Origin: Liolophura sinensis
Lineage: Eukaryota > Mollusca > Polyplacophora > Chitonida > Chitonidae
Reading direction: 5' to 3'
Length of the DNA: 64,000 nt
NCBI RefSeq assembly: GCF_032854445.1
Contig: NC_088303.1
Span: 13,087,501 to 13,151,500 of the forward strand
Shown here: positions 1-64,000 of the stretch, in pieces
Layout of the letters: every line of letters starts with the position of its first letter
Numbering within the stretch: position 1 is the stretch's first letter
Position numbers and translations under genes: made by a program
The notes under the pieces: model-generated
Databases searched by the model: none
Told to the model about the DNA's origin: nothing
The model's input: only the letters and a program-made list of their open reading frames with translations

Positions 1-74
1 CGGTTGGTAGTAGGTCGGTATGGCAACTTGTAAATGGACATGGCCAAAGCTGTTAGCTCCTGTCATCTACATCT

Positions 75-1395
75 CTGATGTTAGCGTAAGGCTTCTGCTG
101 GCGCCTGTCCAACATATACTTCCCTGATGTCAATGTTACGCTCTACAGGCTCCTGTCCAACATCTACTTCCCTGATATCAATGTTACGTTCTGCAGGCTC
201 CTGTCCACCATCTACTTCCCTGATGTCAATGTTTGGTTCTACTGACTCCTGTCCACCATCTACTTCCCTGACGTCAATGTAACGTTCTGCTGACTCCTGT
301 CCACCATCTACTTCCCTGATGTCAATGTTACATTCTGCTGGCTCCTGTCCACCATCTACTTCCATGATGTCAATGTTACGTTCTGCTGGCTCCTGTCCAA
401 CATATACTTCCCTGACGTCAATGTTACGTTCTGCTGGCTCTTGCCCAACATCTACTCCCTGATGTCAATGTTACGTTCCTGCTGGCTCTTGTCCAACATC
501 TACTTCCCTGATGTCAATGTTACGTTTTTCTGGCTCCTGTCCACCATCTACTTCCATGATGTCAATGTTACGTTCTGCTGGCTCCTGTCCAACATCTACT
601 TCCCCGACGTCAATGTTTCGTTCTGCTGGCTCCTGCCCACCATCTACTTCCCTGATGTCAATGGTACGTTTCTCTGGCTCCTGTCCACCATCTACTTCCC
701 TGATGTCAATGTAACGTTCTGCTGGCTCCTGTCCACCATTTACTTCCCTGAAGTCAATGTTACGCTCTGCTGGCTCCTGTCCACCATCTACTTCCCTGAT
801 GTCAATGTTACATTCTGCTGACTCCTGTCCAAAACATTTACTTCCCTGACGTCAATGTTACGTTCTGCTGGCTCCTGTCCACCATCTACTTCCCTGATGT
901 CAATGTTACGTCCTGCTGGCTCCTGGCCACAATCTACTTCCCTGATGTTAATGAAACGTTCTGCTGGCTCCTGTCCACCATCTACTTCCCTGATGTCAAT
1001 GTTACGTTCTGCTGGCCCCTGTCCTCCATCTACTTCCCTGATGTCAATGTTACGTTCTGCTGGTTCCTGGCCACAATCTACTTCCCTGATGTTAATGTAA
1101 CGTTCTGCTGGCTCCTGTCCACCATCTACTTCCCTGATGTCAATGTTACACTTCTGCTGGCTCCTGTCCACAATGTACTTCCCTGATGTCAATGTTACGT
1201 TCTGCTGGCTCCTGTCCAACATCTACTTCCCTGATGTCAATGTTACACTTCTGCCGGCTCCTGTCTACAATCTACTTCCCTGATGTCAATGTTACGTTCT
1301 GCTGGCTCCTGGCCAAAGTCTACTTCCCTGATGTCAATGTTACCGTCTGCTGGCTCCTGGCCACAGTCTACTTCCCTGATGTCAGTGTAAACCAT
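75..1395. repeat. 48-bp minisatellite, about 27 copies
   Basis: Unit core CTACTTCCCTGATGTCAATG then TTACGTTCTGCTGGCTCCTG. The period is divisible by three, so most frames stay open and give spurious 16-residue repeat peptides. Confidence 0.95.
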
Positions 1396-2178
1396 TTTGT
1401 CGCTGGCGTAGCAATCAGCGATATGCTCTAGGTTCCGAGTGTCTCCCAGCGGACCTCTTTCGGGAGCGCACTGAATGTCCCAACCCATTCTGCCTCACCC
1501 CCCCCCCCCCTCTCTCTCTCTCCAGCTTTTAAACCCCTACAAGCAGACCTTTTTAGGATTTCATTTCAGAATAGGTTTCTGGAAGTTTTCTGTTCAATGT
1601 CAGGGACTCGTACAATAGCTTGGCATAGCCCTTCCCCCAGTCTAGTTTTGCAGCATGTGCTAGTCCTTTTTTAGTGTTTGCTTCTCCGCTGTTCTGCTTA
1701 TAATTACATCACTGAAATTTTACGGTTGCGTTCACACTGAAGCCAGTATTAAAGATTTCATACGAGTGATATACTCAACCCAAGCCATAATGGGATTTCA
1801 TTTTCTATATATATTCATATACACTTATACATCTAATACACTGCTGCAGTTGAACGGCCGATTCCATCACAGTTGTCTACTATACTGTTGATTCAACGAT
1901 TTTTATTGCTTTCAAACTATAGCAATATTAAAGATTTCATCAATTTATAATGGCTGTAATCAAAGTTGAACGGATATTGCAAAATTGATCGGAGCCGACT
2001 GTGTGTGTAATTTGAGTAACAGCCTTTACTAGGTACATTTTTGCGGCCACCACAAGCTATCATTGTATTCGCTGTGGACGATATATTGGCGATCTGCTAG
2101 CATTAAAATATCAATATATCGGAAAGATATATACTGTTATCCACCTTCAGTGGATTTAAAGTAAACCATACTCTGCAG
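1396..2178. other. Unique AT-rich DNA, nothing recognised
   Basis: Contains a C-rich then CT-rich tract at about 1498-1522 and no coding signal I can support. Confidence 0.5.
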
Positions 2179-2460
2179 ATGTCACATCGTATCTGGACCT
2201 ATATTTGTACAAAGACAAAAAAGCTTTCCTCTCTCGCAGACTTAACGACCTTACTTGACAGAGATGTACTGGAGGGTCCTGCATATGACGTCTACATACC
2301 TCGCCTTGTAGGATTCGTTAGATCCTGTGTATTATGTGACGAGTTCAATCGTCACAAGTTATTACGACAAAAACTAGTGTGTCAAGGTTATTCCATCAAA
2401 TGCCTTCTCTCTACGTTTCTTAAGTTTAACACTGAGTATATCTCTCTTGTAAGGAAATAA
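2179..2460 (+). pseudogene. Retroelement relic: C-terminal tail of a reverse-transcriptase polyprotein
   Basis: A 93-codon open stretch includes PAYDVYIPRLVGFVRSC, DEFNRHKLLRQKLVCQGY and FLKFNTEYISLVRK. From memory this resembles the segment after the polymerase domain of many invertebrate retroelement proteins (VYI-LVR-AR, DF--R---L--KL--QGY, FSKF---Y-LV-KY). No polymerase motif or other open frame adjoins it, so I read it as a dead fragment. A homology search is decisive. Confidence 0.45.
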
Positions 2461-2689
2461 GGACAGAGCGATCAGAATCTCTGGCACTCTGCTTCATGAT
2501 TGTGTCTAATTGTGGGTGTATATCCATCGTCTTTATTAAGATCGCCACATTTGATATATGAACAGTTGCAGAAAAAAAACAACTGAGATATATATTTTAT
2601 TATTGACAATTTCGATACTAGCAAGAGACATGACATGCCTTGTACCTTTCCAACATCATTGAAAACCGTTGATTACTGTTTAACATTCA

Positions 2690-3320
2690 GCTTTCAGCGT
2701 CCCTCAGTCATAACACTGTCTAACATTCACCTTTCAGCGTCCGTCAGTCATTACACTGTCTAACATTCGCCTCTCAGCGTCCCTCAGTCATTACACTGTC
2801 TAACATTTGCCTTTCAGCGTCCCTCAGTCATTACACTGTTTAACATTGACCTTTCACACCCCCTCGGTCATTATACTGTTTCCCCTTTTCCCTTTCGCGT
2901 CCATCACACATTACAGTGTTTAATCTTCATCCTTTAGTCTCTGTTAGTCATTACACTGTTTTTCCCCGGTTAAACCTTTGTCAGTTATTAGACTGTTTAA
3001 TCTGAACCCTTTATTCTTCGTCCATAAGTCATTATACTGTTAAATTTATACCCTTTACTGTCCGCCCGTCAGTCATTACACTGTTAAATCTACATCCTTT
3101 ACTGTCCGCCCGTCAGTCATTACACTGTTTACTCTACACTCTTTTACTGTCCGTCCATCAGTTGTCTACACCATTTACTGTCCGTCCGTCAGTAATTACA
3201 CTGTTAATCTTCACACTTTACTGTCTCGACATCAGTCATTACACTGTTTTATCTACATCCTTAGACGTCTGTCCATCCGTCATTACATTGTTTCATCTAC
3301 ACCCTTTACTGTCCGTCCGT
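2690..3320. repeat. Degenerate 40-bp minisatellite
   Basis: Unit core CAGTCATTACACTGTTTAAC then ATTCACCTTTCAGCGTCCCT, decaying towards the right end. Confidence 0.9.
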
Positions 3321-3939
3321 CGGTCGTTGCAACGCTCAGCAGGCTAGGTAATGCCCTTGGTCAGTGGACTGGAGGGGAAAAAATAGACAGATGGAGAAAT
3401 CGATCTAGAGTGGATTGTCCTGATGGTCGATGTATTCTCGCAGTTTAAAACCCTACAAGATGTAATCTTCTCACACTAAAACCCCCAGGTCCCAAGTTCG
3501 TCTCTAAGCGTGACTCTCCTACTAATCCCTCTGCATTCGCCAGATGCTCCGCGCATTTGGCCTACTCCCAGTACGTCATCACATAAAGTGTACGGAGAGA
3601 TACACAAGATTCGTGTTGTACAGGATCACTGGGAAACGTAGTCTTTTGAGACAGAATAAATAGCCCTAAAAAGAGGTACAGAAAACCATAATCTTAGATT
3701 GCTTGATTTGTAATTGAAATGATGGACAGTAAGTACTGTAGATTGTAGGAAAAAGAACGTTCCATTTAGATGATTTTGTTCGAGCAGATGCTAACGCAGA
3801 TGTCAAGCGTAATGCTGTACCTGATGTACCTGATATATAAAGACAACCTGGTACACGTAGACTATTCGTGAGAATGATAGTAACACCAATCACGGCTTGA
3901 TAATTAGCTCTTGTTGATTCCTCACGGTGATGAAAGGGA
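3321..3939. other. Unique DNA, nothing recognised
   Basis: No repeat period, SINE homology or convincing coding frame seen. Confidence 0.4.
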
Positions 3940-4165
3940 TATACATGCTTACAGAAGAGATATGTTCTCGTATACATTAAGGGATGTACATGTATATCAA
4001 AGGGATACACAAGTCACAGTGATGTATACATATGGGATATATATTTGTACATATGTACACATATGGGATATACATTTGTACACACGGGACATACACGTGT
4101 ACACAGGAGATAAACATGTGTACAGAGGGGATACAAATGCATACATATACCTTAGTCAAGAACAT
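3940..4165. repeat. Degenerate short tandem repeat (~20 bp)
   Basis: Loose copies of GGGATATACATTTGTACACA. The open frames across it are low-complexity products. Confidence 0.7.
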
Positions 4166-4199
4166 GTCATCACAGTCTCTCATCCACATGCTTCAATAC

Positions 4200-4740
4200 T
4201 GGCTTATCTGATAAGAGTCACTGGAGTCGCTAAGCCTTGTCCTATGATATCGCTAACTCTAATCCATGGCTTCTCCCTGGCTAATCCGATGAAATTAGTA
4301 TCACCCAAGCCTATAAACCTCTGTCCAATCACATCGTTGACTAATCCATGGCTCCTCCCTGGCTAATCCGATGAAATTAGTGTCACCAGAGTCTCTAAGC
4401 TCCTGTCCAATCACATCGCTGACTCTAATCCATGGCTTCTTCCTGGCTAATCTCTGTCCAATAACATCGCATGGACTTTCCCTGGCTTCTCCGATTAAGT
4501 GTTACTGTCACCCAAGCCTGTAAACCTCTGTCCAATGACATCGCATGGACTTTCCCTGGCTTCTCTGATAGTGTTACTGTCACCCAAGCCTGTAAACCTC
4601 TGTCCAGTGACATTGCTGACTCTAATCCATGACTTTCCCTGGCTTCTCCGATATAGCGTTACTGTCACCCCAGTCTGTACATCTTTGTCCAATGACATCG
4701 CTAACTCTAATCCATGGACTTCCCCTGGCTTCCTCTGCTG
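4200..4740. repeat. Minisatellite, ~84 bp with shortened units
   Basis: Copies of CTAATCCATGGCTTCTCCCT, GTCACCCAAGCCTGTAAACC and CTCTGTCCAATCACATCGCT in the same order. Confidence 0.9.
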
Positions 4741-4749
4741 ATTAGGATG

Positions 4750-5075
4750 ACTTGCGTCAGGTGCATGCGTACCTGGCCAGTTGTGCTGGTTTCTCTCGAT
4801 GTCTGTGACGCGATCTACATCTGCTGACTGGGCTGAGGCCTTACGTCTAGTGCGTGGGGTACCTGGCCAGGTGAGCTGGTTTCTGTCGGTGTCTGTGCTG
4901 GGATCTACATTTTCTGATTAGGCTGAGGCCTTACGACAAGTGTGTTGGTTACCTGAGCAGGTGTGTTAGTTTCTCTCGGTCTCTGTGACGAGATCCACAT
5001 CTGATGATTGGGCTGAAGCCGTACGTCAGGTGTGTTGAGCACCTGACTAGATGTGCTGGTTTTTCTTGGTCCCTG
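4750..5075. repeat. ~105-bp tandem repeat, about 3 copies
   Basis: Each copy holds GGCTGAGGCCTTACGTC, ACCTGGCCAG and GCTGGTTTCTCTCGGT in order. Confidence 0.8.
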
Positions 5076-5139
5076 TTTATCCTCTATTGAGAATGAAGAT
5101 TGATAGATAATGTCAAATATATGGGTTTTTTTTACCCCT

Positions 5140-5345
5140 TGGTGACTATAGTCGGTCGACGATGTTTGCGAGGCCTTGGTGACTACAGTCGGTCGGCGAT
5201 GTTCGCAGGTCTGGGTGACTAAAGGCGGTCGACGATGTTCGTGGGACCTTGGTGACTGCAGTCGGTCAACGACGTTCACGAGGATTTGATGACTATAGTC
5301 GGTCGACGATGTGTGCGAGACCTTGATGACAATATGCGGTCGACA
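5140..5345. repeat. 37-bp minisatellite
   Basis: Unit core GGTGACTATAGTCGGTCGAC then GATGTTCGCGAGGCCTT. Confidence 0.9.
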
Positions 5346-5601
5346 GCGCTAATGATTCAGTTACTGCAGTCTAAGGTTAGTTCAAGGCAAATTGTTTTCC
5401 AGCAAATTAAAGTGTATGTTAGTACGTCACAAGTTGAAAAGTGAGGAGAAAGACAATTAAACTTTGGACATCTTCTCCTCCACTTTCGAAAGCTGTGTTA
5501 AGATGACACAGCAAATCACAGATCTGGTTCAACTATATTTATGGCTTTTTCTTATTGGCTAATGATAACTTAGAGTGGTGGTTTTCGATCAGTCAGTTAC
5601 A

Positions 5602-5848
5602 TTTATTTATTTATTTGATTGGTGTTTTACGTCGTACTCAAGAATATTTCACTTAAACAACGGCGGTCAGATTTATGGTGGAAGGAAACCGGGCAGAGGC
5701 CGGGGGACCCCACGACCATCCACAAGTTACTGACATACCTCCGTATGACCGGAGAGGGAGCCAGCATGAGCTGGATTTGAACTAAAGCGACCGCATTGGT
5801 GAGAGGCTTCTGTGTCATTACGCTGCGTTAGCGCGCTAACCAACTGAG
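5602..5848 (-). mobile_element. tRNA-derived SINE, family I
   Basis: Minus-strand SINE with an ATTTATTTATTTATTTGATT tail, the conserved CGTACTCAAGAATATTTCAC segment and a tRNA-like head truncated before the A-box end. It is flanked by an imperfect 12-bp target duplication (5590-5601 CAGTCAGTTACA and 5849-5860 CAGTCAATTACA). Confidence 0.9.
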
Positions 5849-6164
5849 CAGTCAATTACAAGCATGTCTAACATCGCAGTACATTGATGATAATACATGA
5901 AAGAACGCACACGTGGTAGTGACAGCTTATCTCTCACACATCACCCTATATTTGGCTTCGCAAACACTTGAACAGCACAAACATTCCAGCAATCAATTTA
6001 TTAATGAAGTAGCATTTGCACAGGTGTGAAGAATTGAACTCTAAAATCGTGTTGAAGAATCATTATAAGGGGTTCCTCGATGGTCAAAAGAAAACAAGAC
6101 ATTACATATAGGTCTTGGTAAAATACATTACAGACAAATTCAACAAAGTTATAAAACAAGCTAG

Positions 6165-6500
6165 GTAAGTAATGATGAAAGTATGTCATTATATTCACGG
6201 GAAAAAGCCGGGCATTACAAATACTGAACAAGCCGGGCATTACACCTATCGGAAAAAAAAAAACGCTAACTACATCTTCGGAGAAAACCGGGAACTATTT
6301 TCACGCCGATAACCGGCACTCCAATGTTCAGAGAAAACCGAGAAAATCTATTCACCGAGAAAACTGGACACATCATGCTCAGGCAAACCGGGAATTGTAT
6401 TCAAGGAGAAATTGGTTACTACATTTACGAAGCAAATCGGGAATGACAAGTTCAGAAAAACCAGGCACTACATATATATAGTGTAAACCGGAAACTACAT
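6165..6500. repeat. Degenerate ~25-30-bp tandem repeat
   Basis: Loose copies of GAAAACCGGGAACTACATTC. Confidence 0.7.
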
Positions 6501-7549
6501 TCATGTAACAAAAAAAAAACAAACAAACAAAAAAAAAACTGGATTTCTATCACATAATCGTTTCTAACTATTGCCATCACGGTCTTGAACCGCGAGGAAT
6601 ACGAGAAAGGGACAATGATGGTCACCGTCCACGCGCGATCTTAAGCTTTAAGCTCGACATACACGAGAGCTCAAGGCGCTACTTACTCAACACCTTGGCG
6701 GTATGGAGTTGGCCCCAGTGCTCCAACTCGCTTCCCACCTCGCCCCCCACTCCCCCCTCCCCTCACCCCCGTGCTGAGCTTTATGCATCTAATAACTCCG
6801 CAAAAACAGCATTTCAGTTCTGTTTTGTTTGCTTTAACGAGAATAAAATACAGCATAATTTGTATACTCTTTGTCCAACATGCAGATATTTGCTATATTA
6901 AACCTTAATCATTTGTGGAAATAACGATCGGAAAAATGCAAAATTCGAAAAATTGAATTCTAAGTACTGGCGCTTCAAAAAGCTCCTGTGTGTCGAGAGA
7001 TTGGGCATATTCCATCCCTCTATTTCAGAGATTTGCACGCAAATGCTAATCACAAATTAAAACCTTATGATGATCTTGTCCTGGGTCAACTGAGGGCGCA
7101 TCATGGTGCATTACAGATTGCTGCTGTCTAAGATCAAGCTTCAGTGGTGCATTGGCCAATAAGTTTATTATTCTTTAAGATTAGGAAAATTTAAGAATTA
7201 CACAAAGTTCAGATGACAAGAGTTTGAAAAGCCAGTTTTAAACATGGTCTTCTATTTTTTTTTTCTGTCTTTCACGAGAAAAATATCTTCGAACATAATT
7301 TTTGTATGGTGGGCATTTGGGATTATTTCTTGATAAATGTATATATTTGCATAATAATGTTCTAAATACAGATGTAACCCACATTTAAAAAATTCTATAT
7401 AGAATTTTGACCAGGTCTGCTCAACTTGAGTTTTAATCGTAATTTTTATTTCTTCAATATTGTCAGAATTCAAATTAAATGCAGCAAATTTACATTCCCC
7501 CAAAAATATTAGACATACCACGTATTCTTTTATAGAACATTATTATGGA
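6501..7549. other. Unique DNA, nothing recognised
   Basis: AT-rich with A-tracts at about 6509-6537 and a C-rich patch near 6740-6775. No gene seen. Confidence 0.4.
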
Positions 7550-7805
7550 TTTATTTATTTTATTCATTTGATCGGTGTATTACGCCGTACTCAAGAATAT
7601 TTCACTTATATGAAGGCGGCCAGCATTATGGTAGGTGGAAACCGGACACAGCCCAGGGGAAACCCACGACAATCCGCAGGTTGCTGGAAGACCTTCCCAC
7701 GTATGGCCGGAGAGGACGCCAGCATCAGCTGGACTTGAACTCACAGCGACCCCTGGGTCATTACGCTGCGCTAGCGCGCTAACCAAATGAGCCACGGAGA
7801 CCCTC
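7550..7805 (-). mobile_element. tRNA-derived SINE, family I (internal deletion)
   Basis: Same family as the 5.6 kb copy. It lacks the stretch between CACAGCGACC and CCTGGGTCATTACGC. The head ends GAGCCACGGAGACCC. Confidence 0.9.
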
Positions 7806-8984
7806 ATTAAATACCAAGAGGTGGTCAACAATACCCACGTCGTCATACAAAAATATTTTCATGTACTGTTTTGTGTTAACACAAAAAATCGAAAATAATG
7901 TTAGAAACGCATTTGCAAATAACTTTTCACATTCTTTCATTTGATATTTCGCATGATTTTTATGTTTCCTTCTCCTTTAAGGATTTGTATTGAAAGTTTG
8001 TAAAAGTTGTCAGTGAGGCACGAACCCGGCTTTCGCCAATACAGCAACAAACAAACGATGGCGTAAATAATTTTTACCTTTTAGGGCTATTGATGTAGGT
8101 GATCGTCTGTGAGACGCCGTCAGCTCTATGAGTGGAACAGCGCAGGTAGAGAAAATGCACATATTTATGAGCCAATCCGACGAAGAAAGGTGTATTTATT
8201 TATTTCACTGGTGTTTTACGCCGTACAAGAAAGGTGTAATCCTCTAGCTTCCAGTCAACAGGCCTTATAGTTTACTAATCGGATAAATGTTATAGACTAT
8301 TTCAGTCAAAATCAATCGGTGATTAAATCAAAACTCAACTTTGTAACGTACTATTTTTATTGTTGCATAATGTTCAATTCAACTTACAACCGTTCTGCTA
8401 AATGTTTCTATCCGCTAACAAACTAAAACAGACAAGAATATGGGTAATGCACATGGGGTAAATCTTAACACAACAATGAAAACAAAAATGACTACAGCAT
8501 ACATAAATTCCTAGGCATAAATTGATCACAAAAGCTATAATATATATAAATAAAACAGAGATTCTAATGTTCGTTAGAGTTCTTGAGGCATTCGCTGGAC
8601 AACACAAGACCAACACAGTGAATTACATACCAAAGGGAGAAAACCGCGAGCTACATTCTGGAATGACAACGAATAGCGGTGTTCATTTGCATAACACAAT
8701 TTATATTCTCCCTATCATATGCATAACACAACTTGCATTTTTCATGTATAGCATACTTTTATTTATTGTTGTACGTAACTGCATTAGTCTCAGCCCAGCA
8801 AAACACAGGGCAGGTCAGTTTGTAAGAATTGCAAGGAGGTGAGATGAGTCAAAATTGTTTCATAATATAAAACAAACTGCAGTCGATAAAACACGACAAA
8901 CCAGGACCAAAAATGCTTTTCCATCATTGGGTGCAGAGTTCCTGAGGAGTACTAACGTAAAATAATTTAAAACCTATACATGTT
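7806..8984. other. Unique DNA with a SINE tail fragment
   Basis: Only a short family I 3'-end fragment at 8192-8227 (TTTCACTGGTGTTTTACGCC) stands out. No coding exon recognised. Confidence 0.5.
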
Positions 8985-10065
8985 GTTATATGTACAGAGA
9001 CAGACACCAAACAGATTGGTGTGTCTACAGACGCAGAGAGACACCAGACATAGTAGTCTGTCTACAGATACACTGAGTCACTAGACAAAATGGTATGTCT
9101 ACAGACACACCGGAGATGTTTGTGCGAGTACAGATACCAAACATGTTGATGAGTATAGAGAGAGACAGTGAGACACCAGACATACATGTCTACAGGCACC
9201 AGACATATTGGTGTGTACAGAGATGGTGAGACACAAGACACATTGGTATGTCTACAGACACACCAGACATGCTGGTGCACGTACAGAGACAGGCACGCCA
9301 AACATACTAGTATGTCTACAGATACACCAGACACATTGTGTTGTGTAGAGATACTGCGAAACGCCAGATAAATTGGTGTGTCTACAGAGAGACACTAGGC
9401 ATACTTGTACATCTACAGACACCACACATATTGGTGTGTGTAAATACAGAGATACACCAGACACATTTTTGTGTCTACAAAAGAAAGCGACACCAGACAT
9501 ATTGGTGTCTACAGAGACAGAGATACAAATGTACCAAACATACTGGCGTGTCTACAGAGATATATCAGACAGACTGGTGTCTACAGAGACAGAGAGAAAC
9601 CAGAAAAATTGGTGTCTCTACAGAGATACTACATACATTGGTGTCTACACAGACAGAGAGGTACATGTACTAGACACATTGGTGTGTTTACTGAGACAGA
9701 GATACAAGACAAACTGGTGTGTCTATAGAGACAGAGGGGCACGAGACATATTGGTCTGTCTACAGAGATACCAGACATACTGATGTCCACAGAGACAGAG
9801 AGATATCAGACAAATCGGTGTCTCTACAGAGATAGCAGATATACTGGTGTCTACATAGACATGTACATGTACAAGACACACTGGTGTGTTTACAGAGACA
9901 GAGATACAAGACAAACTGGTGTGTCTACAGAGACAGAGGGGCGCCAGATATATTGGTGTGTCTACAGAGAGATACCAGACATATTGGTATGTCTGTAGAG
10001 ACAGAGAGACACCAGATATATTGGTATGCTTATAGAGACAGAAAAACACTCCAGATACATTGAGC
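8985..10065. repeat. ~37-bp minisatellite, degenerate
   Basis: Unit core GTCTACAGAGACAGAGAGAC then ACCAGACATATTGGTGT. The long open frames on both strands arise from the repeat. Confidence 0.92.
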
Positions 10066-10679
10066 TGACAAAAATACATTGTTGAGGACAGTGAGGTATA
10101 AAGACGAGACGAACACAACACTAAACACAAGATAATTAAATCAGCAGCTCTATGTACATGTACATAAAAGGGTACTTTGGAAGGTGTACAAATAGATAAA
10201 ATATTTAAAACATACAAAGACATACCCAGGTATAATTATAGGTAATTTTATGTCAACCTTGACATAATTATCTACATTAATAAATGTACCAAAAGCAAAA
10301 ATACAACATCAAAACCCCACTGACACATTATTACACATACGGAATTTCCACAGTTGTTACATTTAGGATTAACAAAAAAAAAAAACGCATATATGTATTA
10401 TTAAAATTCAGACGAGCTCTGCAAAAGAACACAGCCAACATAAAAACATAGAGTATTGTATATCCCTGACTAGATTTCATTTCTAGTAGGCAGCTTAGTC
10501 TACACCTATGTCAAATCCCAATTAACCCTCTTGAAAACAAATTAAACGTAAATGCAAATAATTCATATACTGATAACCTTGACAAAACGAGCACGAATGC
10601 AAACATCAGAAATTCATACCTGTTCTGTGTTTTCTTGACTTCCAAAACACCACTTTGGATTACGGGGCAACAAGCAAGG
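10066..10679. other. Unique AT-rich DNA, nothing recognised
   Basis: No repeat or coding signal supported. Confidence 0.4.
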
Positions 10680-11030
10680 TGGTGTGAAAATGCTGGTAGG
10701 TATGTGAAAATGCTGGTAGGTGTGTGAAAGTGGTGGTAAGTGTGTGAAAATGCTGGTAAGTGTGTGAAAATGATGGTAGGTGTTTGAAAATGCTGGTAGG
10801 TGTGTCAAAATGCTGGTAAGTGTGTGAAAATACTGGTAGATGTGTCAAAATGCAGGTAAGTTGTGTGAAAATGCAGGTAGGTGTGTGAAAATGCTGGTGT
10901 GTAAAAATGCTGGTTAGTGTGTGAAAATCCTGGTAAGTGTGTGAAAATGATGGTAGGTGTTTGAAAATGCTGGTAGGTGTATCAAAATGCTGGTAGGTGT
11001 GTCAAAATGCTATTTATGCGTTCAAATGCC
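10680..11030. repeat. 20-bp minisatellite
   Basis: Unit GTGTGTGAAAATGCTGGTAG with occasional dropped bases. Confidence 0.95.
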
Positions 11031-12234
11031 GCTACATGGAAATGTAGTGTGCTAAAATGCTGTTACAGATGCAAATGCTTCATGATCATGGACATGTAGT
11101 TGGTTTGTTGACAAGGCTGCTACATGTCTTGTCATCTTCTTCAACAAAGGTATGCACTTTGATTTACCATAGTGCTAAGTAGATATATAAGAGCACCAAC
11201 TTACATGCATTTTATACAGTGTAACAAAGAAATACTGTTAACTGTCTTGAGTAGACAACCAAAGTTAAGTAGTTTGGATAACAATGTTAAGTTCTGCAAA
11301 ATGTAGAGTCTTGGTATGCAGTAAGTTGTATGAAAAAATAGGCAGTAATGAGAAGTTGTACAGATGGTGGAGGCATTGCAAGTTGTAAAGACCGTGAGTA
11401 AATGCAAGAAATGAGGAGTTCTAGGAAATGGAAAGAAATGCGAAGTTGTATGGATTGAGCAACAAAAATGAACAGTGGCTTTTTGAAGTTTGTCTGTTTG
11501 AGACATTCCCGAACTGCTATCATTTACAAGCACACCATGCGTAGAGGGTTTAAATACATGTACCACTACATCAAATAATAGCACCAAAACCAACAACTTT
11601 AGACAAAAAAATCTTCTCCATTAATTTACAAGTACTGAGATTTTCTTTTTCAAAAAATAGCTTTTCACAACAGCACAATGTGATTCTTTACGATAGCACT
11701 TCATGGGAACTGGAAAAAAGAAGCACTGTGAAAAGCAATGGGGACTCCACATATGTCCAGCAGTAGGACTTTTGATGCCATTTTATTGACATGAACTATT
11801 CCTTTCCCAGCCCATCATCATGATGTCATATCATAAACACAACTACATCACAACAGCAACCGATACCTGCCATCAATTTTTGACTAAACAATGGCTCAAG
11901 GTTCTGCTACATAACAAAAGTTTTCAGGCAAAATCTCAATGTTAAAGCCATCACATTTGCAAAGATATGAGCTAGGCATACAGGAGTACAGTGAGTATAT
12001 TTGTACTTGCATGCTCTTAATGATACAAACCTTGTCGATTATTTACTGCTTGCCTGCATAAGTACTTAAAAACTACAATATTTGGTCAAGTTAGGAAGTA
12101 TGGTTTTGCATTCAAAAATAAAGTACTTTAATACAATACAAATTTGGGACATAACATGGTGTCATATTTACAAAAATACATACATCAGTTACAGTGTAGA
12201 AGCCAAGCACACTGCTATTTCTTCATTAAATCAG
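11031..12234. other. Unique DNA, nothing recognised
   Basis: A few short imperfect duplications (for example around 11285-11420) but no gene or named repeat. Confidence 0.4.
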
Positions 12235-13090
12235 ACGTGCTGATCATCTCAGCACATGTATTAGCAACCCTCTCAGCACGTTTTTCCTGATCATCTCAGT
12301 ACACATGTATTTACTGATCATCTCAGTACACATGTATTTACTGATCATCTCAGTACACATGTATTTACTGATCATCTCAGCATGTTTTTCCTGATCATCT
12401 CAGTACACATGTATTTACTGATCATCTCAGTACACATGTATTTACTGATCATCTCAGCACATGTATTTACTGATCATCTCAGCACATGTATAACACTGAT
12501 CATCTCAGCACATGTTTTTCCTGATCATCTCAGTACACATGTATTTACTGACCATCTCAGCACATGTTTTTCCTGATCATCTAAGTACACATGTATTTAC
12601 TGATCATCTCAGTACACATGTATTTACTGATCATCTCAGTACACATGTATTTACTGACCATCTCAGCACATGTATTTACTGACCATCTCAGTACACATGT
12701 ATTTACTGACCATCTCAGCACATGTATTTACTGACCATCTCAGCACGTCTTTTTTTTACTGATCATCTCAGCACATGTTTTTCCTGATCATCTCAGTACA
12801 CATGTATTTACTGACCATCTCAGCACATGTTTTTCCTGACCATCTCAGCACATGTATTTACTGACCATCTCAGCACATGTATTTACTGATCATCTCAGTA
12901 CACATGTATTTACCGATCATCTCAGTACACGTTTTTACTGATCATCTCAGTACACATGTATTTACCGACCATCTCAGAACATGTATACTGATAATTTCTG
13001 CATATGTATTTATTGATGGTCTCAGCACGTTTTTTTCACGGATCATCTCGGTACATGTATTTATGGATCATCTCAGCGCACATATTTACT
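12235..13090. repeat. 27-bp minisatellite
   Basis: Unit ACTGATCATCTCAGTACACA then TGTATTT, with shorter GCACATG variants. Confidence 0.95.
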
Positions 13091-13189
13091 GCTGGCAATA
13101 ACCTGCTGGTTTTCCATATGACATTATCCTTTAGTCAGAACAATGGTGTATCAGCAGTCTATGAGCATTATTATTATATTAAAATGAGT

Positions 13190-13400
13190 ACTTTGTGCTC
13201 TTTTATGAGTAATATGTACTCTTGTGAGTAATCTGTACTCATCTGTGTAATCCATACTCTTGTGAGTAATATGTACTCATATGTGTAATCCATACTCTTC
13301 TGAGTGATACGTACTCATCTGGGTAATCCATACTCTTCTGAGTAATACATACTCATTTGGGTAACCGATACTCATTTGAGTACTCCATATTCACCCGTGA
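13190..13400. repeat. ~35-40-bp degenerate minisatellite
   Basis: Alternating TACTCTTGTGAGTAAT and TACTCATCTGTGTAATCC. Confidence 0.85.
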
Positions 13401-13464
13401 CTATTCCATGCTCGTTTGTCAGCCCTGAGATTATTTAAAATATAACTGACTCAAACTGCTGAAT

Positions 13465-13905
13465 AGGACAACTGTCATCGTAGGACAACTGTCATCATAA
13501 GCCAACTGTCATCGTATGACAACTGTCATCGTAAGACAACTGTCATCATAAGACAACTGTCATCATAGGACAACTGTCATCATAAGACAACAGTCATCAT
13601 AGCACAACTGTCATCATAAGACAACTGTCATCATAGGACAACTGTCATCGTAGGACAACTGTCATCATAAGACCACTGTCATCATAGGACAACTGTCATC
13701 ATAGGACAACTGTCATCATAGGACAACTGTCATCATGGGACAACTGTCATCATGGGACAACTGTCATAAGACAACTGTCATCATAAGACAACTGTCATCA
13801 TAGGACAACTGTCATCATAAGACAACTGTCATCATAAGACAACTGTCATCATTGGACAACTGTCATCATTGGACAACTGTCATCATTGGACAACTGTCAT
13901 TGTGG
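13465..13905. repeat. 17-bp minisatellite, about 25 copies
   Basis: Unit GACAACTGTCATCATAG. Confidence 0.96.
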
Positions 13906-14049
13906 TCCAACATTACTGTTATTGTACATACATGTACATAAATACACACAGTTTTATCTATAAACAAAGACTGGAACTGTCAGCATTAACATGTTAACAA
14001 TTAGCAGTGATATCTGTTAAAATGATTAAAAAAATAGAACATGAGCATT

Positions 14050-15371
14050 TATGATGTTGAGCTCTCAAACAGCTCAACAAATACACATCATACCATGCTT
14101 ACAGAACAGAGTACAGCTGAAGCTGTAAAGCTTGACTCTCTTTAGGCACCATAATGATAATCAGCTCTCAAACAGCCCAACAGCTAAACATGCTTAGAGG
14201 ACTGAGTACAGCTGTACCTGTAAAGCTTGACTGTCTTTAGGCACTACAATGATGATCAGCTCTCAAACAGCTCAACAGCTGTACATCATACCATGGATAC
14301 ATAACACATCAGACGGTCATGTGGCACTAAAATGATGTTCGATGAGCTCTCAAACAGGTATACATGCACTGGATATACAACACATTAGACTCTCATAAGG
14401 CACTATCATGATGTTCAACTCTCACACAACTCTACAGAGTTACACATCATGCCATGGATATATAACACATTTAGACTCTCATAAGGCACTATCGTGATGT
14501 TCAACTCTCACACAACTCTACAGAGTTACACACCATGCCATGGATATATAACACATTAGACTCTCATAAGGCACTATCATGATGTTCAACTCTCACACAA
14601 CTCTACAGAGTTACACATCATGCCATGGACATATAACACATTAGACTCTCATAAGGCACTATCATGATGTTCAACTCTCACACAACTCCACAGAGTTACA
14701 CATCATGCCATGGATATATAATACATTAGACTCTCATAAGGCACTACCATGATGTTCAACTCTCATAAGGCACTAGAATGATGTTCAACTCTCACACAAC
14801 TCTACAGAGTTACACACCATGCCATGGATATATAACACATTTAGACTCTCTATAAGGCACTATCATGATGTTCAACTCTCACACAACTCTACAGAGTTAC
14901 ACACCATGCCATGGATATATAACACATTAGACTCTCATAAGGCACTATCATGATGTTCAACTCTCACACAACTCTACAGAGTTACACACCATGCCATGGA
15001 TATATAACACATTAGATTCTCATAAGGCACTAGAATGATGTTCAACTCTCACACAACTCTACAGAGTTGCACATCATGCCATGGATATATAATACATTAG
15101 ACGCTCACAAGGCACTAACATGATGTTCAACTCTCACACAACTCTACAGAGTTACAAATCATGCCATAGATATATAACACATTTGACTCTCATAAGGCAC
15201 TAGCATGATGTTAAACTCTCACACAACTCTACAGAGTTACACATCATGCCATGGATATATAACACATTGGACTCTCATAAGACACTAGCATGATGTTTAA
15301 CTCTCACACACCTCTACAGAGTTACACATCATGCCATGGACATACAACTCATTAGATTCTCATAAGGCACT
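14050..15371. repeat. 85-bp minisatellite abutting the SLC7 stop codon
   Basis: About 12 good copies from 14340, with decayed ones before. The unit holds ACTCTCATAAGGCACTATCA, GATGTTCAACTCTCACACAA and CATGCCATGGATATATAACA. The last copy reaches the stop codon of SLC7 exon 10. Confidence 0.95.
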
Positions 15372-15433
15372 TTAATCTTCATGGTCCTCCTGAACGCAGA
15401 GCAGAAGACGCTGAGTGGAAACGGTGAATTTAC
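15372..15433 (-). CDS. SLC7: SLC7 coding exon 10 (terminal)
   Basis: Encodes the short cytosolic tail [20 protein letters not shown] and a TAA stop at 15372-15374. The acceptor is TTTTTTGCAG. Tails of the form QxLLxxVxEE are typical of SLC7 light chains. The 85-bp minisatellite begins directly at the stop codon, so the 3' UTR is satellite sequence. The nearest canonical AATAAA I noticed downstream is near 13010. Confidence 0.88.
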
Positions 15434-18400
15434 CTGCAAAAAACAAGTTAAACAGTTCTACTCAGATGTACAATCCCTACATGAAGACATCAATACGAAA
15501 TTAAAAGAAAAGACAACACCAGACCGAATGCTAACTTACATCAATAAAGTATCCCACATGAAGTATAAACCACACCTTTTATTTTTGTTTTTGCGATGAC
15601 AACTGAGATATCACACTTCAAAGTAAGCAAACTTATATGCCTATGAAGACCATTTACCAAAAGCTTCAATGGCATGGTATCAATTTCCACTAATCAGACA
15701 TGAGCTATTTACACACATATAACCTGAGAAAACAGCTGTTTCTGCTGATGTCATAGGAACCCTCTTCTACCTTTTAGTATAACAAGTGTGTGAAGGTGAG
15801 GTACAAGAAATGTAACATTGTGTTTCATGTTTCTCAGCACAGCTCCATCAGAATACCAGATGGAAAATTCATTTCCAAGTTTATCAGACTGAAAGTTGAT
15901 TTATAAAATCACCAAGCACATCAGATATCAAGGTATTCAGAGAACGCCAGAAGCTCGTCTGATTAACCAGTTCATAAAACTGCATAATGTTCCATTCACA
16001 GGATACATTCAAATACTAATCTCTACACCCGAATAAAGTAGAATGACTGACACTGTCATACACAGGGATTATTGTCTAATTAGACAGTGCTAAGATCTTG
16101 CCATTAAATCAACAAGAAAAGGCCAAAATTATTACACTGTCACAACTAAGAATGTTTATCGTATGTGTAAGGATTGCACGGCGGTGAATTTGTATATTAT
16201 TGAGTTGTAAATCATTGTGGCGGTAAAAGACACTGTTGGAGATCGTGCACAAATTTACCACACAAGTCACTGACAGGCAAATTGCTAACTGAATTTGGCA
16301 ATCCACGTAGTATGGGTGGTAACTGCAACCCTGTGAATGCTGAGCTATGAGGTAAAAATCTTTCTTGGTATTTGATACGCAAATCACTACCGACAACTGG
16401 CCATCTGTGTAATATGGGTGGCCACTGCAAATATGTGATTGCCTCAGTGATTCTCACAGGTCACTGCGGTTGTCATGTCTATACCCTGTCCTCAACCTTT
16501 CTGAATATGTAAGAGCATCTTTCACTGCCATTTATACACACTGGTTGGATTGGACAAATTTCACAAAACGTGTAATTTTATCAGTGTACACAGAATAATG
16601 CCTTCAGAATAAGCTTGAATAAACACCTTGCAAACATGCGAAAGGTTGAAGAATTACAGTAGTACCTAAAACATCACTGATTCTCCCCAGTCACACAGGC
16701 ATGAACCTAAAACAGGTTGCAGCACAAGTTTAGACATCGATCATTTCAACAGCCATTACATTAACAGCCACATTATTTAAGTGTAAAAATTAACGATACA
16801 AACAATGAAGCCAAAGTAGATAAAATAAGACAGCACTTACATAGAAAATTGCGTATTCCTTGAGGTTTATTCTTCCACATGACACCAAGCACGTAGACGG
16901 GGATGCCAGTAAACACCATGATAATCGCAATTAGACATTCCTGAGGGCTTGCAGTGAGAGGCGTGATGATCAGGAAGATGCAAATTACCAGGAAGATGAT
17001 TGGGAAGATGATATTTACCTGTAATGAGAAACATTAAAACTATGGAGAAATAACCATGTCAAAGGGAAGGTATGGACAAATGATATGCTCAAAGGGTAGT
17101 CAAATTTAGGGTAATTACGAAAAAATTAAAAAATAGTGGAGGGGTAGTCATGGGGAAATAACCAGGAGGAAGGGTAGTCATGGAGAAATAACCAGGAGGA
17201 GGGGTAGTCATGGGGAAATAACCAGGAGGAGGGGTAGACATGGGGAAATAACCAGGAGGAGGGATAGTCATGGAGAAATAACCAGGATGATGGGTAGTCA
17301 TGGGGAAATAATCAGGTGGAGGGGTAGTCATGGGGAAATAATCAGGAGGAGGGGTAGTCATGGAGAAATAACCAGGGGGGAGGGGTAGTCATGAGGAAAT
17401 AAGCAGATGGAGGGGTAGTCATGGGGAAATAACCAGGGGGGAGGGGTAGTCATGGGGAAATAACCAGGAAGAGGGGTAGTCATGGGGAAATAACCAGGTG
17501 GAGGGGTAGTCATGGGGAAATAACCAGGTGGACGGGTAGTCATGGGGAAATAACCAGGAGGAGGGGTAGTCATGGAGAAATAATCAGGAGGAGTGGTAAT
17601 GTTGGGGAAATAACCAAGTGGATGGAAGTTGAGGACTACAGGGCCATTATGCCCAAAGTTATCTCCCTTCACCCAGCAACATACATGTATTTGTTAATCA
17701 GGTCAAGTGGGAATACTGCACGATGGCCCAAAAGTTCACATGATCGCCCTAAAACGGAGTGAGGATTGGTCAATGTCAGCATTTGTAGGTCACAAAATAG
17801 GTTCACTCATCTGTGCATTCCAAATTATAATATGAGCATAACCAGGGTTCGTACAGGTATTTGAAAATGAAATTCAAGCAGTTTTTTGTCATTTTCAAAG
17901 CTAGTTTAAACATACCATGGTGCAAATTATAGATTATATTTTAAGTCTGAATTATAGATGCTTTAATTTGCATGCATGAATATTGAATAGTACGCTTGCT
18001 TTTTCAAGAAATATCTGCCCTTCACCTATGTAATGCAACATATTCTTTGACCTGGCCCTGGCTCAGTCAAACAAATGAACGCCATATATCATTATTCAGG
18101 GCTTCCACTGGGTCAGTATTTTTACTATTTTTTCCAGCCAGTCACTTAAGCCACTCATCAGACTTTGTAGTAAATACTACTTTTCTTTAGCCACACTTCC
18201 TTAGCAGCCTTGACTCTTGTAGGTCTCCTTCTGTAATTCGTTATTATCTGCCATGGTGCAGCTGCTAGAATCAGTTTGGTCTCTTCCAGCTATATCTGGA
18301 GTTCATCAAACGTTACATTTAGAACAACTGAGCTCAAAATAATGGACCAGGGCTTGGCAGCATGTTTTTATTTTTGAAAAAAAAAATCAATCCTTTTTTC

Positions 18401-20855
18401 AACCTATCCGTAGGATCCTAGTAAAATGTAATTTCCTCTATCAGAAAATTTTGTTACGGAATTAATTTGTAAATTCAGTTTATTTAAATGCAACATTATG
18501 ATCAGTACATAGGAGTAACACAGTCTGACAGGAGAAAAGCAGATGGCGTACACATATATCTAACAGCCTATATTCTGAAACATTTAATTTACTTCGGATC
18601 CAAAACAAAATTGTTTATTAAGTGGAAAGTTTAAATTTTTTATGGGAGGTAGCTTCATTTACAGGTATAACTCTACCCTGATTTATTTCCCTTGATAATT
18701 TTTTTTTCAATTGGTGATGAAAGGCATCCTCCAAAATGCCATGATTCTCCTTTGTTATTTAACAAAAATCATTTCACGTGTTATTTAATGTAAGTCAACT
18801 TGCCGAGATGAGGCCGTTTGAAATGAAAGTAAGTACATTATTTTCATAAGAAAAATTGTAAAAATCTCCTAAACACACCAGAAAACTCTCATGGTAGATT
18901 TTGTATAACATTTGTATTTTTTCTTAAGCAAATAAATTTGTCGCCAAAAACATTCGCATTTTTTCAAATTTTATCGCCATTCCAAAAAATTGTTCTCAAT
19001 TTGCAACAATGGCGAGTGTGAGCGGAAGCCCTGATCATGGGAGAACTATGAGCGAGCTCCCGATATACAGACTAAACGGTGAGCAGACAACATTTAAGTT
19101 CATGACAAACTAAGGTTTTCAAGCAGTTTCCAGGGGTATTTGTCTTTTTTAAGGACTTTCAAATACTTGAAAATGAAATTCTATTTTTCAAGCACTTTCA
19201 AGGGGTTTCGAGGACTGTGCCACCCTGATAACACAGTACTTTTTGAGGCAATCGGTCATTGTATCAAGCCTTGTATATTACAGCAGGGTGGAAACTGGTG
19301 CCAAAATTATAGCAAGGAGACAAGACTAAGAAGAGACTATATCCTGTTTCCTTGAATGTTGCTTACTAAAGATTTCTGTCACTTTGACAGTGATGGTCAG
19401 TTATATGGCTGGAAGAGACCAGTGTGTTTGGTGTAGACCACCGACATTTGGTAAGTTACGAACAAACCCTTCCATGCATTTGTGATGCACACATATCCAG
19501 ACCATATTGCTCAAAGACTTAACAGTTTCTGACGGGGCAATCAGCGATAACAGCATCCTCAATTGACTGTTCTAACCAAGGCAAAACAACAAGTGACAAC
19601 GACGAATCTGCACATTCTCCATGCCTGAACCCACACCTTGTGCGTCCTTGAGATTGACAGGCATGCACTGAACCCACACCTTGTGTGTCCTTGAGATAGA
19701 CAGGCAAGCATTGAACCCACACCTTGTGTGTCCTTGAGATTGACAGGCAAGCACTGAACTCACACCTTGTGTGTCCTTGAGATTGACAGGCATGCACTGA
19801 ACCCACACCTTGTGTGTCCTTGAGATTGACAGGCAAGCATTGAACCCACACCTTGTGCGTCCTTGAGATTGACAGGCAAGCATTGAACCCACACCTTGTG
19901 TGTCCTTGAGGTTGACAGGCAAGCATTGAACCCACACCTTGTGTGTCCTTGAGATTGACAGGCAAGCACTGAACCCACACCTTGTGTGTCCTTGAGATTG
20001 ACAGGCAAGCATTGAACCCACATCTTGTGTGTCCTTGAGATTGACAGGCAGGCCTCTCTAACCACTAGCACACAGCTCAATCCCGAGCAGTGTATATGGC
20101 TTACTGTCACAACAGGCGATTTAAATTGCCCGCTGCCCAACCAAACACACCTGCACATCAAAATTTACAAACACACCTGCACATCAAAATTTACTCAGAA
20201 TTATACGACAGTTTATCAAGACAGGTGTATCCTTTGTTAACATCTCTAAATAATGCCATTAAGATGATTAACATTACCTTTATTGGCCTCTCCATATTTG
20301 GTCGGCTGTAGCGTAGATATAGCATACCACAGACAGAGAGCCCAATAAAAGAGGACTCCACAAAACTGGCGTAGGTTATCAGGGCGTAGACATCACTGGA
20401 GCACAGCATAACCAAGGACATGATACACTGAAACAGTGGAAAAATATACATGTATATAGCTACCTGTACACTGGAACAGCGGGAATATATGCATGTATAT
20501 AGCTGTCTGTACACTGGAACAGTGAGAAAACATACGCGTATATAGCTGCCTGTACATTGGAACAGTGGGAAAATATGCTTGTATACAGCTGTCTGTACAC
20601 TGGAACAGTGGGAAAATATACACGTATACAGCTGCCTGTACACTTGAACAGTGGGAAAATATATGTATACAGCTGCTTGTACACTGAAAAAGTGGGAATA
20701 TATACACGTATATAGCTGCCTGAACAATGAATCAGTGGGAAAATATATACATATATAGCGGCCTTTACACTGGAACAGTGGGAACATATGCATGTATATA
20801 GCTGCTTGTACACTAACAGCGGGAAAATATACATGTATATATGTATATATATATG

Positions 20856-20887
<32 letters not shown>

Positions 20888-23800
20888 TAAAGCTGTATGT
20901 ACACTGAAACAGTGGGAAAATATACATGTGGATAGCTACCTGTACAATGGAAATGCAGGGAAATATACATGTACTGTAAATCTTCAACCTCTTCTGCCAC
21001 TGAAGCACTTTTTTAAGTGAAATTTATGCAATTATTATGAAAATGACACTGGCAATGATTTGTTGGTGTCAATTAAGACACAAGCTTCAGAAAAACTTGG
21101 CAAATTATTTCTCAACACCCCATACAAGTAGTTCTGTCACAATGTTTCAGTTGAAAGGCTGGACTGTGTACTGGAACAGTGGGGCAATATACATGTACAT
21201 ACACCTAACAAAATGAACATGTTTTATACTAAACTTACCCCAAACAGAAGAGCAGGCATTGGAGTGAAATACTTCAAATTAATGGTGGCCAAAAAGTCCG
21301 GCAAATGACCTGCTCGAGCACCAACAAAGAAGAGTCTGCAAGAAGGAAATAACTGCTACACGTACGTAACACACTAACATTGGTTCTGATACATGCGAAA
21401 CTGAATCTTAACTGTTAGCACTGAATACATTTCTTCATTTTTCAGCGGTGTTTTTGCAAAGCTGCAGATATATCAGCACTATAGGGAACATCAATGTAAA
21501 GTAAATTTTAGAAGTTTATTTCTCAGAAGACCAGGAAGCAATAACAAAGACCCATTCTTCATTTTTCAGCGGTGTTTTTGCAAAGCTGCAGATATATCAG
21601 CACTATAGGGAACATCAATGTAAAGTAAATTTTAGACGTTTATTTCTCAGAAGACCAGGAAGCAATAACAAAGACCCACAACCACCAACCTTGCTGAAGT
21701 GAAGATAGCACCATTCAGTCCACCGAATGTTGAACACGCCACAAACAATGGCATTATCCATGCCATTACGCCCAGTGTCCTGTTTGCAAATGTCTGTAAG
21801 AAACAATAGAACAATTGTAGTGGTACCCTGGTAAAAACTGGAAACCATTTGTAAACAGAAGACTCTGGCATTCAGTATAGGTCTGCCATTGAGTACACTA
21901 AATGTAAAGGCCAATTTTATACTGCACGAAATTTCCACGTCCGGCAGCAAATGCTGGACGTGTGTCGCAGCATGCAGTAGAAATTACACGTGCGTGACAA
22001 TGCAGCAAGCTGCATGGATTTTGTGGTGCGGCTTGCAGAGGAAATTGTCCTTAAGACTATAATGCTCCAAACCACGAGCACACCATTACAATCAAACATA
22101 TTCTGGGTAGAATCTGTGACTCACTGAAAACTGTCTACCTACACAAGCTTGACACATTCACAGGGACAGTGCAGTAAACACTAAAGCTGCCATGATACTA
22201 GCTTCCATGATCAACATCAGCTGTGATTACAGATGAAAGCTCTCCTCTCCCAGACACCACCTTCACAGGCCCTGAGTTCCATGCTCATCCCCTCTCCTAG
22301 GACACACTCACCTTCACAGACCCAGAGCCCCATGTTCACCCCCTCTCCTAAGACACACTCATCTTCACAGGCCCAGAGCCCCATGCTCACCCCCTCTCCT
22401 AACACACACTCATCACAGGCCCAGAGCCCCATGTTCATTTCCTCTCCCAAGACACTCTCACCTTTACAGGCCCTGAACCCCATGTTCATTTCCTCTCCCA
22501 AGACACACTCACCTTTACAGGCCCTGAACCCCATGTTCATTCCTTCTCCAAAACACACTCACCTTCACATGCCCTTCACAGCCCCGGAGACCCACGCTTA
22601 ACCTCTTTCTTTAGACACACTCGCATGTCACATTTGAGATGGCTACACACCAGCGACAGACTACAGCAGGTGAATCATGATTACACACATGGCCACAGCG
22701 TCAAACCCCAGTGGGCAAGTCATGACCACACAAAAAACTTACCACTGCCACAGTGTCAGACTCCAGCAGATGAGTCACAACCACACACAAACCCCCACGG
22801 CCACAGCGTCTGAGTCCAGAAGATGAGTCATGATTTCACACCAAACTTATCACGGCCTCAGCATCAAACTCCAACAGGTGAGTCATGATTACACACAGAC
22901 ACCAAATGGCCACAGCACCAGACTCCAGCAGATGAGTCATGATTACACAAAAAACTTACCACTGCCACAGTGTCAGACTCCAGCAGATGAGTCACAACCA
23001 CACACAAACCACCATGGCCACAGCGCCAGACTCCAGCAGATGAGTCATGATTACACAAAAAACTTACCACTGCCACAGTGTCAGACTCCAGCAGATGAGT
23101 CATGTCTACACAAAAAACTTACCACTGCCACAGTGTCAGACTCCAGCAGATGAGTCATGTCTACACAGAAAGTTACCATGGCCACAGCGTCAGACTCCAG
23201 CAGATGAGTCATGTCTACACAGAAAGTTACCATGGCCACAGCGTCAGACTCCAGCAGATGAGTCATGTCTACACAGAAAGTTACCACTGCCACAGTGTCA
23301 GACTCCAGCAGATGAGTCATGTCTACACAGAAAGTTACCATGGCCACAGCGCCAGACTCCAGCAGATGAGTCATGTCTACACAGAAAGTTACCATGGTCA
23401 CAGCATCAAGCTCCAGCAGGCGAGTAATGCTGAATGTTAAATGTGATGACAACAGTATTTTGAGTAATTCCAGACAAGTGATGTCTAATAAACTGCAATT
23501 AACCTGATGGAATCTTTTTACGTGATTCTGCCATGGTGCTAGGAACAGTTAGAATAAAACCCTGACTGAGGTAAACTAACAGGAGGCCATATTTCATCAC
23601 ATACGTGTGACCATTTGCCAGCTATCCCACTCTCGTCACAGCCACAGCAACAAACTCCAGCAGTTCAGTCATGACTACACACAAACTCGTCACAACCACA
23701 GCAACAAACTCCAGCAGTTCAGTCATGACTACACACAAACTCGTCACAACCACAGCAACAAACTCCAGCAGTTCAGTCATGACTACACACAAACTTGTCA

Positions 23801-25247
23801 CAGCCACAGCAACGAACTCCACGAGTTCAGCCATGACTACACACAAACTCGTCACAACCACAGCAACAAACTCCAGCAGTTCAGTCATGACTACACACAA
23901 ACTCGTCACGTCACAGCAACAAACTCCAGCAGTTCAGTCATGACTACACACAAACTTGTCACAGCCACAGCAACAAACTCCAGCAGTTCAGTCATGACTA
24001 CACACAAACTCGTCACAACCACAGCAACAAACTCCAGCAGTTCAGTCATGACTACACACAAACTTGTCACAACCACAGCAACAAACTCCAGCAGTTCAGT
24101 CATGACTACACACAAACTTACCACAGCCACAGCATCAGATTCTAACAGCTCTGCTGGAGAGAGGACGGAGAAATATGCGACGTTTGCCAGGACATAAATT
24201 ATCGTCACTAGGGGAATGGAAATCCATATCGCTCGGGGAAGATTTCTAATCAACAAAAAAACAATCATCAGTCAAACAATACACAAGTCCCACTGTTGGA
24301 TCAGTGTTTTACAGAAAGTCAATATTACAAAAAACACTGAAATGACAATAATCCTAGAAACTCTTGTTTTCCCTATTCCACCCAGCACCTACTCCTAAAC
24401 TCTTCATTACCCTTATTATCCCTGTTTCACCTAGCAGACATTCATGAACTTTTTATCCTGGTTTACCCAATTTTGAACAGCAGGTACACACAAACTCTTG
24501 TTACCCTTGTTCCACCCAGCAGCTACTAACAAACTCTTGTTACCCTTGTCTCCCCTCTTTCCCTGTTACCCTTGTCTTATCTATTCCACCTAGCAGCTAG
24601 GCACAAACTCTTGTTTTCCCTGTTTTGCCTAGTAGCTAGACACAAACTTTTGTTACCCTTGTTTTCACTGTTTCTCTTAGCAGCTACTCACAAACTTTTG
24701 TTATCCTTGTTTTCCCTATTCCACCCAGCAACTACAGACAAAGTCTTGTTACCCTTGTTTTCCCTGTGCGTCACACTGCATATGAAAACTTACTGTTAAC
24801 ACGGACACAATAAACTTTGTTGAAACATTGTTTCCAAAGATGTTTCAAGTAACAGATTTGCAGGTACCCACCGACTGTTTGTCCTGCATCAATAGACTGT
24901 GTGTCAGAGACAAGTGAAAATTAGCACCAAAACTGTGCCTTGGAATGAGTTCAATCAGAAAATGTTTTGGAGAAATTGTGTGCACAGGTAATTAACACAG
25001 ATGGACAGCTGCAAATCAAAATGATGGGGAAAAAAATGAAATTTGATAATTTCTTTATCAAAAAACAATTCATATCACAAGAATTTATTGACATCGCATT
25101 TAATTTCTTACTTGTAAGGATTCTTCAATTCTTCAGTGACAAAATTTAGGTAATTCCTGTAAAAAAAAAAAGCAACATTATAAACATTTTCAGAAGCAAA
25201 ATAACTTTGGGCAATGCATACAGTAAGACATAGAAAACCAGACTTTG

Positions 25248-25326
<79 letters not shown>

Positions 25327-28300
25327 TACACATATATACATGCATATTTATCCATAAAGAAACTATACATAATTATATGTCAAGGCTGAGAGCAACAGCA
25401 GTGTGACGTATTTCTTGTATCTGTAACTTCCCTTTATTGCACATAAGACATGAAAAAAAGGAGACGAAAAAGCAGACACCTAATGCACAAGCTGGATTCT
25501 AACTCTGACATGACTAAATGACGCGAGTAATGCAAGCCTTGTGCAATCTGACTTTCCACTTTCAAAAGCTAGAAGTCAAAAAAAAAGCCATACATAAGAA
25601 CATTTTACTTAGATGCGCAGAAGGAACTCATGACCATATTATGTACTTGAAATTTTAGCAAAATTCAGCAGTCAAAGAAGTTGTCCAAAGTCAAATCAAA
25701 ACAGCAAACTGAATACACTGTTACGCAATTATTTTGGGCTAATTACAAAAATGGAGACTTGGTTTATAGTAAAATCTGGTATTAAGTGTTAAAACAGTTT
25801 TGAACAACCAGAAGCAGTATACTGAATATATGAACTAAATCTGCTGCTATTCCATTTAGTCTCTTTACAACTGTATTGATTGCTGGGTTTTGTTTAAATC
25901 ATATATATGTAATATGACTTATTACAATACATATACTGGTATTAGCTACAACACTCTGGAACATCCGGGCCCAGCATCATAAAGTTACATCAGAAACAAT
26001 CAAACTTGACTCAGTTTCTAATACAGTTCCTGAGAAAATGGAATATAACTGAAAAATTAGTCAAATAAGCTATTTTAAAAGTGGCCACAGAAGAAGCGAG
26101 TGAGTGTTTACGGTTTAACATGGCACTTAACCATTTTTCAGTCATATGACGATGAAGGAGTCTTTCAGAGGCCACAAAAGGGTACTATGCACAAAAATTG
26201 AAATGAAAATAAACACAATTTCAGGAAAGGGTCTTGGAGAACAGTTCTGTGTACAGTAAGTATGAACTCCATACTATGCAGAACTTAGTTTTGTTATATC
26301 AACCCATTTGGAGAAGTTTTCTGACAAAATATATGTTTCTTGGTCACATGACCTATGACACACAGATATTTTTTTAGGAAGCATCAATTTGAATTGTGTA
26401 CTCTAAAATGACAAATACATTTCATAAGCATGTCTATATTAGATTTGACCAGAGGACAGGTGCAAACCTTTGGCGACTTAATCTTCACAAAAATAATAGG
26501 GTTTCAACCCTGAATACAGTTACATGATAGTGTGGTAGCTGGCAAATGGCCTGAACTCCTAATTAAAGCTGTTACAAAACAAAATTTCCAGTGTTCAAGC
26601 TGTTACAATAATGTGATAGCTGGTTTCTTCCATTTGGCCTCCATGCACTGCTGTACTGAGATGATCACTTTTGCTGTTGATAAAACATTTTTAAAAATCC
26701 CATAACAAGAAAAAAAAAAGGCTACCAATATCAACGCTTCATCGCATCTGCAGTAGATCAATGGTACAATGAAGGACTGCTGGTACCTCACAATCTGAAA
26801 AAATGTGGATGCTATGTATTACTTTTGCTACACGCTGAACAGATGGATCTGGTACTGTGGTAATGTATGGGAATGGCACACACTCCACATAAGTGGGTTT
26901 CAACATTTATCCATCCATTCATTTTATTTATTTATTTGATTGGTGTTTTACGCCGTACTCAAGAATATTTCACTTATACGACGGCGGCCAGCATTATGGT
27001 GGGTGGAAACCGGGCAGAGCCCGGGGGAAACCCACGACCATCTGCAGGTTGCTGGCAGACCTTCCCACTTACGGCCGGAGAGGAAGCCAGCATGAGCTGG
27101 ACTTGAACTCACAGCGACCGCATTGGTGAGAGGCTCCTGGGTCATTACGCTGCGCTAGTGCGCTAACCGACTGAGCCACAGAGGCCCCTCCCATCCATTC
27201 ATGTTGGCAAGTAATGTCAATGGCTTCTCAAAATTCCAGGCAATGTATGCATCACACAAGTAACTTTAACAGTGAACAAGCATACAAGTCTCAGACTTGT
27301 TCTCTCCCACGCAGATATCGTTACGAAATCTCATTCAACTTGTTCTATCCAATATGGATATTATAATGAAGCCTTGTGTGACCTGTTCTATCCAGTCATA
27401 ATGAAGCATCATGGGACTTATGCTAACCTATAGGGATATCGTAATGAAGCATCATGGAACTTATGCTAACCTATAGGGATATCGTAATGAAGCATCATGG
27501 GACTTATGTTATCCTATATGGATATAGTAATGAAGCATTATGGGACGTTCTACCCGACAAACACATTTTAATGAAGCATCATGGGACCTGCTCTATACCA
27601 CAGGGGTAATATAATGAAGCATCATGGGGCTTGCTCTATACCACAGGGGTAGTGTAATGAAGCATCATGGGACTTGATCTATACCACAGGGGTAGTGTAA
27701 TGAAGCATCATGGACTTGATCTATACCACACCAGTAGTGTAATGAAGTATCATGGGACTTGCTCTATACCACAGGAGCAGTGTAATGAAGCATCATGGGA
27801 CTTCATCTATACCACAGGGGTAATGAAATGAAGCATCATGGGACTTGCTCTATACCACAGGGGTAGTGTAATGAAGCACCATGGGAATTGATCTATACCA
27901 CAGGGGTAGTGTAATGAAGCACCATGGGATCTGATCTATACCACAGGGGTAGTGAAATGAAGCACCATGGAACCTTCTCTATACCACAGGAGTAGTGTAA
28001 TGAAGCATCATGGGACTTGCTCTATACCACAAGGGTAGTGTAATGAAGCATCATGGCACTTGCTCTATACCACAGAGGTAGTGTAATGAAGCATCATGGG
28101 TTTTGCTCTATACCACAAGGGTAGTGTAATGAAGCATCATGGGGCTTGCTCTATACCACAAGGGTAGTGTAATGAAGCATCATGGGAATTGATCTATACC
28201 ACAGGGGTAGTGTAATGAAGCATCATCGGACTTGATCTATACCACCAGGGTGGTGTAATGAAGCATCACGGGTGCATCTCGGGGCTTGCTCTATCCCACA

Positions 28301-31300
28301 GTGACAGAGTACTGAAGCATTATGTGACATTCTATCCAACAAGGACATTTTAATGAAGCATCATGGGACTTGCTCTATACCACAAGGGTAGTGTAATGAA
28401 GCATCATGGGGCTTGCTCTATACCACAAGGGTAGTGTAATGAAGCATCATGGGAATTGATCTATACCACAGGGGTAGTGTAATGAAGCATCATGGGACTT
28501 GATCTATACCACAGGGATAGTGAAATGAAGCATCATGGGACTTGATCTATACCACAGGGGTAGTGTAATGAAGCATCATGGGACTTCATCTATACCACAA
28601 GGGTAGTGTAATGAAGCATCATGGGACTTGCTCTATACCACAGAGGTAGTGTAAAAAAGCATCATGGGACTTGCTCTATACCACAGGGGTAGTGTAATGA
28701 AGCATCATGGGACTTGATCTATACCACAGGGGTAGTGTAATGAAGCATCATGGACTTGATCTATACCACACCAGTAGTGTAATGAAGTATCATGGGACTT
28801 GCTCTATACCACAGGAGCAGTGTAATGAAGCATCATGGGACTTCATCTATACCACAGGGGTAATGAAATGAAGCATCATGGGACTTGCTCTATACCACAG
28901 GGGTAGTGTAATGAAGCACCATGGGAACTGATCTACACCACAGGGGTAGTGTAATGAAGCATCATGGGATCTGATCTATACCACAGGGGTAGTGAAATGA
29001 AGCACCATGGAACCTTCTCTATACCACAGGAGTAGTGTAATGAAGCATCATGGCACTTGCTCTATACCACAGAGGTAGTGTAATGAAGCATCATGGGTTT
29101 TGCTCTATACCACAGAGGTAGTGTAATGAAGCATCATGGGTTTTGCTCTATACCACAAGGGTAGTGTAATGAAGCATCATGGGGCTTGCTCTATACCACA
29201 AGGGTAGTGTAATGAAGCATCATGGGACTTGATCTATACCACAGGGGTAGTGTAATGAAGCATCATCGGACTTGATCTATACCACCAGGGTGGTGTAATG
29301 AAGCATCACGGGTGCATCTCGGGGCTTGCTCTATCCCACAGTGACAGAGTACTGAAGCATTATGTGACATTCTATCCAACAAGGACATTTTAATGAAGCA
29401 TCATGGGACTTGCTCTATACCACAAGGGTAGTGTAATGAAGCATCATGGGGCTTGCTCTATACCACAAGGGTAGTGTAATGAAGCATCATGGGAATTGAT
29501 CTATACCACAGGGGTAGTGTAATGAAGCATCATGGGACTTGATCTATACCACAGGGATAGTGAAATGAAGCATCATGGGACTTGATCTATACCACAGGGG
29601 TAGTGTAATGAAGCATCATGGGACTTCATCTATACCACGAGGGTAGTGTAATGAAGCATCATGGGACTTGCTCTATACCACAGAGGTAGTGTAAAAAAGC
29701 ATCATGGGACTTGCTCTATACCACAGGGTTAGTGTAATGAAGTATCATGGGACCTGCTCTATACCACCGGGGTGGTGTAATGAAGCATCATGGGTGCATC
29801 TCGGGGCTTGCTCTATCCCACAGGGGTAGTGTAATGAAGCATCATGGGACTTGATCTATACCACAGGGGTAGTGTAATGAAGCATCATGGGTGTATCACG
29901 GGGCTTGCTCTATCCCACAGTGACAGAGTACTGAAGCATCATGTGACATTATATCCAACAAGGACATTTTAATGAAGCATCATGGGACCTGCTCTATACC
30001 ACAGGGGTAGTGTAATGAAGCACCATGGGAACTGATCTATACCACAGGGGTAGTGTAATGAAGCACCATGGGATCTGATCTATACCACAGGGGTAGTGAA
30101 ATGAAGCACCATGGAACCTTCTCTATACCACAGGAGTAGTGTAATGAAGCATCATGGGACTTGCTCTATACCACAAGGGTAGTGTAATGAAGCATCATGG
30201 CACTTGCTCTATACCACAGAGGTAGTGTAATGAAGCATCACGGGTTTTGCTCTATACCACAAGGGTAGTGTAATGAAGCATCATGGGGCTTGCTCTATAC
30301 CACAACGGTAGTGTAATGAAGCATCATGGGACTTGATCTATACCACAGGGGTAGTGTAATGAAGCATCATCGGACTTGATCTATACCACCAGGGTGGTGT
30401 AATGAAGCATCACGGGTGCATCTCGGGGCTTGCTCTATCCCACAGTGACAGAGTACTGAAGCATTATGTGACATTCTATCCAACAAGGACATTTTAATGA
30501 AGCATCATGGGACTTGCTCTATACCACAAGGGTAGTGTAATGAAGCATCATGGGGCTTGCTCTATACCACAAGGGTAGTGTAATGAAGCATCATGGGAAT
30601 TGATCTATACCACAGGGGTAGTGTAATGAAGCATCATGGGACTTGATCTATACCACAGGGATAGTGAAATGAAGCATCATGGGACTTGATCTATACCACA
30701 GGGGTAGTGTAATGAAGCATCATGGGACTTCATCTATACCACAAGGGTAGTGTAATGAAGCATCATGGGACTTGCTCTATACCACAGAGGTAGTGTAAAA
30801 AAGCATCATGGGACTTGCTCTATACCACAGGGTTAGTGTAATGAAGTATCATGGGACCTGCTCTATACCACCGGGGTGGTGTAATGAAGCATCATGGGTG
30901 CATCTCGGGGCTTGCTCTATCCCACAGGGGTAGTGTAATGAAGCATCATGGGACTTGATCTATACCACAGGGGTAGTGTAATGAAGCATCATGGGTGTAT
31001 CACGGGGCTTGCTCTATCCCACAGTGACAGAGTACTGAAGCATCATGTGACATTATATCCAACAAGGACATTTTAATGAAGCATCATGGGACCTGCTCTA
31101 TACCATAGGGGTAGTGTAATGAAGCATCATGGGACTTGCTCTATACCACAGGGGTAGTGTAATGAAGCATCATAGGACTTGATCTATACCACAGGGGTAG
31201 TGTAATGAAGCATCATGAGACTTGCTCTATACCACAGAGGTAGTGCAATGAAGCATCATGGGACTTGCTCTATACCACAAGGGTAGTGTAATGAAGCATC

Positions 31301-34300
31301 ATGGGACTTGCTCTATACCACAGGGGTATTGTAATGAAGCACCATGGGGCTTGCTCTATACCACAGGGTTAGTGTAATGAAGTATCATGGGACCTGCTCT
31401 ATACCACAGGGGTAGTGTAATAAAGTATCATGGGACGTTCTATCCAACAAGGACATTTTAATAAAGCATCATGGGGCTTGTTCTATCCCACAGGGATGGT
31501 GTAATGAAGCCCCATGTGACTTGTTCAGCCGAACAGTCATAATTTTCAAGGCCAAGATGACAAAAAGCTAGTCTAATTTTGCAGAGAGGGCTTAAGTATT
31601 AGGGAACTCCAGCCATGCTCCACCAAACAAGTACAGTGTTCAAACACTCACTACCCTCAGGGGAAAATCTGTCATTGTCCTTATTTGAGTACAAGCATCC
31701 TTTCATACATCCATCTGTGTTTAGCAACTTTATCTTCACTCTAGTAGAAACAGGTCAATTTGACTGCAGATTTTAACCATGTGTTGACCTACTTAATCAG
31801 GGAACCACATGGTTCAGCCAGCATAAGCCCTAAGTGTGAGGTTAAAGTATTGTCAACTAAGTGACAGATTTTCCTCAAAATAAAATCTTGTTGTTTGCAC
31901 ATACAGTAGTACACATACACAGATTTTAACCATGTTTTGACCTACTTAATCAGGGAACCACATGGTTCAGCCAGCATAAGCACTAAGTGGGAGGTTAAAG
32001 TAGGTTAAAACACACAGTAGTACACATATACAGTAGTACACATACACAGTAGTACACATATACAGTAGTACACATACACAGTAAAGTGTACATGCATGGA
32101 CTTTTAAAAACAGGCAGCTGTGTGAAATCGCTAAGTGTATCTATCCACAGCTGTAGCAAATGAATCTATCTTGCTGATGTCCCTTTTTGTACTATCGTTT
32201 ACCATTAGTTCAGTCAACGACAGGTGTTTATCTCTGTTAGTCAAGGAACCCATGTGACAAATTTAAACAGATTCATTTAGATCTTTAAATGATCTAACAA
32301 GATCAACACGGAAGATTTTTTCTTATTTTAAAACCCAAAGCTAGCTGTCGGTTGTATTATGCAGAAATTCCACTTACACATGACGCATGAGAATACCCCA
32401 AGATTGTGAGCATCTGGTGGCATCTGACCACACAGCTGGACATTGAAATGTTTTGGAACTGAAGAAATGTACTGTGTGAGTGAGTGAGTGAGTGCTTAGG
32501 GTTTAATGTCGTACTTAACAATTTAACAGTCATGTGACAATGAAGAAGTTCTTACAGAGCTTGTAATGTGCCTCCCTGCTGGAGGGATTTCCATCGCTCT
32601 TTTATCTAGTTCTGCTACACTAAGAGGACTTACCAAAGGCAAGTAAGCCTCTCCACCCGAACCACTATACTGATACGGGTCAACCAGTCATTGCACTATC
32701 CCCTTAATGCTGAACGCCAAGCAAAGAAACTACACCTTCCTATTTAAAGGTTTTAGATGTGACCCCACCCAGGATTGACCCTGGAGCTACCACCCCTGAA
32801 GTGACCGCTCTACCAACTGAGCCATTGGGGCTGCTCAAGAAATGTACAGAACAAATGCCATGGTAGGCTGAGAGACAATATAGAGAGTATTCATGTAAGA
32901 TCACTGAACTGTCACAGAAAATAGGAACTGCTTCGCTGCTTTAATGTTTAGAAAACTGACATATCTGTAGGGTCAGTTGCGTTTCCACAAAAGTGTTCGC
33001 ATCACTAATATTTTGACTGAAGGACAAATCGGAGTTGTTAGAGGCAACACTCGTGGTTCATATAGCCTGTGGTGTGGACACTGCCAGTTTTAGTGAAAGC
33101 GTAATATAAGGACGAAACACTGTGCTGCCCAAGCTCAAGGGAAGACACATGCATTTTTTGAAAATCTGTGACTGGTTAAATATGCTTGTCTCATTTTCAT
33201 TTTACACAAATGCATCATAGGAAACCTTGTCACAATCAAGGCATGTGTTGGTCTGGCCGTCGTTGCAACTATTTTTCAACGTCAAACTTTACTGTTGATT
33301 TCATAACATCTGTGTCCCATATGAGGTCAAGTTATTTCTATGTATGTAACACTGGGCACATTGTGTGCATCTAACATCTCTTCTTAAATGTCACCCCTGC
33401 ATAGTAGGCCTACTTAGTACAGACAAGGTAAAAATGTGAAAGTCTTATTCACAGTTCAGCAGAACTCACCATCCTGCGTAAGAAAAAAGACCTGAATAAA
33501 AGGCTAAGGCAAACTTCCCTGGCTCCCGAGTAGATTCTTCAAACGGCTGCTGGAAACTTTCCGTGGAGCCTGAAACAGAAAAGACAGTTTGCATGAACTG
33601 AATGACAAGCTGATTCTAGAATGGTGCCAAAATCAGACTGATGTCCCTTTGTGCAGACTTATCTCCCTTTGTAGGAAGATCTTGCCTACGTACACATACA
33701 TGTCTGGCATGGTAAACCACGTGTATAAACATGTCTCTTGCATTGAACGATGGATTAAGTACATGTAGATTGATAATGTTTTGTTATACTGAAACTGTAC
33801 AACATTATAATCGTGATTTGTAAAATGTGCTTCTGGATAATTACCTTTCAGTAATGCAGCTTAAGTGCCCTATCTCACCCTGCAGGAACTATGGTTTGTG
33901 AAATGTGCCTCTAAAATACTGCTTAGTATTACAGCTAAGGTCCCCTACCTCATCTCACAGGAACTGTGATTTAAGAAATAGGCCTCTGAATAATTACAGG
34001 TTGCTGGCAGACCTTCCCACTTACAAAAGAAGAGGAAGTGAGCATGATCTGGACTAGAAGGTCCTGGATAATTACTAGGAGCACGTGAGCATGCCACAAT
34101 GACCCAGAAGCCTCTCACCAATGCGGTCGCTGTGAGTCCAGTTTATCCTGATATGCTCTCCGGCCGTAACTGGGAAGGTCTACCAGCAACCTGCTGATGG
34201 TCGTGGCTTTCCCCGCCGTCTCTAACTGGTTCCCTCCAAATAATGCAGGCGGTCGATGTATAAGTGAAACATTTTTTAATACAACATAAAACACCAATCA

Positions 34301-37300
34301 TGTCAACAAATTACTAGAAACTGTGCCTAGTAAATAAGCTGCTGGTCATTACTAGGAACTGTGCTTTGTGATATGGCCTTCTGGATAATCATCAAGAACT
34401 GTACTTTGTGGAATGGGCCCCTTGCTAATTACCAACAACTGTTTTTTGTGAAATGAGCCTTTAAATAATTACCAGGCACGGTACCTTGTGGAATGGGTTT
34501 TGGACAATTATCAAGAACTGTACTTTGTGGAGACAATTATCAAGAACTGTGCTTTGTGGAGACAATTACCAAGAAGTGTACTTTGTGGAATAGGCCCCTT
34601 GTTATTTACCACGAACTGTACTTTGTGGAGATAATTACCAAGAACTGTGCTTTGTGGAGATAATTATCCAGAACTGTGCTTTGTGGAGATAATTATCAAG
34701 AACTGTGCTATGTGAAATGAGCCCCTTTTCACAATACATTGTCACTGTATGGCAGCAACACTATAACTACATGTCCATGCAGGAAAATCCAAAAACAATT
34801 CATCACAGGTGTTTACATCATCTCCTTCATTCAAGACAATCAATAATCACAACATTTATCATTTCCCATCGAGTACATAATGTTTAGTGTATGCACTGAT
34901 CTCTCAGAGGACACAGAGTTTTGTACATACATGTACCTTTTCAAAATTCTTCAAATTACGTACATTTAGTTTCTTTATTTTTTTTCGCATGGTTAGTCCA
35001 TCTAATAAACAACATACCCTAATTCTTTAACCTTTTCAACTGCCTATATATTGCAACCAATAATTTGAAACATTCTAAGAGAACTATGGGTGTAGAGAAA
35101 TAATTTTCACAGTCTTATGAAGCTTGCGTCTTTGATGACACAGGCAAGCATTTTTTGTGTTATTTTCATGATAACTGTATGCATAAATTTCAGTGAAAAA
35201 AGTGCCCTGGTGGTTGAAAAGTTTGAAGATTTACAGTATTCCTATCTTTACTTTTCCACAAAAACTGGAAGAGAAATAGTGATTTTTTGCTTTCAGGACT
35301 ACTAATATCCATGGTATCTGTCCAGAAAATTAAAAGCCATGTCTGGTGCACAGCTTTGGACACATGTGTATACTACATGCCAGTGTGTACTACACTCTCA
35401 TGTGTGTACAACATGCTCATGTGTGTACAGATATATAACATTTTTATAAACCATACACATACATGTATCTCGGTATCTTCATGGGGTCTTGGTGGCTAAA
35501 AACAGTGGACAGTGTTCTCCTGTGTGGTCTGACATGAAGTTCAACGCTAGCATTCCATAAATGGGACCTACATATACATGGGAAAGTTAGCCAGCATATT
35601 AACATAGTATACCTTATTCAAAGAGTCATAAGCCTGGTATTTATTATGTTACATGTAAAGTAGAGGAAGTCCAATTTCACTCATATTAGAATGAGACTGG
35701 TACATTCACCTGTGGATTTAAGCCTTGCTCCACTTAAAATAACAGCCCTAATGGTTTAATTCAGTTTCTTCCACAAAGAAAGGTGATGGCCATTGTACAG
35801 TATATGTAAACAATTTCCAAGTATATGTAAACAAGTTTCAAATATACGTAAACCATTTTCAAGTGTACTATAGCACTGAACGACCATCAAATATACAACA
35901 ACCACACAAACAAATGAATACCCCAATAATATTTTCCTAATTCTACTGCAATCAGTCTTTAATACTGATGTGAGATGTAACATTCGCTATCTCTTTCTAC
36001 CTCATACTCTAATATCAAACCTGTCCCTGTATGCATCTAACCTTGACATTACTGTTATCACATAACCTTTACATGTTTTATCAATGTTACATTAACGTTC
36101 TGTATTATAACAAATCTGACCCCATGACCCGTGATTGACCTGTGACCTTTAGCTAGGAGGTGATAATGGAGTGACATAGAGCAGAGTGTTGTGGACACTT
36201 AGCTAAGTCAGGTTTTCACAGGATAAATAGGCTGTAAACTCTGATCTGCCAATCCTTCCCTCATCTATTATGAGGGACACATTCAACCTGTGAACAGCTG
36301 TCAAAACAAGCTTCCATGTTGTGAACACAGCACCCTCAAATGTCAATTATAACACCCCTCTTATTACAGCTATCAACACTCATCAGGGTTCACCCTGCAC
36401 AGCATACTAACAATTTAGGGCGGCTTACACAATGCACAAACAAACCCAGGAATTTTATCACAGAGGCCTTGTTATGAAAAATTATAACAGCTATATTCAT
36501 ATAACAAACAATAAATGAAAATATTCGTTTCTAAATAAACTGAAAATAATACTCTCTTGATACATTTTCAATTGAACACTGAAGGCATGATTTTGTAATT
36601 TAACAGCTACATACACTGATTACACATGTAGTTGTTCAAAATTTCATACTAGGTTATTTCCAATCACGAAAACTTCAGCAAATTTAAGAAGGTTGGAGTT
36701 TTACCTTTAGGCACTCTAGATGTAAAAGTGATGTAACCTTCTGAATTCAATTTTATGCTTAGCTCAGGACTTACTATATTAGTATGATCTGCATGTATGA
36801 TGCCTAGATGTAAAAGAGGCTATATGATATTCTGGGTGTCCCTTAACATTCCTTCTGTGTACTGTGTGAACACACATGTCAGCCATATCGACAGGCAGGT
36901 CTCATTGCACAATGTATATATGGAGGTTTCAGCACCCTTAGAATTAATAACCGTCACAGGTGGCCTGCACATCACCTAAATTAAAAAGCATACACTCCTT
37001 CGGAGTTTTACACCTGGAAAGCCAAAATTTACTACTTTCCCCATCCTGAAGTGAGTAATTTTTTCTCTACAACACCCTCGACCCCCGCATTAAGAACACA
37101 TATTGAACTCAATTTTATTTTAGCAACCCATGTTTAGCAGACATTCATATACATGAATTGTTTCTTCCAATGCTTCATTAATTCAGTTCCAATGTAAACA
37201 TAACGTATTGAAACAATGAGATGTATTATCTGTGTTTCAAGGGATACATACTTTCTTCAGTCTATGTTTGCCAAAGTTGAATTTAAGGTATGATACATTT

Positions 37301-40300
37301 ATTCAAGCATGACCAAGGCTGAAAGATTTAACCCAGGAAAGCCTATGTCTACTGTCAGACAATCAGCATCGATTCTGCATCCCTTTAGCAGCAATATGTA
37401 CAGGTACATTATAACTGTGCAAGTGTCCACAGTAAATTTGCTTCAACAAACTTCAGCTTGTGCAATTCACCACATTAGTGTCATTTGCTTGTATGCTTGG
37501 GGTTTAACATTGAAAGTGTTGTCAACCGTATTTAGCCACCAAGTCCAACACAGAGAGTGGAATCTACAATTCTCTGTCCAAGAATCAGGTTTTTAACCTG
37601 CACTTTGTGTGTCCAACTGAAAGGCAAGCTCCTCTAACCACTATACCACAGCCCAGTCCCTTGAAAGAAAACCCTGCAACGAAGCTATAGGTACTTCAGT
37701 TTGCATACAAAAGCTCCTTCAATGTGAGCGATTTCCGCGTCTTGTGTGATCGCAGCTAACATGTAGCTCTGGGGTCGGTTTCGTGAAGCTTACTTAGTGT
37801 TAAGTTGCCCTTAGCTAAGTGCACTTTATATCCCTACAACATATGTTGCCAAGATAGTTAAGTGCTTACTTAGTTAAGTGAGCCTCATTAAACCCGCCGC
37901 TGCATATTTGTACCTTTGATTACACTTTGGTAGAGATATGCATCCTTATATTTACTTTTCTTTGAGTAGTGCCTGAATTCTGCAGCTTCACACCTCAGAC
38001 ATTTATCTTGTGTCTCCTACGGCAGTACAGAGCTGCACAAATATGCACGCTACAGTTTCAGCGGGCCTCACCTTTAATCCTTAGCAGCCTGCCTGTCTCA
38101 AAGTTCAATGCCCCCATGAGATGTGCAGAACCACTTGTAGCTAACATGTAAGTGTGCACATGCGAAAATGTGAGGCACTTGCCTTGTCCACAGAACAACA
38201 TCAACATAAACCAGCTTATCTATTTCATTATTTATTTGATTGGTGTTTTATGCTTTTAGGAAACTGGGCAGATCCCAGAAAAAACCCAGGACCATCCACA
38301 GGTTGCTGTCAGACCTTCCACCTAAGAGACAGCCAGCATGAGCTAGACTTGAACTCACAGAGACTACACTGGTCAGAGGCTCCTGGGTTATTGTGTAGCT
38401 GTAGCAATGCTACATGCTGATCACTTAGCAACAGAGGCCTCACCAGCTTAAGCCTTACATGTATTAATGTTTATCATTACATCATCATTAACAGTAAGGT
38501 TTGGCATCAGAACCTTTAATGTTTTTCTAGATATGGCTGTGCAAGGTCTACGCTGCCACACCCAGTGCAGGCCGGTAACCAGTATTACAAGTGAGGTGGG
38601 GATGGGAGGCAGTCATACAATGGTAAACGAAACTATCCAACCCTCAATTTTTTTATACATGTAGGGGCCTAGGCGGCTCAAAGAAAGCTCTAAGATTCCA
38701 GGCAACCCCTGAGGGATGTGTTCTTAATGCTTTTTGGATCTTTAAAAATATATACAAACAGATGTGAACACGTGTCTAATACCTGCCCCTTTGCCCCACT
38801 GAGTTAAGGACCATGTCTTACCCAAAACCTGATGGATATGTTCCCAAAATATCGACAGTCATCAGTAAAAAGCTGTAAGGTTTTCGAGCTCACACACCAT
38901 TTCCCACACCAATAAAATTCACTGCCATCTTATATAGTGTGAACTTCAACAAATAAATATGTTAAATAACCCGCAATTTCACCGATGACTGCACTGCACA
39001 TTTTACTAGATTTTCAGAATGAAAGTTGATCTTTAAGACAATTAAGCTTGAGATTTGTTTGGAAGGTAGGATGACATCCTACTGAACAAATGCAAGTTTC
39101 AATATAAAAATCAATATTTTGTAACATTTATTTGCCCCTAAAAATGCATGTCTTTGGGTGAGATTTGAACTGATTTACGAACAGTAGACTTGCACAGGGT
39201 ATCTGACTTGCCTTTGCCGATCTCCACGAAGCCAGTGATAATGATGATGATGAGAGCAAGTACCTTGGCCACGGTGAAAATGTCCTGTACACTGGCAGCT
39301 GCTTTCACGTTGTAACAGTTGATGAAAGTCAGCAATGCTGCAGATAAAAAAATATTTAATAGTACTTCATGTTGAGAACAGGCAAAACTTGTCCTGGCCA
39401 AGTATTTTTGGCCCCACTAATTAAAATCTTGACTACTTTATCAATGTTATCATAATGTACATAACAAATATACAGATCACACTTTCTATCTATATTTATA
39501 CGTGATCTAAATATTCATGATATCCAATGGGGGTGGAAATGTCGATTGAGAGGTCCTAAGCTGGTCATGCATTTCCAAAAAGTTCATCCATCCAGCGTCT
39601 TTTCTGAAAATTTCCAACCATTGACAGAAAATAAGCATAAAACAGAGGGCTTATTAAGAGATAGATGTAGATATATGCCTCAAGAGGAACAACATTCTTC
39701 ATTTCAATTAAAACCATAATTTTCGTTTTAGTTTCATTTTGCTGTATCCTTTCCGATCAAAAACATTGTGTACGTGAATCCGTCATGCAAAATTTTAGCC
39801 AATCAAAATCTGAGACAGTCCATTCAAATGATGGGTGGACAGGTGTCGGCTAGAAGTGTGTCAGCCCAACTACACTCACTAAACATGTCACCAGCATTTC
39901 CAACTTAGATTAACATTTTTTCTGGTTTAATTAAGAGAAACTTCAATACTCATGTCACATTGTATTCACATATCTACAGTGTACATGTATATCTATAGTG
40001 TCAATGGCATTTGAATTCTAAATATAAATTTGGTGCAATGTGCACAAAGGTTTCGATCAATTGGGAAACAATGTCAAAAATATCAATATAAATTGATGCA
40101 CTTTAATTCTAAATATGAAAATTCCCCTGTTGTACATGTACCGTACTTCGGCAACCTTTTCGCAAGAAGCGGGCAGTAAACTTTCGAAGAAGTTGGGATT
40201 GAATCCATGGCATGCAAATGGGGAGATTGGGAGTTACAATCATGACAAAATACTAGTCACTCTGTATAATATTTATCAGAAATATTAAGTTTAAAACTAT

Positions 40301-42811
40301 TACAGACCACAGGTGGTTGCTGTGTTCATTTCTCAACACGACAGTAATCTTAATCTTGTGAGAGCATCTGTGTACGGCTCTTGTGCGCAAAACATTTTTA
40401 TGTTGATCCTTCCCAAAATCTGCACCAGTAATTGTATATATCTCAAGCTACATTTATTCCTTGTTTCATATATCATACTGTATTTAAAATTACCTGTGGC
40501 ATATGGCTGAACTGCTACAAGCTGAGTAAATACAATGTGATTCATCTAATCAAAACTTTCAGTGACTCAGAAGTTGAGAGAAAGATTTACCTCGAAGCCC
40601 CTGAACATAAACATTCACGCGGGACCTCAGGCCGCCTTGTTCTAGAGTACAATCTGCCAGGGTTACAATGTACAGTACCACATTTAAAATAATGTGTTAT
40701 TTACGTAGGTTTGTTTGCTTTTGGACACATAGTATATATGTATATAGCTACATGTCTGTAGGACATATGCTTACAATTATGCGGGGATTATAAAAATGAT
40801 AAGAGTCTGAGCCTACTGCAGTGAAGTATGGGACTTTTATTTAATAATAAAAGCTAACCTGCTTTCAACGTGTAGATGTTGGTTTAATCATATGTGCAAT
40901 ATATAGATGTACTAAACCCCCTTATGTACACTCGCCAGAGATACAGGTATAGGCTGCCTTACATCATGTAAAATATACTCTTCTCTTTCCGTGCACACAG
41001 AAAAGGTTGAAGAAATAGGGTGCCTTGACGGAAATAGCAAAAAATACGTCTACATCTAACCTCTGTGTATCAGAGGATCCGAATACTTCATTCTCTTTTT
41101 GTGTTTTTTTTCACTCCATACTAAAGAAATTTCCACTTATTATTTAATATGCCATTAGCCTAAAATACTTGACAAAAAAACAGTGCACTGAGTCCTTTGT
41201 GAACTTCAGTGTATTTAATACACCGTTAGCCTGAAATACTTGACAAAGAAACAGTGCACTGAGTCCTCTGTGAACTTCAGTCTCAGCTCTAACTTCCTTG
41301 GCTGTTTCTATTTAGTCGTGACTACCAGATTAATATTTTTGGGACTTACAACAACATCACAAATCAATGTTGTGACAAAATAAGCGTTCCGCAAGGTCAC
41401 TTGACTTTTCCTAACAAAATCTGATCAAATTGCTCTTGAACCTAAGCCTAATAAACATTAGATATTTTACTTTTAACACTGTATTTGACAGGTACATTCT
41501 CATTTCAACTGTCACATTAAAAAATACAAAAAACAGGTAAACTTGATGTTTAACAAGCCAGAAACCCCAGGCTGCTGGTGGATACTGTTGCAGGGTTTTC
41601 ATTTAGAATTGGAGAAGGTCAGAGTTCAAATGTAGCGGCTGAATTGAAATTAATTATGTAACAATTACTATTGATTTAAAAAGTAAGAATATTCAAAATA
41701 GGCGGCTACGTTGGTGGTAGTAGACAGCTGTGTGCAGTCCGCTACTCGCTCTGTTTGAACACCCTGCTGTTGGGTATGAAAGCATCCAGGAATGTCGGTG
41801 AATCAGTGAGTGGACAACAGAATCTTTCTTCGAAAAATACTAGCTTGCAAAATGTGAAGTGGATATATTTAATAGTTTTAGACAATGGATATACCTGTTT
41901 TATGTACATGTATGTATCTACACGTACATTTACCTGAATTTTTACTAGCCACAAAGGAATGGTGGGTTTTTATAGGTTATTGAACAGGTCACAGGAATTT
42001 GAGGTATGTCCTACAGTGCTTTCCACAAACATATAAAGTGTAAGTACAACTTTAAAAACCAATAAAATAATTCAAATTTAATAAAATATAATATTTTATA
42101 TAAAATATTCAAATTTCTTGTAAAACACATTTTTTATCTCACATGAGAGTATAGATAAAGCCAATCTGTTATATATCTGTTATTGTTATGCTACAAGGAT
42201 AAGTATTCTGAATCACACAGAGTATAGATAAAGCCAATCTGTTTTAACTAATCTGTTATATATCTGTTATTGTTATGCTACTAGGATAAGTATTCTCAAT
42301 CACACAGGCAATATGTCCTACACATTCTTTGTATACACAAAAAATAAAATTTAAAAGACAAAAAAAAGTGTTATACTGACAAGTTTTTGAACGGATTTCT
42401 TTATTTATTTATTTATTTGATCGGTGTATTACGCTGTACGCAAGAATATTTCACTCATACGACAGCTGCCAGCATTATGGTGGGAGGAAACCGGGCAGAG
42501 CCCCAGGGAAACCCACGACCATCCGCAGACTGCTGGCAGAGGAAGGACTTGAACTTATTGGGACTGCATGGGTGAGAGGCTCGTGGGTCATTACGCTGTG
42601 CTAGCGCACTTAGCAACTGAGCCACGGAGGCCCCCAGTTTTGGAATTGATCATTAATTGTTAATCGATAAACTTTTTACTTTTGGAACAAACTTTTACTT
42701 TTGGAAAAATGACCAAAGTAAGACTTACAGTATGAGGAAGCAGTGGAAATTCTTGCCTAAAGTTGTTCCCTGAGTGAACACCCAACTCCTCACCCCCACC
42801 CCCCTACACAT

Positions 42812-42842
<31 letters not shown>

Positions 42843-44077
42843 GTCCAATATGGGTCTGATTACATATGGGCTTTTCCTCCTTTGACAATGTCATATTTAT
42901 TTCCAAACAAATTATGTGCTAAAAAATATAGCCAAGTGGATGGACATGGACGGAAACTTTTGATGATTATTTCTCTTGATGATGTCTTTAAACGAGATTA
43001 AAATTACTGTTTAGTGTTAACCCTTGCTGCTACCTATCTATCCATAAGTTGAATGTTAGGCCAAATGTACAAGAATCTGGAAGTTAAATATTAGGCCAAA
43101 TGTACAGGTATCAGTTAGATTTTGGGCCAAATATACCTATGTCTGTAATTTAAATACTAGGCTAAATAGGGCAGTCGAGTCCTATTTCAGGTCTGAGCCT
43201 TCGTATCATTACTGGTGCGTTGACCAGCTGATGTGATATCTCATGAGCAGGGCAGATTCTGATGTGCAAGACAATAAATGAGGTCAAGACCAAAACTTCA
43301 ACGGCAGAAAAGGGAGAATTTCAAAGAAAGTACATAACTGTGGGTTATGATGGTATCTACATTTAAAAATGGCACTGTTTATCAGCTTGAAACCTTTTTA
43401 TTCCATTTTTTTTTTTCCTCATTCGTTTCCTTTCATTTTTTTTTTTTTTTTTTTTGCTAGGTCACATTCAAAAACTCCAAAAAAACCCTACCTAATCCTA
43501 CCTCTCCTAACTCCCTCTCCCCCTGTTCCCATCAAAAAAAAAAAAGAAAAAAGTTCAGTGACAAATGTTTAGGGACTGATGGTATAACATACTTACTGAT
43601 ACACAGTGCTGCTAGGAGCTGGACAGCAATATCCGGTGCTCCACTACAGTCTGGGTAAACCGGTTGCAGTATGTAATTTGCAAACGTCAAGGCTGTGATG
43701 GCATTGCCAGTGGGAATGATGACGATGAGAGCTACCCACAGATACAAAAAGGCTGGCAAGGGCCCCAGAGATTCCGTTATGTAGGCATAGTCTGCACCTG
43801 ATTTCAGAATACACGTGCCTAGTTCCGCATAACATATCGCTCCAATCAATGAAATAAAGCCACAGAGGCACCAGACTATGATAGAAAGTCCAACAGATCC
43901 TGCTTCTAACAGCACACCCTTTGGGGAGACGAATATTCCACTTCCCACGATCACCCCTACTATAATGGCCACACCATTGAGCAGTCCCAACTCTTTTTTC
44001 AGTTTTACAACCGAATCGTTCTTCTTGTCCTCTCCATTTCCACTCCAAATATTACACCTCAGAATATCATAAATCAC
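15372..44077 (-). CDS. SLC7: SLC7 heteromeric amino acid transporter light chain (LAT/y+LAT-like), 10 coding exons
   Basis: This is a plasma-membrane amino acid exchanger light subunit (APC superfamily, 12 membrane segments) that pairs with an SLC3 heavy chain. Coding exons, in transcript order: 44077-43597, 39337-39212, 33569-33470, 25156-25112, 24245-24122, 21793-21690, 21335-21239, 20427-20278, 17018-16841 and 15433-15372. All junctions join in frame and give about 488 residues, the usual light-chain length. Visible hallmarks are GSGIF in the first membrane segment (residues 45-49), a Cys at about 144 (YPDC) where light chains bond the heavy chain, [17 protein letters not shown] (229-245), [21 protein letters not shown], and ERPIKV (405-410). 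The NYLNFVTEE and GHLP segments favour the LAT/y+LAT/xCT group over b(0,+)AT. Substrate and exact paralogue cannot be fixed by eye. The start codon is unresolved; numbering here begins at the Val codon at 44077. Introns total about 27 kb and are packed with repeats. Confidence 0.93.
15434..16840. other. SLC7 intron 9, no repeat array
   Basis: Unique sequence between exons 10 and 9. Nothing recognised apart from the splice sites. Confidence 0.6.
16841..17018 (-). CDS. SLC7: SLC7 coding exon 9 (178 nt)
   Basis: Encodes [20 protein letters not shown], a second helix ([19 protein letters not shown]) and [13 protein letters not shown], the last two membrane segments and the start of the cytosolic tail. 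The acceptor is CTCATTACAG and the donor is CTAT|GTAAGTG. Confidence 0.93.
17040..17640. repeat. 30-bp minisatellite in SLC7 intron 8
   Basis: Unit GGGGTAGTCATGGGGAAATA then ACCAGGAGGA. It starts about 25 bp upstream of the exon 9 acceptor in transcript sense. Confidence 0.95.
17843..19227. mobile_element. Non-autonomous DNA transposon with 5-bp target duplication
   Basis: The left end CAGGGTTCGTACAGG and right end GGACTGTGCCACCCTG are imperfect inverted repeats. ATAAC flanks both sides (17838-17842 and 19228-19232). Subterminal repeats such as TTCAAGCA and TTTCAAATACTTGAAAATG occur at both ends. There is no transposase frame. It sits in intron 8 and is interrupted by a second element. Confidence 0.7.
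18097..19033. mobile_element. Nested hAT-like non-autonomous element
   Basis: Ends are CAGGGCTTCCACT and (reverse complement) CAGGGCTTCCGCT, 12 of 13 matching. CAG-start ends of this kind are typical of hAT elements, but I could not see a clean 8-bp target duplication. No coding capacity. It lies inside the 17843-19227 element. Confidence 0.6.
19622..20050. repeat. 43-bp minisatellite that appears to derive from a SINE tRNA head
   Basis: Unit CCTTGAGATTGACAGGCAAG then CATTGAACCCACACCTTGTG. It ends against CTCTAACCACTAGCACACAG (20054-20073), which reads in reverse as a tRNA-like A-box region. Confidence 0.95.
20278..20427 (-). CDS. SLC7: SLC7 coding exon 8 (150 nt)
   Basis: Encodes [33 protein letters not shown] and [13 protein letters not shown]. 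The acceptor is CCACTGTTTCAG and the donor is AAAG|GTAATG. The acceptor-side sequence is repeated in tandem throughout the adjoining 43-bp array. Confidence 0.93.
20430..20990. repeat. 43-bp minisatellite containing the exon 8 acceptor region
   Basis: Plus-strand unit TACACTGGAACAGTGGGAAA then ATATACATGTATATAGCTGC. In transcript sense each unit has TTTTCCCACTGTTCCAG followed by TGTA, like the real acceptor TTTTTCCACTGTTTCAG|TGTA. A TA-rich run lies at about 20838-20886. Confidence 0.93.
21239..21335 (-). CDS. SLC7: SLC7 coding exon 7 (97 nt)
   Basis: Encodes [15 protein letters not shown] then [18 protein letters not shown]. The acceptor is CTTCTTGCAG and the donor is TTTGGG|GTAAGT. The GHLP and TPMPALLF segments are characteristic of the LAT/y+LAT group. 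Confidence 0.93.
21431..21678. repeat. 124-bp tandem duplication in SLC7 intron 6
   Basis: 21431-21554 and 21555-21678 are nearly identical (for example TTTAGAAG versus TTTAGACG). The second copy ends next to the exon 6 donor. Confidence 0.9.
21690..21793 (-). CDS. SLC7: SLC7 coding exon 6 (104 nt)
   Basis: Encodes [20 protein letters not shown] and then [14 protein letters not shown]. The acceptor is TTTCTTACAG and the donor is GCAAG|GTTGGT. The downstream intron starts with a tandem 124-bp duplication. Confidence 0.93.
22240..22590. repeat. 51-bp minisatellite with donor-like core, SLC7 intron 5
   Basis: Unit ACACTCACCTTCACAGGCCC, AGAGCCCCATGTTCACCCCC, TCTCCTAAG. In transcript sense at least four units contain AAG|GTGAGT, a consensus 5' splice site. 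It is not obviously copied from a known exon. Confidence 0.9.
22630..23430. repeat. 54-bp minisatellite copied from the exon 5 donor junction (array A)
   Basis: In transcript sense a typical unit reads CTGCTGGAGTCTGACGCTGT, GGCCATGGTAACTTTCTGTG, TAGACATGACTCAT. It still encodes LLESDAVAM and shares about 43 of 54 positions with the exon 5/intron 5 junction. Four units keep the exact donor GTAAGT. About 14 units. Confidence 0.95.
23635..24120. repeat. 54-bp minisatellite copied from the exon 5 donor junction (array B)
   Basis: It runs straight out of the real exon 5 donor. In transcript sense the first unit matches the junction at about 46 of 54 positions, and its last 21 bases are identical to the intron. 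The donor GTAAGT is changed to ACAAGT or ACGAGT. About 9 units. Confidence 0.95.
24122..24245 (-). CDS. SLC7: SLC7 coding exon 5 (124 nt)
   Basis: Encodes [20 protein letters not shown] to LLESDAVAV. The acceptor is GTTGATTAG and the donor is GCTGTG|GTAAGT. Its last 27 nt plus the donor are the apparent seed of the two 54-bp minisatellites that fill intron 5. Confidence 0.93.
24370..24790. repeat. ~48-bp degenerate minisatellite, SLC7 intron 4
   Basis: Copies of CAAACTCTTGTTACCCTTGT and TTCCACCCAGCAGCTACT. Confidence 0.88.
25112..25156 (-). CDS. SLC7: SLC7 coding exon 4 (45-nt microexon)
   Basis: Encodes [15 protein letters not shown]. The acceptor is a run of 11 T followed by ACAG, and the donor is ACAA|GTAAGA. 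It is isolated between an 8.3 kb and a 0.9 kb intron. From memory, a 45-nt exon at this place is usual in animal SLC7 light-chain genes. Confidence 0.93.
25252..25325. repeat. (TA)n microsatellite
   Basis: About 37 TA dinucleotides with one CA interruption, near the 45-nt exon 4. Confidence 0.97.
25326..26922. other. SLC7 intron 3, left part
   Basis: Mostly unique. A family II SINE tail fragment lies at about 26088-26175 (GCGAGTGAGTGTTTACGGTT then TTTTTCAGTCATATGACGAT). No other gene signal. Confidence 0.5.
26923..27190 (-). mobile_element. tRNA-derived SINE, family I, full length
   Basis: Complete copy from tail (TTTATTTATTTATTTGATTG) to head (GAGCCACAGAGGCCCC), flanked by a perfect 12-bp target duplication CCATCCATTCAT at 26911-26922 and 27191-27202. 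Confidence 0.96.
27345..31530. repeat. 4.2 kb satellite: 43-bp monomers in ~1.04-1.10 kb higher-order units
   Basis: Monomer GTGTAATGAAGCATCATGGG, ACTTGCTCTATACCACAGGG, GTA, roughly 97 copies in SLC7 intron 3. Variant monomers recur at fixed spacing: CACGGGTGCATCTCGG at 28267, 29307 and 30411; GGGTGTATCACGG at 29889 and 30993. Confidence 0.97.
31767..32002. repeat. Duplication, 83-bp copies 153 bp apart
   Basis: 31767-31849 and 31920-32002 share CAGATTTTAACCATG, CCACATGGTTCAGCCAGCAT and GAGGTTAAAGTA. CATACACAGTAGTACACA repeats follow. Confidence 0.88.
32473..32836 (-). mobile_element. tRNA-derived SINE, family IIa
   Basis: Minus-strand element. The tail TGAGTGAGTGAGTGCTTAGG is at its left end, and the tRNA-like head at its right end reads in reverse GGGGCTGCTC-like then AATGGCTCAGTTGGTAGAGC. 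Perfect 11-bp target duplication AAGAAATGTAC at 32462-32472 and 32837-32847. Confidence 0.92.
33470..33569 (-). CDS. SLC7: SLC7 coding exon 3 (100 nt)
   Basis: Encodes [19 protein letters not shown] followed by [14 protein letters not shown]. The acceptor is TTCTGTTTCAG and the donor is GGATG|GTGAGT. The [12 protein letters not shown] stretch is the substrate-path region typical of SLC7 light chains. Confidence 0.93.
33994..34306. mobile_element. Two head-to-head family I SINE fragments
   Basis: 33994-34088 is a minus-oriented fragment (CAGGTTGCTGGCAGACCTTC). 34092-34306 is plus-oriented and degenerate (CAATGCGGTCGCTGTGAG to AACATAAAACACCAATCA). Confidence 0.85.
34330..34720. repeat. Degenerate ~29-bp tandem repeat
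   Basis: Copies of GATAATTATCAAGAACTGTG then CTTTGTGGA. Confidence 0.85.
34721..37593. other. SLC7 intron 2, central part
   Basis: About 2.9 kb with no array. There is a small TGTGTACTACAC-type patch near 35345-35440 and a triplet of ATATGTAAAC repeats near 35800-35870. No gene seen. Confidence 0.5.
37594..37662 (-). mobile_element. SINE head fragment, single copy
   Basis: CCTGCACTTTGTGTGTCC, GGCAAGCTCCTCTAACCACT and ACCACAGCCCAGTCCC, in the order expected for a reversed tRNA-like head. It parallels the unit of the 43-bp array at 19.6-20.05 kb. Confidence 0.6.
37777..37894. mobile_element. Candidate MITE-like 118-bp element
   Basis: The ends GGTTTCGTGAAGCTTACTTA and (reverse complement) GGTTTAATGAGGCTCACTTA are imperfect inverted repeats. 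The interior has nested CTTAGCTAAG-like palindromes. No clear target duplication. Confidence 0.45.
38226..38440 (-). mobile_element. Family I SINE, degenerate
   Basis: Tail ATTTATTTGATTGGTGTTTT, then GACCATCCACAGGTTGCTG and ACTTGAACTCACAGAGAC. The segment after the tail is missing. Confidence 0.85.
39212..39337 (-). CDS. SLC7: SLC7 coding exon 2 (126 nt)
   Basis: Encodes [20 protein letters not shown] then a hydrophobic helix and EIGK. The acceptor is TTTATCTGCAG. The donor is AAAG|GCAAGTC, a GC donor. Using the nearby GT 4 nt downstream would shift the frame of exon 3, while the GC site restores GKGSTESF exactly as the family requires. Length 126 nt. Confidence 0.93.
39338..42391. other. 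SLC7 intron 1, right part
   Basis: Mostly unique. Tandem duplications lie at 41141-41281 (71-bp period, ACAGTGCACTGAGTCC) and 42145-42307 (AGTATAGATAAAGCCAATCT). No other exon recognised. Confidence 0.6.
42392..42635 (-). mobile_element. Family I SINE
   Basis: Tail TTATTTATTTATTTATTTGA to head GAGCCACGGAGGCCCCC, with an internal deletion before GGACTTGAACT. Possible weak target duplication AGTTTTTGAA / AGTTTTGGAA. Confidence 0.93.
42783..42843. repeat. C-tract, T-tract and 22-base G-tract
   Basis: CACCCCCACCCCCC, then 11 T, then about 22 consecutive G. It is prone to quadruplex formation and to assembly length error. Confidence 0.9.
43407..43456. repeat. Poly-T tracts in intron 1
   Basis: Two T-runs close to exon 1. 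They are intronic and were not used as splice signals. Confidence 0.8.
43597..44077 (-). CDS. SLC7: SLC7 coding exon 1 (residues 1-160; 5' end uncertain)
   Basis: Encodes the cytosolic N-terminus, [17 protein letters not shown], membrane segments 1-3 and the extracellular loop Cys. It ends at the strong donor ATCA|GTAAGTATG. The frame is open upstream to an in-frame TGA at 44225-44227 but has no ATG, so the 44077 boundary is only a working limit. A good acceptor (T-rich then TTCGCAG) lies at 44235-44236, which suggests the exon physically starts at 44234 with 5' leader sequence. Confidence 0.85.
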
Positions 44078-44602
44078 GTTTACACAGAGTCGAGTCAGTG
44101 TTTGTTTGGCGGCTTTGTTTTGTTGTACAGTCGTGCTGATGCAATCCGCTACATCCCAGCTGCACGTTCCACGTGTGTCGTTGTTGTACTCATGCTCGTT
44201 AATCCACTTGACAATAACAGTAAGTCAGTAAAACCTGCGAACAAAAAAACATCAACAGCTGACAACTCGGTTAACACAGCAACAAACGATCACTTTTCTC
44301 ACAGATCAATGCCTTCACCAGTTTAGCAAAGTTACCTAATAAACAATTCGGTCAGTATGTGTTTATCTTCGTACGCCGCATGACTGCAAACTACAAAAAA
44401 TAGATGTAACCAACTCAGCCACACACAATCACTGAAATCGAACGCACGTGCTTACAACGTGGTGCTCTATATAATATTGTCGCTGACAACTGCTAGTTCC
44501 GTGTCACACACAGCCTAACCATTTCAAAAAAGTTGCCTCTGAAGTCTTTCATGTGCTATTAACGAATAAAGTAAAAATTCGGATTCCCGCCGATGTACCT
44601 AC

Positions 44603-44644
44603 CTCTCCATCACAGTTCACAAGCTGCATTAAACTGCCGTATGT
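44603..44644 (-). other. Possible upstream (leader) exon of the SLC7 gene
   Basis: A donor-like GGAGAG|GTAGGTAC lies at 44603/44602, preceded by ATG at 44610-44608. Splicing ATG GAG AG to the weak acceptor TTCTGAG inside exon 1 would give Met-Glu-Arg followed by [12 protein letters not shown] in frame. Splicing to the better acceptor at 44235 would instead meet a stop. This is inference; a non-coding leader exon is just as likely. Confidence 0.25.
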
Positions 44645-44683
44645 TGTGAGAACCAGATCGCGCGAACTCAGACACGTGGCTTG

Positions 44684-44702
44684 ATGACGTGTTACGCGTC
44701 AT
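44684..44702. promoter_or_regulatory. CRE-like palindrome upstream of the SLC7 gene
   Basis: ATGACG and CGTCAT form a perfect inverted repeat with a 7-bp spacer, about 80 bp upstream of the candidate leader exon, with a CACGTG-like E-box (ACACGTGG) just before it. TGACG/CGTCA half-sites are bound by CREB/ATF factors, and SLC7 genes in vertebrates respond to ATF4. A promoter role here is a guess from position. Confidence 0.25.
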
Positions 44703-46309
44703 ATTTGAAATTCACGTGAGCTGGTAAAGCCTGACACATTTGTTTTGCACGAGAATACTTACTTTATTTCAGACAAACAACCATTTGTTGGAAAGCTCGA
44801 AAATCCAGTTTAAAGATAGAGGAAGTTTTTTTGTCATTTTTTCCCCAACACATCCATTACAGTAATTAACAACTTATATAATCACAATTGCATCTGTTAA
44901 ATCCAGAGATCAAAATAAATATGTTCATGCTATGTTTTCTCTTTTATATTTTTTATATACTAATTATAGTTATGTATGTCGGTTCAATAAAGAATTGCAG
45001 TTATGATCAAGTATCTTTTCTTATACATAATGCGACTATATGAATAAGATCAAAATGAAATGAACATTACGCCTTTGCATCATATTATAGCCATGCACAT
45101 AAAATATAATGAGCATGCGCACTGCTAAGTTACATGTTCATAGTTAGAACACAAACTGGAACCTCCAGTCATCATTAATGTTTACTTGGTTGGTTGCTTA
45201 ATTGCATGGTGTTTTGGTTGTTTGGTTGGTTGGTTAATTGAATAGTTGCTCGGTTGGTTGTTTGGATAATCGCAAGGTTGTTTGGTTGGTTTGTTGACTG
45301 ATTGCTATTTAACGATTTCGAAAATACTCAAGAATTTTCAATTCATCTGACGACTATCTATATGTATCTATATGTATACGAAAATTCGGCTAATATATCA
45401 TCATGGTTACATTTAATCTATTAATGCTTTCTTGAGACTTTTCAAAATGGTACAGTTAATATATAGTCACAAAGATCATATGACTTTATTTGAGACTTTT
45501 CAAAGTGGTACAGTTGATAGTCACACCTTCATGGATATGGACACACATATAGTTTAGCAGCCCTCAGTTATTGACTGGTGAAACAGAAATCGAACAGGAA
45601 ATTAGACTTGTATGCAACAGAGCCTAATTATGCATAACAAACAACATAGGAAAAAGTATAACTTCACAATCACGCTATATACACGTAAATCTGTTACATT
45701 ATAGTGCTTGAATTTCCGATAAATCACAGTATACGTTTTGTATTATCCCCAGAAAATAATTCATAAAATAAAAGAATAATATAGAAATATATAATATTTA
45801 ACAACAATATTTAGGGTACATGTCCAAATCTGTTTATATACTCGCTTTATAAAATGTCGTAAAGGGTCAATGTTGATTTGCTGCCTACAGATTCTGATAG
45901 CCCTGATGCGTACATCTCTGTATTGGAGTTACAAGAACAGTGGATATGTGAACTAAACAAGCGGTTTAAAGAACACAGGTCTATACCCAGTCCAAAGATA
46001 TAAAGTCAGCAATGATCTCTGAATATGTGCTAGCTTATCCTATCACAAACTACACTGAGACATAGGGAAAGCCATAAAAAGTAACATAACCATCAACCCG
46101 ACAATTATGAACTAATGGAAGTTATTAATACCCAGCAAATTGAATCCAAACCTGCACAGATCAACAGAAACTAAGGGTTTTTAATCCCCAAAGCTGACAA
46201 CGATCTCAACCTTGATGCACCCCAGTAATCCATATATATATAGATCTACCCTGTAACAACATTTTGTGCACCATATAGTTTGAGACCATGTATATGATTG
46301 TTTGTTGGC
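44703..46309. other. Intergenic AT-rich DNA
   Basis: Contains a TTGGTTGGTTG-rich patch at about 45186-45300. No gene recognised. Confidence 0.5.
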
Positions 46310-46373
46310 ATAACTGTGCAGTTATCATATCAACCGTGCAGTTATCATATCAACAGTGCAGTTATCATATCAA
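46310..46373. repeat. Three 20-bp direct repeats
   Basis: Copies of GTGCAGTTATCATATCAAC. Confidence 0.9.
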
Positions 46374-46582
46374 CTATACACTTGTGGTTTTACAATATAC
46401 ATGTATATATGTGTTTTTTATGTCTTTAAAATGTTCTTTAAACTTCATGCCATCATGATTGGATGTTTAACCCTCCGTTGTTTTTTCTTTCTGTATTTAC
46501 TATACACAGGTTTTATATAAAGTTAGGGCTTTTGGTGTACATGTACATCAAGTTATACAATTCAGCTAATTCAGCTCAGAAA

Positions 46583-46708
46583 ACTGAGTCATATGACCAG
46601 ATCAGCTGAGTCAAGAAACTCATCTGGTTATATTATGACTCGCTTGGTTAGCCGGAAAACTCACACGGATGGTTCATGACTCAACTGATCTGGTCATATG
46701 ACTCAACT
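46583..46708. repeat. Inverted repeat with four TGASTCA motifs
   Basis: Arms 46583-46613 and 46677-46708 are near-perfect reverse complements around a 63-bp loop. Both contain GTCATATGACCAGATCAG or its complement, bordered by TGAGTCA/TGACTCA. Confidence 0.85.
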
Positions 46709-48965
46709 TCCGTAGTCGGCTTAGCACAACTGTATAGATTTTTGAGTCAGTTGGCCCAAACTGACCAAAAATTGATTACAACATTTTCATCGGTTATCTT
46801 ATAATATTTTTGGTGAAAGGAATACCTCCATAGAGCTCCAACTAAATTTGGCCTTGGTAAATAGTTATTTCAGATTTTAAGCTTAAATCTTCCTCAAACG
46901 CAGACCGAAGTCTTTTTTTTTGTTATTTATTATTTATTTGAATGCTTTTCATGCAAGTTATAGTTGTTTGCATTGGCACAAGTGCCTTGTTCATTTCAAT
47001 TTCTGCTGAAGTATATCTCCACATCATTATGTCTATAGGCCTATCATTGTTCCAATAAACTGCGTGTGCCACATGTACGATGTACTATAGCAACAGCCCG
47101 GATACTCACTCGACACCCACACATATATGTATCATGTGACAACGACGCCCATAATGTATACATATACATATACACAAAGATACTATTCCCTGGATTAAAA
47201 AAGCATTTGACACCGGTGTCGAATTACACAAAGGTCAAATGTCCAGATGTGTAAATGAGAAGAGATAATCATTTCCTGAGCTAGTTATCATGTTATAGGC
47301 GAGTGTCAATCACAGCGTGTTGTACAGTCTGAAAGGGGGTGGGGGGGGGGGGGGGGAGGAGAGAATTCTCTGAATGTGTGTGTATAGTTTTGTGTGGAGA
47401 TATAAATGTGACCGTGAACTATTATCTATAGAATATCACATGTATACATATAAATATAGTTAACAGAAAAGCTCTGTTTTTTTTTTGGTTTGTTTGTTTT
47501 TTTTTTTTAATTTTTATTACATCTTTACACTGGAATAATTTTACCATTAACACCTATAGCTTAAATAAATATAGATCTCATGGATCTGGTTATTGTGCGG
47601 TGCAATTGCAGGGTTATAGGGTGTTAGCCACAAGAGCAGTTCTGAGACACACTGTATGACTAGTTGTGTTAAACGGTAGATCCAACGGATCTGGGACTAT
47701 CGGCTGAAAAACAGGTTGGAAACGATGCCGTTGTTAAATTTTTAGAACCTATCTTCATGACGTCAAGGAGAATGTGGTGTGGATGCAATGAATTTTTTCC
47801 TGCCTCCGGTGAGAATAAACCTGTAATAATGAACCTAATTTCGGTAAATCGGAGCAGTGAAGAGGTTTGTGTCCGGCAATGTTTGTATCCTGATGAAAGA
47901 AATTCTCACATTTTTCACGAATAAAAAAATGAGTCGGGCCGATTTGATCGACTCGGCCACATGCGACCATTTTGTATCATGCAGCCAAGAGTATGCGAAC
48001 AGACAACAACTGATATTGTATTATAAAAAAAATCATAATTTAAGCGGTATTTTATAAACTAAGTATTGTGCTTTACAATAATGATGCTCCTGGCGGATGC
48101 TTATACCCATGCAAATAGGTGAAAACCTTGCGGAGATGCTAAAACACAACATATGCTAAGTTATAAATCGAATGGAGAAGATTTAGGGGAAAGGTCTCAT
48201 GCACTGCAAGGATTAATTTAATACATTAATGTAAATCCTTTACCCATGTTATGGACATTTGACTGCGTGCAGTTTTGATGTCTCACACCAGAGCGCATGC
48301 CAAACACACCAAGACACACCAAGACACACCAAGACATGCATAACCACGATGCCTAGCCTGCAACTATTATAAAGTATTGTCCATTTCTTTTAGAGATTCG
48401 CCTATTTTCAGCTTCCTGTAAAATCAGTAATACTCGCTACCATAATTGCTTTTAGCCAGTTATAAGTAACGACATAAGCTCTACACATTGATGTGTTTGA
48501 AGTTCACATTAATGCATGGAAAATGAAATTAGAACAATTTTTCTAATTCATACTGGTAAAGTCCAAAAGTCCCGATTCGACGACAAGAACCTATTGCCTC
48601 GAGTGACGCCGTAATTATTCCTTGATAAAAAAAAATGGCTATAGTACTGTCTGTGCACAAGTCCATAGGCCAGTGTAACTGAGTCGGTGACGAAAATCTG
48701 TCTTTCGTAAATGTGTTATAATATTCAGATTTGCACAAGCAAAACATAGTGCATTAACCAACCAATTTCAATGAATATCCCCATTTCTTCGATCTATTCT
48801 GTCGGGAGAGACATTGGGGACCATGTATAGGCAGAGGGTATGTTGAAAACATCCGTGTCCTCCTGATCAACAGGCGACTCAACCAACGCCTCGAGCCGAC
48901 GTTCCATATACATGCACATGTATAACAAATGCAACACCGGATTTTCAGGAATGTTTCAAGGAAGC
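46709..48965. other. Intergenic DNA, nothing recognised
   Basis: A G-rich run at about 47336-47357 and T-runs at 47477-47510. Three copies of ACCAAGACAC near 48308-48335. No exon supported. Confidence 0.5.
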
Positions 48966-49373
48966 TTGGCGCCTCCGTGGCCTGGGTGGGGGTTAGCGCG
49001 CTGGCGCAGAGCAATGACACAGGAGCCTCTCATCAATGCGATCGCTCATGATAAATATGTTAAGTACATAAATAACATATGAAGATTTTTGGATGTACCA
49101 TGCATGTATACTTTCATTTCTTTTTATCTTGTTACCTAATGATGAGCTTTGGGATGTACCATGTACATAATTTCAATTTTGTTAATTGTTATCTTATTAC
49201 TCATGCTGGTTTCCTCTCCGGGCCGTACGTGGGAAGGTCTGTCAGCAACGTGCAAATGGCCGTGGGTTTTCCCCGGGCTCTGCCCGGTTTCCTCCCACCA
49301 TAATGCCGGCCGCCGTCGTATAAGTGAAATATTCTTGAGTACGGCGTAAAACACCAATCAAATAAATAAATAA
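48966..49373 (+). mobile_element. Family I SINE split by ~150 bp of tandem repeat
   Basis: Head at 48966-49049 (GCCTCCGTGGCCTGGG to CAATGCGATCGCTCATG). Body and tail at 49199-49373 (CTCATGCTGGTTTCCTCTCC to CAATCAAATAAATAAATAAA). The B-box segment is lost at the break, and CTCATG occurs on both sides. Confidence 0.85.
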
Positions 49374-49790
49374 ATGTTATCTTATGATGTTTTGGCTGTC
49401 CCACGTATATGATTTCAGTTTTGTTTATTGTCGCCTTTTGATGATGCTTTGGATATACTATGTACATAATTTCAGTTTCGTTGTATTTATTTATTTATTT
49501 ATTTGATTGGTGTTGTACGCCGTACTCAAGAATATTTCACTTATACGACGGCGGCCAGCATTATGGTGGGTGGAAACCGGGCAGAGCCCGGGGGAAACCC
49601 ACGACCATCCGCAGATTGCTGTCAGACCTTCCCACTTACGGCCGGAGAGGAAGCCAGCATGAGCTGGACTTGAACTCACAGCGACCGCATTGGTGAGAGG
49701 CTCCTGGGTCATTACGCTGCGCTAGCGCGCTAACCGACTGAGCCACGGAGGCCCCCCAGTTTCGTTGTATGCTGCTTACACACATATATT
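49080..49790. repeat. ~60-bp tandem repeat hosting two SINEs
   Basis: Four units around GATGTACCATGTACATAATT and TTTTGTTAATTGTTATCTTA. SINE bodies lie between units 2 and 3 and inside unit 4. Confidence 0.8.
49487..49756 (-). mobile_element. Family I SINE, full length and young
   Basis: Complete copy, flanked by a perfect 14-bp target duplication CAGTTTCGTTGTAT at 49473-49486 and 49757-49770. Reverse strand reads a tRNA-like head with A-box TGGCTCAGTCGG and B-box-like GAGTTCAAGTCC. Confidence 0.97.
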
Positions 49791-49829
49791 AAGATATATT
49801 AAGATATAACGTAGATCTGTCTTTGTTCC

Positions 49830-50050
49830 AGCTCTCGCCCGACGATAAAGTCATGCTCTTAACCAATGAGGTTGCCTGTTTAAATTCAATTCTCGCTATT
49901 CGAGTGTGGCTATAAGTCAGGCGGATTCACAGGTACCTGGCAATTGTCGGTGGTTTAGTCTCAACGCTCCGGTTTCCTCCAAAAATCTGATCGTCGTTAT
50001 ATTAACGGAAAATGATTGCTCACGTTAAATAATATCAGTCAAATAAACAA
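49830..50050 (+). mobile_element. Degenerate SINE-like element
   Basis: Contains CTCTTAACCAATGAGGTTGC, CTCCGGTTTCCTCC, GATCGTCGTTATATTAACGG and a CAGTCAAATAAAC end, a worn version of the SINE core and tail. Confidence 0.55.
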
Positions 50051-50401
50051 AGTTTGGAACACAATATTTATATATGATGCATAATTTATATGCATTATGA
50101 TGACGTTTGACGTGGATGATGAATTAACAGGATTTTAACAGGTTTTTTTTAATGTTTGAACGAAAAATTAAACATAAACGCCCATGCGTTTCTCTCTTTT
50201 TTTCAGCACCACATTTAAGAGAAAACGGAATGGATAGGGATTTACTTCAACAACGTATTTGAGCTTATTCAGGACAAAATGAAAAGCTGAATAATAGAGC
50301 TTCACGATGATACCGTTGAACCTCAATTGGCCATCTCGATTTCACCAAATTGATTATGTAACTGACATACTAACATATATACATGCATAAATGTATATAA
50401 C

Positions 50402-50597
50402 GGTTGCCGTGAGTTGAAGTCCAGCTCATGCTATCGGCATCCTCTCCGCTCGTACGTGGGGAAGTCTGTCATCCACATGTGGATGTTCGTAGGCTTCCCC
50501 CGTTCTCCCTTCGCTTACCTCCCGCCATAATGCTGGCCAGTATTGTACGAATGAAATATTTTTGAGTGCAGCGTTAAACACCAATGAGATAAATCGC
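50402..50597 (+). mobile_element. Family I SINE, 5'-truncated
   Basis: From GTTGCCGTGAGTTGAAGTCC to GCAGCGTTAAACACCAATGA, diverged. Confidence 0.85.
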
Positions 50598-51967
50598 TTT
50601 CAGTGACCCCAATTCGGTCTGTTGTGAGAGTCATCCCACTGGTACACCCACGGGAAATAAAAATAAACCAAAAATAAAGAAAATGACAAAATGAACAAAG
50701 CAAGAAACAGAAAAAGGATTAATTATTTATTGACTGGGGACGGGAAAATATATGAAATGTAGATACAATTTAAAATGGGCTTTATGACCTTGTTAGTTTA
50801 GATCTTAAATACTTCTTTTCATGTCGACTTGAAGAGATACAGCTGTTAAAATGTTGCCAAGCTAAACGACTACGCCCTACATTTACATGCATTACTATCC
50901 GTGCCGGCCTTTCACAAGTAAATGTACACATATGTCTGACGATCTCCTGTACGCTACAAGACAGCTACAATATTTCATTTTATGTTGATCGTGCATCTTG
51001 GTTTGTAAGATGTGCCTTATCCAAAAACCCATCAAGCTTCATAGAAATACATATAATCTGTTCAAGGAAGAGCCTTCTTTTAAAACAAAAAGGCTTGTGT
51101 TATGTCATGTATCATTACCACATGTGACCCATTTATAACCGCCGTGAGTGTGTTTACACAGGATTTAGTGACGAATAGACATGAATATTCAGAAGAAAAT
51201 ACGCCCTCTGGTGGTTGAAATGGGTAGGGGGCCCAACGTTTTGTCACTGTGGGCAGTGTGGCTTGCTGGCCTCCAGTCACGTGCCTGCAGTGTGACAGCC
51301 CGCTTTGACACATAGGGGACAGGTTCCGTAAGAACCTAGTTTCTGATCACATAAATGTTGTTTTTATTGCAGTTAACATTTCGAACCTTCAGACTGGGAA
51401 GCGAGGTGTACAAGTTGTAAAGTATCAGGAGAGAGCTGTCCAGTCGTACAGAGTCAACTGGTCCAATTGTTCAATTCATCTGGTTGTACAGAGTGAACTG
51501 TCTTTTCAGAATAACATGCACCTAGGCTAACGATTCACGAGTGCTTTTTTTTTATGATTCACTCAATTTTCTGTGCTTTTAGTCTTCTAACATTTACAAG
51601 ATATATTTGTCTCTTACGATTTTGAACCAGTGCAACAACATCAACAAGACAACATCTGACAAGGTCGTATGAAAATCTTGACCTAGTGGTTGAACTTCTG
51701 TTTTCTGTTAATATCTGGAATACCAATTATGTCTTCACCTATCAATAAAGTTGAAGTTTGAAAATCTGCAAAACAGAATTTGTAACCAAAAAAACTATTT
51801 TTTATTTATTAATTTCTTTAGTATACCGATTGAACTGAAACAGGACAATAAAGCCAAGTTAGATATGGCTAGCTTTTGATATTTAGTGTACCATATATTT
51901 TTATGAGGAAATACTGACATGTAAGAATATTATTATGCTATATTATCAAAAGTATTACTAAAACTTA
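50598..51967. other. Intergenic DNA, nothing recognised
   Basis: A segment around 51183-51225 (GAAAATACGCCCTCTGGTGG) resembles 35190-35225, so a dispersed repeat is possible. No gene seen. Confidence 0.4.
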
Positions 51968-52235
51968 TCTAGGGGCCTCCATGGCTCAGTTGGTTACTAT
52001 GCTAGCACAGCGTAATGACCCAGGGGTCTCTCATCAATGCGGTCGCCGTGAGTTCAAGTCCAGCTCATGCTGGCTTCCCCTCCAGCTGTATGTGAGAAGG
52101 CCTCTCAGCAACCTGTGGATGGTCGTGGGTTTCCTGTGGGCTGTTTCCGGTTTCCTCCCACCATAATGCTGGCCGTTGTCGTATAAGTGAAGTATTCTTG
52201 AGTATGGCATAAAACACCAATCAAATAAATAAATA
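51968..52235 (+). mobile_element. Family I SINE, full length
   Basis: Head GGGGCCTCCATGGCTCAGTT to tail CACCAATCAAATAAATAAAT. 9-bp target duplication TAAAACTTA at 51959-51967 and 52236-52244. Confidence 0.95.
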
Positions 52236-52954
52236 TAAAACTTACTCTTCTATTGCATTTTCATACATCAAAGGCATTACCTCTGAGCTAATCCGGGTGC
52301 TCTCAAATAGAGGTGTGTTTGGGGTTGTAGCTCTAGTTCTCAACGGAAATGCTACTTTCTGGGAATTGGGGGAACTGAGCCCTCCTCACACCTCTATTCA
52401 ATCACGCCATCCTCAACACATATCCAGTAGAAATCATTGAAACCTGTTGCTTCATTACTCACTCATGTCACTGTCAGGACAACAGCTGGCACACTCCTTT
52501 TAAATAAATCTCTGAGGATGTCTTCGTATTGAGTGAAAGATATGTGTATGTGTGCTCTCTTAACAGAAATTTTATATATAACTTTAATATTACATTCACA
52601 ATAAAATTTGACAGTTGAGGAAGGAAAGCATTTATACAGAAAGTTTAAACAATCTTTTAAAAAGTCGATATATAAAATTGTAGTACAACTAGCAGACAGT
52701 TATTATGTGAAGGGACATTTTAGAATGTTGACACTCAGATTTTGCAGTACAAATACTACCTATGAATAGAGTAAATGTGTTATGCAGTATGACACATTTA
52801 ATCATGGATTTTCTATTTTTTTTTTTGATTGTTATTTTATGAATTCAGTTTTGCAGATTTTTAAATTTCAGTTGATGTACTTTTATTGATATCTGAAAAT
52901 TTGTATTCCAGATATTAACATTGAATGATAGCTGTACATTCAGGTCAGGATTTC
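52236..52954. other. Intergenic AT-rich DNA, nothing recognised
   Basis: No repeat or coding signal supported. Confidence 0.4.
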
Positions 52955-53125
52955 ATTTATTTATTTATTCTCTGGCCATACAAATGAAGGCCTGCGAACA
53001 ACCTGCAGATGGTAATGGGTTTCCCTTGGGCTCTGCCTAGTTTCCTATCACCATAATGCTAGCTGCTGCCGTATAAGTTAAGTATTCTCGAGTACAGCGT
53101 AAAACATCAATCAAATAAATAAAAC
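52955..53125 (+). mobile_element. Family I SINE, 5'-truncated
   Basis: CTGGCCATACAAATGAAGGC to GCGTAAAACATCAATCAAAT, diverged. Confidence 0.85.
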
Positions 53126-53335
53126 CACTGAAAATCATGTAATATATTGATATTCTATGTCCACCGATGCAGAATTAATGCCTTGATCAAGATTGAAGCA
53201 TTATTGACTATTATATGTCACCTACCCCAGTTCACATATGTAATAATTCCATCGTATGATATGGTCTGCGCCTGTCTTCTGTATAAACAGTAAATCTTTG
53301 GTTCATTCAGAGTCATACATAATACTTTAACATTG

Positions 53336-53510
53336 GCACTACCTTGCTTGGCAGTCAGCCTGAGAGGAACAGGCCAAGTACTGGCCGGCCGAGTTATGGT
53401 GCCTTTGGCATGGTGTTCCATTGAGGCAGCACAATATAAATATGTTGACATTGGGTCTGGCCTTTTACAAGGACACTATATGTATGATCTGAAATTCTTC
53501 AATGAAACAA
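53336..53510 (+). mobile_element. Family IIb SINE, degenerate
   Basis: CTTGCTTGGCAGTCAGCCTG, TTTGGCATGGTGTTCCATTG, GAGGCAGCACAATATAAATA and ATGTATGATCTGAAATTCTT follow the order of the 61.4 kb element. The open frame across it is therefore not a gene. Confidence 0.7.
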
Positions 53511-53734
53511 ACGAATGGTCTGCAGGTAACAGTAAATTACCTTTTACATTTACCTGTAGGCCTACATGTAGTGTCACCTGGCTTGTAATACATCTGAATA
53601 TGTTACTAACTGCAGTGCAGTATATATAGTTCACATTAAAACTTTTGAAATACTGTTTTTCTTGTGACCACTTGCCTGCCACAAATATGATGTTTGTGAG
53701 AAAGTTCAAGAATAACCAGGAGCCACTTTTGTTT

Positions 53735-54365
53735 GGAACTGTTGAGGAGCCTGTCAGGGCCAGAACAGTTGAGATCCTGTCAGGGTTGGAACAGCTGCGA
53801 GATCAGTCAGGGTCTGAACCATTGAAGGGTCAGTCAGGGTATGAACAGTTGATGGGTCAGTAAGGCTTTGAACAGTTGAGGGGCCCGTCCGGGTATGTCT
53901 GAACAGTTGAGGATCCAGTCAGGGTTGAAACAGCTGCGAGATCAGTCAGGGTCTGAACCATTGAAGGGTCAGTCAGGGTCTGAACAGTTGAGGGGTTAGT
54001 CAAGGGGCCAGTCAGGATTTGCACAGTTGAGGAAACAGTGAGGGTCCACTCAGGCTTTGAACAGCCTGTCAGGGTCTGGGCAGGTTAGGAGCAAGTCAGC
54101 GTCTGAACATTTGAGGGTCAGTCAGGGTCTGAACATTTGAGGGTCAGTCAGGGTCTGAAACAGTTGAGGGGTCAGTCAGGGTATTTCTGAACAGTTGATG
54201 TGAAAGTCAGGGCCAGAGCAGTTGAGGAGTCAGTTAGGACCAGAACAGTTGAGGAGTCAGTCAGGGCCAGAACAGTTGAGGATCCAGTCAGTACCAGAAC
54301 AGTAGAGGGGTCAGTCAGTGCCAGAACATTTAAGAAGTCTTTCAGTGGCAGAACAGTTGGTAGCT
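53735..54365. repeat. Degenerate ~27-30-bp minisatellite upstream of the ECI-like gene
   Basis: Copies of GTCAGTCAGGGTCTGAACAG then TTGAGG, ending about 135 bp before exon 1. Confidence 0.92.
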
Positions 54366-54499
54366 TCGTGTATATGTATTGTATGATTTAACAAGAGGGA
54401 GATAGTGCAGAGATCAGGCTAAACCTATGGAATAGCTTTTAAAACCCTTCCAAATCAGTTACATGTATAGTTCTGTTTTCATTTCTTTTCTTTTTTCAG

Positions 54500-54711
54500 A
54501 CTACCTGAGCATTGTTTTGATGTGGATGTACAAGAGAAAAACAAGAAAGTCCATGCCTTATGGTGTACTTATAAACTATCTTTTGAAACAGCATGGATCT
54601 TAGATTTTGTCAGAACAACACAATTGCCATTATTTCAATGAACAGAGGAGAGAATAAATTGAATGTGGAGTTTCTTAATCAGCTGAACAATGCTTTGGAT
54701 CAAATTGAAAG
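54500..54711 (+). CDS. ECI: ECI-like exon 1 (5' UTR 54500-54592, coding 54593-54711)
   Basis: The acceptor TTCTTTTTTCAG at 54498-54499 implies an upstream non-coding exon. Several in-frame stops, the last three codons before the ATG, fix the start. The exon encodes MDLRFCQNNTIAIISMNRGE to ALDQIE and ends GAAAG|GTGAGG. Confidence 0.85.
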
Positions 54712-57700
54712 GTGAGGTTTAGAAATGATATGAACTTTAACTTAATACAGCAGAACTCATGACTGCATATACATGTAAAAGTGATAAGATTTTTTTATTG
54801 TACATGTATGTTACATCCCTTATTTTATTTTTCCCCTCATTGTATTTTAACATCCCTGATTGTATTTTTACATCCCTGATTGTGTCTTCTTTCCCGAATT
54901 GTGTTTTCTTTTTCTGATTGTGTTTTTCTTTCCCTGATTGTATTTTACAGCCCTCATTGTATTTTCTTTCCCTCATATTTTACATCCCTCATATTTTAAA
55001 CCTGTTTGTACTTTGCACTCCTGATTGTATTTTGCACCCATGATTGTATTGTGCACCGAAAATTGTATTTTACACTTCAAATTGTATTTTACACCCTGCT
55101 TCTATTTCACAAATGTAAAACATGATACCCAGACAAATATAAGCGTGTATATTTTCTTGACAGATGAGCCTGTGAAATTTTAAATATGAAATCTGTTTGT
55201 AATTGTTTCAGAAACCCTAGTATTCAAGTTGTAATCACGACAGGAAAGGGTCGATTCTACAGTAATGGAATAGATTTGAGTTTCTATGGCACAAACCCAG
55301 ATAAATATCCGGAATTTGGCAAGATTCTGGTAGCTACATTAAAGCGCTTGCTGGTTTTTCCTATTCTCACCATTGCAGCAATTAATGGTAAGCCTGATAA
55401 CTATTAATAATAGAAAAAAATTCTGAGAATTACAGAGATTTTGAGTATCAACACACAGCCAATATTTGGAGTTAACACACAGATTGATGCATGTACCAAT
55501 ACACAGATTGTGCGTATTTACACACTGATTTTGAGTACCATCACACAAATTTTTCTTACAAGCACACAGCACATTGGTTTTGAGTACCAACCTACAGATT
55601 TTGAAGATATAGGATACAGGCCCTTGACACATGACACCACATATAGAGTACTGGTCCTTGACCCATGACATCACACATACGATACATGCCCTTGATACAT
55701 GACACCACATATACGACACCACATATATGACCCATATACGACCCATAACGCCATATATACGATACAGGCCCTTGACACACGACGCCAAATATACGATACT
55801 GGTCCTTGACCCATGACGTCACACATACGATACATGCCCTTGATACATGACACCACATATACGATACAGACCTTTGATACATGACACCACATATACAGTA
55901 CAGACCCTTGACACATAACGCCACATATACAATACAGGCCCTTAACACATAACGCCACATATACAATACAGGCCCTTGACACATGATGCCACATATACAA
56001 TACAGGCCCTTGATACATGACTTCACATATTCGATGCAGGCCCTTGACACATAACGCCACATATACGATACTGGCTCTTGACACATGACGTCACACATAC
56101 TGTACTGGCCCTTGACCCATGACGTCACATATACGATACAGGCCCTTGACCCATGATGCCAAATATACAATACAGGCCCTTGACACATGACGCCACATAT
56201 ACAGTACAGGCCCTTGACCCATGACGCCACATATACGATACTGGCCTTAGACACATGACACCACGAATAAGACGCAGGCTAGAGGGTTGTGTCCAGACTG
56301 TGTTGGTGATTACATCAGGCAGTCCAATTTCCTCCACCCATAAGTCTCTCTGCTGTCAAGTTGAAAACTCTGGAGGAAAATGTTTAATATTAATCAAATA
56401 AATACTCTAGTAAATATATATGTTTTTTATTATTAGACCTATATGCTTCAAGTTAAACTCTACAGATTGACCCTGTTAGCAGGATGAAGGAGTACATCAC
56501 TATGTTGTTATATCTTCTTGCAAATACCCTTGGGGAATTCTGTTAGATATGTGGAAATGATGTGCTTCACAAATGTTGACAGGTCATGCGTTTGCAGGAG
56601 GCATGTTGCTGGCCTTAGCTCATGACTTGCGAGTGATGAGGACAGGTCATGGATGGATGAGTTTTAACGAGATTTACCTGAAGATAAGATTTCCACCTGC
56701 AATGTTAGACTTGATTAAGTAAGTCAGGTGTTACCTGTAGGTATGTAGGTACTGAATATAACAACAGATGTCACAATATACCACTGTCAAAGTACTCGTC
56801 AGTTTTCATCAGGGGTTGATCTAGTTGAAAAGTTCAGCCATATTTTGGTAGTCTGTTTTATTATTTTGATACAGGTAAATATCACAAAAGTATCAAAATT
56901 TTATTATTTGGAATCTCAAACTCCTGACCCACAAATTCTTTGATGAGTTTAAAAATGCCCTGAATCAGGTACATACATGGCATGTATACATGTCGTGCAC
57001 ATGTCTGTAGTATAATCGATATTTAAATGTTTCACGGGACTTAATCTGTTACGTAAGCTTCCAAAGGGACACCATCTTCACGAGAATTATAGTGACATCA
57101 CATATCTGTTTGGTTGACACTATGGTTATTGTGACACCATATCTGGTTCTTATTGTGACATTATATATGTGTCGTTGACACCTGAATTTACAGTGACACC
57201 ATATCTGTTGGTTAACACTTGGGTTATTTTGACAGCATGTCTGTCTGGTTGACACTCTGGACGTTGTGACGCCAAATCTGTCTGGTTAACTGAATGTACA
57301 CAGAGTAGCGTACTAAATCTGTGTAGCTGTGAGACTGATGCACACAGAGTAGTGTACCAAATCTGTGTAGCTGTGAGACTGATGCACACAGAGTAGTGTA
57401 CCAAATCTGTGTAGCTGTGAGACTGATGCACACAGAGTAGTGTACCAAATCTGTGTAGCTGTCAGACTGATGCACACAGAGTAGTGTACTAAATCTGTGT
57501 AGCTGTGAGACTGATGCACACAGAGTAGTGTACTAAATCTGTGTAGCTGTCAGACTGATGCACACAGAGTAGTGTACTAAATCTGTGTAGCTGTCAGACT
57601 GATGCACACAGAGTAGTGTACCAAATCTGTGTAGCTGTGAGACTGATGCACACAGAGTAGTGTACCAAATCTGTGTAGCTGTGAGACTGATGCACACAGA

Positions 57701-59501
57701 GTAGTGTACTAAATCTGCGTGGCTGCGAGACTGATGCACACAGAGTAGTGTACTAAATCTGCGTAGCCATGAAACTGATGCACACAGAGTAGTGTACCAA
57801 ATCTGTGTAGCTGTGAGACTGATGGACACAGAGTAGTGTACTAAATCTGTGTAGCTGTCAGACTGATGCACACAGAGTAGTGTACCAAATCTGTGTAGCC
57901 ATGAAACTGATGCATACAGAGTAGTGTACTAAATCTGTGTAGCTGTCAGACTGATGCACACAGAGTAGTGTACTAAATCTGTGTAGCTGTCAGACTGATG
58001 CACACAGAGTAGTGTACTAAATCTGTGTAACTGTGAAACTGATGCATACAGAGTAGTGTACTAAATCTGTGTAGCTGTCAGACTGATGCACACAGAGTAG
58101 TGTACTAAATCTGCGTAGCCATGAAACTGATGCACACAGAGTAGTGTACCAAATCTGTGTAGCTGTCAGACTGATGGACACAGAGTAGTGTACTAAATCT
58201 GTGTAGCTGTGAGACTGATGCACACAGAGTAGTATACTAAATCTGTGTAACTGTGAGACTGATGCACACAGAGTAGTGTACTAAATCTGCGTAGCCATGA
58301 AACTGATGCACACAGAGTAGTGTACCAAATCTGTGTAGCTGTGAGACTGATGCACACAGAGTAGTGTACCAAATCTGTGTAGCTGTCAGACTGATGGACA
58401 CAGAGTAGTGTACTAAATCTGTGTAGCTGTGAGACTGATGCACACAGAGTAGTGTACCAAATCTGTGTAGCTGTGAGACTGATGCACACAGAGTAGTGTA
58501 CCAAATCTGTGTAGCTGTGAGACTGATGCACACAGAGTAGTGTACTAAATCTGTGTAGCTGTGAGACTGATGCACACAGAGTAGTGTACCAAATCTGTGT
58601 AGCTGTCAGACTGATGGACACAGAGTAGTGTACTAAATCTGTGTAGCTGTGAGACTGATGCACACAGAGTAGTGTACTAAATCTGCGTAGCCATGAAACT
58701 GATGCACACAGAGTAGTGTACTAAATCTGTGTAGCTGTGAGACTGATGCACACAGAGTAGTGTACCAAATCTGTGTAGCTGTGAGACTGATGCATACATA
58801 GTAGTGTACTAAATCTGTGTAGCTGTGAGACTGATGCACACAGAGTAGTGTACTAAATCTGCGTAGCCATGAAACTGATGCACACAGAGTAGTGTACTAA
58901 ATCTGCGTAGCTGTGAGACTGATGCACACAGAGTAGTGTACCAAATCTGTGTAGCTGTGAGACTGATGCATACATAGTAGTGTACCAAATCTGTGTAGCC
59001 ATGAGACTGATGCATACAGAGTAGTGCACCAAATCTGTGTAGCTGTGAGACTGATGCACACAGAATAGAGTACTGAATCTGCATGCACTTAGCTGTTAGA
59101 CTTAGGGACAGACTTTTTAGAGCTCACAGAAACATATATATACTGTACATAAAGATGACCCGAATAGAAAATAATGGGAAGTAAGTGTAAGTCATGGTGT
59201 TTGTTCTCGAAATTACAGGTGCAAAATTCCCCCAGGTCCGACACGTCTTTCTGCAATCATGTTTGGAAAACGGTTCACAGCTGAGGAGGCATTGATCAGC
59301 AAGTTGGTGGACAGGTCTGCTAGTGCCGAGAATCTGCTGGCAGAAAGCATCAGGTTGGGTCAAGAAGTTTGCGGAACAGAGGTGTTTGATCGAGCAATGT
59401 TTCAGCATATGAAATCTGATCTTTACAAAAATACTGTTGATGCGCTTGACTTGATGTTAAAACAGCAAACGTCAGGTACATCCCTCAAATCACAACTTTA
59501 G
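54593..59501 (+). CDS. ECI: Peroxisomal delta3,delta2-enoyl-CoA isomerase-like protein (crotonase family), 4 coding exons
   Basis: Coding exons 54593-54711, 55212-55387, 56583-56718 and 59219-59501 join in frame to 237 residues. Members of this branch shift the double bond of 3-enoyl-CoA to the 2-trans position so that unsaturated fatty acids can enter beta-oxidation (EC 5.3.3.8). Visible features are MNRGENKLN near the N-terminus, the oxyanion-hole segment FYSNGIDL (55-62), GHAFAGGMLLALAHD (99-113), and NEI at 127-129. Glu128 aligns with the catalytic Glu of isomerases. The C-terminus KSQL gives a PTS1-like SQL. Length and layout resemble the short plant peroxisomal ECI type, without an acyl-CoA-binding domain. 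In-frame stops directly precede the ATG, so there is no mitochondrial leader. A hydratase role is the main alternative. Confidence 0.9.
54810..55095. repeat. ~20-bp minisatellite, ECI-like intron 1
   Basis: Copies of TGATTGTATTTTACATCCC. Confidence 0.9.
55212..55387 (+). CDS. ECI: ECI-like exon 2 (176 nt)
   Basis: Acceptor AATTGTTTCAG and donor TTAATG|GTAAGC. Encodes NPSIQVVITTGKGRFYSNGI, the region KYPEFGKILVATLKRLL and PILTIAAIN. It holds the first oxyanion-hole segment of the crotonase fold. Confidence 0.92.
55440..55610. repeat. ~26-bp degenerate tandem repeat, ECI-like intron 2
   Basis: Copies of GATTTTGAGTACCAACACAC. Confidence 0.8.
55615..56270. repeat. 34-bp minisatellite, ECI-like intron 2
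   Basis: Unit CCCTTGACACATGACGCCAC then ATATACGATACAGG. The long minus-strand open frames across it are repeat artefacts. Confidence 0.95.
56300..56405 (+). mobile_element. Worn SINE 3' end
   Basis: AATTTCCTCCACCCATAAG to AATATTAATCAAATAAATAC resembles the family I core and tail. Confidence 0.5.
56583..56718 (+). CDS. ECI: ECI-like exon 3 (136 nt)
   Basis: Acceptor AATGTTGACAG and donor GATTAA|GTAAGT. Encodes GHAFAGGMLLALAHDLRVMR, then WMSFNEIYLKIRFPPAMLDL. It carries the second oxyanion-hole glycines and the presumed catalytic Glu128. Confidence 0.92.
56719..57289. other. ECI-like intron 3, left part
   Basis: Unique, with a loose GTTGACAC-TATTGTGACACC-type repeat at about 57060-57285. Confidence 0.5.
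57290..59085. repeat. 44-bp minisatellite, about 41 copies, ECI-like intron 3
   Basis: Unit CTGTGTAGCTGTGAGACTGA, TGCACACAGAGTAGTGTACC, AAAT. Variant monomers (GCGTAGCCATGAAACTGATG) recur every few units, hinting at higher-order structure. Confidence 0.97.
59219..59501 (+). CDS. ECI: ECI-like exon 4 (terminal, 283 nt)
   Basis: Acceptor CGAAATTACAG. Encodes CKIPPGPTRLSAIMFGKRFT, AEEALISKLVDRSASAENLL and a helical tail ending TSLKSQL, then TAG at 59499-59501. FGKRFTAEEALISKLVD is the usual crotonase helix bundle. A weak internal GT (CGTCAG|GTACAT) is present but not needed. Confidence 0.9.
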
Positions 59502-60574
59502 TTAGCACAGGAAGATTATACTGTAGATGTGTTTTTAAGATGACTTAGGGATGTTTCAATTCTTCAAACTCTACACATGTTTGTAGTTATGATAGTATCC
59601 TATGATGCTGTGGGAAACATTGTTGAATTAATTTAATCTAACCGATGTAATATCTGCACTTGGACTTTCAGCCAGTTGATGATGTTTATCTCTAATATAA
59701 CCTTATGATAATAAAATTTAAAGTAACCTCTTGATGTTGGACCAGATTCAAGAAGTTAGGCGTATTCAGGATTCAGAGAGAATTCAGACGATTGTGTGGT
59801 ATAATTATATTTATAATTACTATACATTTATATTTTGTGTATATTTAATCATATTGAACCTCATGTTTGTCTTCCATGTCAAAATCAAAGCCTCTAGAGT
59901 AAATCAAAGGAAAAGAAAAAACAACAAAAATGGGGCCAGTATAAGTTTTGAAGTTTGTTGCATGCACTTTTTGTGTTTTTACCTAAGCTCTTTAAAAATG
60001 AATTATATGATTAAGGCGTATGTTAAGTATGAATAAATGTGCTAAAACTGACGTTATTTGTTGATAACCTTTGAATGGCATTTCTCGGTGTTGAACCTGT
60101 TCTGATAATTATGATTAATGCCTATTTTCTTATATCATCTGGTGACCTTTAACCTAAGAATAGAACAGTTCAGTGTTCTGAGTTTTACATTACATATTTC
60201 AGTGTTAATCTGTCATGAATTTGCAGACCAGTTCATGATTCAGGAAATATATTGCTCCAGAATTCTGTTCATTTTTGTAATTATCTTTAATGTTTGCAAA
60301 TAACTAACATGATTGATGCATTTTACTCCAGTACTTGCATGTAAATTCCATAATGATGGCTGGATCTACAGCCTATCTTTGGGCATATATAAGTAGCTTA
60401 ATAATGGAGCTACGTGTAACACACCTCTGGGTGTGTCCCAAGTGTCTCCTTTAGTTGTGTGGGGAGGTATAAGCGAAAAATGATGCTCTGTACTACTTTC
60501 TCTTCTTTCATGGAAGGATTTCACTACATGGGTCACACCAAGGTTCGAACTTGGGGTCTCAGCAGGAGAAGTCC
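59502..60574. other. 3' UTR and downstream flank of the ECI-like gene
   Basis: AT-rich, with AATAAA at 59710 and 60032. No further exon recognised. Confidence 0.5.
59710..59715 (+). terminator. Polyadenylation signal AATAAA of the ECI-like gene
   Basis: First AATAAA on the plus strand, 209 bp after the stop codon. A second AATAAA lies at 60032-60037. Confidence 0.5.
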
Positions 60575-60850
60575 ACTGAGTGAGTGAGTGCTTGGGGTTT
60601 AACGTCGTACTGAACAATTTTTCAGTCATGTGACGACGAAGGAATCCTTGGTGTGTATGTAATGTGCCTCCTTGTTAGATGACGGATTTCCACCACCCTT
60701 TTATCTACACTGAGACGACTTACCGTAGGCAAGTACCCAAGCCATTATACTGATGCGGGTCAACCAGTCGTTACATTATACCCTTCATGCTTAACGCCAA
60801 GTGAGGAAGTTACAACTTCCTGTTTTAAAGTCTTGGGATTAGTCTTGGAT
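60575..60850 (-). mobile_element. Family IIa SINE, head-truncated
   Basis: TGAGTGAGTGAGTGCTTGGG, TTTTTCAGTCATGTGACGAC and CAACCAGTCGTTACATTATA follow the 32.5 kb element closely. The tRNA-like end is missing. Confidence 0.88.
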
Positions 60851-61426
60851 CTACCGCTCGCGGCAAGTACGCTATGTAACTATGTAACAAGTACGGATGT
60901 AATTATGTGTATGCTACAAGATGCTACAAGATGTCATTACTTGTACAAGTATGCTACAGGATGTAGTTACAGATTTTATTATATTTATCCCTGTGTTGTG
61001 GTACATGTTCAATATTTTTTTAAAATTATTATAGATGGACTGACCCTCTGGGCGATACCCTCTTAAAATGGCCAGGGTTATTATTAAGCCATAATTCTGT
61101 GCGCCGGCCACAGAGAAAATCGCCAGACCATATCAGCTGAATATTACATGGTATTTTTCATATGTGTGTCGTATGACTTGGTGTCCACATTGGATTTTTA
61201 TGAAAACCCGTCAAGAATCTTCTCAAGAACTACATAATCTCAGGATTATTTTTTTTAAAGAATCATTCCAGTTAAAGTTGTGCGACCATTTGCGCATTCT
61301 AACTTTTGTTGAAGATCTCGTCTTCTATTGGTGTGTTGTTCAGATCTGTGCGTCAAATGTGGAAAAGCTCATCAATAACTAGCCAAAAAGGTTTACGACG
61401 GCACTCAAGTTTCCTCCACACATAAC

Positions 61427-61763
61427 TAACCGCTTCGGTGGCCTAGTGGTTAGAGCATCTGTCTCGAAGTTGGGAGGCTCGGGTCATACCAAAGACTTCG
61501 AAAATGGTACTTGTTGCCTCGCTTGGCGTTCAGCACTGAGAGGTTAGAGCAAGGAAACATGACTGGTCGGCTTGGTGTCAGTATAATGTGACTGGATGGT
61601 GTGTCCTGTCTGGTGTCTTTGGCATGATACTTCAGTGGCTGCACGGACTCGCCCTGCCACAAAAAGACACAATATATGTACACACACCTAATGACTCCTC
61701 GTCGTCATATGACTGAAAAATGGCTAAGTTTGACGTTAAACCCCGAGCATTCATTTATTCATT
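61427..61763 (+). mobile_element. tRNA-derived SINE, family IIb
   Basis: Head CGGTGGCCTAGTGGTTAGAG with a worn B-box (GGGTCATACC). Tail CATATGACTGAAAAATGGCT then GTTAAACCCCGAGCATTC. Imperfect 11-bp target duplication CCACACATAAC / CCACACGTAAC at 61416-61426 and 61764-61774. Confidence 0.9.
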
Positions 61764-61914
61764 CCACACGTAACACTGGCATGACTTCCAGATTTATTTG
61801 TTTAAATAAAGAACTGGACATGATATGTGCTGAGCAACATCAATCAAATAAATAGGATGTAATTTATAATATGTACATGTATGGTTCTGCTACGTGTACA
61901 TGATGTACATGGAG

Positions 61915-64000
61915 CAAGGATGCCTTCATGTTCTCCATGGAACCCACTGCCCGCCGTGTTAATTCTCTTCACCTGCTCTCCTAAATGTAAATTCTTCTCA
62001 CAGATTACCTTCACATTCTCCATGAAACCTGCTCTCCTGAGTGTTAATTCTTCCCATAGATTGCCTTCACGTTCTCCATGAAGCCTGCTGTCCTAAGTGT
62101 TAATTCTTCCTAAAGACATTGCCTTCACATTCTCCATGAAACCTGCTCTCCTGAGTGTTAATTCTTCCCACAGTTTGCCTTCACGTTCTCCATGAAGCCT
62201 GCTGTCCTAAGTGTTAATTCTTCCTAAAGACATTGCCTTCACATTCTCCATAAAACCTGCTCTCCTGAGTGTTAATTCTTCCCACAGATTGCCTTCACGT
62301 TCTCCATGAAGCCTGCTCTCCTAAGTATTAATTCTTCCTAAAGACATTGCCTTCACATTCTCCATGAAACCTGATCTCCTGAGTGTTAATTCTTCCCACA
62401 TATTACCTTCACGTTCTCCATGAAACCTGCTCTCCTGAGTGTTAATTCTTCCTAAAGACCTTGCCTTCACATTCTCCATGAAACCTGATCTCCTGAGTAT
62501 TAATTCTTCCCACATATTACCTTCACGTTCTCCATGAAACCTGCTCTCCTAAGTGTTAATTCTTCCTAAAGACCTTGCCTTCACATTCTCCATGAAACCT
62601 GATCTCCTGAGTGTTGATTCTTCCCACATATTACCTTCATGTTCTCCACGAAGCCTGCTCTCCTAAGTGTTAATTCTTCCTAAAGACCTTGCCTTCACAT
62701 TCTCCATGAAACCTGATCTCCTGAGTGTTAATTCTTCCCACATATTACCTTCACGTTCTCCATGAAACCTGATCTCCTGAGTGTTAATTCAGGGGCCTTC
62801 ACATTCTATATGAAACATGCTCGATCTCCTCTGTTAATTCTTCCCACAGATTGCCCTCAAGTTATTCATACAAACAACTGCCCTCAGCCTTAATTATTCC
62901 CACCTGCCTTCTCCTAAGTGTTAATTCTTCCCATAGACTGCCTTCACATTCTATATGAAACATGCTAGATCTCCTCTTAATTCTTCCCACAGATTGCCCT
63001 CACGTTATTCATACAAACAACTGCCCTCGGTGTTGATTCTTCCCACAGTCTACCTTAACATTCTCCATGGAGCCCACTGTCCTCATTGTTAATTGTTCCC
63101 TCCTATTAATCCCACTTCCCACTGACAGACTTCACATTCTCCATTAAACCCGCTCTCCTCAGTGTGCATTATTTCCACGGACATGACAGACTGCCTTCAC
63201 CTTTGGCATGAGGCCCGCTGCTCTCAGTGTTAATTTTCCCCACAGACTTCATAATCTCCATTAAACCCGCTGCCCTCAGTCTTATGTCTTTCCACAGAGT
63301 GCCTTCACATTCTCCATTGCAACAATTGTCCACGGTGGTAATTCTTCCCACAGGCTGCCTTCACGTTTTCCACGAACCCCCCTGTCTACAGTGTTAATTC
63401 TTCCCACAGACTGTCTATTTACGTTCTCTATGCAAACAACTATCCTCAGCGTTAATTCTTCCGATGGGCTGTCTTCACGTTCTCTGTGCAAACAACTATC
63501 CTTAGTGTTATTTCTTCCCACACACTGTCTTCACGTTCTCCATGTAAACAATTACTGTTCTCAGTGTTAATTCTCCCCACAGACTGTCTTCACGTCCTGT
63601 GTGCAAACAACTGTCTTCGGTGTTAATTATCCCCGCAGACTGTCTTCACATTCTCTATGCAAACAGGTATCCTCAGTGTTAATTCTTCCCACAGATTGTC
63701 TTCACGTCCTCTGTGCAGACAACTGCCCTCGGTGTTAATTCTGCCCACAGACTGTCTTCACGTCCTGTGTGCAAACAACTGTCTTTGGTGTTAATTATCC
63801 CCGCAGACTGTCTTCACATTCTCTATGCAAACAGGTATCCTCAGTGTTAATTCTTCCCACAGATTGTCTTCACGTACTCTGTGCAGACAACTGTCCTCGG
63901 TGTTAATTCTTCCCACACACTGTCTTCACGTCCTCTGTGCAAACAACTCTCCTCGGTGTTAATTCTTCCCACAGACTCTCTTCACGTTCTCTGTGTCTTT
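61915..64000. repeat. 56/58-bp minisatellite running off the window end
   Basis: Units of CTTCACATTCTCCATGAAAC, CTGCTCTCCTGAGTGTTAAT and TCTTCCCACAGATTGC alternate with a TCTTCCTAAAGACATTGC form, a ~114-bp dimer. They diverge rightwards into a GCAAACAACTGTCC type. Confidence 0.95.

Follow-up and report, generated by a model that had tools for sequence, protein, structure and literature searches.

In the window, by which we mean the whole stretch of 64,000 nucleotides analyzed here from the mollusc Liolophura sinensis (genome size 609 Mb), the end of exon 5 of an SLC7 gene, its splice donor and the first bases of intron 5 formed a 54-nt junction block that was repeated in register across two arrays, A and B, within intron 5. 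We consider it probable (roughly 0.85) that these arrays arose by neutral tandem amplification of the junction in a minisatellite-rich genome and that they form an intronic minisatellite of the 'mirage' type, serving no function of its own, with splicing taking place at the outermost copy. The amplification in this gene was not a one-off, as comparable arrays were found at both donors and acceptors of paralogues and of other gene families.

The gene was of the SLC7 light-chain (LAT) type and ran on the minus strand from about 44.0 to 16.8 kb of the window, where nine exon matches were recovered by tblastn with a LAT2 query (Table 1). The peptide of exons 5 and 6 matched LAT2 in PDB (E 4.3e-29), with alignments displayed for three LAT2 chains and LAT1 and others given as scores only; in this match the LAT2 residues aligned at the end of exon 5 were ELLASNAVAV. 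Read on the minus strand, exon 5 ended at 24122 with GAGCTGTTAGAATCTGATGCTGTGGCTGTG followed by the donor GTAAGT, in phase 0 at the donor, and exon 6 started at 21793. The frame of exon 5 was open at 23906-24271, past the donor and through about four array units, and retention of the intron would add a hydrophobic repeat to the protein. Intron 3 of the same gene contained about 94 tandem units of 43 nt spanning 4.1 kb (27399-31523), as well as a tRNA match on the minus strand (32761-32831; 34.9 bits against a cut-off of 29). Elsewhere in the genome, eight haemocyanin beta-sandwich matches were found in a row on C8; this domain, which we take to mark molluscs, was absent from 14 control genomes.

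Table 1. Positions of the SLC7 exon and intron features, the arrays in the window and one array-bearing paralogue. Positions are those of the window unless a contig is given.
Feature	Position	Strand	Basis
Nine SLC7 exon matches, total span	16842..44008	-	Homology to LAT2
Exon 5, SLC7 gene	24122..24245	-	tblastn with LAT2 and PDB match
Intron 5, 2328 nt, GTAAGT to TTACAG	21794..24121	-	
Functional junction block, outermost unit of array B	24095..24148	-	
Array B, 9 unit slots of 54 nt (one 53, last cut short)	23632..24094	-	
Array A, 15 unit slots (13 of 53-55 nt, last two truncated)	22640..23419	-	
43-nt array in intron 7, holding the exon 8 acceptor (CCACTGTTTCAG followed by TGTA) and the first 4 exon nt	20424..20841	-	
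S008 paralogue locus (L008), exon 5 end at locus base 845	C5:11739800-11743800		

The functional junction block comprised 27 exonic nt, the donor GT (24121-24120) and 25 intronic nt. An earlier note on this DNA had claimed that a 54-nt repeat of the exon 5/intron 5 junction ran through two arrays, and this was confirmed: the first B unit (24094-24041) agreed with the block at 46 of 54 positions and the eight full B units at 43-47, the ninth being shortened. For array A, where a match of about 43 of 54 had been proposed, the first 13 slots gave 39-44, and the last two, which were truncated, gave 31 and 23. Taken alone, the exonic 27 nt had a best match of 22/27 in the intron and reached at least 20 matches at 20 intron places, every one of which was a unit start. 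The similarity also held against shuffled sequence, since 22 matches were reached by none of 2000 dinucleotide shuffles and 21 by two of 2000, while none of 2266 real 27-mers from the rest of the window reached 21; together these controls ruled out a chance resemblance of the exon 5 end to the units. The exonic part of the seed, previously set at 27 nt, consisted of the last 27-30 nt of exon 5, with similarity extending to about 30 nt. Array limits had likewise been given as 22630-23430 (A) and 23635-24120 (B), and were placed by TRF at 22689-23419 and 23632-24134, the latter including the exon tip. The TRF array extended 13 nt into exon 5, and unit homology covered the full 27-30 exonic nt, so the tandem repeat crossed the exon-intron boundary and took in coding bases, as in a mirage. 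A further 51-nt array in the same intron (22254-22575), built of AAGGTGAGT units, shared only a 7-nt match with exon 5 and showed no relation to it.

The earlier count of about 23 pseudo-junctions stood for units (9 + 15 slots, three of them truncated) but not for donors. GT was absent from all nine B units, which carried AC in its place (ACAAGT or ACGAG). Of the 15 A slots, 11 had kept it, including a pair (23039, 22931) that adjoined alignment gaps. In the raw sequence, array A contained GTAAGT four times and GGTAACT five times, and array B did not contain GTAAGT at all. The B consensus differed from the junction at six exonic and three intronic positions, two of the latter being the GT itself. 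Between the A consensus and the exon 5 end, five of nine codons differed, four of these synonymously, as would be expected if the coding copy has been constrained since the split. CTG CTG GAG was common to A and B where exon 5 has CTG TTA GAA, pointing either to a common origin of the arrays after they left the exon or to later drift of the exon.

We evaluated how often exon edges lay within such arrays in SLC7 genes and in a sample of enolase, ATP synthase beta, GAPDH, three GLUT genes and two pyruvate kinase genes, counting an edge when the junction fell inside a TRF array that reached at least 4 nt beyond it in both directions. This was the case for 14 of 224 edges, about one in sixteen, comprising 9 of 113 donors and 5 of 111 acceptors, so that both 5' and 3' boundaries were affected, again as in mirages. 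SLC7 contributed 8 of 118 edges and the other families 6 of 106, the latter from GLUT (4/32) and pyruvate kinase (2/24), with none among enolase (0/22), ATP synthase beta (0/14) and GAPDH (0/14) edges (together 0/50). Two of the 14 junction arrays belonged to the window gene, without which the count was 12 of 212, and periods ranged from 23 to 76. The TRF count used 118 of 125 SLC7 edges, seven having been left out for a weak splice score, and it included two thin matches, glutC (2.8 copies, 6 exonic nt) and window exon 8 (4 exonic nt). The latter, in intron 7, is a thin acceptor-side counterpart within the window gene. In a separate edge test of 63 SLC7 donors and 62 acceptors, window included, 9 of 125 scored z of at least 6.3 and the rest 2.4 or less; outside SLC7, 5 of 106 edges scored z of at least 6. 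S004 was a match in the z test (39/48) and fell outside the TRF count, as the array that TRF reported for it begins 44 nt into the intron. For glutB, inspection of the sequence led us to shift the donor manually from 714 to 655, its array having been placed one unit further in by the z-score probe count; S014 yielded no homology rows and pkmA2 no intron.

Several of these arrays held many units. At a pyruvate kinase donor (L061, C2:27445000-27454200) we found about 72 units of 32 nt, and GTAAGCTATG recurred another 54 times along about 2.2 kb of the intron; two SLC7 acceptors and one GLUT acceptor carried 42 units of 64 nt, 34 units of 37 nt and 17 units of 64 nt, respectively. The exon 5 junction itself was amplified at only 2 of the 17 other loci with exon 5, with periods of 61 and 76; 12 of these loci had intron 5 bracketed at both ends. 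In S008 (C5:11740522), the second of these two paralogues, about 64 exonic nt and the donor were repeated 22 times at 95-96% identity, and GTAAGTTTGG occurs 20 times within the intron in addition to the genuine copy.

As to the direction of transfer, exon 5 evidently seeded arrays A and B, since its end is common to LAT2 and, in similar form, to 17 of the 18 paralogous loci fetched (those where exon 5 was found), and since a genome search with both array probes, which skips very common words, returned no match elsewhere. The proposal in the earlier note that the seed was an exon/intron junction including coding sequence is supported on this ground. The reverse order, in which the repeat existed first and the end of exon 5 was recruited from it, has next to no chance of being correct: we found no point in its favor, conservation of the encoded protein position rules the repeat out as the source of the exon, and the failure of the probes to report other genomic matches also counts against it. 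A second alternative gives the copies a task in splicing, in that spare donors would be in competition with the genuine one, would delay or extend exon 5, or would give rise to a regulated isoform as in human IFI6. The retention of GT in 11 of the 15 A slots (four units with full GTAAGT), the 20 intronic GTAAGTTTGG copies kept in S008 and a reading frame that stays open for about 70 codons beyond the real donor would all suit such regulation, but every donor in array B is dead (9/9), 12 of 14 junction-array periods would shift the frame, and an array at this junction was seen in only two of the 17 other loci with exon 5, with other periods. We therefore regard a regulatory role as unlikely. 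Only 2 of 14 periods were divisible by 3, giving no sign that copies were kept as coding sequence and no support for in-frame protein variation through array donors. Nor were decoys generally removed. We attempted to score retention of the splice dinucleotide in 15 arrays (12 of the 14 TRF boundary sites, array A, S004, and S008 again) and succeeded in 14, the window exon 8 array, one of the 12, giving no units; retention equaled or exceeded the average for the remaining intronic dinucleotides in 11 arrays (pkmA1 being a tie at two decimals) and fell below it in three (window B, the glutA donor and glutB), so a general loss of decoy splice sites is unsupported. Array B of the window was the clearest exception, with the splice dinucleotide in 0 of 7 scored units and 97% of other intronic dinucleotides kept. 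Loss of GT throughout B would fit selection against decoys in that array, and a single loss before amplification explains it equally well.

The remaining alternative is that splice junctions are preferred seeds, with transcription across the boundary, spliceosome loading or short repeats (GCTGTGGCTGTG) promoting duplication there. Three SLC7 exon 5 donors bearing arrays of different periods (54, 61 and 76) would be in keeping with this, but junctions showed no excess of arrays. Arrays of period 15 or more made up about 20% of the 258 kb sampled, and when they were randomly rotated 37.7 of the 224 edges (s.d. 5.4) were expected to fall in arrays, compared to the 14 observed; nothing therefore marks junctions as hotspots. 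Probe counts agreed, as random intronic points were repeated nearby more often (42/300) than exon edges (9/192, a count in which SLC7 gave 4/86 at z of at least 6, the S008 and S015 junctions were not bracketed, the S009 donor lay one unit too far at z 4.7 and the window exon 8 acceptor reached z 5.0), and mid-exon probes not at all (0/42, with a simpler shuffle and a wider search than the other probe sets). Such a gradient from mid-exon through edge to intron would follow if arrays can originate at any site and disappear from sites where they do harm. Selection against exon-invading arrays could mask a modest excess at junctions; all the same, a preference for junctions is very improbable given the placement and probe counts, which leave the hotspot idea unsupported. 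Arrays seem instead to have no preferred starting point and to last wherever their outermost unit can still act as an exon end.

Under neutral amplification, a tandem duplication would have happened to span the exon 5/intron 5 junction, and slippage or unequal exchange may then have extended it into array A and, with later re-homogenization, array B. Purifying selection would hold the outermost copy as the working exon end and donor, leaving the intronic copies to drift, shrink and grow. We postulate that the array has been tolerated since splicing of the transcript continues to use the outermost copy, for which exon definition, favoring the short exon 5, is a likely reason.

We put the odds as even that introns of this mollusc grow pervasively by tandem amplification of functional splice junctions, often with tens of intact decoys left beside the real site. 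In minigene experiments on splicing, series of near-identical donors or acceptors have to be constructed artificially; here they occur in tens of copies, and at a rate of 14 in 224 edges the genome would offer many natural tests of how the spliceosome chooses among equal sites. If splicing is accurate, genes with junction arrays are natural competition experiments, and exon definition or the order of synthesis, not the sequence of the site, must determine which site is chosen. Junction arrays also provide material from which introns could grow or, by the route proposed through duplicated boundaries, be gained, and their copies may preserve an older version of an exon end.

The structure is of a kind already described, the amphioxus mirages, which were reported from Adh3, the globins BflGb6 and BflGb9 and troponin C, with similar repeats in PGBD5 (PMC3087553, PMC3902484). 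Mirages are unstable in length, differing between haplotypes or tissues. Splicing seemed undisturbed, judging from data on Adh3 and from RT-PCR of globins (PMC3087553), and it was proposed that introns may be gained by way of such repeats (PMC3087553, PMC3902484). The hosts in those accounts were cephalochordates (PMC3087553, PMC3902484), whereas here the host is a mollusc, indicating that boundary-spanning minisatellites are not confined to amphioxus. Our literature search, mostly at the level of listings, returned no boundary-spanning minisatellite in a mollusc; an abalone TSSK1 intron-3 minisatellite (PMC6905558) and earthworm metallothionein repeats (PMC12783039) were not described there as boundary-spanning. 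Compared to the mirages, the present genome adds its largest cases, of 34-72 copies, and a rate per exon edge. Splicing was examined in amphioxus, and the arrays described here come from a single genome assembly. Turri et al. (1995) reportedly described a minisatellite with multiple splice donors in human IFI6 (6-16). In that gene two downstream repeat units serve as donors, resulting in three mRNA species (PMC4526556). Both are minisatellites located at the end of an exon that bring in additional donor sequences; they differ in that IFI6 units are used as donors in mRNA, whereas array B is donor-dead and the A units are at most candidate donors. In potato RdRp, an intron was gained by tandem duplication across an intron-exon boundary (PMC4974935), which likewise spanned the boundary together with splice signals; in L. 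sinensis the intron position is common to the paralogues, and the copies lengthen the intron with no new intron seen. Within the literature searched, the structure is thus known, and its molluscan host and its frequency appear new.
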